The notes under the pieces are model-generated. The model was not told the DNA's origin, ran no database searches, and was given only the letters and a program-made list of their open reading frames with translations. This document shows, in pieces, positions 1 to 64,000 of a stretch of 64,000 nt of DNA; position 1 is the first letter of the stretch; each line of letters begins with the position of its first letter. The stretch comes from Chromohalobacter sp. 11-W. Lineage in GTDB: Bacteria; Pseudomonadota; Gammaproteobacteria; Pseudomonadales; Halomonadaceae. A program made the translations under genes and the position numbers. Location of the stretch: NCBI RefSeq assembly GCF_029889905.1, contig NZ_JARANZ010000001.1, positions 124,001-188,000 of the forward strand. The letters are read 5' to 3'.

Positions 1-495
1 GCCACGCCAGGTGAAAGACACGGGCCATAGGTGTTGGTCGCCATTCGTGAACGCGGCCCACAGCGCGGCATAGGAATGTCTCACCTCGGGATGCGGCGTC
101 TCCGGCAACAACTCGGCGAGTGGCCACAGCACGAATGCGTGGTGGAGGATCTCGTCACGCGGGAGGTCGACGCCTTCGATATGGCCGCATCGATCGCCCA
201 CCGTGAGCAGGTCGATATCCAGGGTGCGCGGGCTGAACTTGGGGCTGCCCGGCAGGCGCCCATTGTCGGCCTCGATCTGTTTGCACCAGGTCTGCAGCTC
301 GCCGACCGTGAGGGTGGAGTGGAACGCTGCGACAAGGTTGTAAAAATTGCGCCCGTCCTCGAAGCCGACCGGTTCGCTTTCGAAGACGCGCGATACCTGC
401 ACGTCTCCGAAGGTGTCGGCGAGGGCGTCGAGACAGGCGAGGACGTGGCGTTCGCGGTCGATATTGCTGCCGATGCTGACGGTCACCTGTGTCAT
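1..495 (-). CDS. folK: 6-hydroxymethyl-7,8-dihydropterin pyrophosphokinase, 3' end cut by the window
   Basis: FolK transfers pyrophosphate from ATP to 6-hydroxymethyl-7,8-dihydropterin, the step before dihydropteroate synthesis in folate biosynthesis (cytosolic). The reverse-strand frame opens with MTQVTVSIGSNIDRE and stays open to base 1, giving 165 codons, close to full family length. It carries the FolK signature, with the run PRTLDIDLL near residues 90-98 and the YNLVAAF segment near residue 50. The ATG at 495 overlaps the folB stop codon as ATGA, so the two genes are translationally coupled. Folate supply suits the tetrahydrofolate-dependent reactions further along, but this adjacency is common and may carry no meaning. 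The stop codon is not visible. Confidence 0.9.
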   Translation of the reverse strand, partial: MTQVTVSIGSNIDRERHVLACLDALADTFGDVQVSRVFESEPVGFEDGRNFYNLVAAFHSTLTVGELQTWCKQIEADNGRLPGSPKFSPRTLDIDLLTVGDRCGHIEGVDLPRDEILHHAFVLWPLAELLPETPHPEVRHSYAALWAAFTNGDQHLWPVSFTWRG

Positions 496-845
496 GCCTG
501 CCCCCGCGTGATACGTACGCCCACGCTGGCGGCATTGGCGACGGCGCCGGGTTTACGGACGGTCAGGCTGAGCCAGGCGATGGCGAATTCCTGGCGCAGG
601 ACCTCGGCCAGACGTTCGGCAAAGGTTTCGACCAGCGCGAACTGATGGGCCTCGGCGAATGCGCCAATACGCTCGCTGATGGCGGCGTAGTCGAGTGTCA
701 GTTGGATATCGTCCCGGTCTGCGGCGGGGCGGATGTCGGTCGCCAGTTCGAGATCCAGCCGCAGCCGCTGGCGAAGGGTGCGCTCCCAGTCGTAGACACC
801 GATGACGGTGTCTACTTCCAGTGCCTCGATCAGCACGTGATCCAC
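492..845 (-). CDS. folB: dihydroneopterin aldolase
   Basis: FolB converts 7,8-dihydroneopterin to 6-hydroxymethyl-7,8-dihydropterin and glycolaldehyde, feeding FolK directly downstream. The 117-residue product has the usual length. It starts with (M)DHVLIEALEVDTVIGVYDWE, where the VIGVYDWER segment near residues 14-22 is the family hallmark, and the central LDYAAIS motif is also present. The start is GTG (bases 843-845 on the plus strand read cac). The 3' end overlaps folK by 4 bases. FolB and PlsY are encoded back to back on opposite strands, a common gammaproteobacterial arrangement, with about 150 bases between them for both promoters. Confidence 0.92.
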   Translation of the reverse strand: MDHVLIEALEVDTVIGVYDWERTLRQRLRLDLELATDIRPAADRDDIQLTLDYAAISERIGAFAEAHQFALVETFAERLAEVLRQEFAIAWLSLTVRKPGAVANAASVGVRITRGQA

Positions 846-996
846 GGCGTATCCTCATTAGGTCGGGCGTTCATGCGGCGAAGTCTGGTCAGTGCTTCGC
901 GGCGTCGCAAACCTTAGATTGTACGTCATGGAGGTGGCAGAATCATGGGCGGGGCCTATGCATCGGTGTCGCCCACGCCATGAGGGAGTCCAACCC

Positions 997-1626
997 ATGT
1001 CTCCAGTCTTGCCCGTCGCTGCCTTGGTGGTTGCCGGCTATCTGAGCGGATCGCTGCTCGGCGCCGTCTGGGTGTGTCGTGCGCTAGGGCGTCGCGATCC
1101 GCGTTACGCGGGATCGCGCAACCCCGGGTTTTCGAATGTCTTGCGCGTGCATGGGGCGGTGCCAGCCGCCTTGACCCTGGCGGTCGATGCGGCCAAGGCG
1201 ATGCCGGTGCTCTGGGTGGCGCAACGCGAGGCGTTGCCGTTGTGGATACAAGGCGCGGTGGGATTGTCGGTGCTGGTGGGGCATAGCTATCCAGCATGGC
1301 ATCGTGGACGCGGTGGCAAGGCCGTGGCCAGTGCCTTTGGCGTGCTGCTGATGATCGCTACGCCGGTGGCCTGGGTGTGCGCTCTATGCTGGGTACTCTT
1401 GGCGTGGCGCTCGCGTACTGCGGCGGTGGCGTCGCTGGCTGCGGCTTTGCTCGCCCCCTTGGCTAGCTACTGGTTGGCGCGCGAGGCGACGCTGGTAGTG
1501 AGTGTCTTCTCAGGGTTGGTGTTGGTGCGTCATGCCTGGAATATTCGCCGCCTGGGGCAGGGCGGTGAGCCGGGGCTTGCACGCTCCTCGCGCGAAGAAG
1601 GTGGCGTCAGGCCACCGGAGGAGTGA
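997..1626 (+). CDS. plsY: acyl-phosphate:glycerol-3-phosphate acyltransferase
   Basis: PlsY is an inner-membrane enzyme that moves an acyl group from acyl-phosphate to glycerol-3-phosphate, the first step of phospholipid synthesis. The 209-residue product is strongly hydrophobic with about five membrane segments. The three PlsY motifs can be placed: [12 protein letters not shown] (39-50), a GHSYP...GRGGKAV stretch (95-110), and HAWNIRRL near residue 180. The start at 997 was chosen because GAGGGAG lies at a good distance and the protein then begins in its first membrane helix. A longer in-frame extension back to 892 lacks family similarity. The 3' end overlaps the convergent tsaD end by 20 bases. 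The C-terminal 25 residues are polar and look unconserved. Confidence 0.9.
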
Positions 1627-2638
1627 GCGTTGCCAGCGGCCAGCGTGGCGTCGCCTGCATGGTCGCGTCGTCGCGCTCGCCGGCGAGCAAGCGTTGCGCA
1701 CCGACGTAGGCGATCATCGCGCCGTTGTCGGTGCAGAAGCGTCCACGCGGATAAAAAGCCTGCGCCTGGCGTTTGGCGGTGGCATGGTCGAGACGTTCGC
1801 GCAGGCGATGATTGGCGCTGACGCCGCCGGCCACCACGAGACGCTTGAGCCCCGTGGCATCGAGGGCGCGGCGGCACTTGATGACCAGAGTATCGACGAC
1901 GGCTTCCTCGAAGGCGCGCGCGATATCGGCGCGGTCCTGATCGCTGAGGGGGCCGGCTTCCTGGAGCTTGCGGGCGGTGGTCAAGGTGTGTGTCTTGAGC
2001 CCGGAGAAGCTGAAGTCGAGCCCCGGCCGGTCGGTCATGGGGCGCGGAAAACGAAACCGGGTGGGATCGCCGCGTTCGGCGAGCTTGGCCACCTGTGGGC
2101 CGCCGGGGTAGGGCAGGTCGAGCATCTTGGCGGCCTTATCGAAGGCTTCGCCCGCGGCATCGTCGACCGACTCGCCGAGCAAACGATAGCGCCCGAGTCC
2201 GTGCACCTCGACGAGCTGCGTATGCCCGCCCGAGACCAGTAACGCCACGAATGGAAAGTCAGGCGGCGTGTCCTCGAGCATCGGCGCCAGCAGATGCCCT
2301 TCCATGTGGTGGACGCCAAGTACCGGGATGCCCCAGGCGCGAGCCAGGCCATGCGCGGTCGAGGCGCCTACCATCAGGGCGCCGACCAGTCCGGGCCCGG
2401 CCGTGTAAGCGATGGCATCGAGTTCAGCACCGTCAAGCGTGGCTTCGTCGAGCACTTGGCGAATTAGTGGCAGCAATTTGCGAGTATGATCGCGCGAAGC
2501 GAGCTCTGGCACTACGCCGCCGAATTCGGCATGCATCGCCATTTGGCTATGCAGTGCATCGGCGATCAGGCCACGCTCGGTATCGTAGATGGCGACGCCG
2601 GTTTCGTCGCAGGAGGTCTCGATGCCCAATACCCGCAT
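1607..2638 (-). CDS. tsaD: tRNA N6-threonylcarbamoyladenosine transferase TsaD
   Basis: TsaD (formerly Gcp/YgjD) transfers threonylcarbamoyl to A37 of ANN-decoding tRNAs, working with TsaB and TsaE. The product has 343 residues, typical for bacteria. It opens with [16 protein letters not shown], the ASKHA-fold start. The metal-binding HMEGH motif lies at 111-115 and [11 protein letters not shown] near residue 280. The gene is divergent from rpsU, the classical gammaproteobacterial neighbourhood (tsaD / rpsU-dnaG-rpoD). Its last codons overlap plsY tail to tail, so neither gene has an intrinsic terminator in the overlap. Confidence 0.95.
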
Positions 2639-2734
2639 GTGTCGTCATTTCCCGCTATCCCATGAAGCCCGCTATTCTACGCCTTTCGCGGCGTGCGTGG
2701 CAGGGGCCGTCAGGTAAACGCTCGGGTAAAGGCT

Positions 2735-2763
2735 TTGCAAAGCGATCTTACGGCGACTAGAAT
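2735..2763 (+). promoter_or_regulatory. sigma-70 promoter for rpsU (macromolecular synthesis operon)
   Basis: A -35 box TTGCAA (2735-2740) and a -10 box TAGAAT (2758-2763) are separated by exactly 17 bases. They lie about 120 bases before the rpsU start in the tsaD/rpsU divergent gap. Both boxes are close to consensus, making this the clearest promoter in the window. In relatives the operon is also read from internal promoters before rpoD. Confidence 0.65.
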
Positions 2764-2881
2764 ACTGTGTTCTGCAAGACTGGGTCGTGCACTCGTCATG
2801 CCGTTGGCAATCGCTAAACATGGGCTGACTAGGTGTGCGTTCAATCCGAACTCATCTTTCCTAAAGGTAGGTGATTGGTTA

Positions 2882-3097
2882 ATGCCTTCTGTAAAAGTAC
2901 GTGATAACGAGCCGTTCGACGTCGCTCTGCGGCGTTTCAAACGTTCTTGCGAAAAAGGCGGCGTTCTCTCCGAAGTCCGTCGTCGTGAGACTTATGAAAA
3001 GCCCACCGCAGTGCGCAAGCGCAAGGCTGCTGCGGCGGTCAAGCGTCATGCCAAGAAGCTGCAGCGCGAGCGCAAGCGTTTCGAACGGCTGTATTGA
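2882..3097 (+). CDS. rpsU: 30S ribosomal protein S21 (bS21)
   Basis: The 71-residue basic protein [16 protein letters not shown]... is bS21, a small-subunit protein needed for efficient initiation on natural mRNAs. The length and the KPTAVRKRK / [10 protein letters not shown] tail are diagnostic. The start at 2882 is the canonical MPSVKV; a possible extension to 2693 would add residues foreign to the family. It is the first gene of the rpsU-dnaG-rpoD block. A terminator-like hairpin follows and probably makes rpsU expression exceed that of dnaG. Confidence 0.97.
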
Positions 3098-3138
3098 TCC
3101 GTACTAGAAGCGGCCTCGGTCGCTTCTAAGAGGGACGC

Positions 3139-3171
3139 CAAGCGGCTGCCATCAGGTGGCCGCTTGTTTTT
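3139..3171 (+). terminator. attenuating terminator between rpsU and dnaG
   Basis: The 8-bp stem caagcggc (3139-3146) / gccgcttg (3159-3166) extends inward by further pairs around an atca loop and is followed by a run of T at 3167-3171. The place matches the partial terminator known between rpsU and dnaG in enterobacteria, which lowers primase output relative to S21. Confidence 0.7.
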
Positions 3172-3249
3172 CCCACCCCGCTGTTTCCGCGATGCCTGGC
3201 TCCGTGATTTCCGCGATACAGACAACGTTTCGTCGAGCGCTTCCCCGCC

Positions 3250-5091
3250 ATGGCTGGACAGATACCTCAACGCTTCATCGATGATTTGCTGGCTCGCACC
3301 GACGTGGTCGAGATCGTCGGCGAGCGCGTTCAGCTCAAGAAGGCCGGTCGCAACTACTCGGGCCTTTGTCCCTTCCATCAGGAAAAATCGCCATCGTTTA
3401 CCGTCAGTGCCGAGAAGCAGTTCTATCACTGTTTCGGTTGCGGCGTGCACGGCAATGCGCTGCGCTTCTTGATGGAGTTCGATAATCTGCGCTTTCCCGA
3501 GGCGATCGAGCAGTTGGCGTCGCGCTTGGGCCTGGACGTTCCGCGTGAAGGCGATGACGATCCACGTGCCCAACAGCGCGAGCAGCGTCGAGAAGAAGCG
3601 GTCAACTTGCTCGAGTTGTCGGCGAGCTTCTTCCGAGAGCGCTTGGTGATGGCCGAGGGGAGTGACGCTCGTGATTATCTCGAGCGGCGCGGGTTGTCCG
3701 AAGATATCGTGCGTGAGTTCGGGATCGGCTTCGCCCCGGACAAGTGGGAGGCGCTCAAGCGCCATTTGGGCGAGCGTGGCATCAGCGATGCGGTGCAGAT
3801 CGAATACGGACTGTTGGTGCATCGTGAGGACTCCGGGCGCAGCTACGACCGCTTTCGCAATCGTGTGATGTTCCCGATCCGCGATTGGAAGGGGCGCACC
3901 ATTGCGTTCGGTGGGCGCGTGCTCGGGGACGCCAAGCCCAAGTATCTTAACTCGCCCGAGACGCCGGTGTTCCACAAGGGGCGCGAGCTATACGGCCTCT
4001 ACGAAGCGCGTCAGGCCAATGCGCGGTTGGAACGCATGCTGGTCGTCGAGGGTTACATGGATGTCGTGGCGCTGGCCCAGTTCGGGATTCGCAATGCCTG
4101 TGCCACCTTGGGGACCTCGCTCAGCGAAGATCATTTGCAGCGTCTGTTCCGCCTGGTGGGCGAGGTGGTGTTTTGTTTCGATGGCGATCAGGCCGGGCGC
4201 CAAGCGGCACGCCGCGCGTTGGAGACAGTGCTGCCGTCGATGATCGATGGGCGCCAGGTGCGCTTTCTGTTTCTTCCAGAAGGCGAAGATCCGGACACCC
4301 TGATACGTCGTGAAGGCACCGAGGCCTTCGAGAATCGGGTGCTATGTGCTGCGCCTCTTTCGGAGTTTCTCTTCGATCAGGCGGCCGAGGGGCGCGACCT
4401 CAAGCATATCGAAGAGCGTGAGCGCTTCGTCACCACGGTATTGCGCGCCTTGGAGCGTCTGCCTGAAGGCGTTTTGAAATCGCTGTTGCTGCGCGAACTA
4501 TCGCAGCGAACGGGCGTCGAACAAGCGAACTTTCAGGCATTGCTGGCACGTGCCGATAAGACACATGGCAGCCAAGATTCTGGCTTCGCCGAGGTGCAGG
4601 AGGGAGTGCCTCCCGAGACGACGCCTCAGCGAGAGGGGACGGGTGGACGCCGTGGCGCTCTGAGTCTCGCCGGTCGCTTGCTGCATTTGTTGGTGCATGA
4701 GCCTGGCTTGGTGGGACGTTTGCCCGAGTCGCTCGACTGGTGCCCCGACGACGAGGGCGATGGCGCACTGTGTCACGAAGTGGTGCGCTTGATCCGCGCG
4801 GGGGGTTACCGCAACGCCCAAGTCTTGCTGGCGCATTTTCATGGCACGCCCGAAGGTGAGCGACTAGCCTGGCTGGCGCGTCGGGAGCTATTGATGCCAC
4901 GCGACGCACGCGGCGTCGAGGTGGAAGGCCTGGTCGAGGGGTTGCGTCAACGTCATTCGCAGCGTTCGCCGCAGGAAGAGTATGACGCCTTGTTGGCCCG
5001 GATGCAGGCTGGGGAGTCTCTGTCTAGAGAGGAACGCCAGCAGTTGAACGAGCTGCTGATGGAGTTGAAGGGCGGTGCTCGTTCAATATGA
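3250..5091 (+). CDS. dnaG: DNA primase
   Basis: DnaG makes the RNA primers for chromosomal replication, acting with the DnaB helicase. The product has 613 residues. The N-terminal CHC2 zinc-binding domain has its ligands at C40, H43, C61 and C64. The TOPRIM catalytic core follows, with EGYMD at 267-271 and FDGD at 310-313 providing the acidic metal ligands. The C-terminal third, after a low-conservation linker near 430-460, corresponds to the helicase-binding domain. The gene sits between rpsU and rpoD as expected. The start MAGQIPQRFIDDLL matches the family, although the ribosome-binding site is weak. Confidence 0.97.
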   Translation: MAGQIPQRFIDDLLARTDVVEIVGERVQLKKAGRNYSGLCPFHQEKSPSFTVSAEKQFYHCFGCGVHGNALRFLMEFDNLRFPEAIEQLASRLGLDVPREGDDDPRAQQREQRREEAVNLLELSASFFRERLVMAEGSDARDYLERRGLSEDIVREFGIGFAPDKWEALKRHLGERGISDAVQIEYGLLVHREDSGRSYDRFRNRVMFPIRDWKGRTIAFGGRVLGDAKPKYLNSPETPVFHKGRELYGLYEARQANARLERMLVVEGYMDVVALAQFGIRNACATLGTSLSEDHLQRLFRLVGEVVFCFDGDQAGRQAARRALETVLPSMIDGRQVRFLFLPEGEDPDTLIRREGTEAFENRVLCAAPLSEFLFDQAAEGRDLKHIEERERFVTTVLRALERLPEGVLKSLLLRELSQRTGVEQANFQALLARADKTHGSQDSGFAEVQEGVPPETTPQREGTGGRRGALSLAGRLLHLLVHEPGLVGRLPESLDWCPDDEGDGALCHEVVRLIRAGGYRNAQVLLAHFHGTPEGERLAWLARRELLMPRDARGVEVEGLVEGLRQRHSQRSPQEEYDALLARMQAGESLSREERQQLNELLMELKGGARSI

Positions 5092-5215
5092 CGGTCGTGG
5101 GGAAGATGCCTGCCGCGACGGGTTGAATTGGCGCAAAACGTCGCCATTTACTAGGCAATATCGAAAAGGGTAGCCGAACACACTAGCACACCTGGATGAC
5201 AAGACAAATACGACA

Positions 5216-5246
5216 CTGGCAGTAAAATGTCCTTAGCGGCTATACT
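5216..5246 (+). promoter_or_regulatory. possible rpoD promoter
   Basis: The 219-base gap between dnaG and rpoD holds a good -10 box TATACT at 5241-5246, with only a poor -35 candidate (ctggca/tggcag, 5216-5222) at an 18-19 base spacing. rpoD commonly has its own internal promoter here, but this one is a pattern guess. Confidence 0.35.
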
Positions 5247-5310
5247 GGCAGGCTTAGCAGCGTTTCGATCCGTTCGCTTCCAGGTGCTCCATTGTCGAGA
5301 TAGGGTTTCT

Positions 5311-7155
5311 ATGGCTGGAAATACGCAGCAGTCACGTCTGAAGGAGTTGATCGCCCAGGGTAAGGAGCAAGGCTTCCTGACCTATGCGGAGGTCAATGAC
5401 CACCTTCCCGAGGATATCGCCGATCCCGATCAGGTGGAAGACATCATCGCGATGATCAACGACATGGGTATCAGCGTCGTCGAGGAAGCACCTGACGAAG
5501 ATACCCTGATGATGTCAGATCAATCTACCGACGAGTCGGCGGCGGAAGAAGCCGTCGCTGCCTTGGCGGCGGTCGAGAGCGACGTCGGGCGGACCACCGA
5601 TCCCGTGCGCATGTATATGCGTGAGATGGGGACGGTGGGCTTGTTGACGCGCGAAGGCGAGATCGAGATCGCCAAGCGCATCGAGGAAGGCACCCGCGAG
5701 GTGATGTCTTCACTGGCTTATCTGCCGGGGGCCGTGGACTCCGTCCTCGCAGCCTATGACGCCACTCAGGACGAGGAAGCGCCGGGGCGGCTTTCCGATT
5801 TGTTCTCGGGCTTCATCGATCCCGATGAGGGGATTCCCGGTGTGGCCGAGGCGGATGTTCCCGAGCCCGAGCCCGAGCGTAATGCCGTGGACGGTGATGC
5901 TTCCGAAGACGATGACGATGCCGAGGAAGAAGAAACCGGCGGCGGCCCGGATCCCGAGGAAGCGAAGGCGCGTTTCGAGCAGATTCGCGAACAGAACGAG
6001 CGTGCCAAGGCCGCGATCGACAAGCATGGGCTGGGGTCGTCGGACGCGAATCAAGAGCAAGCGCGTCTTGCCGAGCTGTTCTCGCCGATCAAGCTGGTGC
6101 CCAAGCACTTCGAGCGTCTCGTGGGACAGGTGCGCATCAGCATCGAGCAGATCCGTGGCCAGGAAAAGGCCATCATGCAGCTCTTCGTGAAGCAGGCGAA
6201 GGTGCCGCGCAAGACCTTCATCGGCTCCTTCCCTGGCGCCGAGTCCGATCTCGAATGGCTGGACCGTTTCAAGGCCAAGCATTCCAAGTACGCCGAGCGT
6301 ATCGAGCCATTCCGTGCCGATATCCTGCGTGCCCAGCGCAAGATCGGCTTCGAGGAAGAAATGGTGTGCTTGCCGGTCACCAACATCAAAGAGGTCAATC
6401 GCCGGCTGTCGATTGGTGAGGCCAAGGCGCGTCGTGCCAAGAAGGAAATGGTCGAGGCAAACCTGCGTCTGGTGATCTCGATCGCCAAGAAGTATACCAA
6501 CCGCGGGCTGCAATTCCTGGATCTCATTCAGGAAGGCAACATCGGGTTGATGAAGGCGGTCGATAAGTTCGAATACCGCCGTGGCTACAAGTTCTCGACG
6601 TATGCCACTTGGTGGATTCGCCAGGCGATCACGCGCTCCATCGCCGACCAGGCACGCACCATCCGTATTCCGGTGCACATGATCGAGACCATCAACAAGC
6701 TCAACCGCGTCTCACGCCAGATGTTGCAGGAAATGGGCCGCGAGCCGACCCCGGAAGAGCTGGGCGAACGCCTCGAGATGCCGGAAGACAAGGTTCGCAA
6801 GGTGCTCAAGATCGCCAAAGAGCCGATCTCCATGGAGACGCCGATCGGCGACGATGATGACTCGCATCTCGGTGATTTCATCGAGGATGGCACTATGCTG
6901 CTGCCGATCGACTTGGCCACCGGTGAGGGCCTGATCGAGGCGACCCGCAACGTGCTGGGCGGTTTGACGGCGCGCGAAGCCAAGGTGCTGCGCATGCGCT
7001 TCGGGATCGACATGAATACCGACCACACGCTAGAAGAGGTTGGTAAGCAGTTCGATGTGACCCGTGAGCGCATTCGCCAAATCGAAGCCAAGGCGCTGCG
7101 CAAGCTGCGTCATCCGTCACGTTCCGAGCCGTTGCGCACTTTCCTCGACGAGTGA
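5311..7155 (+). CDS. rpoD: RNA polymerase primary sigma factor (sigma-70, RpoD)
   Basis: RpoD directs core RNA polymerase to housekeeping promoters. The product has 614 residues. Region 1.1 begins with [17 protein letters not shown] long acidic non-conserved segment lies near 185-225. Region 2 contains [16 protein letters not shown] (melting and -10 recognition), and region 4.2 near the C-terminus has [18 protein letters not shown] for -35 contact. The start at 5311 (MAGNTQQSR) is the canonical one; a 28-residue in-frame extension to 5227 overlaps the putative promoter and is rejected. It is the last gene of the macromolecular synthesis block and is followed by a strong terminator. Confidence 0.97.
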
Positions 7156-7174
7156 ACGAAGCGAAAGCAAAAAA

Positions 7175-7201
7175 CCCGCGAGTTAGCTCGCGGGTTTTTT
7201 T
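7175..7201 (+). terminator. rho-independent terminator of rpoD
   Basis: The perfect 8-bp stem cccgcgag / ctcgcggg (7175-7182 and 7187-7194, loop ttag) is followed by seven T (7195-7201) and preceded by a run of A, so it could serve both rpoD and the convergent gene at 7228. Confidence 0.9.
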
Positions 7202-7227
7202 ATGCTTTACGTATGATGGTGGCCGTT

Positions 7228-7872
7228 TCAGCCATGATGGCGGAAGCGTCGACGCACCAGTAGCACCAGTTCGATGCAAGCAAAGAAGAGCAGCATGTAC
7301 CCGGCCAGCTCGGTAACTTCCTCGGCTGCGTCTTTGATGACGCGCTGATAATGATCGCCGAGCATGGCTTCCCAGAACGCGGAGCGGCCATAAAGGCGCG
7401 AGAAAACATACGTCGTGAGGAAGCCGGCGGCAAACATTCCGAAGCCAAGGCTGTTGGAGATCGACTTGAACTCCTCGGCAAAGGCATGTCGATGGCGAAT
7501 CACCACGAACAGAGTCGGCAGCACGATCAGGGTCACGATCACCTGCCAGGCACCGTCGAAGACGTAGATGTCCAGCCAAGCGTCATTTTCCCGGACGAAG
7601 GACGCGAACAGGAACGTCCCCAGCAATAGGCTGACATGAGGAATGGTGTCGGGATGGCGGTATATGTAGGCCATCAGCAACGAGCTGAGCAGCAACAATG
7701 CCGACTGCGTGAGCTCGGTCAGTGACGTCTCGGAAAACTGGTCGACGCCGGATTGAGCGTCCAGCATCACCAGCTGCATGATGCCGGCGACGATCAAGAT
7801 ATAGCAAAGTGCGCGAAGGAGGATCGCCTTGAAGCCGAAGGGGGCTTCGGGAGGCTGGGGCGAATGCGTCAT
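7228..7872 (-). CDS. inner-membrane protein of unknown function
   Basis: The 214-residue product has a short polar N-terminus, then at least five hydrophobic stretches (near residues 15-35, 50-72, 80-95, 107-125 and 185-205). The C-terminus is positively charged (RRRFRHHG), which suggests a cytoplasmic end. I recognise no catalytic motif. A loop near 165-180 is acidic (DAAEEVTE). It converges on rpoD and shares that gene's terminator region. Its start lies divergent from the cNMP/CBS/DUF294 gene, with about 176 bases between. It could be a small sensor or stress membrane protein, but nothing in the sequence decides this. Confidence 0.6.
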   Translation of the reverse strand: MTHSPQPPEAPFGFKAILLRALCYILIVAGIMQLVMLDAQSGVDQFSETSLTELTQSALLLLSSLLMAYIYRHPDTIPHVSLLLGTFLFASFVRENDAWLDIYVFDGAWQVIVTLIVLPTLFVVIRHRHAFAEEFKSISNSLGFGMFAAGFLTTYVFSRLYGRSAFWEAMLGDHYQRVIKDAAEEVTELAGYMLLFFACIELVLLVRRRFRHHG

Positions 7873-8048
7873 ACGGGTCTCTGGCGTGCGTCGAAGCGAC
7901 AGTGATTAGGGTGTCGAAGAATGTTTAATATTAGCAGGAAAACGACTCTTAAGAAACACCGTTTCCGATCTTCAAGGTAGCCCTTTACAGAACCTGGGGA
8001 GAATCTCAGACTAACGGTATTGTCCTACCATTGTCGGAGAGCGGTCGC

Positions 8049-9956
8049 ATGCAAGTAGAATTGCTGGAGATTCGTCAGCACATGGCGCAGTTTCCGCCCT
8101 TCGAGCAGCTGTCTGACGACTTGCTCGATGAGCTGGCCGGTCAGATCGAGGTTGGGTATTTTCAGGCCGAAACCGATATTTACCGCCATGGAGATGCCGT
8201 CGAGTATCTCCACTACATTCGTAGTGGCGCTATCGATCTCTATCGCCGCAACGGCGATCTTTATAACCGCCTCAGCGAAGGCGATATCTTCGGTCAGTTC
8301 GACTTGCTCAGGGATCGCCGCGTACGTTTCCCGGCCCGGGCGATCGAAGATACGCTGATCTACTTCATCCCCCTCGCGGCGTTTCAACACTTGTGCGAGG
8401 CGGACGACAATTTCGCCGATTTCGTCGAGGTCGAGCGCCCGCGGCTGGAGTCTACCGTCGACCAGCAGCGCAAGGGCCATGAGATGCTGGTGACGCGGGT
8501 GCGCAAGCTGGCCTCCCGGGCACCGGTGATGGTGGAAAGCGATGCTACGGTGCAGGAGGCGGCGCAGCGCATGGGTGAGCACAGTGCCTCCTCGGTACTG
8601 GTGCTGGCGGCGCCGCAAACAGCGGACGATTCGCATGCTTTTACCCATGAAGACGGGCAACTGCGCCGTATGGTCGGTATTCTCACCGACCACGATCTAC
8701 GTAACCGTGTCCTGGCCGAGGGACGGCCGGCGAGCACCACGGTGGGGGAGCTGATCAACGAGCGCCCAATCACCATTCAGTCCGACGAGTCGGTGTATGA
8801 AGCGATGCTGCGCATGCTGCGCAACAATATTCATCACCTGCCTGTCTTGTATCGGCGGCGCCCGGTGGGCGTGTTACATCTATCCGATATCGTGCGCTAC
8901 GAGACTAATAGTAGCTTGTATCTGGTGGACAATATCTTTCGCCAGCCCAATGTCGAAGGGCTGGCCGCTATGAGCAGTGACGTGCGCGCGGCCTTCGTGC
9001 GTATGGTCAACGAAGACGACAATTCGCAGATGGTCAGCAGTTCGCTGTCGAGCATCGGGCGCGCGTTTACACGCCGCTTGCTGGAATTGGCCGAGGAAGA
9101 GCTGGGGCCGCCGCCAGTACCGTATTGTTTCATGGCGTTGGGTTCGATGGCGCGCAATGAGCAGTCCATCGTCACCGACCAAGACAATGCCCTGGTACTC
9201 GATGACAGCTTCGACCCCGAGCAACATGACGCGTACTTTCTGACATTGGCTCAACGCGTCAGTGATGGGTTGGCGGCATGCGGTTATAGCTATTGCAAGG
9301 GTGACGTCATGGCCACCAATTCGCGTTGGCGCCAGCCGCTACACGTGTGGCAGCAATATTTCCGCGACTGGATCGACGACCCTAGCCCCGAGCGCTTGCT
9401 GCACAGCTCCATCTTTTTCGATCTCGACAGTGTTTATGGCGACGAGGCGTTCGTCGAAAGCCTTCAAGATCTGGTCGCTGGGCGTGCCTCTCAGCGTCCA
9501 CGCTTTCTGGCCGCGATGGCGCGCAATGCGTTGAATCGTACGCCTCCGCTGGGTTTTTTCCGCACGTTCGTGATGGAAAAAGACGGCGAGCAGAATAATA
9601 CGATCAATCTCAAGCGACGTGGCACGGCGCCCTTGGTCGATCTGATCCGTGTGCATGCGCTGGCCTGCGGCTCACGGGCGCAGAACTCCTTCGACCGTCT
9701 CGAGGATATCAACAAGACTCGCTTGCTCGCGGGCCACTCCGGGGAGCGAATTCGCTACGCCCTGGAATTTATCGCCATGGTGCGAATTCGCCATCAGGTC
9801 ATCGATATCCAGGAAGAGCGTGAACCGGACAATAACATTGAGCCCGAAAACGTCTCGGATAACGAGCGCCACAATCTCAAGGACGCCTTTCAGGTACTGA
9901 GCAACGCCCAGAAATTCCTGAAGTTCCGTTATCCCATGCCTTCCCAGAAGCGCTGA
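8049..9956 (+). CDS. cNMP-binding / CBS-pair / DUF294 nucleotidyltransferase-like signalling protein
   Basis: The 635-residue product has four modules. An N-terminal cyclic-nucleotide-binding fold (about 15-125) contains EGDIFGQFDLL. A pair of CBS domains (about 150-290) includes GILTDHDLRNRV. A DUF294 nucleotidyltransferase-like domain follows, with GSMARNEQ and TDQDNAL near 360-385, resembling the GlnD-type catalytic signature. A DUF294 C-terminal helical domain ends the protein. The architecture suggests a protein modified or switched by nucleotides, but the target is unknown. ATG 8049 was chosen over an upstream TTG (8031) because GGAGAG sits 8 bases before it. The next gene, a DnaQ-like exonuclease, starts 6 bases after the stop, so the two form an operon; this pairing is familiar from other gammaproteobacteria, often beside acetate genes. 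Confidence 0.8.
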   Translation: MQVELLEIRQHMAQFPPFEQLSDDLLDELAGQIEVGYFQAETDIYRHGDAVEYLHYIRSGAIDLYRRNGDLYNRLSEGDIFGQFDLLRDRRVRFPARAIEDTLIYFIPLAAFQHLCEADDNFADFVEVERPRLESTVDQQRKGHEMLVTRVRKLASRAPVMVESDATVQEAAQRMGEHSASSVLVLAAPQTADDSHAFTHEDGQLRRMVGILTDHDLRNRVLAEGRPASTTVGELINERPITIQSDESVYEAMLRMLRNNIHHLPVLYRRRPVGVLHLSDIVRYETNSSLYLVDNIFRQPNVEGLAAMSSDVRAAFVRMVNEDDNSQMVSSSLSSIGRAFTRRLLELAEEELGPPPVPYCFMALGSMARNEQSIVTDQDNALVLDDSFDPEQHDAYFLTLAQRVSDGLAACGYSYCKGDVMATNSRWRQPLHVWQQYFRDWIDDPSPERLLHSSIFFDLDSVYGDEAFVESLQDLVAGRASQRPRFLAAMARNALNRTPPLGFFRTFVMEKDGEQNNTINLKRRGTAPLVDLIRVHALACGSRAQNSFDRLEDINKTRLLAGHSGERIRYALEFIAMVRIRHQVIDIQEEREPDNNIEPENVSDNERHNLKDAFQVLSNAQKFLKFRYPMPSQKR

Positions 9957-9962
9957 TATTTA

Positions 9963-10688
9963 ATGAAGCCACTGCTTTCACGCCGACACCCGGAGCCGCC
10001 GACATGGGCGGATTATTTCATGGCGCGTCGCGAGCAGGCGCGTGATACGGCACTGGAACGCTACTTCGATGTCGGTGTGCCCACGCCGGAGACCCCCATC
10101 GGTGACGTGCCGATGTTGGCCATGGACATGGAAACCACGGGTCTCGATGAGCAGCGTCACGCCATCGTCAGCATCGGTGTGGTGCCGTTCGACCTGCAGC
10201 GCATACGGCTCGCCGAGCGTCGTTACTGGGTCGTGAGGCCGCCACGTCCTCTCAATGAGCGCTCGATTACCTTTCACCATATTACCCATAGCGAGATCGA
10301 GCAGGCCCCCGACCTTGATGATGTTCTTGATGAGCTTTTGGCCGTGATGGCTGGGCGCATCGTCGTGGTGCATTATCGCCATATCGAGCGGACCTTCCTG
10401 AATGCAGCCGTCAAGGCACGGCGCGGCGAGGGCATCCACTTTCCCGTGATTGACACCATGTCGCTGGAAGCGCGCCTGCACCGTCAGTCGTGGTGGGCAC
10501 GCCTACGGCGCTGGCTGGGGCGTCCGCCGGCGTCGATTCGCCTGCCCGATAGCCGCACGCGCTATGGCTTGCCGCCCTACCAGGCACATCATGCCTTGAT
10601 CGATGCCCTGGCGACTGCCGAATTGCTGCAAGCCCAGATTGCCCATCGCTACAGTCCCGAGACGCCACTCCGCGAAGTATGGAACTAG
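9963..10688 (+). CDS. DnaQ-family 3'-5' exonuclease (DEDDh type)
   Basis: The 241-residue protein has the RNase-T/DnaQ fold. Exo I is AMDMETTGLD with D55 and E57. The Exo III HALID motif near residue 208 fits H-x4-D. In Exo II the usual Asp appears as Glu (HYRHIERTFL), which may be a family feature. It resembles the epsilon-like exonucleases encoded next to DUF294 signalling proteins rather than the replicative DnaQ, because it carries an N-terminal 45-residue extension and lacks the clamp-binding C-terminus. It is co-transcribed with the preceding gene and ends at a strong hairpin. Confidence 0.8.
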   Translation: MKPLLSRRHPEPPTWADYFMARREQARDTALERYFDVGVPTPETPIGDVPMLAMDMETTGLDEQRHAIVSIGVVPFDLQRIRLAERRYWVVRPPRPLNERSITFHHITHSEIEQAPDLDDVLDELLAVMAGRIVVVHYRHIERTFLNAAVKARRGEGIHFPVIDTMSLEARLHRQSWWARLRRWLGRPPASIRLPDSRTRYGLPPYQAHHALIDALATAELLQAQIAHRYSPETPLREVWN

Positions 10689-10715
10689 AATCCACAGGTT
10701 AGAGATGCTGAAAAC

Positions 10716-10745
10716 GAAGAAGGCGGCCCGTAGGCCGCCTTCTTC
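10716..10745. terminator. bidirectional terminator hairpin
   Basis: A perfect 13-bp stem gaagaaggcggcc / ggccgccttcttc with loop cgta separates the exonuclease gene from the convergent BCCT gene. T-rich ends exist on both strands (plus: the ttctt inside the arm; minus: gtttt), so it probably stops both transcripts. Confidence 0.7.
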
Positions 10746-10768
10746 ATATCGCGAATAGGGACATCGCG

Positions 10769-12415
10769 TTACGCGCTGCGGGGTTCGCTCATCAAGCCTT
10801 TGATGATGGCGTAGCAGGCCGCCAGCAAGACCAGCGTGAAGGGCAGACCCGTGGTGATGACCGCCGTTTGTAGTGCGGTGAGGCCACCTCCCAACAGCAA
10901 GGCGATAGCGATTGCGCCTTCGATCAAAGCCCAGAAAACGCGCTGAGGCTTGGGTGCGTCGACCTTGCCGCCGGCAGTGATAGAGTCGATGACCAGTGAG
11001 CCTGAGTCCGAGGAGGTGATGAAGAACACCATCACCAGCACGATACCCACGAACGAGGTGATCGCCGTCAGCGGTAGCTGGCCGAGCATGGTAAACAGTT
11101 GCAGCTCCAGTGCGGCATCCTGCACTCCATTGTACCCATCGGAGATGACCTGATCGATGGCGGTGCCCCCGAAGGCGGTCATCCACAGGATCGATACCAG
11201 TGTCGGCACCAGCAACACGGCGATCAAGAATTCACGCACGGTGCGGCCACGGCTGACGCGGGCGATGAACATCCCGACGAACGGAGACCAGGAAATCCAC
11301 CAAGCCCAGTAGTACGCCGTCCAGCCTTGCGTGAAGCCAGTATCCTCACGGCCGAAGGGGTTGGAGAGGGCGGGGAGATTCTTGACGTAACCGAGTAGGT
11401 TCTCGAAGAACCCTGTCGCGATGAACAGCGTCGGCCCGACGAAGATCACGAAGAGTAGCAGCAGGAAGGCGAGTGCCATGTTGAGCTGCGAGAGGCGTTG
11501 CACGCCCTTGTCGACACCGGCGAGTACCGAGCCCAGCGCCACCAGCGTAATACCCAGGATCAGTACCACCATGGTGACGTTGGTGTTGGGCGTATCGAAC
11601 AGATAATGCAGCCCCGCAGAGGCCTGTGAAGCGCCCAGCCCGAGAGAGGTCGCCAGACCGAAGAGGGTGGCGAAGACCGCCAGGATATCGATGATATGGC
11701 CGGGCCATCCCCAGACGCGCTCACCCAGAATCGGGTAGAAGATCGAGCGCATGGTCAGCGGCAGGCCCTTGTTATAGGAGAACAGTGCCAGCGACAGAGC
11801 GACGATGGCATAGATGCCCCAAGGGTGCAGTCCCCAGTGGAAAATCGTTGCCGCCATGCCCAGCTGTGCCGCTGCTTGCGCGTTGCCCTCGGCGCCACCT
11901 AGAGGAGCGCCACCACCACCCGCAAGCGAGGTGCCGAAGTGGGTCAGCGGCTCGGAAACGCCGTAGAACATCAAACCGATGCCCATCCCCGCTGCGAACA
12001 GCATGGCGAACCAGCCGGCATAACTGAAATCTGGCGTGGCGTTGGCGCCGCCCAAGCGGACCTTGCTCAGTGGGGTGAAAATCAGTACGACAGCGAGTAC
12101 TACGAAAATATTAGCGGCAAGAATGAAGAACCAATCCAAGTTGCCCGTCAAGAACGAGAACATGGCATTGAAAATCGGTGCCACCTGGTTCTGGAAAGCC
12201 AGCGTCACGATGACGAAAAACAAGATCACCAAGGAGGAGACCGTGAACACCTTGCCGTGTAGATCGAAGTCGATACCGAACTTCGTGGAGGTGATGTTGT
12301 CCTGGCCTATTACATAATCGGTATCGATTAAGTTCGCCGGCCCATCCGGAGCCGGAATACCCTCTGAGCCTTCATTTGGTTCGTTGGCAGTATCGTCCTG
12401 CGAACGTTTGTCCAT
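10769..12415 (-). CDS. BCCT-family glycine betaine transporter
   Basis: This is a 548-residue secondary carrier with a charged, acidic N-terminal tail (about 50 residues) and about twelve membrane helices. Family signatures are GMGIGLMFYGVSEP and the Trp-rich YYWAWWISWSPFVGMF followed by ARVSRGRTVREF. The MGIG form of the glycine motif is the one seen in Na+-coupled betaine carriers such as BetP; H+-coupled choline carriers differ there. Its place at the edge of the betaine degradation region suggests uptake of glycine betaine for osmoprotection, catabolism or both. The C-terminus is short, without the long regulatory tail of BetP. GGAG precedes the ATG. Substrate choice (betaine, ectoine, carnitine) cannot be fixed from sequence. 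Confidence 0.85.
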   Translation of the reverse strand: MDKRSQDDTANEPNEGSEGIPAPDGPANLIDTDYVIGQDNITSTKFGIDFDLHGKVFTVSSLVILFFVIVTLAFQNQVAPIFNAMFSFLTGNLDWFFILAANIFVVLAVVLIFTPLSKVRLGGANATPDFSYAGWFAMLFAAGMGIGLMFYGVSEPLTHFGTSLAGGGGAPLGGAEGNAQAAAQLGMAATIFHWGLHPWGIYAIVALSLALFSYNKGLPLTMRSIFYPILGERVWGWPGHIIDILAVFATLFGLATSLGLGASQASAGLHYLFDTPNTNVTMVVLILGITLVALGSVLAGVDKGVQRLSQLNMALAFLLLLFVIFVGPTLFIATGFFENLLGYVKNLPALSNPFGREDTGFTQGWTAYYWAWWISWSPFVGMFIARVSRGRTVREFLIAVLLVPTLVSILWMTAFGGTAIDQVISDGYNGVQDAALELQLFTMLGQLPLTAITSFVGIVLVMVFFITSSDSGSLVIDSITAGGKVDAPKPQRVFWALIEGAIAIALLLGGGLTALQTAVITTGLPFTLVLLAACYAIIKGLMSEPRSA

Positions 12416-12587
12416 GAGAATTCTCCGTCTCAGGTAAGCGTCGGTTGCGTCATTGACGCGAGATATGCCTTATCGGCAGTAAGCGCATTGTACTTAAGAA
12501 GTCTGCATAGTTGAGTCGTTTTTTCCATGAAGACCTTAAACGTTTCGCGGTGCGTTTCGCAAAAGCGTCTCACTTGTGTGGGCGCAT

Positions 12588-13511
12588 TCAAGATTCGGCG
12601 CTGCGTGCCGCTTCCTCGACGATCCAGTCGTGCACGGCACGCACCCGCCGGTCATCCAGCGCCCCAGGATGATAGACCAGGCCATAGCGCTTGCCGGTGG
12701 CCACGGCGCCAGCGAACGGCGCGATCAGGGCGCCGGTGTCGAGCTCATCGGTAATCAGCGTGCGCCGTGCAATCGCCACGCCCATGCCGGCGATGGCCGC
12801 CTCCACGGTCAAGTGATTGCGATTGAACGTATAGCCACGCCGCACGTTGACCGATTCGTCGCCCAGCGCATGCAGGTAGTGCTCCCATTCGGCGTAATCG
12901 TGGCTGCCGCGCCACGCGGTAACGTCATGCAGCAGCGGGTAGTAGCCTAGATCCTCCGGGCGCACCAGCGGTGGGCGGCGGCGCAGCAGTTGCGGCGAAC
13001 ATACCGCGAAAATCTCTTCATCCATCAGCGGCGTGATTTGGAAGCCGGCGTAGCGCCCATCGTTGAGGTCGATGGCCAGCTCGAACTCGCCCTCACGCAG
13101 TGACAGGTTGCTGTCTTCGGAGGCGACATGCAACTCGATGTCGGGAAAGCGCGCTTGTAATCGCGTCAGTCGCGGCATCAACCACTTGGCGAGAAACGAG
13201 GGCACACAGCGCAAGCGCAGCACGCCGCTCATGACCCCCGTACGCAGGCGACGCACCTCCATCCCCACTGCATCGTAGGCCTGATCGACCACCGTCGCCA
13301 GGCGTTGGCCTTCATCGGTGAGTTCCAGGCGTCGTGGCAGGCGGCGGAAGAGCTTGAAGCCCAGCCGCGCCTCGAGCTGCTTGATCTGCTGGCTGACCGC
13401 GCCCGTGGTTACGTTCAGTTCTTCGGCGGCCCGGGTGAAGGAAAGGTGGCGCGCGCTGATCGCGAAGACCTTGAGCCAGGCGTGGGTTTGGGCGTGCAGA
13501 GTACGGCTCAT
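12588..13511 (-). CDS. LysR-family transcriptional regulator (GcvA-like)
   Basis: The 307-residue protein has an N-terminal winged helix (RHLSFTRAAEELNVTTGAVS, about 20-40, with RRLPRRLELTDEG after it) and a periplasmic-binding-like effector domain (about 95-295). The amino acid pattern is like GcvA and AmpR-type regulators. It is divergent from sdaA, with a 138-base gap containing nested dyads, so control of serine dehydratase is the simplest inference. The BCCT transporter gene lies downstream on the same strand. The effector is unknown; glycine or serine would fit the neighbours. Confidence 0.85.
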   Translation of the reverse strand: MSRTLHAQTHAWLKVFAISARHLSFTRAAEELNVTTGAVSQQIKQLEARLGFKLFRRLPRRLELTDEGQRLATVVDQAYDAVGMEVRRLRTGVMSGVLRLRCVPSFLAKWLMPRLTRLQARFPDIELHVASEDSNLSLREGEFELAIDLNDGRYAGFQITPLMDEEIFAVCSPQLLRRRPPLVRPEDLGYYPLLHDVTAWRGSHDYAEWEHYLHALGDESVNVRRGYTFNRNHLTVEAAIAGMGVAIARRTLITDELDTGALIAPFAGAVATGKRYGLVYHPGALDDRRVRAVHDWIVEEAARSAES

Positions 13512-13588
13512 GGTTTAGCCATTCTAAAGCTTGGTCGAATTATTCTCCGTTGCCCAGCATCCGGGCTGGCTTCAAGCTAAAGTTAAAT

Positions 13589-13613
13589 CGAGCTACTAAC
13601 AAGCTCGTTTAGT
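13589..13613. promoter_or_regulatory. nested dyads in the lysR / sdaA gap
   Basis: Two overlapping inverted repeats lie 35-60 bases before the sdaA start: cgagct (13589-13594) with agctcg (13602-13607), and actaa (13595-13599) with ttagt (13609-13613). LysR regulators usually bind short interrupted dyads at such positions. No binding data exist here. Confidence 0.35.
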
Positions 13614-13649
13614 AATTTTGATACATCAAGACTGTTCGAGGTGTCACGC

Positions 13650-15029
13650 ATGTCAATCAGTGTGTTCGATCTGTTTAAAGTGGGAATTGGACCGTCCAGT
13701 TCGCATACGGTCGGCCCCATGCGTGCGGCCTGCGACTTCATCGATGCACTGCGCTCGCATGATTGGCTGACGCGTGTCACACGCATCGAAGTGCATCTGC
13801 ATGGCTCGCTATGCGCCACTGGCAAGGGGCATGGCACGGATCAGGCCGTGATCATGGGGCTCATGGGCGAACGCCCCGCCTGCATCGACCCGGAGATAGT
13901 CCCCGCCTGCATGGAAGAACTGCGCGAATCGCAGACCTTGCTGCTCGCCGGACAGCAGCCGATCTCATTTCCCTGGGCACGCGACATGCAATGGCATGAA
14001 GAGTCGCTTGCCTATCATCCCAATGCGTTGCGCCTCATCGCCCATGCCCACGGAGAAGAGCTGTATCGCAATACCTATTACTCCGTGGGTGGCGGCTTCG
14101 TCGTCGACGAGTCACAGGCGGCCAGCGGCGCGCTGGATAGCGATACCACGACGTTACCGTTTGATTTCGCTACGGCGGAAGAACTGCTCATGCTGTGCCG
14201 CACGCATGGATTACGTATCAGCGAGTTGATGCTCGAAAATGAGAAGGCTTGGCGCGACGAAGCAAGCGTTCGCGACGAGCTGTGGCGTATCTGGGAGGCG
14301 ATGAAGGCCTGCGTTGACAACGGCTTGCGCCATGATGGCGTGTTGCCCGGTGGACTCAATGTCAAACGCCGGGCCAGTACGCTGCATCGCCGCCTGCAGG
14401 CGGCCAGCGACAATACCAGCGTGATTGCCTCGACCTTTTCGGCGATGGATTGGGTCAATGTCTTCGCCCTGGCCGTCAATGAGGAAAACGCCGCCGGTGG
14501 GCGTATGGTAACCGCGCCGACCAACGGGGCAGCGGGTATCGTCCCGGCGGTATTGCACTATTACATGCAGTTCCAGCCAGACGCCTGCCAACGCGATGTC
14601 GTCGATTTTCTGCTTACGGCTGGCGCCATCGGCATCCTATGCAAGAAGAATGCCTCGATTTCCGGTGCCGAGGTCGGTTGCCAAGGCGAGGTCGGATCGG
14701 CGTGCGCGATGGCTGCGGCCGGGCTCGCGGAGGTAATGGGCGGCACGCCCGCGCAGGTCGAGAACGCCGCCGAGATCGGCCTCGAGCACAACCTGGGGTT
14801 GACCTGCGACCCCATCGGCGGCTTGGTACAGGTGCCGTGCATCGAGCGTAACGCCATCGCTTCGGTGAAGGCGATCAACGCCGCGCAGATGGCGCTGGGA
14901 GGCGATGGCGAACATTTCGTGTCCCTCGACCGTGTCATTCGTACCATGCGCGATACCGGCGCCGATATGCAGGATAAGTACAAGGAAACCTCGCGTGGAG
15001 GCCTGGCGGTGAATGCCATCGAATGCTGA
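13650..15029 (+). CDS. sdaA: L-serine dehydratase (iron-sulfur, single chain)
   Basis: The enzyme deaminates L-serine to pyruvate and ammonia, the exit of the betaine-glycine-serine route into central metabolism. The 459-residue product is a fused beta-alpha type. The N-terminal domain starts with [20 protein letters not shown] (SSHT motif). The alpha-domain has [14 protein letters not shown], a [14 protein letters not shown] stretch and a CDPIGG segment, supplying cysteines for the 4Fe-4S cluster. ATG 13650 is preferred over a GTG at 13641 because GAGG lies at suitable spacing. In Pseudomonas a serine dehydratase gene sits beside gbdR, supporting a role in this pathway. A terminator follows. 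Confidence 0.93.
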
Positions 15030-15055
15030 CGCTGAATCGTTCGATCAACCCTTTG

Positions 15056-15081
15056 GGACGCCTGCGGGGCGTCCTTTTTTT
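15056..15081 (+). terminator. rho-independent terminator of sdaA
   Basis: The stem ggacgcc (15056-15062) / ggcgtcc (15068-15074) with loop tgcgg is followed by seven T (15075-15081). Confidence 0.88.
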
Positions 15082-15211
15082 GATTCGGGATCGCACCGCG
15101 TGGCCTTCTATGGTTTTATTCCGTCGGACAGTAGTGCGCTTAGGGTGGCCGGGTCCATGCTCGGTGCCCTGCCTAGGACTCCCGACGAGATTAAGATAGA
15201 GAAGGTCGCTC

Positions 15212-15949
15212 ATGAGCGAGACAGATAGCTGCATCATCCGCCATTTCCGGCATTACGCGAATCTCACCGAGAGTGACGAAGCCCTGCTGGACTCGCTTGA
15301 ACGCGAGCCGCGCGAGGTCGAGCGCGGAGAGGCACTATGGCAAACCGACGATCCGGCGGGGCGTTTCTGCACGCTTTCCAAGGGCTGGGCGTATTCCTTT
15401 CGTGACATGGAAGATGGCTCGCGCCAGATTCTGGAGATCTACCTGCCCGGGGATGTCATTGGACTGCGCGAGTTCGCCTTTCAAGAGCGCCTGGCCGGGG
15501 TGATGATGTTCGATGACGGCGTCGTCTGCGATTTTCCTCATCGCCGTTTGCTCGAGGTGTTTCGAGAATCCTTTACCCTGTCGATGATTTTCTTCGCCGT
15601 GTCCTCGCAACAGCAAGCCCTACTGACCGAGCGTCTGGTCAATCTGGCGCGACGCAGCGCACGTCAGAAAGTGGCGCATCTGATCTACGAGATGTATATG
15701 CGTCTGCAGCGCACCATGCCTCACGCCACGCGGCGTTTCCGTCTGCCGCTGTCGCAGCAGCAATTGGGCGATGCGCTGGGCCTCACCTCGGTGCATATCA
15801 GCCGGACGTTAAGCGGGTTCCGCGAGGATGGCTTGTTGATCCGCGAGCGTCAGTGGGTCGAATTGCTCGATCCCGATGCCTTGGCCCGCGAGGCCGAATT
15901 CGCCGGACGGTATCTGCGGGATAGACTAGGGCCGATGTCGGGGGAGTGA
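15212..15949 (+). CDS. Crp/Fnr-family transcriptional regulator
   Basis: The 245-residue protein has an N-terminal cyclic-nucleotide-binding fold (about 25-140) and a C-terminal winged helix, with LPLSQQQLGDALGLTSVHIS as the recognition unit near 180-200. It lacks the cluster of N-terminal cysteines of oxygen-sensing FNR; only isolated Cys are present, so a 4Fe-4S sensor is unlikely. It has its own transcription unit after the sdaA terminator and converges on a lysR gene. Nothing visible ties it to betaine genes other than location. Related proteins regulate nitrogen oxide, heme or stationary-phase genes. Confidence 0.82.
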   Translation: MSETDSCIIRHFRHYANLTESDEALLDSLEREPREVERGEALWQTDDPAGRFCTLSKGWAYSFRDMEDGSRQILEIYLPGDVIGLREFAFQERLAGVMMFDDGVVCDFPHRRLLEVFRESFTLSMIFFAVSSQQQALLTERLVNLARRSARQKVAHLIYEMYMRLQRTMPHATRRFRLPLSQQQLGDALGLTSVHISRTLSGFREDGLLIRERQWVELLDPDALAREAEFAGRYLRDRLGPMSGE

Positions 15950-15975
15950 GTCGCGAGGCTGTTACGGGGCATGAG

Positions 15976-16860
15976 TCAGGTGTGTAGCGTGTCCGGCAAG
16001 TGCGCGACTAGAAAATCGACGAACTGGCGCACCTTGGGCGAGAGGTGTCGGTGGCGCGGATAGATCGCCCACACTGCGGTGTCGGTGAATTGATAGGCAT
16101 CCAGCACCGACACCAGTTGCCCCTGCGCCAAGTACGGCGCCACATAGTAGTCCGGTAACTGCGCCAGCCCCAATCCCTTCAAGACCGCATCGAGCAGCGC
16201 CGGCCCTGAATTGGCACGCCAGCGGCCCTCGATACGTATTTCTCGGCGCTGGCCGTTGACCTCGAACAGCCAACTATCGCGGGAGCCGCGCAGGCAGTTG
16301 TGATGAGGCAGCTCGGCCAACGAGTGGGGTGGCGCGGCGCGCTCGAAGTAGTCCCGCGCGCCGACTACGTATTCGCGACGCTCGCATAGTCGCCGCGCGA
16401 TCAGGCTCGAGTCACGCAGCACGCCCATGCGGATGGCAACGTCGAAACCTTCCTCGATCAACTCGACCTGGCGGTTGGTGAAGTGCATGTCGACTTCGAG
16501 CTGCGGATGCAAGCACTGGAAATCGTTGACCAGCGGGGCGATGTAGCGCTCGCCGAACGTGGTGGCACAGGTCAGCCGCAATGTGCCCTTGGGCCGAGAC
16601 TGGAAGTCGACGATGGCTTCCTCGGCCTCGCGAAAGCCATCGAACAAATGGCGGCAATGCCGATAGTAGAGCGCGCCAGCGTCGGTGAGACGCGTCTGGC
16701 GCGTGGTGCGATACAAAAGCGTCGTGCCGAGTTGACTCTCGAGCTGCCCAATCGAGCGGCTCACGTGCGAGGTGGAAACCTTCAGATGCCGCGCAGCGGC
16801 GGAAAACGTGCCCAAGCGGGCGACTTCGATGAAGGCCTCGATACGATCCCAGCGCTGCAT
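15976..16860 (-). CDS. LysR-family transcriptional regulator next to frmAB
   Basis: The 294-residue LysR protein starts MQRWDRIEAFIEVARLG, with helix-turn-helix SAAARHLKVSTSHVSRSI. The effector-binding domain follows, with typical FDVAIRMG near residue 195. The start at 16860 matches LysR N-termini; an in-frame ATG 13 codons upstream adds unrelated residues. It is divergent from frmA (146-base gap), so it is the likely regulator of the formaldehyde detoxification pair. This differs from enterobacteria, where a small FrmR repressor does that job. Effector unknown. Confidence 0.85.
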   Translation of the reverse strand: MQRWDRIEAFIEVARLGTFSAAARHLKVSTSHVSRSIGQLESQLGTTLLYRTTRQTRLTDAGALYYRHCRHLFDGFREAEEAIVDFQSRPKGTLRLTCATTFGERYIAPLVNDFQCLHPQLEVDMHFTNRQVELIEEGFDVAIRMGVLRDSSLIARRLCERREYVVGARDYFERAAPPHSLAELPHHNCLRGSRDSWLFEVNGQRREIRIEGRWRANSGPALLDAVLKGLGLAQLPDYYVAPYLAQGQLVSVLDAYQFTDTAVWAIYPRHRHLSPKVRQFVDFLVAHLPDTLHT

Positions 16861-16952
16861 TGTTGCTCCACGGCAATAATGTTGTGACGTCGTAAGCATT
16901 TATCCAAGCGCGCCAACTGCCTAGACTGGTGGGGTTAACCACGCGCGCCTAG

Positions 16953-18116
<1,164 letters not shown>

Positions 18117-18203
18117 CACGCGCCCGAAGCCGCGCGAAAGGCGCTTGGTACGCGCCTGTGGTGATTCATCGCGGCCGGGCGCGCCCCGACGTCGTTCCAT
18201 CCG

Positions 18204-18224
18204 CCGGCGGCTCGATGCCGCCGG
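18204..18224 (+). other. hairpin in the frmA-frmB spacer
   Basis: A perfect 8-bp stem ccggcggc / gccgccgg with loop tcgat lies 18 bases before frmB. No T-run follows, so it is more likely an RNA processing or stabilising element than a terminator. Confidence 0.5.
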
Positions 18225-18242
18225 TCTCTCAGGGAGAGCACC

Positions 18243-19100
18243 ATGACCATGTCCGAATCGCTGGAGCTGGTCTCCGCCACCAAGTCGTTCGGCGGTTGGC
18301 TGAAGCGCTACAAGCACCACTCGCGTGCACTCGATTGCGAGATGATCTTTGCCATTTATCTGCCACCTCAGGCGGAAACCGACAAGGTGCCGCTGCTGTG
18401 GTGGCTCTCGGGGCTGACCTGCAACGACGAGAACTTCATGCAAAAAGCCGGCGCACAACGCGTGGCTGCCGAGCTGGGCATGGCTATCATCTGCCCGGAC
18501 ACCAGTCCGCGTGGCACCGATCTTCCCGGAGAACACGACAGCTATGACTTCGGCTCCGGCGCGAGCTTCTACGTCAATGCTAACCAGGCGCCGTGGTCCA
18601 AGCACTATCGCATGTACGACTACGTTACCGAGGAGCTGCCCTCGGTGGCGCGTCAGCATTTCCCGCTCAACGGAAGGGAAGCCATCAGCGGACATTCCAT
18701 GGGCGGTCATGGCGCGCTGGTGTTGGCCTTGCGTCAACCTGGACGTTACGCCTCGGTTTCGGCGCTCGCACCGGTGGTCAACCCCATCGTCTCGCCCTGG
18801 GGACAGAAGGCCTTCACGGCCTACCTGGGTGAGGATCATGGCAAATGGACGCAATACGACGCCTGCGAGCTGATTGCCAAGGGTGCCTCGCGCCAGCCGC
18901 TGTTCATCGATCAGGGTGAGGCGGATAACTTCCTCGACGAACAGCTAATGCCTGAGCGCATCGAAGCCACCTGTGAGAAGCATGACCATCCGCTGACTCT
19001 GCGCCGTCAGCCGGGCTACGATCATAGCTACTTCTTCATCGCCACCTTCATCGAAGAGCATCTGCGCTATCATGCCGAGCATCTGCAGCGAAAGCGTTAG
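18243..19100 (+). CDS. frmB: S-formylglutathione hydrolase
   Basis: It hydrolyses S-formylglutathione to formate and glutathione, completing the glutathione route. The 285-residue esterase-D fold has the oxyanion segment LSGLTCNDENF (56-66), nucleophile S152 in GHSMGGHG, an acid in DQGEADNF near 225, and the catalytic His in YDHSYFF near 262. It starts MTMSESLELV; a second ATG three codons in is equally possible. It follows frmA, and the formate goes to the formate dehydrogenase encoded 15 kb downstream. A terminator follows. Confidence 0.94.
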   Translation: MTMSESLELVSATKSFGGWLKRYKHHSRALDCEMIFAIYLPPQAETDKVPLLWWLSGLTCNDENFMQKAGAQRVAAELGMAIICPDTSPRGTDLPGEHDSYDFGSGASFYVNANQAPWSKHYRMYDYVTEELPSVARQHFPLNGREAISGHSMGGHGALVLALRQPGRYASVSALAPVVNPIVSPWGQKAFTAYLGEDHGKWTQYDACELIAKGASRQPLFIDQGEADNFLDEQLMPERIEATCEKHDHPLTLRRQPGYDHSYFFIATFIEEHLRYHAEHLQRKR

Positions 19101-19150
19101 TAGCAGCGCGGCATCACGATCGACAGTTTGCTAGGCGCCGTGCCGGACCC

Positions 19151-19187
19151 ATGCCCCGACCAAATGTATTGGTACGGGGCATTTTCT
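19151..19187 (+). terminator. terminator of frmAB
   Basis: The stem atgccccg-accaa / ttggt-cggggcat (19151-19163 and 19169-19182, one bulged A) is followed by a T-rich tail. Confidence 0.75.
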
Positions 19188-19188
19188 T

Positions 19189-19214
19189 AAAAACGTCATG
19201 GGTATGTCGTTTTT
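19189..19214. promoter_or_regulatory. dyad AAAAACG-N12-CGTTTTT upstream of gbdR-like gene
   Basis: An inverted repeat with 7-base arms (19189-19195 and 19208-19214) lies about 150 bases before the gbdR-like start and just after the frmB terminator. A similar dyad occurs ahead of soxB. It may be an operator, possibly for autoregulation; this is inference. Confidence 0.35.
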
Positions 19215-19359
19215 GATAGCGTGAGACGACGCTTTTAGATACGTTGAGGGGGCGCCTTCTCGTCACACTCAAGGCGTTGAAACCAACTTCCTACAATGAC
19301 AATACACCCCTGGTGAAGCACTACCAGTGGCTCCGAACGTGACCCGAGGAGAACCGCTG

Positions 19360-20493
19360 ATGGCCATGACGAGCGATCGTCCCGCGCCGCCTACCGCCCC
19401 TGATGCGCCGCTGCGTTTGGGCTTCTTGTTAATGGATAATTTCACGCTGATCTCGTTGGCCTCGGCGGTGGAGCCGTTGCGCATGGCCAATCAGTTGGCG
19501 GGGCGTGAACTCTACCAATGGACCACGCTGAGTACGGACGGCGAGGCGGTACGAGCCAGCGATGGCTTGCTGATCACGCCCGATAACGGCATGCACGAGC
19601 CGTTGGCGCTCGACATGGTGTTCGTGTGTGGCGGTGTCGGCATCCAGCGTCATGTCACGCGTGAGCATGTGCTGTGGCTGCAGGCGCAGGCGCGCCAGTC
19701 GCGACGCATCGGTGCGCTATGTACCGGCAGTTGGGCGCTGGCCAAGGCAGGGCTGCTCGATGGCTATGAATGCAGCATTCATTGGGAGTTCCAGGCCGCC
19801 GCACAGGAAGCCTACCCGCGTGCCACGCTGACCACCCGCTTGTTCTCCATCGATCGCGACCGCGCCACAGCCTCCGGCGGGACCGCGCCGCTGGACATGA
19901 TGCTGACGTTGATCGCCCGCGATCATGGCCGCGAGCTATCGGCGGCGATCTCCGACATGTTCATCTGCGATCGCATGCGCGGCGAACAAGACCAGCAGCG
20001 TGTGCCGCTGCGGCATGTTCTGGGCACCAGCCAGCCCAAGTTGCTCGAGATCGTGGCGCTGATGGAGGCCAATTTGGAAGAGCCCATTGCCCTCGACGAG
20101 CTAGCGAACTATGTAAACGTCTCGCGTCGCCAACTCGAGCGTCTCTTCCAGAAGTACTTGAGTTGCTCGCCATCGCGCTATTACCTCAAGCTGCGCTTGA
20201 CCCGCGCCCGACAGCTGCTGCGCCAGACCTCGATGTCGATCATCGAAATCGCCTCGGTTTGCGGGTTCGTTTCCACACCGCATTTTTCCAAGTGCTATCG
20301 GGAATACTTCGGCACGCCGCCGCGTGACGAACGCTTGACGCGTCTGACGAGCGCCAGCGTGACGCTGACGCCCGCCAACCTCACAGCGGGCAATGAAGAC
20401 GACGCCTATGTTGCACCGCGCGCCTCCAGCGCCATGCAGGCACTAGCCCAGGCGCAAGGCGAACCCACCTACGCGAGTGTGCACTTGAGATAG
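19360..20493 (+). CDS. gbdR: AraC-family activator with DJ-1/PfpI-like domain, GbdR-like
   Basis: The 377-residue protein has an N-terminal class-I amidotransferase-like (DJ-1/PfpI) sensor domain (about 20-190), including IGALCTGSWALAKAG with its nucleophile-position Cys. A C-terminal AraC double helix-turn-helix (about 225-330) contains LANYVNVSRRQLERLF and IIEIASVCGFVSTPHFSKCY. This architecture and the neighbours match GbdR of Pseudomonas, which senses glycine betaine and dimethylglycine and activates gbc, dgc, sox and sdaB genes. ATG 19360 was chosen because GAGGAGAA lies upstream; a GTG at 19327 extends the frame without family support. The tail after residue 330 is unconserved. Sister regulators (CdhR, ArgR types) share the fold, so the symbol rests partly on context. 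Confidence 0.82.
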   Translation: MAMTSDRPAPPTAPDAPLRLGFLLMDNFTLISLASAVEPLRMANQLAGRELYQWTTLSTDGEAVRASDGLLITPDNGMHEPLALDMVFVCGGVGIQRHVTREHVLWLQAQARQSRRIGALCTGSWALAKAGLLDGYECSIHWEFQAAAQEAYPRATLTTRLFSIDRDRATASGGTAPLDMMLTLIARDHGRELSAAISDMFICDRMRGEQDQQRVPLRHVLGTSQPKLLEIVALMEANLEEPIALDELANYVNVSRRQLERLFQKYLSCSPSRYYLKLRLTRARQLLRQTSMSIIEIASVCGFVSTPHFSKCYREYFGTPPRDERLTRLTSASVTLTPANLTAGNEDDAYVAPRASSAMQALAQAQGEPTYASVHLR

Positions 20494-20686
20494 CGCGTGT
20501 TCGCGCTATTCATGCGGCCGACGCGCCGCTTCCCTCGGGGCCGTCCGATCATCGGGCGGCCTCGTTACGTTAGGGCCGATGACAAGGCGTGACGTATTTG
20601 GAATTTTCCTCGTCGCTTCCAAGCGTCGACGGTCTCGGGGACGGGGCTAAGCTGGCGACATGACGCCATCCCCGGGAGCGAGACCC

Positions 20687-21664
20687 ATGACCGCGCAAGC
20701 ACTACACGACGACGCCATCGTTATCGATGGTCTGATCATCGCCAAATGGAACCGCGAACTACTCGAAGACATGCGCCGGGGCGGTTTGACCGCTGCCAAC
20801 TGCACCGTCTCGGTATGGGAAGGGTTTCAGGCCACCGTCGATAATATCGTCCAGACCAACGCGCTACTTGCGGCGAGTGACGACCTGGTGCGGCCCGTGC
20901 ACACCACCGCCGATATCACCCGTGCCAAGGAAGAAGGCAAGACGGGCATCATCTACGGCTTCCAGAACGCCCATGCCTTCGAGGATCAGATCGGCTATGT
21001 CGAGGTCTTCAAGCGTCTCGGCGTGGGTATCGTGCAGATGTGCTACAACACCCAGAATCTGGTCGGCACCGGCTGTTACGAGCGCGACGGCGGGCTTTCC
21101 GGCTTCGGTCGCGAAATCGTCGCCGAGATGAATCGCGTGGGCGTGATGTGCGATTTATCCCACGTTGGCGAGACCACCTCTCGCGAGGTCATCGAAACGT
21201 CCGAGAAGCCGGTCTGCTACTCCCATTGCCTACCGTCCGGCCTCAAGGAACATCCACGTAACAAGTCCGACGCCGAGTTGCATTTCATCGCCGAGCATGG
21301 CGGTTTCGTCGGCGTGACCATGTTTACCCCCTTCCTGCGTGCCGGTGTCGACGCCACCGTAGACGACTACGTCGAAGCCATTGAATACGTCATGAACATC
21401 GTCGGCGAGGACGCCATCGGTATCGGCACCGATTTCACCCAGGGGCAGGATCAAGCCTTCTTCGAGTGGCTCACCCACGACAAGGGCTACGCCCGGCGCC
21501 TGACCAACTTCGGCACCATCATCAACCCCGAAGGCATTCGCACCATCGGTGAGTTCGGCAACCTCACCGAGGCACTCTTGCGACGCGGCATGAGCGAGCG
21601 ACAGGTGCGCAAGATCATGGGTGAGAACTGGATGCGAGTGCTCAAGGATGTCTGGGGCGCTTAA
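20687..21664 (+). CDS. renal dipeptidase (M19)-like protein of the dgc operon, metal site altered
   Basis: The 325-residue TIM-barrel protein resembles membrane dipeptidases (family M19). Conserved parts are DLSHVG (H159), the YSHCLP...HPRNKSD stretch (H180, R191) and IGTDF near 253, corresponding to ligands or substrate residues of the dinuclear zinc site. The canonical DGHND motif is DGLII here (14-18), and the bridging Glu motif G-x-E is GFQ (91-93), so three metal ligands appear lost. It is the first gene of the dipeptidase-like / DUF5943-like / dgcA / dgcB / etfAB series, an order also known from Pseudomonas betaine loci. Peptidase activity is doubtful; a role in dimethylglycine metabolism is inferred from place only. 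ATG 20687 was chosen for its GGGAG. Confidence 0.8.
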   Translation: MTAQALHDDAIVIDGLIIAKWNRELLEDMRRGGLTAANCTVSVWEGFQATVDNIVQTNALLAASDDLVRPVHTTADITRAKEEGKTGIIYGFQNAHAFEDQIGYVEVFKRLGVGIVQMCYNTQNLVGTGCYERDGGLSGFGREIVAEMNRVGVMCDLSHVGETTSREVIETSEKPVCYSHCLPSGLKEHPRNKSDAELHFIAEHGGFVGVTMFTPFLRAGVDATVDDYVEAIEYVMNIVGEDAIGIGTDFTQGQDQAFFEWLTHDKGYARRLTNFGTIINPEGIRTIGEFGNLTEALLRRGMSERQVRKIMGENWMRVLKDVWGA

Positions 21665-21696
21665 GAGGCTCCGCCATTGTATGTAAGGGGTGCCGG

Positions 21697-21781
21697 GGTA
21701 GGCCGAAGAGGAGGTCCGATTCCAGGGATGGAATCGGTAGCGTACAAGGACGTATTCAGAGCGCCTCCTCGCAGGCCTACC
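21697..21781 (+). other. long paired RNA/DNA structure between dipeptidase-like and DUF5943-like genes
   Basis: The outer arms ggtaggcc and gaggagg (21697-21704, 21708-21714) pair with cctcctc and ggcctacc (21764-21770, 21774-21781), leaving a 3x3 internal loop. Inside, ccgattcc (21716-21723) pairs with ggaatcgg (21730-21737), loop agggat. That makes 15 outer and 8 inner base pairs ending 56 bases before the next start codon. It has no T-run. It could be a regulatory leader, an mRNA stabiliser or a dispersed repeat. Confidence 0.6.
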
Positions 21782-21836
21782 GCTGGCAATCCCCGGTGAG
21801 AAACGTGCCAAGAACAACGATGCGAGGAATACGACC

Positions 21837-22382
21837 GTGACCAAGATGCCTCCCGAACTGCCCATCGAAGTGGATAGCGAGACCGGCGTGTGGACCACCG
21901 ATGCGCTCCCCATGCTCTACGTGCCGCGCCATTTCTTCATCAACAATCACGTCGCCGTGGAGCAGGCGCTGGGCATCGAGACCTACGCCGAGATTCTCTA
22001 CCAGGCTGGCTACAAGAGCGCTTGGCACTGGTGCGAAAAAGAAGCCGAATGCCATGGCCTGGAAGGTGTGGATGTCTTCGAACATTACATGAAGCGACTC
22101 TCGCAACGCGGCTGGGGGCGCTTCTTCACCGAGGCGTTCGATCTCGATGCGGGCAGCGCCCGCGTACGCCTGGAAGACAGCGCCTTCGTCTATCAACAGG
22201 GCAAGGTCGGCCACAAGGTGGATTACATGTTCACCGGCTGGTTTGCCGGGGCGATGGATCAGATTCTCGCCGCGCAAGGCAGTGAATTGCGCACCGTCGC
22301 CGAGCAGACCCAAAGCGCCGCCGAGCCGGGCTGCGATGTCGGTCGCTTCCAGGTCACGCCCCGCTCCCCAACTGCCGGCTGA
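21837..22382 (+). CDS. conserved protein of betaine loci (DUF5943-like, tentative)
   Basis: The 181-residue soluble protein starts with GTG (MTKMPPELPIEVDSETG) after GAGGA. The middle contains AEILYQAGYKSAWHWCEKEAE and GWGRF, and the C-terminal half has VGHKVDYMFTGWFAGAMDQ. This is reminiscent of small-ligand-binding 4-vinyl reductase-type domains, where a conserved fold surrounds a hydrophobic ligand. I associate it with the uncharacterised protein encoded between the dipeptidase-like gene and dgcA in Pseudomonas. No catalytic residues are evident. The strict neighbourhood suggests an accessory role in dimethylglycine demethylation or sensing. The gene ends 10 bases before dgcA, so the two are almost certainly co-translated. 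Confidence 0.75.
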   Translation: MTKMPPELPIEVDSETGVWTTDALPMLYVPRHFFINNHVAVEQALGIETYAEILYQAGYKSAWHWCEKEAECHGLEGVDVFEHYMKRLSQRGWGRFFTEAFDLDAGSARVRLEDSAFVYQQGKVGHKVDYMFTGWFAGAMDQILAAQGSELRTVAEQTQSAAEPGCDVGRFQVTPRSPTAG

Positions 22383-22392
22383 GGTTTCCAAG

Positions 22393-24477
22393 ATGGCATT
22401 CGACGCACTTTTCCAACCCATCGAGATCGGCAAGCTGACGATTCGCAACCGCGTGGTCAGCACCGCCCATGCCGAGGTCCATGCCACCGATGGCGGCATG
22501 ACCACCGATCGCTACGTCAAATACTACGAAGAAAAGGCCAAGGGCGGCGTGGGCCTTTCTATCTGCGGCGGCTCGTCCCCGGTGTCGATCGACAGCCCCC
22601 AAGCCTGGTGGAGCTCGGTGAACCTGGCCACCGACCGCATCATCCCGCACTTCCAGAACCTCTCGAATGCCGTTCACAAGCACGGCGGCAAGATCATGAT
22701 CCAGATCACCCACATGGGGCGTCGTTCACGGTGGGACGGTCATGACTGGCCGGTGCTGCTGTCACCCTCGGGGATTCGCGAGCCGGTGCATCGCTCGACC
22801 TGCAAGACCATCGAAGAAGAAGACATCTGGCGGATCATCGACGATTTCGCCCAGGGCGCGCGGCGCGCGAAAGAAGGCGGCCTGGATGGCGTCGAGCTTT
22901 CCGCCGTGCACCAGCATTTGATCGACCAGTTCTGGAGCCCGCGCGTCAACAAGCGTACCGATGAATGGGGCGGTAGCTTCGAGGGCCGCATGCGCTTCGG
23001 TATGGAAGTGCTCAAGGCGGTACGTGCTGAGGTCGGCGACGATTTCGTGGTCGGCATGCGCATCTGTGGCGACGAGTTTCACCCGGATGGTTTGACCCAC
23101 GACGATATGAAGGATATCGCCGCCTACTACGATGCCACCGGCCAGGTCGACTTCTTCGGCGTAGTGGGGTCGGGCTGCGATACTCACGACACCCTGGCCA
23201 ACGTGATCCCCAACATGGCCTATCCGCCGGAGCCGTTCCTGCACCTGGCGGCGGGCATCAAGGAAGTGGTCGGCGCGCCGGTGATCCACGCCCAGAACAT
23301 CAAGGACCCCACGCAGGCCAACCGCATTCTCGAAGGTGGCTACGTCGACATGGTGGGCATGACCCGCGCGCACATCGCCGACCCGCACCTGATCGCCAAG
23401 GTCCAGATGGGACAGACCGACCGGATCAAGCAGTGCGTGGGCGCCAATTACTGCATCGATCGCCAGTACCAGGGCCTCGATGTGTTGTGCATCCAGAATG
23501 CGGCGACCTCTCGCGAATACATGGGGCTGCCGCATGAGATCGAGAAAAGCGCCGGTCCCCAGCGGCGTGTGGTCGTCGTGGGCGGCGGGCCGGGCGGTAT
23601 GGAAGCGGCGCGCGTCGCCGCCGAGCGGGGACACTCGGTCACGCTGTTCGAAGGCGCCGAAGCATTGGGCGGACAGATCACACTCGCCGCCAAGGCGCCG
23701 CAGCGCGATCAAATCGCCGGCATCACGCGTTGGTTTCAGCTCGAGTTGACGCGTCTCAAGGTCGATGTCCGCCTGGGTGTGCACGCCGACGAGGCGACGA
23801 TCAATGACCTGCGCCCCGAGATCGTCGTCCTCGCCACCGGCGGCCAGCCGTTTCTGACCCAGGTGCCGGAATGGGGGTATACGGAAGACCGCAACGAAAG
23901 CTTGGTCGTCAGCGCCTGGGACATCCTCGGCGGTGAAGTGGCGCCGGGCCAGAACGTACTGGTGTTCGATACCATCTGCGAATTCACCGGGGTCTCGGTG
24001 GCCGACTACCTGGCCGACAAAGGCGCCCAGGTGGAGATCGTCACCGACGATACCAAACCCGGCGGTGCGGTCGGCGGCACGACCTTTCCCACCTACTACC
24101 GCAGCCTTTACGAGAAGGAGGTTATCATGACCTCGGACCTGGCGCTGCATAAGGTCTATCGCGAGGGTGCGTCACTGGTGGCGGTTCTGGAGAACGAATA
24201 CACCGGCGTCCAGGAAGAGCGCGTGGTCGATCAGGTGGTGGTCGAAAATGGCGTGCGCCCGGATGAATCGCTTTATTACGCGCTCAAGGAGCGCTCGCGA
24301 AATCACGGACAACTCGATCTCGAAGCGCTCTACGCCGCTGAGCCGCAACCTAGCCTGGCGACGCTGAATGACGACGCACAGACCGGCTTCCTGCTGTTTC
24401 GCGTGGGCGACTGTACGGCGCCGCGCAATACGCATGCGGCGATCTACGACGCTCTGCGGATTTGCAAGGACTTTTAA
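22393..24477 (+). CDS. dgcA: dimethylglycine demethylase subunit A (old yellow enzyme / TMADH-like flavoprotein)
   Basis: With DgcB it demethylates N,N-dimethylglycine to sarcosine. The 694-residue protein has an N-terminal FMN-binding TIM barrel (about 1-340, start MAFDALFQPIEIGKL), an Fe-S motif, and a C-terminal FAD/NAD-like domain beginning near VVVVGGGPGGMEAARV (about 395), the trimethylamine dehydrogenase layout. The Fe-S motif reads C348, A351, C354, C366: the second Cys of the C-x2-C-x3-C-x11-C pattern is Ala. The start at 22393 matches family N-termini; the open frame extends 82 codons further upstream inside the previous gene and is ignored. It lies between the DUF5943-like gene and dgcB. 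Confidence 0.9.
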   Translation: MAFDALFQPIEIGKLTIRNRVVSTAHAEVHATDGGMTTDRYVKYYEEKAKGGVGLSICGGSSPVSIDSPQAWWSSVNLATDRIIPHFQNLSNAVHKHGGKIMIQITHMGRRSRWDGHDWPVLLSPSGIREPVHRSTCKTIEEEDIWRIIDDFAQGARRAKEGGLDGVELSAVHQHLIDQFWSPRVNKRTDEWGGSFEGRMRFGMEVLKAVRAEVGDDFVVGMRICGDEFHPDGLTHDDMKDIAAYYDATGQVDFFGVVGSGCDTHDTLANVIPNMAYPPEPFLHLAAGIKEVVGAPVIHAQNIKDPTQANRILEGGYVDMVGMTRAHIADPHLIAKVQMGQTDRIKQCVGANYCIDRQYQGLDVLCIQNAATSREYMGLPHEIEKSAGPQRRVVVVGGGPGGMEAARVAAERGHSVTLFEGAEALGGQITLAAKAPQRDQIAGITRWFQLELTRLKVDVRLGVHADEATINDLRPEIVVLATGGQPFLTQVPEWGYTEDRNESLVVSAWDILGGEVAPGQNVLVFDTICEFTGVSVADYLADKGAQVEIVTDDTKPGGAVGGTTFPTYYRSLYEKEVIMTSDLALHKVYREGASLVAVLENEYTGVQEERVVDQVVVENGVRPDESLYYALKERSRNHGQLDLEALYAAEPQPSLATLNDDAQTGFLLFRVGDCTAPRNTHAAIYDALRICKDF

Positions 24478-24482
24478 TTTCT

Positions 24483-24565
24483 AGCTGGAGCTCTGAAGTT
24501 TGAAGCTGGAAGGAAGACCGTGCTTTTCGTTCTTTCTTTCAGCTTCCGGCTGTCAGCGTCCAGCT
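24483..24565. repeat. imperfect inverted repeat in the dgcA-dgcB gap
   Basis: Bases 24483-24517 and 24531-24565 form two imperfectly complementary arms of about 35 bases, both rich in the word gaagctg(g/a) (agctgga at 24483, tccagct at 24559). They fill most of the 107-base gap inside an otherwise tight operon. AGCTGGAAGC-like words are typical of small dispersed intergenic repeats, so this may be a mobile palindromic element that now affects dgcA/dgcB mRNA. Confidence 0.5.
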
Positions 24566-24584
24566 CGCCGATGAGGTGAGTGCC

Positions 24585-26627
24585 ATGCTCGATATCCTCT
24601 TGCCGATACTGCTCTTCGCTGCCCTGGCAGTAGCAGCACTCGGCGCCTGGCGGCGTGTGCGCCTGTGGCGCCGGGGACGAGCGTCGCAGGTATCTGTCTT
24701 TCGCGGCCTGATCGCGATGCCGCGTCGTTATCTGGTCGACCTGCACCATGTGGTGGCGCGCGACAAGGTGATGGCCAATACCCACGTGGCCACCGCCGGC
24801 GGTTTCGTTGCGGCACTGGGGCTGGCGATCGTCGTCCACGGCCTGGGCCTCGCCGAGGGCGTATTGGGTTGGTTGCTGCTGGCGGCCAGCGCGACCATGT
24901 TCGCGGGTAGCCTGTTCGTCGTGCGGCGGCGGCGTAACCCACCGGCGCGCCTGTCGAAGGGTCCCTGGATGCGTCTGCCCAAGAGTCTGATGGCTTTCTC
25001 GCTGGGCATCTTCGTGGTCACCCTGCCGGCGGTGGGCGTGCTGCCCGCCGACGCCGGTGGCTGGCTGGTCGCGCTGGTGCTGGCTGCCGTGGTGGCCTGG
25101 GGCCTGGCGGAGCTGGTGGTCGGCATGACCTGGGGCGGGCCGATGAAGCATGCCTTTGCCGGCGCCTTGCATCTGGCCTTTCATCGCCGCCCTGAGCGCT
25201 TTTCCGATACGCAGCACGGTGGGTCTCCACCCACCGGCCTCAAGGCGCTCGATCTCGACGATGCCGAGGCACCATTGGGTGTCGGCCAACCCTCCGACTT
25301 CACCTGGAACCAACTGTTGGGCTTCGATGCCTGCGTGCAGTGCGGGCGCTGCGAAGCGGTTTGCCCTGCCTTCGCCGCGGGCCAACCGCTCAACCCCAAG
25401 AAGCTTATCCAGGACATGGTGGTGGGCATGGCCGGGGGGAGCGATGCCCAATATGCCGGTTCTCCCTACCCGTCACCCGAGCGCGGGGACCAGCCGGTCG
25501 GCGAGCACCAGGGCTCGCCGCATGGTCCTATCGTCGCGCCAGCCTCTACAAAAGACGGCAAGGCGTTGGTCGATGCCGAGACGCTGTGGTCCTGCACCAC
25601 CTGCCGGGCCTGTGTCGAGGAATGCCCGATGATGATCGAGCACGTCGATGCCATCGTCGACATGCGTCGTCATCTGACGCTCGAAGAAGGCGCGACACCC
25701 GGCAAGGGCGCCGAGGTAATCGACAACCTGATCGCCACCGACAACCCCGGCGGTTTCGACCCCGGCGGGCGGCTCAACTGGGCGGCGGATCTCGAACTGC
25801 CGTTGATGGCCGACGTCGAGCGCGCCGAGGTATTGCTGTGGTTGGGTGACGGCGTCTTCGATATGCGCAATCAGCGCACGCTGCGTGCCCTGGTCAAGGT
25901 ACTGCGCGCCGCCGATGTCGACTTCGCCGTGCTCGGCAATGAAGAGCGCGACAGTGGCGACGTGGCGCGTCGTCTCGGCGATGAGGCAACCTTCCAGTCG
26001 CTGGCGCGGCGCAATATCGCCACGCTTTCCCAGTACCGCTTCGATTGTGTCGTTACCTGCGATCCGCACAGCTTCCACGTGCTCAAGAACGAATACGGCG
26101 CCTTCTATCCCGAAGGGCAGGAAGCTGGCTACCCGGTCTGGCATCACAGCACCTTCATCAATCAGTTGATCGAGGCGGGTCGGTTGCGACTGGCGCCGGG
26201 CCAAGCGGCGCGTGTGACCTATCATGACCCTTGCTACCTGGGCCGCTACAACGGCGAATACGAAGCACCTCGCGCGGTGCTGCAAGCGCTGGGCGTCGAA
26301 CTGGTCGAGATGCAGCGCTCGGGCTATCGCTCGCGTTGCTGTGGCGGCGGTGGCGGGGCGCCAGTCACCGACATTCCCGGCAAGCAACGTATCCCCGACA
26401 TGCGCATGGGTGACGTGCGCGAGACTCAGGCCGAGCAGGTGGTGGTGGGCTGCCCGCAATGCACGGCCATGTTCGAAGGGGTCGTCCCGCCAGCGGGCGA
26501 CGAAGAGGTTGCGGTCAAGGACATCGCCGAGATGGTCGCCGCTGCGCTGGATACCACGCCGGCGGCGACATCATCTGCGCCGCGTGATACCTCGACCGCG
26601 CAGGCTACCGAGGAGGTCATGTCATGA
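24585..26627 (+). CDS. dgcB: dimethylglycine demethylase subunit B (membrane Fe-S electron carrier)
   Basis: The 680-residue protein belongs to the heterodisulfide-reductase-like Fe-S oxidoreductases. The first 190 residues hold several membrane helices. Two 4Fe-4S motifs follow: CVQCGRCEAVCP near 250 and CTTCRACVEECP near 337. The C-terminal CCG-type domains contain HDPCYLGRYNGEYEAPR, SRCCGGGGG and GCPQCTAMFE, which can bind further clusters. It probably passes electrons from DgcA or the ETF to the quinone pool. ATG 24585 follows GAGGTGAG; an in-frame GTG at 24576 is less likely. Its stop overlaps the etfA start (ATGA). Confidence 0.88.
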   Translation: MLDILLPILLFAALAVAALGAWRRVRLWRRGRASQVSVFRGLIAMPRRYLVDLHHVVARDKVMANTHVATAGGFVAALGLAIVVHGLGLAEGVLGWLLLAASATMFAGSLFVVRRRRNPPARLSKGPWMRLPKSLMAFSLGIFVVTLPAVGVLPADAGGWLVALVLAAVVAWGLAELVVGMTWGGPMKHAFAGALHLAFHRRPERFSDTQHGGSPPTGLKALDLDDAEAPLGVGQPSDFTWNQLLGFDACVQCGRCEAVCPAFAAGQPLNPKKLIQDMVVGMAGGSDAQYAGSPYPSPERGDQPVGEHQGSPHGPIVAPASTKDGKALVDAETLWSCTTCRACVEECPMMIEHVDAIVDMRRHLTLEEGATPGKGAEVIDNLIATDNPGGFDPGGRLNWAADLELPLMADVERAEVLLWLGDGVFDMRNQRTLRALVKVLRAADVDFAVLGNEERDSGDVARRLGDEATFQSLARRNIATLSQYRFDCVVTCDPHSFHVLKNEYGAFYPEGQEAGYPVWHHSTFINQLIEAGRLRLAPGQAARVTYHDPCYLGRYNGEYEAPRAVLQALGVELVEMQRSGYRSRCCGGGGGAPVTDIPGKQRIPDMRMGDVRETQAEQVVVGCPQCTAMFEGVVPPAGDEEVAVKDIAEMVAAALDTTPAATSSAPRDTSTAQATEEVMS

Positions 26628-27892
26628 GCGATCTTCCGCGTCGCGATCCCCGCCAGGAATGGATCGCCCGTAATCGTCTGCATCCGCGCCATGCTGAAGT
26701 GCTCCTGGCGACGGGCCAGGGCGCGGCCAGCGAATGGTGGGGCCCTGGCGGTCTCGTGCGCAGGAATCCGCACGCGGTGGGGTTCGTCGGCCCCAATGGC
26801 GTGAAGCGCATCGACCGTAGCGGCACGCAACAAGGTGCGGGTGGCGGCGGTGCGACGACACCGGCTGCCGAGCGCAAGCCGTTGGTCGAGATCGAAGCGC
26901 CCGCGTTCATGGTCGCGGTGGTGCCGGACATGGCTGGCGGCCGCCTGAGTGGGCATGACCGGGATCTGCTCGGCCTGGCGCGCCAGCTCGCCGATGCCGA
27001 TCCTGCGGCTCGGGGCGCGGTGGTGGCCGTGGTTTTCGGTCCCCACAAGGAGGCGAACTTCGGTGAAGCGGGCATCGACCGTCTGCTGCATCTCGATTCA
27101 CCGGAGGTCGCAGGCTATGCCCCTGAGGCGCGCCTGGGAGCGCTGATCATGGCCGAGGAGTCGTGGGTACCACGCCATTGGCTGCTGCCGGACTCCAAGC
27201 TGGACGGCGGAGAGTTGGGAAGACGCTTGGCGGCGCGTCTCGGTGAGCGACCGGCGACGGGTGTCTGGCAGGCCGAAGCGGACGCCGAGGTGGCCACGGG
27301 CTGGCATTGCACGGCGCGCGGTGCGGCCGGGTCGTTGGATATTCGGCGTCCCTTGCCGCGCCTCGCCCTGGCCTTGGCTGAATGTGCCGAGCCGGTGAGC
27401 GAAACGCGCCATGCCGCCGCCGAGCTGGCCTTACCTCAGCCGTTGCCGTCGACCTTGTCGCGCATTCAGGATCTCGGTCAGGTGAGTGTCGACCCATCAG
27501 GCGTGGCCTTGTCCGAGGCGGAATTCATTCTCTCTGCCGGCAATGGCGTCAAGGATTGGCCAGGCTTCCACCATGCCGCCGAGGTATTGGGGGCCACCGA
27601 AGGCGCCTCACGCGTGGCGGTGGATGATGGTTTCATGGCCCGCGACCGTCAGGTGGGGGCCACCGGCACCTGGGTGACGGCGAGGGTCTATGTGGCCGTG
27701 GGTATCAGCGGCGCCATCCAGCATCTGCAGGGTATTCAGACCTGCGACAAGGTGGTGGCGATCAACATGGATCCCGGTTGCGACATGATCAAGCGTGCCG
27801 ATCTCGCGGTAATCGGGGACTCGACTCAAATACTCGAGGCGTTGGTCACCTTGGTGGCACAGGCACGAGAGGAGAAACGCGATGCAGCCTGA
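26624..27892 (+). CDS. electron transfer flavoprotein alpha subunit, betaine-locus type
   Basis: This is an EtfA homologue: the C-terminal FAD-binding domain has VGATGTWVTARVYVAVGI, SGAIQHLQGIQ and a closing INMDPGCDMIKRADLAVIGD segment. At 422 residues it is about 100 longer than housekeeping EtfA because of an N-terminal extension before the nucleotide-binding fold (which begins near 88, PAFMVAVVP). It overlaps dgcB by 4 bases and etfB by 11, so expression is coupled. The dedicated ETF likely carries electrons for dimethylglycine demethylation. The longer N-terminus may decide partner choice. Confidence 0.88.
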   Translation: MSDLPRRDPRQEWIARNRLHPRHAEVLLATGQGAASEWWGPGGLVRRNPHAVGFVGPNGVKRIDRSGTQQGAGGGGATTPAAERKPLVEIEAPAFMVAVVPDMAGGRLSGHDRDLLGLARQLADADPAARGAVVAVVFGPHKEANFGEAGIDRLLHLDSPEVAGYAPEARLGALIMAEESWVPRHWLLPDSKLDGGELGRRLAARLGERPATGVWQAEADAEVATGWHCTARGAAGSLDIRRPLPRLALALAECAEPVSETRHAAAELALPQPLPSTLSRIQDLGQVSVDPSGVALSEAEFILSAGNGVKDWPGFHHAAEVLGATEGASRVAVDDGFMARDRQVGATGTWVTARVYVAVGISGAIQHLQGIQTCDKVVAINMDPGCDMIKRADLAVIGDSTQILEALVTLVAQAREEKRDAA

Positions 27893-28685
27893 ATCCGCCA
27901 TGACACCAGGACTCGAAGTGACGGTGCTGGTCTCCGTCGGCCGCCATCCGCTGACGGGAAGAGCGCGGCGTGCCGATCAGGACGCACGGGGTGTGGAGCT
28001 GGCGCGCTCCTTGGCGAATGCCCAGGTGCGCCTGTTGCATGCCGGCATGCGCGATGAGAGCAGCGAAGCTGCATTGCGCGGCTATCTGGGCATGGGCTTC
28101 ACCGAATTGTCGCTACTTGAGCAACCCGAGGGCGCCGATGTGTTGCCTGCGCTTGCCGAGGCCCTGGATGCGATGTCGCCGCACCTGGTGATCGCCGGCG
28201 AACGTGCCGAACGGGGCGAAGGCTCGGGGCTGTTGCCCTACCTGCTTGCCGAACGCCTTGGCTGGCCTCTGGTGAGTGGCCTGGCGGCGGTGGAAAGCGT
28301 CGAGGAGGGCATGGCGACCTTGTTGCAGGCCCTGCCGCGTGGGCAGCGGCGGCGACTCAAGGTTCGTCTGCCCGTCATCGTCACCGTCGACGATGCGGCC
28401 CCCGCGCCGCGCCAGAGCGCCTACGGGCCGGCGCGACGCGGCGCGTTCGAGACGGCGGCAGGGCCGGTGAGCGATGATGAACAATGGGCCGCATGGCAAG
28501 TGCAACCCGCGCGCCAGCGTCCCAAACGCCTCAAGATCGTCAAGGCCGCTTCGGCGCGGGACCGCTTCAAGGCCGCCGCTGCCAAGGCCGAAGGCGGCAG
28601 TGGGCAGGTGCTGACGGACGTGACCCCGACTCAAGGCGCCGAGGCGATCTTGACGCTACTGCGTGAAGAGGACGTCTTGCGTTGA
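27882..28685 (+). CDS. electron transfer flavoprotein beta subunit, betaine-locus type
   Basis: The 267-residue EtfB homologue starts (MQPESA)MTPGLEVTVLVSVGRHP, with the AMP-binding side represented by a GERAERGEGSGLLPYLLAERLG region (about 107-128). It overlaps the etfA stop and has GAGGAGA upstream of ATG 27882; ATG 27900 is an alternative. Together with the preceding gene it forms the heterodimeric FAD/AMP electron carrier of the dgc operon. Similarity to classical EtfB is weak in places, as is usual for this subfamily. It is probably the last gene of the operon, since 144 bases follow before the next start. Confidence 0.85.
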   Translation: MQPESAMTPGLEVTVLVSVGRHPLTGRARRADQDARGVELARSLANAQVRLLHAGMRDESSEAALRGYLGMGFTELSLLEQPEGADVLPALAEALDAMSPHLVIAGERAERGEGSGLLPYLLAERLGWPLVSGLAAVESVEEGMATLLQALPRGQRRRLKVRLPVIVTVDDAAPAPRQSAYGPARRGAFETAAGPVSDDEQWAAWQVQPARQRPKRLKIVKAASARDRFKAAAAKAEGGSGQVLTDVTPTQGAEAILTLLREEDVLR

Positions 28686-28829
28686 GGCCCGAGACGTTCA
28701 AGAAGATGGCGACAGGCATTGGTGCATGCTGATGCGGGGCGCATGACGTGTATTTTCTGTCGTTTTATGGAAAAGATTCATCACGAAGAGGCGCAGAGTA
28801 GGAGGGTTAATAACCAATGGAGTCCTCCT

Positions 28830-29768
28830 ATGCGCAAGATGCCGTTTCGCCATTCGCTTGCCTTGTTGCCGTTGGCGTGGATCGCTGCCGGACCGGCGCA
28901 AGCTGATCTCGATACCGTACGCTTTGGTGTGCCGCCGTGGCCGGGGGTGACGGTCAAGTCGGAGGTCGCGTCGCAACTTCTCGAGGCGATGGGATATCAC
29001 ACCGAGCAAAGCGAGTTGGCGGTGGGTGTCATCCTCAATGGCCTGACCAGCGACGATCTCGACGTCTATCTTGGTGGCTGGTACCCCATCGAGGAAGAAA
29101 TGATCGAGCCGCTGGTGGCCGACGATAAAGTGGTCAAGCTTACCGAGAACATCGATGATGCCAATTCAGGGCTGGTGGTGCCGGAATACGTCCACGAAGC
29201 GGGTGTCGAAAGCGTCGCCGATCTCGTCGAATATCGGGATCGCTTCGATGGCGAAATACAGGGCATCGAGGCCGGTACCGGTATCAACGATGCGATTCTG
29301 GCGGCTATCGACGAAGATAAGGCGGGGCTCGGTGATTGGGCGTTGCGAGAGAGTTCGACCTCGGCGATGCTCGCCTACGCCGACCAGCGTATCGCCAACC
29401 GGGAATGGGTGACGTTCGTCGGCTGGGAACCGCATTGGATGAATGTCAGCTACGACCTTTATTACCTTAAGGACGCCGACGATAGCGGTGTCGCCGAGAT
29501 CAAGAGCACGGTCTGGACCGTGGTGCCGGCCGAGCTTCAATCGGAGGATGCCAACCTCTACCGCTTCCTGTCGCAGTACCGGATCTCGATCGAGGATCAG
29601 AACGACTGGATCTACGAGTATAGTCATGAGGAGCGTCCCGCCGACGAAGTCGCCAGCGAGTGGATTCGCCACCACTACGCTACCGTGGCCCAGTGGCTAG
29701 ATGGTGTAACCACCAAGGCTGGCGAGCCGGCCATCGATGCGGTCAAGGCACAACTGGGAAGCCGGTAG
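28830..29768 (+). CDS. periplasmic glycine betaine / choline-type ABC binding protein, orphan
   Basis: The 312-residue protein has a Sec signal peptide (MRKMPFRHSLALLPLAWIAA, cleavage after AQA) and an OpuAC-type fold. Trp residues typical of the aromatic box for quaternary ammonium ligands are visible in PPWPGV, LGGWYP and GWEPHW. The start at 28830 gives the signal peptide; the frame extends upstream without support. No permease or ATPase gene lies nearby. In Pseudomonas several such binding proteins (CbcX, CaiX, BetX) share one CbcWV core, so this one may do the same. Ligand (betaine, choline, carnitine, dimethylglycine) is unknown. Confidence 0.85.
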   Translation: MRKMPFRHSLALLPLAWIAAGPAQADLDTVRFGVPPWPGVTVKSEVASQLLEAMGYHTEQSELAVGVILNGLTSDDLDVYLGGWYPIEEEMIEPLVADDKVVKLTENIDDANSGLVVPEYVHEAGVESVADLVEYRDRFDGEIQGIEAGTGINDAILAAIDEDKAGLGDWALRESSTSAMLAYADQRIANREWVTFVGWEPHWMNVSYDLYYLKDADDSGVAEIKSTVWTVVPAELQSEDANLYRFLSQYRISIEDQNDWIYEYSHEERPADEVASEWIRHHYATVAQWLDGVTTKAGEPAIDAVKAQLGSR

Positions 29769-29791
29769 TAGCGCGAGGGCTCATATAAGGC

Positions 29792-30613
29792 CTACACGTC
29801 GTCCAGGCGCGCCCGTAGCGCCTGACAGAAGTTCTGCCAGGCGGCGGCCATGTCGGGCAGCTCGGCGTGGCCGTGCAGCGCCGAATGAACCATGTTCGGA
29901 GCGCAGCGGTAGCCGACCGAGGCGCCGGCCGCACGCCAGCGTTCGATGGCCTGCTCCAGTGGCCGCGTCAGCGGGTCGTGCTCCACTGACAATGCCTCGA
30001 TGCGCATGGCGGGCGGGGTATGTGGGTCGAGCTTGGGCACGTCGTTGGCGGCCATCTCCCACAACGAGAGAATATCTGCGCAGGATAGCAGCGGTGCGTC
30101 TGCGCCCAGAGTCTCGGCTGTCGGCGTGCCCACCACCGGATAGATCACGCCCAGGATTCCTGACCACGGGCTCGCGCCCGCGATGTCGAGTGCCAGGCGG
30201 CCGCCGGCGCTATCGCCGATCACGGCGACGGGCGCGAGTGCTTCCACCACCATGCGGCAATCGTCCAGCGCCTCACCGTAGTGCGCCTCTGGCAGCAAGC
30301 GGTAGTCGACGCTGACGACCTCGCGTTCGAGCCGCTCAGCGAGATCGGCGGTGATTCCGTGGTGGCTTTGTGGTGACCCCAAGTTCCAACCGCCGCCATG
30401 CACATAGACGAGGCACTCGCCCATGGCTTGTGCCGGTAGGAAGCGGCGTACGGCGACACCGGCTACAACGTCGTCTTCGATCTGCATGCCTTTCGGATCG
30501 GTTGAACGATACTCGGCATGCAGGGCTTCATAGAGGCGTCGACGTTCACCGAGCGGGGCATCGGCGTGATCGTCGATCGGCATGAGACGCTGAATGAACG
30601 ACTCGATCTGCAT
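29792..30613 (-). CDS. alpha/beta hydrolase, hormone-sensitive lipase-like family
   Basis: The 273-residue cytosolic esterase-like protein has the oxyanion-hole motif HGGGW (72-76), the nucleophile elbow GDSAGG with S135, and plausible Asp (VEHDPLTRP) and His (NMVHSALHG) partners in the C-terminal part. The start at 30613 follows GGAG; a longer frame begins 13 codons earlier. It shares its strand with the MFS gene upstream (61-base gap), so the two may be co-transcribed, suggesting import and ester hydrolysis of one compound. The substrate is unknown; carnitine or choline esters would fit the region but this is a guess. Confidence 0.8.
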   Translation of the reverse strand: MQIESFIQRLMPIDDHADAPLGERRRLYEALHAEYRSTDPKGMQIEDDVVAGVAVRRFLPAQAMGECLVYVHGGGWNLGSPQSHHGITADLAERLEREVVSVDYRLLPEAHYGEALDDCRMVVEALAPVAVIGDSAGGRLALDIAGASPWSGILGVIYPVVGTPTAETLGADAPLLSCADILSLWEMAANDVPKLDPHTPPAMRIEALSVEHDPLTRPLEQAIERWRAAGASVGYRCAPNMVHSALHGHAELPDMAAAWQNFCQALRARLDDV

Positions 30614-30673
30614 TCGAAAGCTCCTCGTGCGGGCGCTGACGCAGGTCGGCACGCCCTTGTCTCTCAGTTCATG

Positions 30674-31852
30674 CTATCCCTGACCGATGTTTCTTTCCAT
30701 GTGCTCGGGCAGGCCGCTGACCAGGAAGATGCTGATCACGCCGCCGCCCAGGGCGATCCACAGTGGCGCGGCGGGGGCCCACAGCGCGGCGACCGGCCCC
30801 AGCAGCATCACGCCGAGGGCCGCCAGCGCGTTGGCCAGGCCCAGCGCCATGCCCGATCCCAGTGAGCGATTTTCGGGCAGGATGTCTTGGGCGATGAGGA
30901 TGCCCAGCGGCAAGGTCGCGAACAGGCTGATGCCCAGCACGCCGAGCACGATCCACAGCCAGATGCCTTCGGCCAGCAGGAAAGCCGCCAGCATGATGAC
31001 CGAGACGCTCATGGCGACGATCAACACCGGGCGGCGACCGAAGCGATCCGAGAGCCTCCCGCCGCCGAGGTTGCCGATTACACCGACGACCAGCATGACG
31101 GTGATGAAGCTGGCGCCGGTCGTCAGGTCGCCCCCGCCTTGGGCCCACATCAGGGGTACATAGGTCACCACCGCGAGGATCATCAGCGAACGCAGGGCGG
31201 AAAAGGTCACCAACCGCGATAGCGGACCGGCATGCAGACGCCAGGCGATGGGGGTGGCATCTGCGGCGCGTGGCGGCAGACGCGGCGCCCAGTGCAGCAT
31301 GAACGGCAGCGTGGCGAGCGCGGGCAGGGCGAGCAGCCACAGGTAGCCCAGTCCCCATTGCACCACCACCCAGCTCGCCAGGGCCGGCCATACACCGCGC
31401 CCCACCTCACCGCCGACCATGAAGATCGACATCGCGGTCCCAGGGCGCTCGCCACCCAGACGACGAATGCCGGCCAGCGCCTGGGGATGGAAGAAGGCGT
31501 TGGAGATCCCGATCAGCATCAGAATGCCGAGCAGAGGCCAGAAGCCGGAGGCGAAGCCTATCAGGGCGCCGCCCAGCGACGAACCGGCGAGCCCCAGGGC
31601 GACCATGACGCGGCCTCCGACCCGGTCGGCGAAAATCCCCACCAGCGGTTGCAGTGCCTGGCCCATCAGCAAGGCCGCCATGATCGTACCCGCCAGCGCC
31701 ACCGATAGATTGAGCGAGATCAGAATCGCCGGCAGCACGCCCGGTAAATAATTGGCGGCGCCGTCATTGAGGAAATGCGCCCAGCTCATGCCGGTCAGGC
31801 GAGCGGGATAGGACTGGGAACGAGACGAGGCGGTGGCGGTCGAGGCCTCCAT
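30674..31852 (-). CDS. MFS transporter, fosmidomycin-resistance (Fsr)-like
   Basis: The 392-residue membrane protein has 12 predicted helices. MSWAHFLNDGAANYLPGVLP at the first helix and LSDRFGRRPVLI in the loop after helix 8 are major-facilitator features, and the N-terminal pattern resembles Fsr-type efflux carriers. GGAG precedes the start. It is divergent from fdhA, with 269 bases between. Direction of transport and substrate cannot be read from the sequence. It could export formaldehyde-related toxicants or import the esterase substrate. Confidence 0.78.
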   Translation of the reverse strand: MEASTATASSRSQSYPARLTGMSWAHFLNDGAANYLPGVLPAILISLNLSVALAGTIMAALLMGQALQPLVGIFADRVGGRVMVALGLAGSSLGGALIGFASGFWPLLGILMLIGISNAFFHPQALAGIRRLGGERPGTAMSIFMVGGEVGRGVWPALASWVVVQWGLGYLWLLALPALATLPFMLHWAPRLPPRAADATPIAWRLHAGPLSRLVTFSALRSLMILAVVTYVPLMWAQGGGDLTTGASFITVMLVVGVIGNLGGGRLSDRFGRRPVLIVAMSVSVIMLAAFLLAEGIWLWIVLGVLGISLFATLPLGILIAQDILPENRSLGSGMALGLANALAALGVMLLGPVAALWAPAAPLWIALGGGVISIFLVSGLPEHMERNIGQG

Positions 31853-32070
31853 GGTGAGCTCCGGTGGCGAGTGGGCGGTGGATACGCTTCGGGGTAGGGC
31901 GTATTTCGATCATTGCTTGAATAGCACGCCCCCGGAGCCGGAACAAGTCGCGCTTATGATAAGGCGGCGCACAATAAGCGGGGCTGCGGTTGGCACGGCA
32001 ATGTCTCTTTTGAGCATGGCGATGACTCGCTGGGAACAGTACGCGCCAGTAAGAGGGCTATGGTCGAAGA

Positions 32071-32086
32071 GTGGCGTTGACGCCAC
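32071..32086 (+). other. hairpin upstream of fdhA
   Basis: The stem gtggcg / cgccac with loop ttga lies 36 bases before the fdhA start. A GTG within it could open a longer fdhA frame but has no Shine-Dalgarno, so it is not the start. Confidence 0.4.
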
Positions 32087-32121
32087 GACGCCTCTCACCA
32101 CGAAACCAAAGGACAATAGCC

Positions 32122-33315
32122 ATGAGTGCAGCCAACCGCGGCGTGATCTACATGGGCGCCGGCCATGTCGAGGTCCAGTCGATCCCTTTTCCCGAGCTGG
32201 CGCTGGGCAATCGCAAATGCGAGCACGGCGTGATTCTCAAGGTCATCACTACCAACATCTGTGGCAGCGACCAGCACATGGTGCGTGGCCGCACTACCGC
32301 GCCGAGCGGCATGGTGCTCGGGCATGAAATCACCGGCGAAGTCGTCGAGTGCGGACGCGACGTCGAGTTCATCGGCGTCGGCGATGTCGTCTCGGTGCCC
32401 TTCAACATCGCTTGCGGGCGTTGCCGCAACTGCAAGGAAGGCCAGACTGGCATCTGCCTCAACGTCAATCCCGCGCGTCCGGGTGCCGCGTATGGTTATG
32501 TCGACATGGGCGGTTGGGTCGGTGGCCAGACCGAGTACGTCATGGTGCCCTATGCGGACTTCAATCTGTTGAAGTTTCCCGACCGCGATATCGCCATGGA
32601 CAAGATCCGCGATTTGACGTTGCTGTCCGATATCTTCCCCACTGGCTTTCACGGCTGCGCCACCGCCGGTGTCGGCCCCGGCAGCACCGTCTACATCGCT
32701 GGGGCCGGCCCGGTCGGTCTGGCCGCAGCTGTTTCCGCCCAACTGCTGGGCGCCGCCTGTGTCATCGTCGGCGATATGAACCCGCAGCGTCTCGATCAGG
32801 CCAAAAGCTTCGGCTGCGAGACCCTGGACCTGCGCCAGGACACGCCGATGGCGGACATGCTGGAACCCATCCTCGGTGCACGTGAAGTGGACAGTGCGGT
32901 GGATGCGGTCGGCTTCGAGGCGCGTTGTCATGGCCACAACCACGCGCACGAGCAGCCCGCCACGGTGCTCAATGCCTGCATGGACGTCACCCGGGCAGGC
33001 GGTCAGATCGGCATCCCGGGACTGTACGTTACCGAAGATCCGGGTGCCGAGAGCCAGGAAGCCAAACACGGCAACCTGTCGATGCGTCTTGGCCAGGGCT
33101 GGGCCAAGTCACATTCCTTCCATACCGGCCAGTGCCCGGTGATGAAGTACCACCGGCAACTGATGCAGGCGATCCTGTTCGACAAGGTGAACATCGCCGA
33201 TGCGGTCAATGTCGAGGTCATCTCCCTGGACGAAGCACCGCGCGGCTACGCGGACTTCGACGGAGGCGTGGCCAAGAAATTCGTCATCGATCCGCACGGT
33301 AACGTGGCCGCCTGA
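32122..33315 (+). CDS. fdhA: glutathione-independent formaldehyde dehydrogenase
   Basis: This zinc, NAD-dependent enzyme oxidises formaldehyde to formate without glutathione. At 397 residues it matches the Pseudomonas putida enzyme type. Visible features are catalytic-zinc Cys in TTNICGSDQHM (near 46), GHEITGEV near 67, structural zinc Cys in CGRCRNCKEGQTGIC (near 97-111), and the nucleotide motif AGAGPVGLAAAV near 180. The C-terminal SMRLGQGWAKSHSFHTGQCP segment is characteristic of this subfamily and absent from FrmA. ATG 32122 lies after AAAGGA. With FrmA it gives the cell two independent formaldehyde routes. A hairpin follows at 33329-33349. Confidence 0.92.
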   Translation: MSAANRGVIYMGAGHVEVQSIPFPELALGNRKCEHGVILKVITTNICGSDQHMVRGRTTAPSGMVLGHEITGEVVECGRDVEFIGVGDVVSVPFNIACGRCRNCKEGQTGICLNVNPARPGAAYGYVDMGGWVGGQTEYVMVPYADFNLLKFPDRDIAMDKIRDLTLLSDIFPTGFHGCATAGVGPGSTVYIAGAGPVGLAAAVSAQLLGAACVIVGDMNPQRLDQAKSFGCETLDLRQDTPMADMLEPILGAREVDSAVDAVGFEARCHGHNHAHEQPATVLNACMDVTRAGGQIGIPGLYVTEDPGAESQEAKHGNLSMRLGQGWAKSHSFHTGQCPVMKYHRQLMQAILFDKVNIADAVNVEVISLDEAPRGYADFDGGVAKKFVIDPHGNVAA

Positions 33316-33328
33316 GCGGTAGTGAATG

Positions 33329-33349
33329 GCCCCGGCGCGAGACCGGGGC
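33329..33349 (+). other. hairpin downstream of fdhA
   Basis: A 7-bp GC-rich stem gccccgg / ccggggc with loop cgcgaga lies 14 bases after the fdhA stop. It lacks a T-run, so any termination would be partial. Confidence 0.45.
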
Positions 33350-33475
33350 TAACATGCAACGAGGCGCCTGTCTCAGGACAGGATGGCCGATCTCCGGGGG
33401 CTGTTCTTTATGGCGGTCCGTCCCGCCGGACAGCGGATTCCCGGGCAAGTGCCTACCGATAACAATGAGCACGCC

Positions 33476-35194
33476 ATGACCGTCGAGACCCTCACTCCCA
33501 AGCGTCGCTTCCGCGGCAAGCTGCGTGGTCGTGATCTGCCCCCCGTCGCCCTGGCGGCGCTTCGCCAACTCCTTGGCGATGAGCGCGAGGACGGCGAACG
33601 GCGGCGCCGCGATCTCCTGATCGAGCATCTGCATACCCTCCAGGATGCCCATGGATACCTATCGTTGGTGACGCTCCGAGCGTTGGCCGCCTACATGAAT
33701 TTGCCCATGGCGGCGGTTTATGAGACGGCGACCTTTTATGCGCACTTCGAGGTGGTCCACGACGACCAGGCGCCACCGCCCGAGGTGACGGTGCGGGTCT
33801 GCGATTCGCTTTCCTGCCGACTGGCCGGCGCCGAAGCGCTCAAGGAGGAACTGACGGCCGGGGTCGATCCAGAGGCGGTCAAGGTGGTACGTGGCCCCTG
33901 CATGGGCCGCTGCGATACCGCGCCGGTGGTGGAAGTGGGGCATCACCATGTGCTTTTCGCCACTCACGAAGGGGTGGGGGCGGTGATCGATACCGGCCAC
34001 TACCATCCCGAGGCGATTCTCTGGCAGCGTCTGGCGGACTATCGCGCTGAAGGCGGCTATGGGTTGCTTGCCGATTGCCACGAGGGACGCATCACGGTCG
34101 AGGCGCTGATGCAGACGCTGGAAGCCGCCAACCTGCGTGGCCTGGGTGGGGCCGGCTTCCCGACCTTCAAGAAATGGTATTTCGTGCGCCAGGAGGAAGG
34201 TCCGCGTTACTGCGCCATCAACGCCGACGAAGGCGAGCCCGGCACCTTCAAGGACCGCGTCTACCTGGAGCGCTCACCGCATCGTTTCCTCGAAGGGGCC
34301 CTGGTCAGTGCCTGGGCGGTGGAGGCCGAGGCGCTCTACATCTATCTACGTGACGAGTATCCAGGTCTTCACCGGGTGCTGCACGAGGCCATCGCCGAGC
34401 TCGAGGCCACCGGCCTGGTGGCACCGGGCTATATCGTGATGCGCCGTGGCGCCGGCGCCTATATCTGCGGCGAGGAGTCGGCGATGATCGAATCGCTGGA
34501 AGGCAAGCCCGGCAAGCCTCGCCATCGTCCCCCCTTCGTTGCCCAGAAGGGGCTCTTCGACCGCCCCACCTTGGTAAACAACGTGGAGACCGTCTACTGG
34601 ATCCCGTCGATATGGGAGAAGAGCGCCGACTGGTTCGCCGGTCATGGCCGTCATGGCCGGGTGGGGTTGCGCAGTTTTTCGGTCTCCGGTCGAGTCAAAC
34701 ATCCTGGTGTGCACCTGGCCCCGGCGGGCATCACCCTCAATGAGTTGATCGAGGAGTATTGCGGCGGCATGGCTGAGGGCCACCGCTTGGCTGCCTACCT
34801 GCCCGGTGGCGCCTCGGGTGGGATACTCCCGGCGAGCAAGGCCGATATCCCGCTGGACTTCGATACCCTCCAGGCGGATGGCTGCTTTATCGGCTCGGCC
34901 GCTGTGATCGTGCTGTCCGATCGGGACGATCTGCGCGCTGTGGCCACCAATCTGCTGGCCTTCTTCGCCGACGAGTCCTGTGGCCAATGTACCCCTTGCC
35001 GGGTGGGCACCGAGAAGATGCTGACCCTGCTCGAGGGCGACGAATGGGACGCTGCGACCCTGACGCGCCTCTCCCAAGTGATGATGGATGCGTCCATCTG
35101 TGGCCTCGGCCAGGCGGCCCCCAACCCGGTATTGGGGCTGCTCAAAGATTTCCGCGGTGAACTCGCCGCTCAGAACGTCATCATCAAGGGATAA
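33476..35194 (+). CDS. NAD-dependent formate dehydrogenase, fused gamma/beta (NuoE-NuoF-like) subunit
   Basis: The 572-residue protein joins two parts usually found as separate subunits (FdsG and FdsB). The N-terminal NuoE-like domain (about 1-170) has 2Fe-2S Cys in VCDSLSCRLAG and GPCMGRCDTAP. The NuoF-like domain has the FMN/NADH region LRGLGGAGFPTFKKW (about 217) and a 4Fe-4S site SCGQCTPCRVGTEKM near 500. It reduces NAD+ with electrons from the catalytic subunit encoded 13 bases downstream. ATG 33476 (MTVETLTPKRR) was chosen over a longer unsupported frame, though its ribosome-binding site is weak. Confidence 0.9.
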   Translation: MTVETLTPKRRFRGKLRGRDLPPVALAALRQLLGDEREDGERRRRDLLIEHLHTLQDAHGYLSLVTLRALAAYMNLPMAAVYETATFYAHFEVVHDDQAPPPEVTVRVCDSLSCRLAGAEALKEELTAGVDPEAVKVVRGPCMGRCDTAPVVEVGHHHVLFATHEGVGAVIDTGHYHPEAILWQRLADYRAEGGYGLLADCHEGRITVEALMQTLEAANLRGLGGAGFPTFKKWYFVRQEEGPRYCAINADEGEPGTFKDRVYLERSPHRFLEGALVSAWAVEAEALYIYLRDEYPGLHRVLHEAIAELEATGLVAPGYIVMRRGAGAYICGEESAMIESLEGKPGKPRHRPPFVAQKGLFDRPTLVNNVETVYWIPSIWEKSADWFAGHGRHGRVGLRSFSVSGRVKHPGVHLAPAGITLNELIEEYCGGMAEGHRLAAYLPGGASGGILPASKADIPLDFDTLQADGCFIGSAAVIVLSDRDDLRAVATNLLAFFADESCGQCTPCRVGTEKMLTLLEGDEWDAATLTRLSQVMMDASICGLGQAAPNPVLGLLKDFRGELAAQNVIIKG

Positions 35195-35207
35195 AGGGAG
35201 ACAGAAC

Positions 35208-38045
35208 ATGAGCGAACAGAGCTCAAACACAAGTTTCACCCTGACCCTGGATGGCGTGAAAGTGAGCGCCAATGCGGGGGAGACCCTCTGGCAGGTGGCC
35301 AAGCGCGCCGGCGAGACCATTCCTCACTTGTGTTACAAGGACGCCAGCGGTTATCGCGCCGACGGCAACTGCCGCGCCTGCATGGTGGAAGTCGAAGGCG
35401 AGCGCGCCCTGGCTGCCAGTTGCCTGCGCGAGGCTGTCCCTGACATGGTGGTCCATAGCGCCAGCTCCGAGCGGGCCCGCACGGCTCGGGAAGGCGTCAT
35501 GGAGCTGCTGCTCGCCGACCAGCCGGCGCGCGACGATAGCCCCGACCGCTCGAGTCATTTCTGGGCCATGACCGATCAACTGGCCATCGATGCCTCCGCA
35601 GTGCGCCAGCGGTTACCGGCGCGGGCCGACCGAGATGCGCCCACGGTGAATCATGTGCGTCTTCCCGAGCATTCCCTCAGGGCCTCGTCGACCCATGACG
35701 CCAGTCATTCGGCGATGAACGTCAATCTAGACGCCTGCATCGAGTGCAACCTCTGCGTGCGCGCCTGTCGCGAAGTACAGGGCAATGACGTCATCGGGTT
35801 GGCCCATCGTGGCGGTGCTTCCAAGATCGTTTTCGATTTCGACGACCCCATGGGCGAGAGCACTTGCGTGGCCTGTGGCGAGTGCGTTCAGGCCTGTCCG
35901 ACTGGAGCGCTGATGCCGGCGACCCTGGTCGACGAGGTAGGCCGTGGCGATTCAGCGGTGGCCGACCGTACCGTCGACTCCGTCTGTCCCTACTGCGGGG
36001 TAGGCTGCCAGCTCACCTACCATGTCAAGGACGATGCGATTCTCTTCGTCGAGGGGCGCGAGGGGCCTTCCAATCAGAATCGCCTGTGCGTCAAAGGGCG
36101 CTTCGGCTTCGACTATCCGCGCCATCCGTCGCGGCTCACCACGCCGCTGATCCGTCGTCCTGGGGTAGCCAAGGGGCTCGACCCTGATTTCGATCCGGCT
36201 CAGCCGCTGACCCACTTCCGCGAGGCGAGTTGGGAAGAGGCGCTGGACCTGGCCGCCGGGGGGCTTGCCAATCTCAAGGCAAATCATGGCCCCGATGCCC
36301 TGGCCGGTTTCGGCAGCGCCAAATGCTCCAATGAGGAAGCTTGGCTGTTCCAGAAACTGGTGCGCACCGGCTTCGGCTCCAATCACGTCGACCACTGCAC
36401 CCGACTCTGCCATGCAAGCTCGGTGGCCGCGCTCATGGAATGTATCGGCTCGGGGGCGGTGACGGCTTCCTTCATGCAGGCCCTCGAGGCCGAGGTCGTG
36501 ATCCTCACCGGCTGCAACCCGGCGATCAACCACCCGGTGGCGGCCACCTACTTCAAGCAGGCGGCCAGGAATGGCACCAAGCTTATCATCCTCGACCCGC
36601 GCGGCCAGTCGCTGGATGCCTACGCCCACCGCAGCGTGCGCTTTACCCCGGGCGGCGACGTCTCGTTCTACAATGCCTTGCTCAACGTCATCATCAGCGA
36701 AGAGCTTTTTGATCAGGCCTATATCGATGCCCACACCGAGGGCTTCGAAGCACTCAAGGCCCATGTGCGCGACATGACGCCGGAGGCGATGTCACCCGCC
36801 TGTGGCGTCGAGCCCGAACTTATTCGCGAGCTGGCGCGGCTTTATGCGCAGGCCGAGCGGGCGATGATCTTCTGGGGCATGGGCATCTCCCAGCACGTGC
36901 ATGGCACCGACAATGCCCGCTGCTTGATCTCGCTGGCCTTGGCCTGCGGTCAGACCGGCCGCCCCGGCACTGGTCTGCATCCGCTGCGCGGTCAGAACAA
37001 CGTGCAGGGCGCCTCCGATGCCGGCCTGATTCCCATGGTGCTGCCCGATTACCAGCCGGTGGGCGACGCCCAGGTGCGCAGTGCCTTCGAGGAGCTATGG
37101 AACACGCCGCTGGACGAAACGCCGGGGCTCACCGTGGTCGAAATCATGAATGCCATCGCGGATGGCAGCATCAAGGGGATGTACATTCTCGGCGAGAATC
37201 CCGCGATGTCCGACCCGGATCTCGATCATGCACGCAAGGCGCTTGGCAAGCTCGAGCATCTTGTGGTGCAGGATCTGTTCGTCACCGAGACCGCACAGTA
37301 CGCCGATGTGATCCTGCCGGCCTCGAGCTGGCCGGAGAAAGACGGCAGCGTGACCAATACCAACCGCCAGGTGCAGCTCGGCCGGGCCGCTGTGCCACTG
37401 CCCGGTGAAGCCAAGCCCGATTGGTGGATCATCCAGGCGCTTGCCAATCGCCTGGGGCTGGGGTGGCATTACACGCATCCGCGTGAGGTGTTCGCCGAAA
37501 TGAAGCAGGGCATGGCCTCGTTCGACCATATCTCCTGGGAGCGTCTCGAGCGAGAAAGTTCGGTGACCTATCCCTGTCCCGCCGAGGATGCCCCCGGTGC
37601 CGACGTGGTGTTCTCTGACGCCTTCCCCACCGCGAGCGGACGGGCGACGTTCACGCCGACCCGGCCATTGCCGCCGGATGAACCCATCGATGACGACTAT
37701 CCCACGGTGTTGATTACCGGGCGCCAACTGGAACACTGGCACACCGGCTCCATGACCCGGCGTACCCGGGTACTCGATGACCTCGAGCCCGAAGCGGTGG
37801 CAAGCCTTGCCCCGTCGGAGTTGGGCCGCCTGCGGTTGTCACCGGGCGAGCCGATCACCATCACCACCCGCCGCGGCAGTATCACCTTGAAGACACGTAC
37901 CGACCCGTTGATGCAGCAAGGCATGGTGTTCGTGCCTTTCTGCTATCTGGAAGCGGCGGCCAATATCCTCACCAACTCGGCGCTGGACCCGTTCGGCAAG
38001 ATCCCCGAGTTCAAGTACGCCGCTAGCCGGTTGAGCGCAAAGTGA
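35208..38045 (+). CDS. NAD-dependent formate dehydrogenase, catalytic (molybdopterin) subunit
   Basis: This 945-residue subunit oxidises formate to CO2. From the N-terminus there is a 2Fe-2S domain (HLCYKDASGYR, NCRACMVEVEG), a C-terminal-of-NuoG-like Cys/His region, and two 4Fe-4S motifs (CIECNLCVRACRE, CVACGECVQACPTGA). The bis-MGD domain opens with CPYCGVGCQL, and the Mo-ligand Cys is C401, followed by His in CTRLCHASS. The C-terminal MGD-binding domain contains TGRQLEHWHTGSMTRR. AAGGGAG precedes the start. No fdhD- or fdsD-like maturation gene follows, so these lie elsewhere. Formate comes from FdhA, FrmB and PurU. Confidence 0.93.
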   Translation: MSEQSSNTSFTLTLDGVKVSANAGETLWQVAKRAGETIPHLCYKDASGYRADGNCRACMVEVEGERALAASCLREAVPDMVVHSASSERARTAREGVMELLLADQPARDDSPDRSSHFWAMTDQLAIDASAVRQRLPARADRDAPTVNHVRLPEHSLRASSTHDASHSAMNVNLDACIECNLCVRACREVQGNDVIGLAHRGGASKIVFDFDDPMGESTCVACGECVQACPTGALMPATLVDEVGRGDSAVADRTVDSVCPYCGVGCQLTYHVKDDAILFVEGREGPSNQNRLCVKGRFGFDYPRHPSRLTTPLIRRPGVAKGLDPDFDPAQPLTHFREASWEEALDLAAGGLANLKANHGPDALAGFGSAKCSNEEAWLFQKLVRTGFGSNHVDHCTRLCHASSVAALMECIGSGAVTASFMQALEAEVVILTGCNPAINHPVAATYFKQAARNGTKLIILDPRGQSLDAYAHRSVRFTPGGDVSFYNALLNVIISEELFDQAYIDAHTEGFEALKAHVRDMTPEAMSPACGVEPELIRELARLYAQAERAMIFWGMGISQHVHGTDNARCLISLALACGQTGRPGTGLHPLRGQNNVQGASDAGLIPMVLPDYQPVGDAQVRSAFEELWNTPLDETPGLTVVEIMNAIADGSIKGMYILGENPAMSDPDLDHARKALGKLEHLVVQDLFVTETAQYADVILPASSWPEKDGSVTNTNRQVQLGRAAVPLPGEAKPDWWIIQALANRLGLGWHYTHPREVFAEMKQGMASFDHISWERLERESSVTYPCPAEDAPGADVVFSDAFPTASGRATFTPTRPLPPDEPIDDDYPTVLITGRQLEHWHTGSMTRRTRVLDDLEPEAVASLAPSELGRLRLSPGEPITITTRRGSITLKTRTDPLMQQGMVFVPFCYLEAAANILTNSALDPFGKIPEFKYAASRLSAK

Positions 38046-38064
38046 CCGTCTACATCGGTGTGTC

Positions 38065-38091
38065 GCAAACGCATCCGGCCGTGACGTTTGC
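38065..38091. promoter_or_regulatory. dyad GCAAACG-N13-CGTTTGC upstream of soxB
   Basis: A perfect inverted repeat with 7-base arms (38065-38071 and 38085-38091) lies just after the formate dehydrogenase gene and about 100 bases before soxB. It may be an operator or a weak hairpin. Its core AAACG/CGTTT is shared with the dyad upstream of the gbdR-like gene. Confidence 0.4.
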
Positions 38092-38189
38092 AAGCACTCC
38101 GCCCCAGGGGCGACAGGGCTACCATCGCGGCATGTAAAGACACGTCGTCGTGCCAGTCCAGAGCACGGGGGCCGCGGAGGGGAGAGGGT

Positions 38190-39440
38190 ATGCAACGTTA
38201 TTCAGGCTTCGGGCTCGTCAAGCACGCGCTGCGTCATCACGAAGATTGGCAACGCCAATGGCGCAATCCCACGCCCAAGCCGCGCTACGACGTGATTATC
38301 GTCGGTGGCGGGGGGCATGGCTTGGCGACCGCTTACTACCTGGCCAAGGAGCACGGCATCACCAATGTCGCGGTGGTGGAAAAGGGCTGGTTGGGTGGCG
38401 GCAATACCGCGCGCAACACGACCATCGTGCGCTCCAACTATCTATGGGATGAGTCGGCGGCACTCTACGAGCATGCCATGAAGCATTGGGAGGGGCTGTC
38501 CCAGGAGCTCAATTACAACGTCATGTTCTCCCAGCGCGGGGTGCTCAACCTGGGCCATACGTTGCAGGACATGCGTGATATTCAGCGCCGGGTCAACGCC
38601 AACCGTCTCAACGGTATCGACGGTGAAGTGCTCGACGCCGAGGGCGTCCAGTCGTTGGTGCCGATCATGGACTGTTCGAAGCGTGCTCGGTATCCGGTCA
38701 TGGGCGCTTCCTGGCAACCACGCGCCGGTGTGGCTCGCCACGATGCCGTGGCCTGGGGCTATGCTCGCGCCGCTGATGCACTGGGCGTCGATCTGCTGCA
38801 GAACACCGAGGTCACCGGCTTCAAGATTCGCGATGGGCAGATCCAGGGCGTGCATACCAATCGCGGCGATATCGAGGCCAAGACCGTGGGCTGCGTGACG
38901 GCGGGCAATTCCAGCGTGCTGGCGCGGATGGCCGGTTTCAATCTACCACTGGAATCGCATCCGCTACAGGCGCTGGTTTCCGAGCCGCTCAAGCCGGTGC
39001 TGGATACCGTGGTGATGTCCAATCACGTGCACGGTTATATCAGCCAGTCGGACAAGGGCGATCTGGTCATCGGCGCGGGCATCGACGGCTACAACGGCTA
39101 CGGCCAGCGGGGCAGCTATCCCACCGTCGAGCACACCTTGCAGGCCATCGTCGAGATGTTCCCGATCTTCTCCCGGGTGCGCATGAACCGCCAGTGGGGC
39201 GGCATCGTCGATACCTGCCCGGATGCCTGTCCGATCCTTTCCAAGACCAAGGTCAAGGGGCTCTACTTCAACTGCGGTTGGGGGACGGGCGGTTTCAAGG
39301 CAACGCCAGGATCGGGCCATGTATTCGCCGCGAGCTTGGCCAAGGGCGAAATGCATCCCATCGCTGCGCCGTTTTCCATCGACCGCTTCCACAGCGGAGC
39401 GTTGATCGATGAGCACGGCGCCGCTGGCGTCGCGCACTAA
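38190..39440 (+). CDS. soxB: sarcosine oxidase beta subunit
   Basis: This is a subunit of the heterotetrameric enzyme that oxidises sarcosine to glycine, giving methylene-THF (or formaldehyde) and H2O2. The 416-residue flavoprotein has the FAD-binding [17 protein letters not shown] near residues 35-51, [18 protein letters not shown] near 70, and a C-terminal [14 protein letters not shown] segment. In the characterised homologues this subunit carries the covalent FMN and the sarcosine site. A strong ribosome-binding site (GGAGGGGAGAGG) precedes ATG 38190; the frame runs upstream without similarity. It is the first of soxB-soxD-soxA-soxG-purU. Confidence 0.95.
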
Positions 39441-39452
39441 GGGAGAACCACC

Positions 39453-39845
39453 ATGTTTCATATCTACTGCCCCTATTGCGAAGAATTGCGCGAGGAAGAG
39501 GAGTTCCATCCCAAGGGCGAGGCGCACATCGCGCGTCCCGAGGAGCCGGAGGCTTGCAGCGATGAGGAATGGGGCGATTACCTGTTCTTCCGCGACAACC
39601 CGCGCGGCATCCATCACGAGATGTGGCTGCACGCGGTGGGCTGTCGCAAGTTCTTCAACATCACGCGCAATACCGTGAGTTACGAGATCCTCGAAACCTA
39701 CAAGATGGGCGAGCAGCCGACAGTGGGCGCCGAGCATCTGGCGCGTGAGGAAAAAACCGCGAGCGTGCAGGCTGCCGAGGGCGGCCAGCAGACCGTAGGT
39801 GCCAGTGACGCCGCCCTGGCGTCGGTCAAGGGAGCACAGGCATGA
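39453..39845 (+). CDS. soxD: sarcosine oxidase delta subunit
   Basis: The 130-residue zinc-binding subunit has Cys in YCPYCEE near the N-terminus, then His and Cys near HAVGCRKFFNI, as in known SoxD proteins. The length exceeds the usual about 100 residues because of a tail after residue 95 rich in Ala, Gln and Gly. GGGAG precedes the ATG. The stop overlaps the soxA start by 4 bases. It has a structural role in the tetramer. Confidence 0.92.
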   Translation: MFHIYCPYCEELREEEEFHPKGEAHIARPEEPEACSDEEWGDYLFFRDNPRGIHHEMWLHAVGCRKFFNITRNTVSYEILETYKMGEQPTVGAEHLAREEKTASVQAAEGGQQTVGASDAALASVKGAQA

Positions 39846-42800
39846 GCCAGACAGCATCACAGTCCAACCGCCTGGCGCAAGGCGGCCAGGTCGACCGCAC
39901 GCAGACGTTGACCTTCACCTTCAATGGCCGCTCATACACTGGCCATCCCGGCGATACCCTGGCCTCGGCCTTGCTGGCCAATGGCGTGGACCTGGTCAAT
40001 CGCAGCTTCAAGTATTCGCGCCCGCGCGGCATCGTCGCCGCCGGCGCGGAAGAACCCAACGCGGTGGTTCAATTGGGCGCCACGGAGGCGACTCAGGTGC
40101 CCAATGTGCGCGCTACCCAGCAGGCGCTGTACGACGGTCTCGTCGCGTGTAGCACCAACGGTTGGCCCGACGCGCAGCGCGACATCATGCGTTGGGTCGG
40201 TAAACTGGGCAGTCCGTTCATGCCGCCGGGGTTCTATTACAAGACCTTCATGGCCCCGGCCTCGATGTGGATGACCTACGAAAAATACATCCGCAAGACG
40301 GCCGGTCTGGGGCGCAGCCCGACACAGCCCGATCCGGATATCTACGATCACATGCATCGGCATTGCGACCTGCTCGTCGTCGGCGCTGGCCCTGCAGGCT
40401 TGAGCGCGGCGTTGACGGCGGCACGGGCCGGTGCACGGGTGCTCCTCGCCGACGAACAGGAGACGATGGGTGGCTCGCTGCTCGATACGCGCGAGACGCT
40501 GGACGATCAACCCGCCGCGCAATGGCTGAAGACGACGCTGGCGGCGCTGGCGGAACTCGACAACGTCACCTTGCTGCCGCGTACCACCGCGCATGGTTAT
40601 CACGATCATCATTTCGTGACGCTTCACGAGCGCCGTACGGAGCACCTGGGCGATAGTGCGCCATCTCAGGCCGGTCATCGCCAGTCGCGCTCGCGGCTGC
40701 ACCGGGTACGTGCCGGCCAGGTGGTGCTGGCGACTGGTGCACATGAACGTCCGCTGGTGTATGCCAACAACGATGTTCCCGGCAACCTGCTGGCAGGGGC
40801 GGTGTCGACCTACATTCGCCGCTATGGCGTGGTGCCCGGCCAGAAGCTGGTGCTCTCTACCAGCAATGACCACGCTTATCGCGCTGCGTTGGACTGGCAG
40901 GAGGCCGGGCGTGAAGTGGCCGCCATCGTCGATGCCCGCAGTGCACCGCAGGGCGACCTCGTCGCGCAGGCCAAGGCGGCGGGCATTCGTGTCATCACCG
41001 GTAGCGCCGTGCTCGAGGCCAAGGGAACGCAGCGCGTCTCGGCGGCACGTGTGGCGGCCATCGACGTAGACGCCTTCACGGTCACCGGCAAAGTCGAGAC
41101 GCTCGAGTGTGACACCATCGCCAGCTCCGGCGGATACAGCCCGGTGATTCACCTGGCCTCGCATACCGGCGCGCGTCCGGTATGGAGCGACGACATCATC
41201 GGTTTCGTGCCCTCGACCGTGGCGGGCGTCACCGCGAGTGGCGGTGCGCGTGGCGTCTATCCGCTGGGTGAGGTGCTGGCGGATGGTGTCGAGGCCGGTA
41301 CTAACGCAGCGACGGCGCTGGGATTCTCCGCTGCCGTGAATGACGCGGACCTTCCGCGTGTCGCGTCGCGCCATGAAGGCTCGGCCTGCGCGCTGTTCCA
41401 GATACCGCATGAGAAAGCCACGCTGCGTGCGCCCAAGCAGTTCGTCGATCTGCAGAATGACGTCACTGCGGCTGCCATCGAAGTGGCAACGCTCGAAGGG
41501 TTCGAATCCATCGAGCACGTCAAGCGCTACACTGCCATGGGCTTCGGTACCGACCAGGGCAAACTGGGCAATATCAATGGCATGGCGGTCGCCGCGCGCT
41601 GCCTGGGGCAGAGCATTCCCGAAACCGGCACTACGGTATTCAGGCCCAACTACACGCCGGTGACCTTCGGTGCCGTGGTGGGTCGTCACTGCCGCGAACT
41701 CTTCGACCCCGAGCGCTACACGCCGATGCAATCCTGGCATGTCGCCCGAGGCGCCGAGTTCGAGGACGTCGGCCAGTGGAAGCGCCCTTGGTACTATCCA
41801 CAAAAGCGCCGCGCAGAGGGCGGCGAGCGCCTGGAAACGATGCACGAAGCCGTGGCCCGTGAGTGCCGCGCGGTTCGCGAGGGCGTGGGCATTCTCGACG
41901 CCTCGACGCTGGGCAAGATCGATATCCAGGGGCCGGATGCTCGCGAGTTCCTGGGTCGCATCTACACCAACAAGTGGCAGAAGTTAGCACCTGGTCGCGT
42001 GCGCTACGGATTGATGTGCGGCGACGATGGCATGGTGATGGATGACGGCACCACCAGTTGCCTGGCCGAGAATCACTTCCTGATGACCACCACCACCGGT
42101 AACGCCGCGCCGGTGCTGGAATGGCTCGAACTCTGGCACCAGACCGAATGGCCGGAACTCGAGGTGTATTTCAACTCGGTCACTGATCACTGGGCGACGA
42201 TGACCGTGACCGGTCCCGAGGCGCGCAAGCTGCTCACTGACTTGACCGATATCGACCTCGACCGTGAGGCGTTCAAGTTCATGGACTGGCGCGAGGGGCA
42301 TGTGGCTGGCGTACCTGCGCGGGTATTCCGTATCTCCTTCACTGGCGAACTGGCCTTCGAGATCAACGTCCAGGCGCATTACGCCATGCACGTCTGGGAG
42401 GCATTGTTCGCCCGCGGCGAGGCTTTCGATCTGACTCCTTATGGCACGGAAACCATGCACGTCCTGCGCGCCGAAAAGGGTTTCATCATCGTCGGCCAGG
42501 ACACCGATGGTTCGGTGACGCCCGAGGATCTCGGCATGCACTGGGCCATCGGCTATGACAAGCCGTTCCCGTGGGTCGGCAAGCGGGCGCTGACGCGCTC
42601 CGATACGCGCCGCGAAGGGCGCAAGCAACTCGTCGGCCTCAAACCCAAGGACGCGAGCGTGGTGCTGGAAGAGGGTGCCCAGATCGTCTTCGAGCCGAAT
42701 CACGCCATTCCCATGCCCATGGTGGGCCATGTCACCTCCAGCTATTACAGCCCGACGCTGGAAAGCGGCTTCGCGCTGGCGGTGGTCAAGGGCGGGCATC

Positions 42801-42910
42801 AACGCATGGGCGAGAGCGTTTACTTGCCCATGGTCGATGGCCGTGTGCATGAAGCCGAAATCGTCGGCACCCAATTCGTCGATCCCAAGGGAGAGCGCCA
42901 GCATGTCTAA
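39842..42910 (+). CDS. soxA: sarcosine oxidase alpha subunit
   Basis: The 1022-residue subunit has several domains. The N-terminal ferredoxin-like part (TFTFNGRSYTGHPGDTLASA, about 20-100) lacks the usual Cys. An FAD/NAD domain starts at LLVVGAGPAGLSAALTAA (about 180). The C-terminal GcvT-like aminomethyltransferase domain (about 630-1010) binds tetrahydrofolate and accepts the methyl-derived C1 unit, as in GcvT and dimethylglycine dehydrogenase. Overlaps join it to soxD (4 bases) and soxG (8 bases). Folate coupling links it to PurU at the operon's end. Confidence 0.95.
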   Translation: MSQTASQSNRLAQGGQVDRTQTLTFTFNGRSYTGHPGDTLASALLANGVDLVNRSFKYSRPRGIVAAGAEEPNAVVQLGATEATQVPNVRATQQALYDGLVACSTNGWPDAQRDIMRWVGKLGSPFMPPGFYYKTFMAPASMWMTYEKYIRKTAGLGRSPTQPDPDIYDHMHRHCDLLVVGAGPAGLSAALTAARAGARVLLADEQETMGGSLLDTRETLDDQPAAQWLKTTLAALAELDNVTLLPRTTAHGYHDHHFVTLHERRTEHLGDSAPSQAGHRQSRSRLHRVRAGQVVLATGAHERPLVYANNDVPGNLLAGAVSTYIRRYGVVPGQKLVLSTSNDHAYRAALDWQEAGREVAAIVDARSAPQGDLVAQAKAAGIRVITGSAVLEAKGTQRVSAARVAAIDVDAFTVTGKVETLECDTIASSGGYSPVIHLASHTGARPVWSDDIIGFVPSTVAGVTASGGARGVYPLGEVLADGVEAGTNAATALGFSAAVNDADLPRVASRHEGSACALFQIPHEKATLRAPKQFVDLQNDVTAAAIEVATLEGFESIEHVKRYTAMGFGTDQGKLGNINGMAVAARCLGQSIPETGTTVFRPNYTPVTFGAVVGRHCRELFDPERYTPMQSWHVARGAEFEDVGQWKRPWYYPQKRRAEGGERLETMHEAVARECRAVREGVGILDASTLGKIDIQGPDAREFLGRIYTNKWQKLAPGRVRYGLMCGDDGMVMDDGTTSCLAENHFLMTTTTGNAAPVLEWLELWHQTEWPELEVYFNSVTDHWATMTVTGPEARKLLTDLTDIDLDREAFKFMDWREGHVAGVPARVFRISFTGELAFEINVQAHYAMHVWEALFARGEAFDLTPYGTETMHVLRAEKGFIIVGQDTDGSVTPEDLGMHWAIGYDKPFPWVGKRALTRSDTRREGRKQLVGLKPKDASVVLEEGAQIVFEPNHAIPMPMVGHVTSSYYSPTLESGFALAVVKGGHQRMGESVYLPMVDGRVHEAEIVGTQFVDPKGERQHV

Positions 42911-43589
42911 CTCGGTCCATGTCTACGACGCCCGTGCCGATCACGCTACCGTTACCGCCGAGTCGCCGTTGGCGTACTCCTTCCAGCGCAGCGGCATGCC
43001 CGCGTCTGGAGAGGCGTCTGGCGAGGCATCTGGCGAGAAAAGCCGTGCGGTGATTGGCGAGCGGGCATTCTTGGGGCATCTCATCCTGCGCGGCGGTGCC
43101 ATCGTGCTCGACGAGGCATTGCGCGAGGTACTCGGCGTTGGCCTGCCCGGGCGCCCCAATTCGCTTACCGTGGACGCCGATGGTCAGCGCTCCGTGCAAT
43201 GGTTATCGCCCGATGAATGGCTGCTGATCGTCCCCGGCGACGAAACCTTCGGCCTCGAGACGCGGCTGCGCGCGCATCTCGGCGGGGCGCATGTCGCCAT
43301 CGTCGACGTCAGCGCGGGACAGACGCTGATCGAACTCTCCGGGGAGGCGGCGCATGAAGTCCTGATGAAGTCGACGGTCTATGATGTCGACCCGCATGCG
43401 TTCACGGTAGGCAAGGGCGTGACCACGCTCTTCGCCAAGACCAACGTGATCCTGCGTCGCCCGGACGCGTCGCGCTGGGAGCTCATCGTGCGGCGCAGTT
43501 TCGCCGACTACGTGTATCGCTGGCTGCTGGATGCAGGGGAAGAATATGGTATCGGTGTCGCTCGAGAAAGCCGTCATGAGCCGCAGTAA
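42903..43589 (+). CDS. soxG: sarcosine oxidase gamma subunit
   Basis: The 228-residue gamma subunit contains GRPNSLTVD, WLSPDEWLLIVPG and DVSAGQTLIELSG, typical of SoxG. An insertion-like segment near residues 35-46 (SGEASGEASGEK) is encoded by a 3 x 12-bp tandem repeat (43005-43040) and is probably a flexible surface linker. It overlaps soxA by 8 bases and purU by 14. The start at 42903 fits the overlap; an upstream extension of the frame is inside soxA. Confidence 0.92.
   Translation: MSNSVHVYDARADHATVTAESPLAYSFQRSGMPASGEASGEASGEKSRAVIGERAFLGHLILRGGAIVLDEALREVLGVGLPGRPNSLTVDADGQRSVQWLSPDEWLLIVPGDETFGLETRLRAHLGGAHVAIVDVSAGQTLIELSGEAAHEVLMKSTVYDVDPHAFTVGKGVTTLFAKTNVILRRPDASRWELIVRRSFADYVYRWLLDAGEEYGIGVARESRHEPQ
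43005..43040 (+). repeat. 3 x 12-bp tandem repeat inside soxG
   Basis: The units tctggagaggcg, tctggcgaggca and tctggcgagaaa follow one another without a gap. The repeat keeps frame and encodes SGEA-type units. Copy number could vary between strains by slippage without breaking the gene. Confidence 0.85.
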
Positions 43590-44442
43590 CGATACCTGGA
43601 TCCTGGCCGCGCAGTGCCCCAGCCGCCTGGGGACCGTAGATGTCGTGACCCGCTTCCTCAAGGAGCGTGATTGCTACATCACCGAACAGCAGTCGTTCGA
43701 TGATCGCCTGGGCGAGCGGTTCTTCATCCGTACCGAATTTCGGCCCCTGGCCTCCGATTTCGACCCCGAAGCCTTCCAGGCCGACTTCGCGACCCGGGCC
43801 CTCGAGTTCGAGATGGATTTCGAACTGACCCCGCCCGAGCGTCGCACGCCGGTCGTGATCATGGCCTCCAAGGCGGATCATTGCCTTCACGACTTGCTGT
43901 ATCGCTATCGCACCGGGCAGTTGCCGCTGGATATTCGCGCGGTGATTTCCAATCATCCCGATCTCGAATCCTTGGTAGCCGGGCATGGGTTGCCATACCA
44001 CCATTTTCCGGTCACGCCCGAGACCAAGGCGGCGCAGGAAGCTCGCGTCCTCGAGGTGATCGAAACCACCGGCGCCGAGCTGGTGATCCTGGCGCGCTAC
44101 ATGCAGGTGCTTTCCAGCGAGATGTGCGCGCGTCTCAGCGGGCGCGCGATCAACATCCATCACTCGCTATTGCCGGGGTTCAAGGGTGCCAAGCCGTATC
44201 ATCAGGCCTATGAAAAAGGCGTCAAGCTGGTCGGCGCCACCGCGCACTACATCAACGACGATCTCGACGAAGGCCCTATTATCACCCAGGGGGTGGAACC
44301 GGTCAGTCATGCCGATTACCCCGAGGACCTGGTGGCCAAGGGCAGAGATATCGAATGCTTGACCCTGGCGCGGGCGGTATCGCTTCATCTGGAACGCAGG
44401 GTGTTCTTGCATGCCAGGCGCACCGTGGTGTTCACACGCTGA
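43576..44442 (+). CDS. purU: formyltetrahydrofolate deformylase
   Basis: PurU hydrolyses 10-formyl-THF to formate and THF. The 288-residue protein has an N-terminal ACT domain (ILAAQCPSRLGTVDVVTRFL) and a C-terminal formyl-transferase fold with the active-site Asn and His in INIHHSLLPGF (near 194-204) and Asp in DDLDEGPIITQ (near 236). It overlaps the soxG stop by 14 bases. As last gene of the sox operon it recycles THF loaded by sarcosine oxidation and passes formate to the formate dehydrogenase. MSRSNDTWIL is the expected start. Confidence 0.95.
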   Translation: MSRSNDTWILAAQCPSRLGTVDVVTRFLKERDCYITEQQSFDDRLGERFFIRTEFRPLASDFDPEAFQADFATRALEFEMDFELTPPERRTPVVIMASKADHCLHDLLYRYRTGQLPLDIRAVISNHPDLESLVAGHGLPYHHFPVTPETKAAQEARVLEVIETTGAELVILARYMQVLSSEMCARLSGRAINIHHSLLPGFKGAKPYHQAYEKGVKLVGATAHYINDDLDEGPIITQGVEPVSHADYPEDLVAKGRDIECLTLARAVSLHLERRVFLHARRTVVFTR

Positions 44443-44595
44443 CGATGCGGGAGCGGGCATTTTGCCACCGCTCTCCTAAACTTGGATAACGCCGATGGCG
44501 ATAGGCGTTCACGATAATGACTATCCACAACGACGACCATTGCGGTCGCGGCCGGCGATACATACCGGCGCGCCGTCATTCGAGGAGGGGAAGAC

Positions 44596-44844
44596 ATGAT
44601 GCTCGCGGATCTGATCGACGGCGATGACTTTCGTCAACGCCTGCAAACGCTGGGCGTGCGCATTCCCGACGGCGCTTGCCCCGAAACCTGTGCCCGCATG
44701 GCGGCATGCAAGTACAACGAAGTTGGCGTGGAAGGCTTGCCCGAAGCCATTCACGACATGATGCAACACAGCGACGAAATGCTGCCGTCGGTACGCCAGG
44801 CGATCGACACCCATTTGCTGCCTCGCCTGCGCGCGAACGAATAA
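44596..44844 (+). CDS. small Cys-containing protein of unknown function
   Basis: The 82-residue acidic protein is MMLADLIDGDDFRQRL..., with three Cys in ACPETCARMAAC (residues 28, 32, 38). It has a very strong ribosome-binding site (GGAGGGG at 44584-44590), so I consider it a real gene. ATG 44599 is a second possible start. The rest looks helical. No membrane segment or signal is seen. It stands alone between purU and the PhzF-like gene and is followed by a 32-base perfect palindrome. A nitrogen-regulated or metal-binding small protein is possible, but I do not recognise the family. Confidence 0.6.
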   Translation: MMLADLIDGDDFRQRLQTLGVRIPDGACPETCARMAACKYNEVGVEGLPEAIHDMMQHSDEMLPSVRQAIDTHLLPRLRANE

Positions 44845-44860
44845 GCACAGCCTCCAACGC

Positions 44861-44892
44861 CCTACGCCGCGCCGATATCGGCGCGGCGTAGG
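44861..44892. repeat. 32-base perfect palindrome
   Basis: The arms cctacgccgcgccgat / atcggcgcggcgtagg are perfectly complementary with no spacer, 16 bases after the small gene's stop. As RNA it would form a strong hairpin but no T-run follows. It shares the core cgcgccg-tatcggcgcg with the hairpin at 45873-45898. Confidence 0.8.
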
Positions 44893-45006
44893 TGTGTCAT
44901 GTCAGGCGCCCCGGCGGTCTCCCGGTTCGCTTAGCGATCCCCGGCCAGTTAAGATCCTTCCAGACGTCATCCTGAATGCCGCTCATCGCTCAAGGGAGGT
45001 GAACCG

Positions 45007-45873
45007 ATGGATAAGGTCGGTGATCGTTATTATCTACTCGATGTTTTCACGGATACGCCGTTTGCGGGTAACCCGTTAGCAGTCTTTACGCAAGCGTCAG
45101 GCATATCCGACAAGCGGATGCAGGCCATTGCGACCGAATTGAATCTCTCGGAGACGGTTTTCGTCGGCACGCAGACAGCCGATAACTGCTTCCCGATCCG
45201 CATCTTTACCCCTGGCACTGAATTGCCTTTCGCCGGCCATCCGACCATCGGGACGGCCCATTTGTTGGCGTCACTCGGTTTGGCTGAGCGCCAGTCGCCG
45301 CTGGTGTTGCAAGCCGGTGTGGGAGATCTGGAAGTGCGGTTCGACGGGGACATGGCGCGTTTCACGACTGCTCGGCCAGTCGAGGTGCAGCCAAGTTCGC
45401 TCGACAGTGCCACGGCCGCCGAGCTGCTCGGGTTGTCAGCCTCTCAAGTGGTTGATGATCCGCAGATCGCTTCTTGTGGACTCGCGTATCACCTGATCGA
45501 GCTGGCTAGCCTCGATGCGCTGGGGCAGGCGCGACCATCGGCAGCATTGTGGAGCCGGTATGTGTCGCCGAGTGGTATTGAGCAGATTTATCTGCATGTT
45601 CGCACCGGCGACGAAGCACGACGCTCGCGCATGTTCTCCACCGCAAACGGCGATCTACGTGAGGACCCAGCGATTGGCAGTGCCGCGTCCGCCTTGGCCG
45701 GTTTCCTGGCAACTCGGGAAACGGGAAGTAGCCGGTGGTACTGGCAGATCGATCAGGGCGTCGAAATGGGTCGCCCCAGTCGTATCCATGCCTGGGTCGA
45801 ACGTGACGATGCCATGACCATTCGTATCGGTGGCCAAGCCGTCATGATGGGCGAGGGCAAGCTCTACCGCTGA
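45007..45873 (+). CDS. PhzF-family isomerase-like protein
   Basis: The 288-residue protein has the twofold diaminopimelate-epimerase-like PhzF fold. The start has YYLLDVFTDTPFAGNPLAVF, the catalytic Glu is E49 in LNLSETVFV, and FAGHPTIGTAHLL and EDPAIGSAASALAGFL are the paired glycine motifs. A strong GGAGGTGA precedes the ATG. Most family members are of unknown substrate; no phenazine genes lie nearby. It is flanked by related palindromes. Its 3' end converges on gbcA. Confidence 0.85.
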   Translation: MDKVGDRYYLLDVFTDTPFAGNPLAVFTQASGISDKRMQAIATELNLSETVFVGTQTADNCFPIRIFTPGTELPFAGHPTIGTAHLLASLGLAERQSPLVLQAGVGDLEVRFDGDMARFTTARPVEVQPSSLDSATAAELLGLSASQVVDDPQIASCGLAYHLIELASLDALGQARPSAALWSRYVSPSGIEQIYLHVRTGDEARRSRMFSTANGDLREDPAIGSAASALAGFLATRETGSSRWYWQIDQGVEMGRPSRIHAWVERDDAMTIRIGGQAVMMGEGKLYR

Positions 45874-45898
45874 TCCCGCGCCGGTATCGGCGCGGGAT
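45873..45898. terminator. hairpin between convergent phzF-like and gbcA genes
   Basis: The stem atcccgcgcc / ggcgcgggat (45873-45882, 45889-45898) with loop ggtatc begins at the PhzF-like stop codon. It could end both convergent transcripts, although T-runs are lacking. Confidence 0.55.
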
Positions 45899-45934
45899 GA
45901 CGCATCATGCCATATCCATACATGACGTCAGGAG

Positions 45935-47221
45935 TCAGCCCCGCACGATCTGCAACGAAGGCGTCTCCGATTCCAGGTACGAGAGCAGGGTTTCGCTGTA
46001 CCAGTCAACGAAGTCGATTACGCCGAATTCGTAGGTCTCAGAGTAGGGGCCGGGCTGGTAGGCGATGGAGTTGATGCCGCGCTGGTTCTCCTCGGCCAGT
46101 TGCCGGTCCTGATCGTTGGTGGCGTCCCATACCTTGCGTAGCCATTGCGGGTCGTAATCGACGCCTTCCTGGGCATCCCCGCGGACCAGCCACTTGGTGG
46201 TCACCAGGGTCTGTTGCGGACCCAGCGGCAGCACGCGGAAGACCACGGCATGATCGCCCATGAAATGGTTCCAGGAATTGGGCAGGTGCAAAATGCGCAG
46301 CGAGCCCAGATCGGGGCTCGTGAGGCTTCCCATCAGTTTCCCGCAGCCGGGCTTGCCGTCCATGGTCATCGACATGACGCCGTCGATCATCGGCGTGCGG
46401 GTCAGACGGTTGCGCTTGCCGAAGTGCTTGAGCGCCCAGGGCACCTGTAGGCGTTCCCAGTGGGCCTGCTGGCGGGCGACGAGGTCGCGGTAGGCGGGCG
46501 TAGCGCGCGGGTCGTCGGTGTCGTCGAACTCGATCAGCGAGTTGAGCAGCTCCGGGTGAGCCCCGTTGCAGTGATAGCACTCGCGGTTGTTCTCGATGAC
46601 CAGCTTCCAGTTGGCCTGCTCGACGATGCTGGATTCCGCCGCGACCTTGACGTTATCCATCTCGTAGGGCGCCAGGTACTCATCCAGTGTCGCCAGGAAG
46701 TCGTCGATGGCCGGCGGCTGCTCGGCGAGACTGATAAAGATGAAACCGCCGGCGCTCTTCACCGCCACCGGCTTGAGGCCATGGGCGGAAAGATCGAAAT
46801 TCTCGCCCATGTCTTGCCCGGCGAACAGCAGGCGACCGTCGAGTTCGTAAGTCCACTGATGATAGGGACAGACCAGCTTGGCGACCTTGCCTTTCTCCTG
46901 CGTGCACAGTCGCGATCCACGGTGCCGGCAGACGTTGTGGAAGGCATGCAGCGTGCCCTGGTCGCCGCGCACCACGATGATGGGGTTATCGCCGATCTGC
47001 GCGGTTAGATAATTGCCCTTGGCGGGTAGCTCGCAGGTCATGCCGACGAACAGCCACTCATGGGTGAAGATTTCCTGCATATCCAGCGCGAACACGCGCG
47101 GGTCATTATAGAAGGGTTGCGGCAGCGAATACGTGCGCCGACGCTGGCGAAGCATGTCGGCGGTCGCGTCACGCGCGGCGGCCAAGGGATCGTCGAGTTC
47201 GGATGTAGCGATCAGATCCAT
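45935..47221 (-). CDS. gbcA: glycine betaine monooxygenase, Rieske oxygenase subunit
   Basis: GbcA hydroxylates a methyl group of glycine betaine, yielding dimethylglycine and formaldehyde. The 428-residue protein has a Rieske 2Fe-2S site at C98, H100, C118 and H121 (NVCRHRGS, LVCPYHQWTY), and mononuclear iron His at 217 and 222 in NNRECYHCNGAH. The start MDLIATSELDDPL at 47221 matches Pseudomonas GbcA N-termini and follows GAGGA; a 15-codon longer frame (to 47266) is possible. It is divergent from gbcB, an arrangement also found in Pseudomonas, so both respond to one intergenic control region, probably through the GbdR-like activator. Confidence 0.94.
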   Translation of the reverse strand: MDLIATSELDDPLAAARDATADMLRQRRRTYSLPQPFYNDPRVFALDMQEIFTHEWLFVGMTCELPAKGNYLTAQIGDNPIIVVRGDQGTLHAFHNVCRHRGSRLCTQEKGKVAKLVCPYHQWTYELDGRLLFAGQDMGENFDLSAHGLKPVAVKSAGGFIFISLAEQPPAIDDFLATLDEYLAPYEMDNVKVAAESSIVEQANWKLVIENNRECYHCNGAHPELLNSLIEFDDTDDPRATPAYRDLVARQQAHWERLQVPWALKHFGKRNRLTRTPMIDGVMSMTMDGKPGCGKLMGSLTSPDLGSLRILHLPNSWNHFMGDHAVVFRVLPLGPQQTLVTTKWLVRGDAQEGVDYDPQWLRKVWDATNDQDRQLAEENQRGINSIAYQPGPYSETYEFGVIDFVDWYSETLLSYLESETPSLQIVRG

Positions 47222-47362
47222 GAAGGCATCCTCTTCGTGCGCCGTGTCGGGTAACGGGGGCGCCATGACATTGAGTGAGTGTGCGTGAGAGGCGTGAGTG
47301 ACACGAAGTGTGGCGTATTGCCATCAGTGGGGATTGTCTGCCCGCGACATTGGCCGATGCCG

Positions 47363-47373
47363 TGACGACGTCA
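47363..47373. promoter_or_regulatory. short dyad in the gbcA / gbcB control region
   Basis: TGACG-A-CGTCA lies near the middle of the 283-base divergent gap, a natural place for a GbdR-type activator. GTGACG also occurs upstream of dgc, soxB and frmA, but the hexamer is short and could recur by chance. Confidence 0.3.
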
Positions 47374-47504
47374 TCTAGCGATTGCTCTCGTGATCGCGGC
47401 TGGAGCAGGCATGCGCGTGTCGTTGGCAGGCAAGTGGCCGGTGCGGGGGGCGCCCACAATGCGCCTGACAGTCAGATACCGCCGCGCGACCAGGTAGCCA
47501 TCTC

Positions 47505-48611
47505 ATGAGCTTGAACTTCTTCAATCCCGTCACTACCCAGACCTGGACCAATGGGCGCCATAACGTGCGTTGCGTGAAGATCATCCAGGAGACCTGGGAT
47601 GTCCGCACCTTCTGCTTCATGGCCGATCAGCCAGTGCTGTTCTTCTTCAAGCCCGGGCAATTCGTGACTCTGGAGCTGGAGATCGACGGCGAGCCGATCA
47701 TGCGCTCCTACACGATTTCCAGCTCGCCCTCGGTGCCCTATAGCTTCTCGATCACGGTCAAGCGGCTTCCCGATGGACGCGTTTCCAACTGGCTACATGA
47801 CAACCTGCAGGTCGGTAGCGAGCTTGCCGTTCACGGTCCGGTGGGAGATTTCAACGTCATCGACTACCCCGCCGACAAAGTGCTCATGCTCTCCGGTGGG
47901 GTCGGCGTCACGCCATTGATGTCGATGACGCGCTGGTTCTTCGATACCAACGCCAATGTCGACCTGCAGTTCGTGCACAGTGCACGCGAGCCACGCGACA
48001 TCATCTTTCACCGCGAGTTGGAACATATCTTCTCGCGGATCCCCGATTTCCGGCTGCATATCGTCTGTGAGCGCGGCGATGAAAACGGTGTGGCCTGGGC
48101 GGGATTCCGCGGCTATCTCGCGCAGGCGATGCTCGAGTTGATGGTGCCGGATTATCTTGAGCGCGAGATATTCTGTTGCGGCCCCACGCCGTACATGAGT
48201 GCCGTTAAAAAAGTGCTGAAGAGCAATGGCTTCGACATGAGCCATTATCACGAGGAGTCGTTTGGCGCCACACCCGCCGAGGTGCGAGCCGACGTGCAGG
48301 AGCTGGCCGAGCAGGCCGAAGCGGAAATGGAAGCCGTCGACACTGCCGACATGCTGCAGGTCGAATTCAGCTCCAGCGGCAAGAGCATTCGCATTCTGCC
48401 CGAGGAGACCGTGCATTCCGCCGCCGCCAAGCTCGGCCTGCATATTCCCAAGGCCTGCGGGATGGGCATCTGCGGGACCTGCAAGGTCAAGAAGCTCTCG
48501 GGCGACGTCAACATGGAACACAACGGCGGTATCACCGAGGACGACGAGGCGGAAGGCTACATTCTGAGCTGCTGCAGCACGCCCAAGAGCCATGTCGCTA
48601 TCGAGTTCTGA
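47505..48611 (+). CDS. gbcB: glycine betaine monooxygenase, ferredoxin reductase subunit
   Basis: GbcB passes electrons from NAD(P)H to the GbcA Rieske centre. The 368-residue protein has an FAD domain with RSYTISSSP (67-75), an NAD domain with LSGGVGVTPLMSM and FCCGPTPYM, and a C-terminal plant-type 2Fe-2S domain (about 285-368). The Cys of that domain are in ACGMGICGTCKVK and SCCSTP. An acidic linker (EQAEAEMEAVDTAD) joins the reductase and ferredoxin parts. The ribosome-binding site is weak. It is divergent from gbcA and converges on the CDF gene with 6 bases between. Confidence 0.94.
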   Translation: MSLNFFNPVTTQTWTNGRHNVRCVKIIQETWDVRTFCFMADQPVLFFFKPGQFVTLELEIDGEPIMRSYTISSSPSVPYSFSITVKRLPDGRVSNWLHDNLQVGSELAVHGPVGDFNVIDYPADKVLMLSGGVGVTPLMSMTRWFFDTNANVDLQFVHSAREPRDIIFHRELEHIFSRIPDFRLHIVCERGDENGVAWAGFRGYLAQAMLELMVPDYLEREIFCCGPTPYMSAVKKVLKSNGFDMSHYHEESFGATPAEVRADVQELAEQAEAEMEAVDTADMLQVEFSSSGKSIRILPEETVHSAAAKLGLHIPKACGMGICGTCKVKKLSGDVNMEHNGGITEDDEAEGYILSCCSTPKSHVAIEF

Positions 48612-48617
48612 GAGCCT

Positions 48618-49271
48618 CTAGCGCGACTCGGCGGCGGTAGCGCCAAGCCGTTCGGCGTCGCGCGCTTCACGCAGCTCGCCGCGCGCCTGACGGGCGATCT
48701 TCCAGCCGCCGGATAATGAAAGAAACGCGAATACCCCGCCGACGATCAAGTCGGGCAGGGCGGTGCCGCTGCCGAAAACTCCCAGCGCGGCGAGCAGCAC
48801 CGCGCCGTTGCCGATGACATCGTTACGCGTACAGATCCACACGCTGCGCATGTTGCTGTCGCCCTCGCGATAGCGCATCAGCAACAACAACACCGCAAGA
48901 TTGGCGAGCAGTGCCACAAGCCCCACCGCCCCCATGGTTGGCGCATCCGGGTAGCTCCCCGCCAGCAGGTTATGCAGCGTCACGCCCAGCACCACGACAC
49001 CGAACCCGGCTAGAGTCGCGGCCTTGACCAGCGATGCACGAGCGCGCCAGATCAGGCCCATGCCCAGTACGCCGAGGCTGATGGCGTAGTTCGCCGCATC
49101 GCCGAGGAAATCGAGCGAGTCGGCCATCAGCGAGGTCGAGTCGGCCTTCATCCCCGCTAGCATTTCGACGCCGAACATCACCGCGTTGACCAGCAACGCG
49201 ATCCACAGCACGCGCCGGTAACGCGGCGTCGATTGTGGCGAAGGGGAAGAAGAACCGCAGCAGCATGCCAT
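48618..49271 (-). CDS. short cation diffusion facilitator-like transporter
   Basis: The 217-residue protein is six-helix CDF-like: helix 2 has SLMADSLDFLGDAANYAI, and helix 5 has TRNDVIGNGAVLL. The metal site residues appear to be Asp/Asn rather than His-Asp. An N-terminal CCC (residues 3-5) could help gather thiophilic metal. The cytoplasmic C-terminal domain of full-length CDF proteins is absent; the chain ends with a 20-residue charged tail. Metal specificity (Zn, Cd, Co, Fe) is unknown. It converges on gbcB and is divergent from the PHP hydrolase. Confidence 0.75.
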   Translation of the reverse strand: MACCCGSSSPSPQSTPRYRRVLWIALLVNAVMFGVEMLAGMKADSTSLMADSLDFLGDAANYAISLGVLGMGLIWRARASLVKAATLAGFGVVVLGVTLHNLLAGSYPDAPTMGAVGLVALLANLAVLLLLMRYREGDSNMRSVWICTRNDVIGNGAVLLAALGVFGSGTALPDLIVGGVFAFLSLSGGWKIARQARGELREARDAERLGATAAESR

Positions 49272-49364
49272 GAGAGATCCCGTATCGTTCGTCGATCAAT
49301 GTACTCCCATTCTACAACCTTGGAGTAGGCTCCAGGGCAAGCGTTCAGTCGTAGTTACCGTAAT

Positions 49365-49393
49365 TTGAACGTACAATAAAAATTATGAATAAT
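49365..49393 (+). promoter_or_regulatory. possible promoter of the secreted PHP hydrolase
   Basis: TTGAAC (49365-49370), 17 bases, AATAAT (49388-49393) lie in an unusually AT-rich stretch 45-70 bases before the start codon. Confidence 0.4.
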
Positions 49394-49437
49394 GGAAAAG
49401 ACAGTCTTGGATAACAATTTAATATCATAGGGATCTC

Positions 49438-51741
49438 ATGACACATTCAAGATGGAACCTCCTGCCGCTGGCGGCGTTGACTTTGGGCGCCGCCTCGCTG
49501 GCGCAGGCCGATGTCAGCGTTACGCGCGGCGCGACCGACATTCCCGATGGTGAGGCCACTCACGCCGAGGACATTACCGTCGCTAACGACAAGCTGGCCT
49601 TCGCGCTGGCCGTCGAATCGCGGCCGCCATGGGGTGTGCCGCGCGGCACTTTGGTCGACTTGGCGGCGGTGAAAGGCGGCAAGGTCGATCTTGATCGCGT
49701 CGCTTTCGCCGATTTCATTCCCAACAACTGGTCTGCATGGCCCAACGATGGCAAAAAGGTTGAGGTCGTCGAGAAGTCGCCCGAGCGTGCGGTGATCCGC
49801 GTCAGCCGCAACTTCGGCGAGGCGATGGTCACTACTACCTACACGCTGGACGCCGACAGCGACCGCGTGCATCTGGAAACGGTGCTCGACAACCAGGGTG
49901 ACGAGCCGCTGGAAGCCATTCGCTCCGGCTTCACGCTGTGGCCGGATACCGGCTATCTGTTCGGTGTACCCGGCCTGGGCGACGCCAAGGAGACCGAGGC
50001 CAGCGACGCACTCACCGACCGCATGGTGGCCTACGACCAGGATTGGGCCTTCGCCCTGCATGCGCCCTATTTCGACCGCATCAACTACGAAGGCCAGGAC
50101 ATGTACCTGGAGCACAGCCTGAAAACCGGCGAGTCGCGTCGTTTCGAAGGCTGGCTGCAGGTCGTGCCGGAAGGCGATCTGGCGCCGGTGGTCGCCAACG
50201 AGATTGAACGCAAGAATCTCGATAGCGGCGAGATTCATGGTCGGTTACGTGATGGTGACGGCGAGGCGCCCGCCAACGGTCTGGTGATGATCGAGAAGGA
50301 TGGCGCGCCTTACGCCTGGACGTTGGCCGACGATGGCAAGTTCTCGATGCCGCTGCCGGTGGGCGAGTACCAGGCTTACGCCACGGCGGAAGGCTTCGCC
50401 AACTCCGAGCCGGTCGAACTGAATGTCACCGACGGCAGCGAGCGCAAGCTGACCTTCGACGGCATGCGCGGCCCCGGCACCTTGTCGCTGGATATTCACG
50501 GCGCCAACGATGACACCCCGCGCGACGCACGCCTGACGATTCTCGAAGGTCAGCAGCCGCCGGTAGAATTCCTCGGCAAGCAGACCTTCTTCACCGAGCT
50601 GGACCCGGCCGGGCATGCCGAGCTCAAGCTGGCGCCCGGCGATTACCGCCTGGGCGTCAACGCCGGCGCCGGTTTCACTGCCCGCGAGGAAACGCTGGAG
50701 GTCAGCCTCGAGACCGGCGAAGAGATCGACAAGACCATCGAGATCGAGCGTCTCGTCGAACCCAACGACGAACACTGGTATGGCGCCGACCTGCATCATC
50801 ACGCCAATGTGCTGGAAGGCACCACGCCGCCGGACATGGTGGTGCGTGCACAGTTGGCCACGGATCTCGACCTGACCTTCATCAGCGATCACGACTCCAC
50901 CGCCAACCACGACACTTTCCGCAAGCTCTCCGCCGAACGTGGCGTGCCGTTCATTCCCTCCATCGAGATTTCACCCTCGTGGGGCCATATGAACCCGTTC
51001 CCTATCGAGATGAACGGTGAGCTCAAGGTCGATCCCGGCACCGATGACGTGCAGGACATCATCGCCGATGCGCGCCGTCTGGGTGCCGAGGTGATTCCCA
51101 TGAATCACCCGTACAACGCCTATGGCTATCTGCAGAACTTGGGCGATGGCAAGGTGCCCGGTGGCTTCACCACCGGCTTCGATCTGCTCGAACTCAATGC
51201 CGAGGTGGATAACGAACCGACCTTGAAGGCCGCGCATCGCTTGTGGGATCAAGGCACGCGCATGTACTTCACGGCGGGCACGGACACCCACGATGCCTGG
51301 AATGATCTCACCGGCCGCATTCGTATGATGGGTCACGTGCCCGGCGAGTTGACCCCGCGCGCCTTCGCCCGTGCTCTCAAGGACGGCCACGGATACGCGA
51401 CCCAGGGGCCGCTGCTGTTCCCCGAGAACCACATGTTCGGCGATAGTTTGCGCCTGGTGGAAGACGCCAAGGGCGAATGGACCGTGAATGCCACCGCCGT
51501 CAACGGCCTCAAGGAAGCACGCCTGATCGGCGAGAGTGGCGAGGTGATTGCCACGCAATCCCTCGACGGCACTGATGCGACTCTGACCTTCGAGATTCCT
51601 GGCGACGCCAACGGCTGGGTCGCGCTGGAAGTCGACGATGCCGATGGCGATACCGCCTGGACGAACCCGCTGTGGCTCGAGCGTTCCAGCAAGGCCGATT
51701 ATCTCGGTGATAAAGACGGCGATGATGAGGAAGACGCCTGA
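49438..51741 (+). CDS. secreted CehA/McbA-like PHP-domain metallohydrolase
   Basis: The 767-residue exported protein has a Sec signal peptide (MTHSRWNLLPLAALTLGAAS, cleavage near AQA). Beta-rich carbohydrate-recognition or carboxypeptidase-regulatory-like repeats fill residues 25-440. A PHP metal-dependent domain (about 450-650) carries ADLHHHANV, ISDHDSTANH, MNHPYN and TAGTDTHDAW. A C-terminal beta domain and an acidic tail (DKDGDDEEDA) follow. The PHP fold hydrolyses phosphoesters or, in CehA and McbA, aryl carbamates. The acidic surface suits a halophile periplasm. Neighbours do not reveal a substrate. A strong terminator lies downstream. Confidence 0.8.
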   Translation: MTHSRWNLLPLAALTLGAASLAQADVSVTRGATDIPDGEATHAEDITVANDKLAFALAVESRPPWGVPRGTLVDLAAVKGGKVDLDRVAFADFIPNNWSAWPNDGKKVEVVEKSPERAVIRVSRNFGEAMVTTTYTLDADSDRVHLETVLDNQGDEPLEAIRSGFTLWPDTGYLFGVPGLGDAKETEASDALTDRMVAYDQDWAFALHAPYFDRINYEGQDMYLEHSLKTGESRRFEGWLQVVPEGDLAPVVANEIERKNLDSGEIHGRLRDGDGEAPANGLVMIEKDGAPYAWTLADDGKFSMPLPVGEYQAYATAEGFANSEPVELNVTDGSERKLTFDGMRGPGTLSLDIHGANDDTPRDARLTILEGQQPPVEFLGKQTFFTELDPAGHAELKLAPGDYRLGVNAGAGFTAREETLEVSLETGEEIDKTIEIERLVEPNDEHWYGADLHHHANVLEGTTPPDMVVRAQLATDLDLTFISDHDSTANHDTFRKLSAERGVPFIPSIEISPSWGHMNPFPIEMNGELKVDPGTDDVQDIIADARRLGAEVIPMNHPYNAYGYLQNLGDGKVPGGFTTGFDLLELNAEVDNEPTLKAAHRLWDQGTRMYFTAGTDTHDAWNDLTGRIRMMGHVPGELTPRAFARALKDGHGYATQGPLLFPENHMFGDSLRLVEDAKGEWTVNATAVNGLKEARLIGESGEVIATQSLDGTDATLTFEIPGDANGWVALEVDDADGDTAWTNPLWLERSSKADYLGDKDGDDEEDA

Positions 51742-52091
51742 TCGCGCGATCAGGCTCTCGTCACCACAACCACGATAACGCGCCGTCAAGACCCCTGTTC
51801 AAAGGGGCTTCAAGGGAATGCCACGCCTTCGGGCGTGGCTTTTTTGTGGAAGGAAAAACAGAGTGGCGATTTCGCTGAAAGCCATTGTGTCGACGGATGT
51901 CAGGACGTTCCGATGCGTTGAGGCTGCGTTGATTACGTTCTTGCTATGCTCTACGAACTCAAAGAGCAAATGCCGGTCCGTATTGATGTGTGAGCAGTCG
52001 CCAGGGAAACCCCCTTAGACGTAAAGAATGCCATTGCGTAAAGAACGATCCGTTAAACAGCGTTGTCAGTGACTACCGAAGGAGTCCAGGG
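51742..52091. other. 350-base gap: terminator, then nothing recognised
   Basis: The gap holds the terminator at 51820-51845. After it, about 245 bases upstream of the DUF533 gene show no convincing gene or repeat. A 66-codon open frame (51818-52018) overlaps the terminator and is not credible. A promoter for the DUF533 gene must lie here, but I could not fix it. Confidence 0.6.
51820..51845 (+). terminator. rho-independent terminator of the PHP hydrolase gene
   Basis: The perfect 8-bp stem gccacgcc / ggcgtggc with a stable ttcg tetraloop is followed by six T. Confidence 0.92.
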
Positions 52092-52820
52092 ATGAACGCA
52101 AGCAAAATCCTGCAGCAGTTGATGCAACAAGCCGGTGGCAGTCAGAAGGGCAGCGGTATCGATGTAAAAGGCATGCTGGGTGGCCTCTCGAAACAGCTGG
52201 GCGGAAGTTCCCCAGACGGCAAGTCCAGCGGTGGATCTGCGGGCGGCTTCGATATGAAAAGCCTGCTCGGCGGTGGTGCCATGGGCATGCTGGTCGGCTC
52301 CAAGCGCGGCCGCAAACTGGGCGGTAAAGCACTCAAATACGGTGCTATTGCCGGTGTCGGCGTATTGGCCTGGAAAGCGTGGCAAAGTGCTCAAAACAAA
52401 AGTTCGGGCAGCGAGCCACAAGACGCTGGCGAGGGCGAGCGTGTTGAGGTACTCAATGGAGAGTACCAGGAGCGTCGGAGTCTGGAATTATTGCAGGCGA
52501 TGATCATGGCGGCCCGTGCTGATGGTCATATCGACGAGCAAGAGCAGGCGATGATCACCGAGCAGATCGATGCGTTAGGGGCCGACGACGAGATGCACCG
52601 CTGGGTCGAACAACAGCTAAACGCACCCTTGGATGCCAAAGTGCTGGCCCGTGAAGCGGACTCGCCCCAAGCGGCGCGGGAAATGTATTTAATCAGCGTC
52701 GCCGTGATCGATGAACAGAACCCGATGGAACGCGCCTGGCTCGATCAATTGGCCAGTGCCCTTGATTTACCCCAAGAGATGGCCGCCGAACTTGAACACC
52801 AGGCACAGCAGGCCGGTTAA
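52092..52820 (+). CDS. DUF533 / TerB-like protein (YebE type)
   Basis: The 242-residue protein has a low-complexity Gly/Ser-rich N-terminal half (about 10-85), a hydrophobic segment near KALKYGAIAGVGVLAWKAW (about 80-98) that could be a membrane helix, a charged spacer, and a C-terminal TerB-like helical domain (about 120-240) with AARADGHIDEQEQ, a metal-binding-type acidic motif. It resembles the YebE inner-membrane family, linked to envelope stress in E. coli. AAGGAG precedes ATG 52092; an upstream extension of the frame is rejected. Confidence 0.82.
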   Translation: MNASKILQQLMQQAGGSQKGSGIDVKGMLGGLSKQLGGSSPDGKSSGGSAGGFDMKSLLGGGAMGMLVGSKRGRKLGGKALKYGAIAGVGVLAWKAWQSAQNKSSGSEPQDAGEGERVEVLNGEYQERRSLELLQAMIMAARADGHIDEQEQAMITEQIDALGADDEMHRWVEQQLNAPLDAKVLAREADSPQAAREMYLISVAVIDEQNPMERAWLDQLASALDLPQEMAAELEHQAQQAG

Positions 52821-52868
52821 AATATCGCCAACCGTGGCTGTTCCCCGGCTGGCGGCTTCTTGCCTTCT

Positions 52869-54089
52869 TTACTGACAGGCCGTGACAGCATCGCCATCGC
52901 TGGAGACAGTCGGCTGCGTTCTCACGCCGACAAGCACCAGAGCGGCGGCGGTCAACAGCATCGTGCCGGCCGTCGCACAAACACCCAAGACGCCGCTGAT
53001 GTCGAACATGACGCCACCGACGGCGGCGCCCAGCGCGATTGCCAGTTGTATCGAGGCGACGATCAAACCGCCGCCGCTCTCTGCCTCATCCGGCACGACA
53101 CGGGTGATCCAGGTTGACCAGGCGACTGGCACGGCGCCGAAGGCGAAGCCCCATAGGGCCACCATGAGGACATCGGTGCCCATCGAAATGCCGCCCAGCG
53201 TGGCCAGTAGCCAGCCCAGCACGCCCATGATCAGCGGCATCAGCAGCAGTGTCAGTCGCAGGCTGCGTTCAAGCAGATAACCCGCGATCAATGTGCCGAC
53301 GAAGTTCGCCACACCGAACGCCAGCAAGGTCGAAGAAAGCTCGTTGATGCCCATTCGGGACACGCCTTCGAGAAACGGACGCACATAGGTGAAAAAGGCG
53401 AAATGGCCGCAGAACACCAGCAGAATGGCCACGATGCCGACCGCCATTCCCGGCCGCTTTATCACGCTCACTAACGTGCCAAGTGGCGTCGGGCGCTCAG
53501 GTGTCATCCGCGGCAGGGTGGCGTACTGCAGCACCAGCGTCAGTACCGAAAGCGCCGTCGCGAGCAGGAAAACGTTGCGCCAGCCGATCATGTCGCCGAG
53601 ATAACTGCCCAGCGCGGCGGCGCTGATGGTGGCGATGGGGACGCCGGTGAACAGCAGCGACAGTGCGCGCGGCACGTCATGCTCCGCCACTAGCCGCATC
53701 ACCGTGGCGGCAGACAGTGCCCAGAAGCCGCCCAGTGCCACACCGAGCAGTACCCGGCCGACCAGCAACCAGGCCAGATGCGGGGCGAAGGCCACCACCA
53801 GGTTGGCCGCGATCATCAGCACGGAGAACCCTAGCAGCACATGGCGCCGGTCAAGGCGCTGCGTGACGGACGTCACCAGCAAGCCAGAAAGTAGCGCTAC
53901 CACCGCCGTGACCGTAACGGCCTGCCCGGCTTGGCCTTCACTGATCATGAGCGAATCGGCCATCGGCGTCAGCAGACTGGCCGGCAGGAATTCGGCCATC
54001 ACTAGGCTGAACACGCCCATCGTCAGCGAAAACACGGCGACCCAGCGCGATGTCGTGTGCGTCGAGCGTTGAGGTTCTTGCGTCGTCAT
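52869..54089 (-). CDS. MFS efflux transporter (NepI / AraJ-like)
   Basis: The 406-residue carrier has 12 hydrophobic segments. Family motifs are SLVMAEFLPASLLTPMA in helix 1, QRLDRRHVLL in loop 2-3 and LLVGRVLLGVALGGFW in helix 4, as in purine ribonucleoside and sugar efflux carriers. ATG 54089 gives MTTQEPQRS; an in-frame ATG at 54107 is possible. It is divergent from an AraC regulator with about 80 bases between, so that protein probably controls it. Substrate unknown. Confidence 0.82.
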   Translation of the reverse strand: MTTQEPQRSTHTTSRWVAVFSLTMGVFSLVMAEFLPASLLTPMADSLMISEGQAGQAVTVTAVVALLSGLLVTSVTQRLDRRHVLLGFSVLMIAANLVVAFAPHLAWLLVGRVLLGVALGGFWALSAATVMRLVAEHDVPRALSLLFTGVPIATISAAALGSYLGDMIGWRNVFLLATALSVLTLVLQYATLPRMTPERPTPLGTLVSVIKRPGMAVGIVAILLVFCGHFAFFTYVRPFLEGVSRMGINELSSTLLAFGVANFVGTLIAGYLLERSLRLTLLLMPLIMGVLGWLLATLGGISMGTDVLMVALWGFAFGAVPVAWSTWITRVVPDEAESGGGLIVASIQLAIALGAAVGGVMFDISGVLGVCATAGTMLLTAAALVLVGVRTQPTVSSDGDAVTACQ

Positions 54090-54169
54090 TTCGATACTTC
54101 CGATCAAGACTTGGGATGATGTGCAGACTAAAGTATTATCGTAGGATCATCTATCACTAGAAATCCGGT

Positions 54170-55147
54170 ATGTTTGATCAAGAGTCCGAAATTTTTGCCG
54201 TCTCCGGTTCAAATGCCAGGTCCAGCGAATGGATCAACGAGTTGCTCCTCGGCATGCGTCTGTCGGGGCTGAACTATCGTCGCGTCCAGGTAGCACCGCC
54301 CTTCGGCATTCGTTTCGATACCGACGCCAGCTGCGCGCAATTTCACTTCGTCGCCCAAGGGCCCGTCATATTGCTGCTCGGCGGCGAGAAACAGATACTG
54401 GAGACTGGCGATGCCGTACTTCTGCCTCGGGGTGGCCAGCACTGTCTGCTTTCTTCGCCTGAGGTGAAGAGTCGCGATATCGAGCAGATCGACGCGCTGC
54501 CGCTATGTGACGACTTCAGTTGCGTCAATGAATGCCCCGATACGCTCGACGGCACGCCACCGGTGCGGCTGTTCAGCGGCTGCATGCAGTTCGATCTGGG
54601 CGGCATGCAGCCGCTGTTGACGTTGATGCCCGCGGTAATGCATGTCGGCACGCTGCTCTCGCGCTATCCCGAGATGCTGCCGATGCTGGAAGCGATGGCG
54701 CGCGAAGCAAGTCTCGAACGGGCCGGCGCCGCCGGCATTCTTTCGCGATTGGCCGATGTGGTAGCCGCTAGCATCGTGCGTGGCTGGGTCGAATGCGGCT
54801 GCGCCGACATCGGTGGCTGGATCGAGGCGTTGCGCGATCCGCGTCTGGGCAAGGTCATCGCTGCCGTCCACCGCGAGCCCGGCCGCGACTGGACGGTCGC
54901 CGCCATGGCGGCGGAGATGGGCAGCTCGCGCTCGGTATTCGCCGAACGCTTCCGCTGTTCTCTGGGCGTGTCACCGCTCGGCTATGTCACCCAGCTTCGC
55001 ATGCGTCTGGCCACGCAGTGGATCGCCGAGAAACAATTATCGATCGAGCAGGTCGCCTGGCGACTGGGCTATGGCTCCCAGGCCGCCTTCAGTCGCGCCT
55101 TCAAACGGTCGACCGGGCAGACACCGGGCGCGGTGCGTGTATCGTGA
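54170..55147 (+). CDS. AraC-family regulator with cupin domain
   Basis: The 325-residue protein has an N-terminal cupin domain of the type seen in regulators of efflux and aldehyde genes (VILLLGGEKQILETGDAVLL near 67-86, GGQHCLL after it). The C-terminal AraC DNA-binding domain has WTVAAMAAEMGSSRSVFAER and LSIEQVAWRLGYGSQAAFSR. The Cys in DFSCVNECP near 115-121 might take part in redox or metal sensing. It is divergent from the MFS gene, a typical regulator-efflux pair. Confidence 0.85.
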   Translation: MFDQESEIFAVSGSNARSSEWINELLLGMRLSGLNYRRVQVAPPFGIRFDTDASCAQFHFVAQGPVILLLGGEKQILETGDAVLLPRGGQHCLLSSPEVKSRDIEQIDALPLCDDFSCVNECPDTLDGTPPVRLFSGCMQFDLGGMQPLLTLMPAVMHVGTLLSRYPEMLPMLEAMAREASLERAGAAGILSRLADVVAASIVRGWVECGCADIGGWIEALRDPRLGKVIAAVHREPGRDWTVAAMAAEMGSSRSVFAERFRCSLGVSPLGYVTQLRMRLATQWIAEKQLSIEQVAWRLGYGSQAAFSRAFKRSTGQTPGAVRVS

Positions 55148-55212
55148 AACGGTCCTGGATTGGCATGTTTCGCACGACCTAGCTGAGCAACCCACAGCGT
55201 CAGTGGTCGCTG

Positions 55213-55863
55213 TCAGGCCTCGGCCGCTTCCCTCACGCCTTGGGTATCCTTGGCCAATTTGCAGCGCACCAAGGCGGCCATCAGCTTGGGATAATCTTCC
55301 CGTGACACCTTATTGGCGAGCTTTGCGGCATCGGCCTTGAGTCCCAACTTCTCGGCGGCGGAGAGCGCTGCCTTGTCGGCGTAGGGATAGCATTCATCCC
55401 ACGTCAGCTGGATCTCGCGCAGGAAAATATCGGCGCCAGTGCCGCCGATTCCCTTGAATGCCTTGAGCCGTTTGCGTAGCGCCTTCGGGCTGCCCTCCGC
55501 CGCTTCACGCAGCTTGCGCAGATCGCCGCCATAGGTTTCCAGCAGCGCATCATTCATGTCCGCTAATTGCGTCGCCGTTTTTTCGTCGACGCGCGCGTAG
55601 CCGGATTCATTGAGTATCCGCGTCCGGGTTGCCCAATCGCTCGTCTTCAGTTTTTGCGGCGTCGTCCAGCCGGCCTTAGCCATTGCTTTTGCACCGCGCA
55701 TGGCGAGATCGGCACTGATCGGTGCGCTGGTCAGCAACGAATAGCAGAGCAGCCGAAAGAGCGGTGATGGCGTATTTTTGCGCAAGTCGACACCCAGCTC
55801 GCTGGCAAAGGTGCGGCCGTGACGCTGCATCAACGTCTCGATGATCTGTTTTTGACTGGCCAT
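55213..55863 (-). CDS. HhH-GPD DNA glycosylase-like protein
   Basis: The 216-residue protein resembles the endonuclease III superfamily. A helix-hairpin-helix LKAFKGIGGTGADIFLRE lies near 139-156, followed by a candidate catalytic Asp in PYADKAALSAAEKLG. The Lys that marks bifunctional lyases (in GVGRKTA of EndoIII) is absent, and there is no C-terminal 4Fe-4S Cys loop. It would therefore be a monofunctional glycosylase or a non-catalytic relative. A monocistronic transcript is likely. Confidence 0.7.
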   Translation of the reverse strand: MASQKQIIETLMQRHGRTFASELGVDLRKNTPSPLFRLLCYSLLTSAPISADLAMRGAKAMAKAGWTTPQKLKTSDWATRTRILNESGYARVDEKTATQLADMNDALLETYGGDLRKLREAAEGSPKALRKRLKAFKGIGGTGADIFLREIQLTWDECYPYADKAALSAAEKLGLKADAAKLANKVSREDYPKLMAALVRCKLAKDTQGVREAAEA

Positions 55864-56165
55864 GTTAGCTCCCGTAAGTGAAGACGGACATCAACGATGA
55901 CAGAGCTTCAACATGGCACCGCCTGGCCAACTGTCAAACCCGCAACGAGGTAGCGTCCAAAAAGAAACGCATCGCCTGTCTGCGGCAAGGCAACGACAAG
56001 CGGCGCGGCGCTTCTCCGGCGCGTCTACACGATGACACCGTCATGCAACACCGCCGGGCTTGGAGATCGACCTTCGTCGGGCATAGAGTGGGAGCGGGAC
56101 GCCACGCATCGGCGTGGCGATCACGTTTACGCGCCTCTCAAGGGTGCCGATGCGGAGGGAATCGC
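55864..56165. other. 302-base gap upstream of poxB-like gene with two dyads
   Basis: There is no credible gene. Two dyads are visible: atgac-acc-gtcat (56032-56044) and cgccacgc-atcg-gcgtggcg (56100-56119). The second is a stable 8-bp hairpin 46 bases before the poxB-like start. The open frame of the poxB-like gene continues upstream through this stretch, but with arbitrary composition. Confidence 0.5.
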
Positions 56166-57887
56166 ATGAGCAGTCACAGTAACGTGGCCGATATCATCGT
56201 CGAAACACTGGCAGACGCGGGCGCCAAGCGCTGTTACGGCGTCGTCGGCGATACCATCAATCATTTCACCGACGCCATTCGGCGCAGCGATGCCCTGGAA
56301 TGGGTGCATGTGCGCCATGAAGAAGTCGGCGGCTTTGCGGCGGGCGGCGAGGCCTATATGACGCGCGAGCTGGCATTGTGCGCCGGCACTTGCGGCCCCG
56401 GCAGCCTGCATTTCGTCAATGGGCTATTCGAGGCACATCGCAGCGGCTCACCGGTGGTGCTGATCGCCTCCCAGGTCGCTACCAAGGACGCCGGCATCGG
56501 CTTTCCGCAGGATGTCGATCCCGCGCCCATTTATGAGCAGTACAGCGTATTCTGCGAGTCGATCGTCAATCCCGATCAAGCGCGGCGCATGACCGCCCTA
56601 GCCGCACAGGCGGCCTTGGCCAACAACGGCGTGGCGGTGCTCGTCGTGCATGGCGACATATTCACCCAGAAGCCGAGCCAGGACTTGCCGTTTCGCGCGC
56701 ATCGCTTCGATCCCATCGTACGGCCCAGCGCCGAGGAATTCGTCCCCGCCGTTAAACAGCTCAATAAGGGGGGCAAGATATCCATCTTTGCCGGATTCGG
56801 CTGCGAGCACGCGCGCAGCGAAGTCATGGCACTGGCGGCCAAGCTCAATGCCCCGGTGGCTTGGACCTCGCGCGCCAAGGACTTCATCGAACCCGATAAT
56901 CCCTTCCAGGTGGGTATGACCGGCGTGTTCGGCTTGGCGGGCGGCTATCACGCCGTGGCCGAATGCGACACGCTTTTATTGCTGGGCTGTAATTTTGCGT
57001 GGAGCCAGTTCTATCCCGAGAAGGCGACCACCATTCAGGTGGATATCGACCCGCAACAGATCGGCAAGCGCCATCCGGTGGATATCGGCCTGGTAGGCAG
57101 CGTGCGTGATACCTGCCTGGCGCTGGCCAAGATGGTCGATGAGCAGACCGACACCCAATGGGTGGATAATTGCCGCAAGCAGTACCTGGAGGCTCTGGAG
57201 CATGATGCTCATGAGTCCAAGGACGACGCGCTGATCCATCCGCAGGCGCTGACCTTGGCGCTCGACGAGCAGGGCGCCGAGGATGCCATCTTCACGGCGG
57301 ATGGCGGTAGCCCGATGGTCTGGATGCTGCGTCACATTCACGCTAATGGCCAGCGCCGTACGCTTTCCAGCCTTGTCCACGGCACCATGGCCAACGCCTA
57401 CCCGCAGGCCATCGGCATTCAGAAGGCGTTTCCCAAGCGGCAAGTCATCGCCATGTGCGGCGACGGCGGTCTGACCATGCTGATGGGCGACCTCCTCACC
57501 CTCAAGCAGGAGAAAGTGCCGCTCAAAATCGTCGTTTATAACAACAGCTCGCTGGGCTTTGTCGAACTCGAACAGAAGGTCGAGGGCCTGCTCGACAGCT
57601 ACACCGACTTAGAGAATCCCGATTTCGACAAGCTTGCCCAAGCCATGGGCATTTGGGGCAAACGCGTCGAGGAAGCCCACGAACTCAAGCCTGCCATCAC
57701 TGAATGGCTCAATCACGATGGCCCTGCGCTACTCGACGTCAAGGTCAACCGTATGGAACTCGTCATGCCGCCCAAGGTAGAGGCCGGACAAGTTGCTTCT
57801 ACCGCGCTCTACTCCACCAAAGCCGTCCTCAACGGCCGCATGGAAGACGTCGTGGACCTCGTCAAAAGCAACTTCTTCAAGCGCTAA
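56166..57887 (+). CDS. poxB: pyruvate dehydrogenase (quinone)-like ThDP enzyme
   Basis: The 573-residue protein aligns by eye along its whole length with E. coli PoxB, which decarboxylates pyruvate to acetate and CO2 at the membrane using ThDP and FAD. Visible features are the catalytic Glu in VRHEEVGGFAAGGEA (near 48), CAGTCGPGSLHFVNGLF, and the ThDP-Mg motif CGDGGLTMLMGDLL (near 433) ending in VYNNSSLGFVE. The C-terminal NGRMEDVVDLVKSNFFKR resembles PoxB's membrane-targeting end. ATG 56166 fits the family start. Oxalyl- or acetolactate-type activity cannot be fully excluded. A terminator follows. Confidence 0.83.
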   Translation: MSSHSNVADIIVETLADAGAKRCYGVVGDTINHFTDAIRRSDALEWVHVRHEEVGGFAAGGEAYMTRELALCAGTCGPGSLHFVNGLFEAHRSGSPVVLIASQVATKDAGIGFPQDVDPAPIYEQYSVFCESIVNPDQARRMTALAAQAALANNGVAVLVVHGDIFTQKPSQDLPFRAHRFDPIVRPSAEEFVPAVKQLNKGGKISIFAGFGCEHARSEVMALAAKLNAPVAWTSRAKDFIEPDNPFQVGMTGVFGLAGGYHAVAECDTLLLLGCNFAWSQFYPEKATTIQVDIDPQQIGKRHPVDIGLVGSVRDTCLALAKMVDEQTDTQWVDNCRKQYLEALEHDAHESKDDALIHPQALTLALDEQGAEDAIFTADGGSPMVWMLRHIHANGQRRTLSSLVHGTMANAYPQAIGIQKAFPKRQVIAMCGDGGLTMLMGDLLTLKQEKVPLKIVVYNNSSLGFVELEQKVEGLLDSYTDLENPDFDKLAQAMGIWGKRVEEAHELKPAITEWLNHDGPALLDVKVNRMELVMPPKVEAGQVASTALYSTKAVLNGRMEDVVDLVKSNFFKR

Positions 57888-57915
57888 GCCAGGAACAGTT
57901 AATGCTCACTTTCAG

Positions 57916-57941
57916 CCGGGCGCTTTCAAGCGCCCGGTTTT
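57916..57941 (+). terminator. terminator of poxB-like gene
   Basis: The 9-bp stem ccgggcgct / agcgcccgg with loop ttca is followed by tttt. It lies in the gap before the convergent phnE gene. Confidence 0.8.
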
Positions 57942-58069
57942 CGTAGTGTGGGCAGGCTTCGTCGTGTGTCAGACATAGTGCCCAGCGCCGGTGAGGCGCT
58001 ATCCCGGTATTCGAGTGGCAGGCTGGGTGACGGATATCGCGACCAATCTGATCTCGTAGCGACATGTCA

Positions 58070-58873
58070 TCAGATGACCTTCTTGCGTAGCCAGGCGGCG
58101 ACAGCTTCACCGGCGATGACGAGCACGATGATCGCGAGCAACACGGTGGCGACGGTGGGCCAGGCCAAGGTGTCGATGGCGCCCTGGAGAATCACGCCGA
58201 TACCGCCGGCGCCCACTAGGCCGAGTACGGTGGATTCGCGCAGGTTGATGTCCCAACGCAGGATGCTGACGGCGAAAAAGGTCGGGATTACCTGCGGCAC
58301 GATGGCATAGAGGATGACCTTGGCGCGTGACGCGCCGGTTGCTTCCAGGGCTTCTACCGGGCGGCGATCGATTTCTTCGATGGCCTCGCCCATCAGCTTG
58401 CCGAGAAAGCCCAGCGAACGGAACATGATGGCAATGATACCTGCCAGCACGCCCGGCCCGAAGATCGCGACAAACAACAGCGCCCAGATCAGCGTATTCA
58501 CTGAGCGACTGGAAACCAGGATGAAGCGCCCAAGCCACAAGGTGAACCGGTTAGGAGTCGTGTTCTGCGCCGAGATATAGGCGATCGGCAGCGACACGAA
58601 TACTGCCACGAAGGTTGCCAAGGTGGCGATATTGAGTGTTTCGACCAGTGCCCAGAAAATCGCCCGCCAGTTACTGAATTCCGGTGGCACCATGCGCCGG
58701 AACAAGTCACCGATCTGTACCGGCGCATCCCAGACCCAAGGCCAGATGACATCTAGGGTTGCCACCGACCAGGTGACTGCCAGTGCCACCACGATAAGGC
58801 CGGCGAAACGTTTCCAACGCTGTTGGGGGGTGTAGCGCGACCAGGCGCGCTCGGCCACGGATGGTTGTGTCAC
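58070..58873 (-). CDS. phnE: phosphonate-type ABC transporter permease (second PhnE)
   Basis: The 267-residue inner-membrane permease has about six helices and the EAA-type coupling loop AIEEIDRRPVEALEATGASR (near 160-180). The start is GTG and overlaps the stop of the first permease gene (GTGA). Paired PhnE proteins form the membrane core of some phosphonate, phosphite or phosphate-ester importers. It is the last gene of phnD-phnC-phnE1-phnE2. A 182-base gap separates it from the poxB-like gene. Confidence 0.87.
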   Translation of the reverse strand: MTQPSVAERAWSRYTPQQRWKRFAGLIVVALAVTWSVATLDVIWPWVWDAPVQIGDLFRRMVPPEFSNWRAIFWALVETLNIATLATFVAVFVSLPIAYISAQNTTPNRFTLWLGRFILVSSRSVNTLIWALLFVAIFGPGVLAGIIAIMFRSLGFLGKLMGEAIEEIDRRPVEALEATGASRAKVILYAIVPQVIPTFFAVSILRWDINLRESTVLGLVGAGGIGVILQGAIDTLAWPTVATVLLAIIVLVIAGEAVAAWLRKKVI

Positions 58874-59670
58874 CAGATCGCCCTCCTGATACGTCCACTT
58901 ATGGCCTCGCTGACTAGAATCACGGCGATGATCACCAGCGTGATGGCCAGTGCGAAGTCATAATCGTAGCGACCGAAGGCATTCATCAAGGTGGAGCCGA
59001 TACCCCCCGCGCCTACGATACCCACGACGGCTGAAGCACGCAGATTGCTGTCGAGTTGATAGATCGACAGGCCTATCTGACGTGGCATGATTTGCGGCAG
59101 CACGGCGAATTGCAGCACCGTGAGATAGCGTGTGCCACTGGCGCGCAGTGCCTCAACCTGCCCCCAGTCGATTTCCTCGATACGCTCGGCAAGCATCTTG
59201 GCGACGAAGCCGATCGAGTAAATGGTGAGCGTCAGGATACCCGCCACCGGGCCGAAGCCCACCGCCTTGACGAAGAGAATGGCGACGATCACCGGATGGA
59301 AGCTACGGGTGATGATGATCAACGCGCGTCCGATCAGGTAGATCGGCTTGATGGCGATGTTGCGTGCCGCCATGAACGCGATCGGCACACTCAGCGCGAG
59401 CCCCAGCAAGGTGGCGAGAATGGCGATCTGGAGACTCTCCAGGAAGCCTTTGAGCAACAGGTCGTGACGCGAGAAGTTGGGTGGAAAGGCACCCGCGAAT
59501 ATACGCGCTGCACGCTCCATGCCTTGACTGACCCGGGCCCAGTCGAACGGGAGGGTGGAAGCTGCCCAGCTCAGGTAGACGAGCGCGACGACGGTCAGTC
59601 CCCAGCGCAGCCACGGGTTGGCTATAAAGGGCGGTTTGCGCCAAGTGCGGGATGGAGTGGCGTCGTTCAT
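58870..59670 (-). CDS. phnE: phosphonate-type ABC transporter permease (first PhnE)
   Basis: The 266-residue permease is paralogous to the following one (shared FGPGVLAGI/FGPVAGIL region, coupling loop RIEEIDWGQVEALRASGTRY). It carries a membrane helix near 25-45 and five more after residue 75. It overlaps phnC (ATGA) and the second phnE (GTGA), so all three are translationally coupled. The two permeases differ enough to suggest a heterodimer. Confidence 0.87.
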   Translation of the reverse strand: MNDATPSRTWRKPPFIANPWLRWGLTVVALVYLSWAASTLPFDWARVSQGMERAARIFAGAFPPNFSRHDLLLKGFLESLQIAILATLLGLALSVPIAFMAARNIAIKPIYLIGRALIIITRSFHPVIVAILFVKAVGFGPVAGILTLTIYSIGFVAKMLAERIEEIDWGQVEALRASGTRYLTVLQFAVLPQIMPRQIGLSIYQLDSNLRASAVVGIVGAGGIGSTLMNAFGRYDYDFALAITLVIIAVILVSEAISGRIRRAIW

Positions 59671-60458
59671 GAGACCACCGCCCGGGATGTGTCCTGTTCA
59701 GCCTGTTGGCGGTCTTCCGCTGGTGTGCCGCTGTAAACGGTATCCATCGCGGATTGATCGAGATCCTCGGGCTTGCCGTCGAAGATCAGCCGCCCGAAAC
59801 GCATGCCGACGATGCGCTGCGTATATTCGCGCGCCTCGGCGACATTGTGAATGTTGATCAGTACGGGGAGTTGCAGCTCCTGTGCGAGCGTCTGCAGCAA
59901 TTCCATGATCTGACGTGAGCTGACAGGGTCAAGCGAGGCGGTGGGTTCGTCGGCGAGCAGAATTTCCGGATTTTGCATCAGGGCGCGCACTACACCAACG
60001 CGTTGGCGTTCTCCGCCGGAGAGTTCATCGGCGCGTTTGTTGGCGTAATGGGCAATCCCCACGCGTTCCATGAGCGTGTAGGCCCGGTCGATGTCCGCGG
60101 TTGGGTATTTGCGTAGCGCGGCGCGCCAGTAGGGGATATACCCCAGTCGTCCGCACTGCACGTTCTCCATTACGGTCAAGCGATCTACCAAGTTGAAGCC
60201 TTGGAAAATCATACCGATGCGTCGCCGTGCCTTGCGAAGTTCATTGCCGTGCAAACGGGTCAGCTCGGCACCGTTAAGCTCGATACTGCCCGAGGTTGGC
60301 TCGACTAGCCGGTTAATGCAACGTAGCAAGGTACTCTTGCCGGCCCCTGACGCACCGATGATCGAGACCACCGATTCGTCGGGTACTTCAAGATCCAGCC
60401 CCTTCAATACAGGCTCGTCGTGGCCGTAGCGCTTTACGAGCTGTTGGATTCGCAACAT
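59667..60458 (-). CDS. phnC: phosphonate-type ABC transporter ATPase
   Basis: The 263-residue ATPase has Walker A GASGAGKST near 34-42, signature LSGGERQRVGVVRA, and Walker B ILLADEPTASLD. It resembles PhnC. The start needs care: AGGAGG (60465-60470) is followed directly by ATGGATATG. The first ATG (60464) touches the Shine-Dalgarno, while the second (60458, MLRIQQLVKRYG) has a 6-base spacer, so I take 60458. It follows phnD with an 81-base gap. Confidence 0.9.
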   Translation of the reverse strand: MLRIQQLVKRYGHDEPVLKGLDLEVPDESVVSIIGASGAGKSTLLRCINRLVEPTSGSIELNGAELTRLHGNELRKARRRIGMIFQGFNLVDRLTVMENVQCGRLGYIPYWRAALRKYPTADIDRAYTLMERVGIAHYANKRADELSGGERQRVGVVRALMQNPEILLADEPTASLDPVSSRQIMELLQTLAQELQLPVLINIHNVAEAREYTQRIVGMRFGRLIFDGKPEDLDQSAMDTVYSGTPAEDRQQAEQDTSRAVVS

Positions 60459-60539
60459 ATCCATCCTCCTCGCCCGAGCTCCTGCGATAGAGCCCGAGCG
60501 GTCGGTGTCCACGGAAGCCTGGTACACGTCTTGTGCGGT

Positions 60540-61595
60540 TTAGCCATCCAGGTTGTCGGGGGTGTAGTTCACACCGTTGGCTTCTTGGATATCGCGAATG
60601 ACTTCCCAGTCTTCCTTATATGTCACGGGAACGAACTTGGTAACGCCCTCGAACTCCTCGCCGAGTTCGGTGCCGCGCATGTTGAAGGTAAAGAACGCTT
60701 CCTTGATCTTATCGATCAGCTCGGGCTTCAAGTTGTGGGCGTAGGTGTAGGCTGTAGTAGGGAATGGCTTGGACTCGTAGATGATCTTGACCTCTTCTGG
60801 ATCGTAAAGACCGCGATCCGCCATACGGTCGACGACCTCGGAGGCTACCGGCGCTGCATCGTAGTCGCCGGCGACCACGCCGAGCATCGATTGATCGTGC
60901 GACCCTGAGTAAACCACCTCGTAATCTTCGCCCGGTACGATGCCTTCTTTCGGGAATAGCGCGCGCGGCGCGAGGTTGCCGGAGTTGGAGGTCGGCGAGG
61001 TATGGGCTATACGCTTGCCTTCTAGGTCTTCCATGGTGTCGATGCCGCTATCCTTGCGCGTGTAAAGCTGCAAGGTATAGCCGAATTCGCCTTCTTCCGA
61101 GCCCATGATAGCGAATGGCACGGCCCCGGCGAGATTGACCGCGAAGGGCGTTGGGCCGGTGGAGAATCCCGCAACGTGAATACGATCGCTGCGCATGGCT
61201 TCTATCTCGGCGGCATTGGACTGCACGGCATAGAAGCGTACGTCCTTGCCGGTTACCTCGCTGAGATGCTCTATGAACGGGTCCCAGATATCGGCATAGA
61301 TGGCCGGATCCTCGACCGGGGTGTAGGCGAAGATCAGCGTCTCGGGATCGATGTACTGGCTGGGGTCGCTTGGCGCATCGGCGACCAGATCGCCGTCGCC
61401 ATCGCAGTAGATTGAGGCCAGTTCACCTCGCTGCGAGCAGTCGTCGGCAGCCTGAACCGTGAGCGGAAGGGCCGCTAATAGTGCCGTTGCCAAGAGATTG
61501 CGCGGGCGCTGTACGCCACGGAACAAGGCAGAAAGGGCACTGGTGAAACTGATGGAGGGCGCGTATTCGGGCGCGTGAAAAGCATCGTGGGTCAT
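60540..61595 (-). CDS. phnD: phosphonate-type ABC transporter periplasmic binding protein
   Basis: The 351-residue secreted protein has an unusually long N-region (about 30 residues) before the hydrophobic core LLATALLAALPLTVQA and a likely cleavage after VQA. The mature part resembles PhnD/PtxB-type proteins: YTPVEDPAIYADIWDPF, FYAVQSNAAEIEAM, the ligand-loop HTSPTSNSGNL and SGSHDQSMLGVVAGDYDAA. Cys pairs near the mature N-terminus (DDCSQRG, YCDGDGD) may form a disulfide. AAGGAG precedes the start. It heads the operon and is divergent from the DeoR gene. Confidence 0.88.
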   Translation of the reverse strand: MTHDAFHAPEYAPSISFTSALSALFRGVQRPRNLLATALLAALPLTVQAADDCSQRGELASIYCDGDGDLVADAPSDPSQYIDPETLIFAYTPVEDPAIYADIWDPFIEHLSEVTGKDVRFYAVQSNAAEIEAMRSDRIHVAGFSTGPTPFAVNLAGAVPFAIMGSEEGEFGYTLQLYTRKDSGIDTMEDLEGKRIAHTSPTSNSGNLAPRALFPKEGIVPGEDYEVVYSGSHDQSMLGVVAGDYDAAPVASEVVDRMADRGLYDPEEVKIIYESKPFPTTAYTYAHNLKPELIDKIKEAFFTFNMRGTELGEEFEGVTKFVPVTYKEDWEVIRDIQEANGVNYTPDNLDG

Positions 61596-61715
61596 GGCGT
61601 GGACTCCTTGTATCCCTGACTGTGATTGTTCGTGTGGGATTATCTGGAGGCTAGCCTAGCTAAATTGGTATTTACAACAAAAATGCAGCATTGTTCGCCA
61701 ATAGTCGCAATACAA

Positions 61716-61746
61716 TGTGGCAAAACACAGATTAAAGTGTGGAAAA
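61716..61746. promoter_or_regulatory. candidate operators in the phnD / deoR gap
   Basis: TGTGGCAAAA (61716-61725) and TGTGGAAAA (61738-61746) repeat 22 bases (about two helical turns) apart. The first copy is also part of the dyad TGTG-N6-CACA (61716-61729). This AT-rich 198-base gap separates phnD from the deoR gene, the natural site for DeoR control of both directions. Confidence 0.4.
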
Positions 61747-61793
61747 TAGCGACCCAGGTAGTCTTGCTAAATGTGTTAAGGAGTCTTAGCGTC

Positions 61794-62630
61794 ATGAGCC
61801 GCAAGCCGCGCAAGGACGAACGTCATGCTCAGATCCTCGAGGTTCTGCGCTATACGCCCCACGTGCGCATTGCGACGCTTGCCTCGCGCTTTGGGGTGAC
61901 CGCCGAGACGATACGCCGTGATCTGGACGCACTCAGCGACCAGGAGCTACTCGATCGTGCCCATGGTGGAGCCGTGGCGCGCCCGATGGGGATCCAGCCG
62001 CCCATTGATGAACGCGAGCGAGCGACTGTCGACGAGCGGCGGGCTATTGCCCATGCCGCTGCCCGGCTGGTGGAACCCGGTCAGGTCGTGATGATCGATG
62101 CCGGCTCCACGACGACTCAGCTTGCCTGGCAACTGGCGGCTAACGGGCAAACGCTGACCGTAATCACCAACAGCTACCCGGTAGCACGCGCGATGGCGTC
62201 CTCGGCGTCTCGACTGATCTTGTGCCCCGGCGACTTCAATGCCCGTGAAGGCGGTATCTTCGGGCAGGATACGACCGACTACCTGACTCGTTTTCACGCC
62301 AACATCGCTTTCATCGGTGCCAGCGGTTTGACGCAGGAAGGCATTCTCGACGTCAACCGTGACGCTGCTTGGGTCAAGCGCACGCTGATTGAGCGCAGCG
62401 AAAGGACCTACCTACTCGTCGACCACACCAAATTCGCCCAGACCGTACTCGAGCGCGTGGCGCCGCTGAGCGTACTCGATGGCATTGTCACCGACCGAGC
62501 GCCCTCCGATGCCATGACGCAGCGTCTGGAACGTGCCGGCGTCGCCGTACATATCGCCACTCTCGAGGCTATCGACAGCGCGCTATCGGCGCGTGTCTCG
62601 GACACTACTGCCCGCGAGGATACCGCATGA
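61794..62630 (+). CDS. DeoR/GlpR-family transcriptional regulator
   Basis: The 278-residue protein has an N-terminal DeoR helix-turn-helix (VRIATLASRFGVTAETIRRD, about 24-43, then HGGAVA) and a sugar-phosphate-sensing domain with IDAGSTTTQLAWQL and FIGASGLTQEGI. Members usually release DNA on binding a phosphorylated metabolite. AAGGAG precedes ATG 61794; an extension to 61626 is promoter sequence. It is divergent from phnDCEE and overlaps the HAD gene (ATGA), so the imported or dephosphorylated compound is likely the effector. Confidence 0.88.
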   Translation: MSRKPRKDERHAQILEVLRYTPHVRIATLASRFGVTAETIRRDLDALSDQELLDRAHGGAVARPMGIQPPIDERERATVDERRAIAHAAARLVEPGQVVMIDAGSTTTQLAWQLAANGQTLTVITNSYPVARAMASSASRLILCPGDFNAREGGIFGQDTTDYLTRFHANIAFIGASGLTQEGILDVNRDAAWVKRTLIERSERTYLLVDHTKFAQTVLERVAPLSVLDGIVTDRAPSDAMTQRLERAGVAVHIATLEAIDSALSARVSDTTAREDTA

Positions 62631-63430
62631 GCGTTCCCCAGCCGTTGCAATGTGCGCCACGTGAGGCATTGGCCGGTGTGTCGGTGGTGCTGACCGATGT
62701 CGATGATACCTTGACTCGCCATGGTCGCCTGGCGAGTAAAACGCTGGCCGCATTGGAGCGACTCGATGCCGCCGGTATTACGGTGATTCCGGTCACCGGC
62801 GGTTGCGCTGGCTGGTGCGATCATCTCGTTCGCGCCTGGCCGGTCGCGGCAGTAATCGGCGAAAGCGGTGCCTTCCGATTTCGGCGCACGCAAGCGGGTG
62901 GGCTGGACATTCACAGCGTGCGACCGCTGATAGCACTGCATGAGGAACAGCACCAACTGCTAGCGATTGCCGAGCAAGCGATGCGCGCCGTACCTGGATC
63001 TCGCTTGGCCGCCGACCAGCGTTACCGCCTGGCCGATGTGGCTGTCGACCATGGGCAAGATGTAGCACCCCTTGATGATGATGCGATTGCACGTCTAATC
63101 GCGGCTTTTCATGACGCCGGCGCTAGTGCTCGAGCCAGTTCAATTCACGTCAATGCCTGGTTCGGCGATCATGACAAAGCCACCATGGCGGATTGGGTGC
63201 TTGAGCATGACCTTGGCCTTCGGCCCGAAGAACGCCGAGATCGTGTTTTGTTCATCGGTGATGCGCCCAATGATGCGTCTCTTTTCCAGCGCCACCCGCT
63301 GAGCGTGGGCGTTGCCAACATAGTCACGCGCCTCGATCAATTGCCTCGGCCCCCAAGCTGGCTATGTAATGCCAGCCATGGCGACGGCTTCGTGGAAATG
63401 GCGGAGGCGCTGCTAGCCGCCAGAGCGTGA
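62627..63430 (+). CDS. HAD-superfamily (IIB) phosphatase
   Basis: The 267-residue protein has motif I VLTDVDDTLT with nucleophile D24 and acid D26, motif II in IPVTGG, and motif IV FIGDAPNDASLF near 230. The C2-cap layout is like sucrose-phosphate or mannosyl-3-phosphoglycerate phosphatases. It overlaps the deoR stop by 4 bases. Next to a Phn-type importer it probably removes phosphate from the imported compound or its product. It lacks the phosphonatase (PhnX) Lys-bearing cap, so C-P cleavage is unlikely. Confidence 0.85.
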   Translation: MSVPQPLQCAPREALAGVSVVLTDVDDTLTRHGRLASKTLAALERLDAAGITVIPVTGGCAGWCDHLVRAWPVAAVIGESGAFRFRRTQAGGLDIHSVRPLIALHEEQHQLLAIAEQAMRAVPGSRLAADQRYRLADVAVDHGQDVAPLDDDAIARLIAAFHDAGASARASSIHVNAWFGDHDKATMADWVLEHDLGLRPEERRDRVLFIGDAPNDASLFQRHPLSVGVANIVTRLDQLPRPPSWLCNASHGDGFVEMAEALLAARA

Positions 63431-63462
63431 ACAAGCGCTAACACGAGGGAGGAAAATGGATT

Positions 63463-64000
63463 ATGTTGCCGGCGGGATTTCTGTGTGCGACATGCGGGGT
63501 GCAGTATCCCGCGAGCGAGGCGCCGCCGTCGCGGTGTCCGGTATGTGAGGACGAGCGGCAGTACGTGCCGGCGTCGGGTCAGCAATGGACGACGCCGACG
63601 GCCCTGGCGGCGGGGCATACCAATACCTTTCGCGAGATGGCGCCGGGTCTACTGGCGCTGGGCACGGTCCCGAAATTCGCCATCGGCCAGCGGGCGTTCT
63701 TGCTGCGCACGCCCCACGGCAATGTATTGTGGGATTGCCTGAGCCTGCTGGATACAGCCACGGTCACGTTGATCGAAGCGCTGGGCGGGCTAAAGGCGAT
63801 CATCATTTCGCACCCGCATTACTACGCCACCATGGCGAGCTGGGGCCGTGCGTTTAAGTGCCCGGTCTATGTGCACGCAGCGGATCGCGAATGGATCATG
63901 GTGCCGGATGAAGCGCTAACTCCGTGGGAGGGCGAGACGCTGGAGGTGCTGCCGGGAATAACGGCGCACCGCCTAGGCGGTCATTTCCCCGGCGCCAGCG
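63463..64000 (+). CDS. metallo-beta-lactamase-fold protein with N-terminal zinc ribbon, cut by the window end
   Basis: This frame (179 codons seen) starts at ATG 63463 after GAGGGAGG. Residues 8-28 form CX2C-X13-CX2C (CATCG...CPVC), a zinc-ribbon pattern. The MBL part follows: HGNVLWDCLSL, then ISHPHYYATM (117-121 HPHYY) where the canonical HxHxDH would be, and LGGHFPG (H174). The Asp and last His of the first motif are thus Tyr and Ala, so only a partial metal site may remain. It lies 32 bases after the HAD gene and probably belongs to the deoR operon. The rest is outside the window. Confidence 0.75.
   Translation, partial: MLPAGFLCATCGVQYPASEAPPSRCPVCEDERQYVPASGQQWTTPTALAAGHTNTFREMAPGLLALGTVPKFAIGQRAFLLRTPHGNVLWDCLSLLDTATVTLIEALGGLKAIIISHPHYYATMASWGRAFKCPVYVHAADREWIMVPDEALTPWEGETLEVLPGITAHRLGGHFPGAS

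Follow-up and report, generated by a model that had tools for sequence, protein, structure and literature searches.

The 64,000-nucleotide stretch of Chromohalobacter sp. 11-W analyzed here (the window) contains an operon with the gene order gbdR, M19, DUF5943, dgcA, dgcB, etfA, etfB, all on the forward strand. The first gene (19327–20493) encodes GbdR, a regulator of betaine and choline metabolism that scored above the cut-off of NF052371. The second (20687–21664), an open frame of 325 amino acids plus stop, encodes the M19-family protein that is the subject of this work. It is followed by genes for a free-standing DUF5943 domain (21837–22382, profile match), the dimethylglycine demethylase flavoprotein DgcA (22393–24477; FMN oxidoreductase and pyridine nucleotide-disulfide domains), and the Fe-S and DUF3483 protein DgcB (24576–26627, domain match); the domains of DgcA and DgcB fit the description in the available part of PMC12093977. 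The alpha (26624–27892) and beta (27882–28685) subunits of an electron transfer flavoprotein, above the cut-offs of NF051845 and NF051844, respectively, complete the operon.

Within about 32 kb (17007–48608), gbcAB, dgcAB, soxBDA, two formaldehyde dehydrogenases, a formate dehydrogenase, and purU occur together. Two genes for formaldehyde disposal precede the operon on the same strand, S-(hydroxymethyl)glutathione dehydrogenase (17007–18116, above the TIGR02818 cut-off) and S-formylglutathione hydrolase (18243–19100, above the TIGR02821 cut-off). Downstream lie a glutathione-independent formaldehyde dehydrogenase (32143–33312), a NuoF-like gene (below its cut-off) with formate dehydrogenase alpha (33383–38042), soxB, soxD, and soxA for sarcosine oxidation (38292–42907, forward), a soxG-like gene assigned by position alone (42903–43586, forward), purU for deformylation of formyl-THF (43531–44439, forward), gbcA (45938–47266, reverse), and gbcB (47574–48608). 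By its predicted functions, the gene set is the betaine pathway together with its own one-carbon disposal. Opposite the S-(hydroxymethyl)glutathione dehydrogenase gene, the reverse strand carries a 613-codon open frame (17013–18854) that is most likely a high-G+C artifact. A predicted dipeptidase gene ahead of dgcAB has already been published for V. natriegens and for P. aeruginosa (PMC12093977, available part), and in several strains of Pseudomonas root exudates induced a “membrane dipeptidase, dgc operon” along with dgcAB (PMC8079746, available part).

The DUF5943 sequence gave a best E value of only 0.07 against the PDB, and its likely fold was seen from the model alone (pLDDT 92.0). The model resembled the phenol-sensor domains of DmpR (Z 18.1, rmsd 3.0, 171 residues aligned), MopR, and PoxR (Z about 17–18); a vinyl-4-reductase family protein scored lower (Z 12.4). 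Judging by this model, the DUF5943 protein may bind a small molecule. A free-standing sensor-like domain is unusual content for a catabolic operon.

The protein encoded by 20687–21664 matched PF01244 (Peptidase_M19) with 307.6 bits against a curated cut-off of 26, and it was the sole M19 match found in the whole genome. By this match and by its M19 barrel fold, it is a member of peptidase family M19 by descent. The preliminary description had reported DGLII in place of the DGHND motif, GFQ at the position of the bridging Glu, and the retention of H159, H180, R191, and the Asp of IGTDF. These residues read as claimed, both in the sequence (D14-G15-L16-I17-I18, G91-F92-Q93, H159, H180, R191, D249) and in alignment. 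Equivalences were tested by profile-profile alignment of 48 relatives (alignment A2, from which L216 was omitted because of stop codons in its stretch) with 13 canonical M19 proteins (alignment A3), in all of which D53, H55, D57, E160, H187, H229, H250, R261, and D356 are invariant. DGLII fell on DGHND, Q93 on the bridging Glu, and Y120 on H187, while H159, H180, R191, and D249 fell on the canonical His, His, Arg, and Asp. The H-x-D of strand 1 is absent, with L16 and I18 in its place. We take the canonical sites to be H20, D22, E125, H152, H198, H219, R230, and D288 of human DPEP1, and Y120 to occupy the position of its catalytic H152. Three metal ligands are indeed replaced, as originally stated, but that tally missed a fourth active-site difference, the change of a further conserved His to Y120. 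The features of the M19 dinuclear dipeptidases are therefore divided: the two second-site His residues, the Arg, and the barrel Asp are present, and the H-x-D, the bridging Glu, and the catalytic His are absent. Where product names are given on the inspected records of these proteins, they read dipeptidase or membrane dipeptidase; because of the predicted active site, this label is very probably wrong.

Homologues were collected from overlapping samples of 274, 145, and 398 genomes, from plasmid records (261 with a match, from which 11 regions were taken, one of these being unannotated), and from 80 named genome loci. Once near-identical duplicates had been dropped, 188 distinct proteins remained. 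Clade I was defined as the 123 proteins sharing 44% identity or more with the window protein, and clade II as 38 proteins with the motif YNNQ. Q93, Q117, D156, H159, H180, R191, and D249 were identical in all 161 proteins of both clades, down to about 33% identity, and E45 was found in 160. L16 and D14 were each present in all 160 proteins with a letter at the position; position 18 was I, C, T, V, or Y and never Asp, and the H-x-D was absent from all 160 readable proteins. Y120 was also found in 161 of 161, although in clade II it is fixed by construction because the YNNQ motif used for selection contains it. The active site is altered, and it is conserved in its altered form. Since the pattern is invariant over 161 distinct proteins, it is neither chance nor sequencing error, and the substitutions are fixed in the clade. 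Outside clades I and II, Q93 occurred in six further proteins of the 188. The remaining 21 carried Glu at position 93 in 20 cases, and His (15) or Tyr (5) at position 120; in 13 of them the alignment has gaps at positions 14 and 16, and their H-x-D is readable outside that alignment.

A tree of 82 rows was computed with columns 16, 18, 93, and 120 removed beforehand. It supported clade I (100/97, 25 rows), clade II (100/96, 30 rows), and their union (99/95, 55 rows), and Q93 was fixed in all 55 rows of the union. Over the whole tree, whose deep part is unsure owing to the long-branched rows L016, L056, and L015, the exchange between Gln and Glu at position 93 took three changes across 61 Gln and 20 Glu rows (bootstrap range 2–3; starred branches force two), and a single origin of Q93 is therefore unsupported. 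Four M19 genes (L013, L014, L019, and L020) have D-A/C-H-x-C/G for D-x-H-x-D, keep the Glu, and have Tyr at position 120; they are possibly intermediate in ligand loss. Viral contigs gave 16 pattern matches and no relatives. Phage-labeled records gave 11 M19 matches, including MT836338.1 and MT837169.1 and several from human feces; the five matches listed showed 26–35% identity. These records could be mislabeled bacterial DNA.

The closest solved chain is PDB 2I5G, an “amidohydrolase” of Pseudomonas aeruginosa (E 1e-186, 80% identity) that we take to be PA5396. In the sequence alignment it carries the same substitutions as the window protein. Our literature search found no paper on 2I5G, and no mention of PA5396 in the part of the matching papers that it covered. 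The AlphaFold model of the window protein (pLDDT 92.9) superimposed on 2I5G with Z 55.5 and rmsd 0.7. In the model, L16 and I18 belong to strand 1 and H180 to strand 6, and Q93, Y120, H159, and D249 come directly after strands 3, 4, 5, and 8, respectively; strand ends are the usual ligand places in the amidohydrolase barrel fold. Besides 2I5G, the fold search returned 16 solved M19 entries at Z 35.6 to 39.8, with the next family at 17.2.

Linkage to dgcAB was examined at several scales. In a sample of 145 genomes from one order, the M19 orthologue (at least 74% identity), DUF5943, and DgcA (at least 78%) were found in exactly the same 18 genomes, and the link with DgcAB is therefore real in that sample. 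Of the 108 clade I loci, 83 have DUF5943 next to the M19 gene and 74 have DgcA near it; these values are not natural frequencies because the loci are biased to near relatives (80 best-ranked matches and 20 chosen from best matches). Gene calling at the loci made some wrong picks; in the window, for example, it chose a frame antisense to DUF5943. Ten whole genomes, mostly picked for the absence of dgcA from the neighborhood of the M19 gene, were searched for DgcA. Five (G781, G784, G560, G733, and G783) encode a DgcA of 62–81% identity and two (G581 and G663) have only paralogues of 40–45%; no DgcA was found at E ≤ 1e-100 in G674, G672 (both estimated to be 100% complete), and the Thauera MAG G782. 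The M19 protein was present in all nine genomes examined for it (G560 lay outside this count), including these three. The genome search found DUF5943 missing from G782 and G663.

The M19 gene also occupies other settings. In G733 and G783 it follows soxB- and soxA-like genes, and DUF5943 lies beside dgcA elsewhere; G781 and G784 have a second M19 copy adjoining a transporter gene, which appears to be of MHS type. The gene follows soxBDAG in Azospirillum, and in Methylobacterium it stands with DUF5943, near solA. A branch at about 46–52% identity has a flavin oxidoreductase alongside and mostly also a DsbA-like protein and a Pot-type ABC transporter. Hydantoinase/oxoprolinase genes were within reach in four loci and lay outside the M19 operon in those inspected.

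Clade II loci (35 of 40 candidates) were counted after L090, L091, L099, L138, and L140 had been dropped as farther groups by motif; L091, L138, and L140 fall in farther groups in the tree too. Within 6 kb of the M19 gene, every one of the 35 encodes a relative of one and the same protein, about 530 amino acids long (for example L092:5204–6799, reverse, and L089:10052–11707, forward). This partner had no Pfam match (two members scanned) and no PDB match at E ≤ 1 (one member), and it is a candidate new enzyme of N-methylpyridinium catabolism. Other neighbors, among the 35 loci, were aldehyde dehydrogenase (24), a LysR regulator (20), a BCCT transporter (17), DUF3726 (12), Ldh_2 (9), RidA (8), and a Pot-type ABC protein (8). 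The L089 row runs soxB-, soxD-, and soxA-like genes, a fourth gene, aldehyde dehydrogenase, M19, the 530-amino-acid protein, a small gene, and Ldh_2. Its soxB-like gene is above the curated cut-off, and the soxA-like (1114 against 1164 bits) and soxD-like (77 against 116.5 bits) genes are below theirs. In Ensifer the row continues with an aminotransferase, a succinate-semialdehyde dehydrogenase, and two RidA genes. The gene content, together with the chemistry, suggests that the clade II clusters serve N-methylpyridinium (homarine-like) catabolism and that an N-methyl amino acid dehydrogenase belongs to them. A role of Mgd in the catabolism of homarine is described in PMC13390433 (available part).

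The M19 gene had been described as locked into the dgc operon. This holds for clade I insofar as DgcA is near in 74 of 108 loci; it fails for clade II, which has no dgc operon and only a DgcA-like fragment of 44% identity in one of 35 loci. The suggestion that the protein serves as a partner of DgcAB, taken as its only role, was set aside: three of the ten genomes keep the M19 protein without DgcA, the gene has moved to sox genes in G733 and G783, and clade II shares the replacements in the absence of the operon. The observation is more general than first stated, and the interpretation that came with it is borne out only by half.

Our preferred reading, which we put forward tentatively, is that the M19 barrel has been repurposed and is catalytically active, that it binds no more than one metal, and that its substrates are probably N-acyl (formyl-like) N-methyl amino acids. 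Degeneration is argued against by the identity of seven pocket positions in 161 of 161 proteins and by E45 in 160, and the residues peculiar to the subfamily (E45, Q93, Q117, and Y120) are fully or nearly invariant. The ligand replacements and the invariant rest of the pocket agree with the early proposal of a repurposed barrel that could hold a single metal or none at all. We infer hydrolysis with no more than one divalent metal, which would sit between Q93, H159, and H180, in the position that corresponds to the one metal of E. coli NagA, with D249 as the general base. One second-site metal is workable in the amidohydrolase fold because the NagA enzymes of E. coli and V. cholerae have a single metal. 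In M19 dipeptidases the Arg equivalent to R191 holds the substrate carboxylate, and R191 would do likewise. As substrate we propose an N-methyl amino acid that bears a small N-acyl group, formyl- or carbamoyl-like, a class that is the simplest in view of the gene settings. Settings with N-methyl amino acids are common to the loci, as the preliminary description had supposed: dgcAB, sox genes, and solA in clade I and, in clade II, aldehyde dehydrogenase, Ldh_2, and BCCT genes.

In the dgc/sox setting, the substrate could be N-formylsarcosine or a near relative, which would yield sarcosine and formate. It might originate from further oxidation of the dimethylglycine carbinolamine or from damage by the formaldehyde of the pathway. 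In clade II, ring opening of an N-methylpyridinium (homarine-like) compound between C5 and C6 would give an N-formyl-N-methyl intermediate, from which the amidohydrolase would free formate; with reduction by an Ldh_2 enzyme, N-methylglutamate would result. The formaldehyde and formate dehydrogenases and purU in the same window speak for this reading, as does the presence of the M19 protein without DgcA. Several points speak against it. Gln in place of the Glu of NagA weakens the metal site, and we know of no tested precedent for Gln at that place. That the protein and DgcA occur in precisely the same 18 genomes of 145 would also fit a helper of DgcAB. The available part of PMC12093977 describes no formyl intermediate in the breakdown of dimethylglycine, and “formylsarcosine” was not found in the part of the matching papers covered by our literature search.

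The retained residues could also do acid-base chemistry with no metal at all. Here Y120, E45, Q93, D249, and the two His residues would act on a small betaine-derived compound in lactone, hemiaminal, or iminium handling or in an isomerization. Metal-free members of the amidohydrolase superfamily such as LigI are known, and the distant fold matches include structures of COG3618 and of 2-pyrone-4,6-dicarboxylate hydrolase. Three ligands are replaced, with Gln in place of Glu the charge by which metals are usually held is lost, and E45, Q117, and Y120, which are peculiar to the subfamily, vary hardly or not at all. We nevertheless consider a metal-free enzyme doubtful, as H159 and H180, which are purely second-site metal ligands, are kept in 161 of 161 proteins and a metal is the simpler explanation. 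An ordinary dinuclear dipeptidase in which E45, D14, or other residues supply the missing ligands is very improbable. The near invariance of E45 and D14 speaks for it, but the bridging Glu and the further conserved His are gone, and D14 is no replacement ligand because canonical M19 proteins have that Asp, before the H-x-D, as well.

Loss of catalysis altogether, with the barrel binding a metabolite or scaffolding DgcAB, DUF5943, or both, would account for the frequent proximity of the three genes in clade I and for their occurrence in the same 18 genomes. It is harder to reconcile with a remaining pocket that is wholly invariant, with the lack of detectable DgcA in G674, G672, and G782 and of DUF5943 in G782 and G663, with the sox-linked genes of G733 and G783, which stand away from both partners, and with clade II, which has neither DgcA nor DUF5943 as an operon. 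We think such a pseudoenzyme rather questionable. Returning to the active, repurposed barrel, its widest form would make clades I and II one new class of N-acyl-N-methyl amino acid amidohydrolase, with a Gln-lined site and one metal or none, shared by betaine/sarcosine and N-methylpyridinium (homarine-like) catabolism, and would mean that the breakdown of dimethylglycine includes a formyl intermediate or a step of formyl repair. This we regard as unlikely in full; if true, current descriptions of the dimethylglycine pathway lack that intermediate or step.

Half of the usual zinc-binding residues are lost and the rest of the pocket is unchanged, which suggests a changed enzyme and not a dead one. 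In many Proteobacteria the gene accompanies the oxidation of dimethylglycine and sarcosine, which points to a missing step of a common pathway. The comparison of two clades yields a concrete candidate substrate class, and the existing coordinates of 2I5G, an orthologue from which no differences were found, bear on the metal question.

Among known systems, the M19 membrane or renal dipeptidases (human DPEP1, 1ITQ; Sco3058, 3ID7; GliJ, 5LWZ) share the fold at Z 38.6 to 39.4. They have PF01244, the two His residues, the Arg, and the barrel Asp in common with the window protein, in which the H-x-D, the bridging Glu, and one further His are replaced. Human DPEP3 (6VGO, Z 37.0) is likewise an M19 barrel with an altered active site, and it has no bacterial operon. 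It is a member of the family without dipeptidase activity and has been proposed as a pseudoenzyme; its substitutions differ from those of the window protein. In the NagA enzymes of E. coli and V. cholerae, according to the available part of PMC6016474, the first motif HXH has become QXN and a single metal works with a catalytic Asp, so that NagA (1YMY and 1YRR; Z 17.0 and 16.8) resembles the window protein in having lost the first metal motif and kept the two second-site His residues and the catalytic Asp. The family is remote, its Z scores are tied with those of phosphotriesterases, and its substrate is a sugar. Because NagA keeps Glu where the window protein has Q93, the resemblance is a likeness in working and not one of membership.
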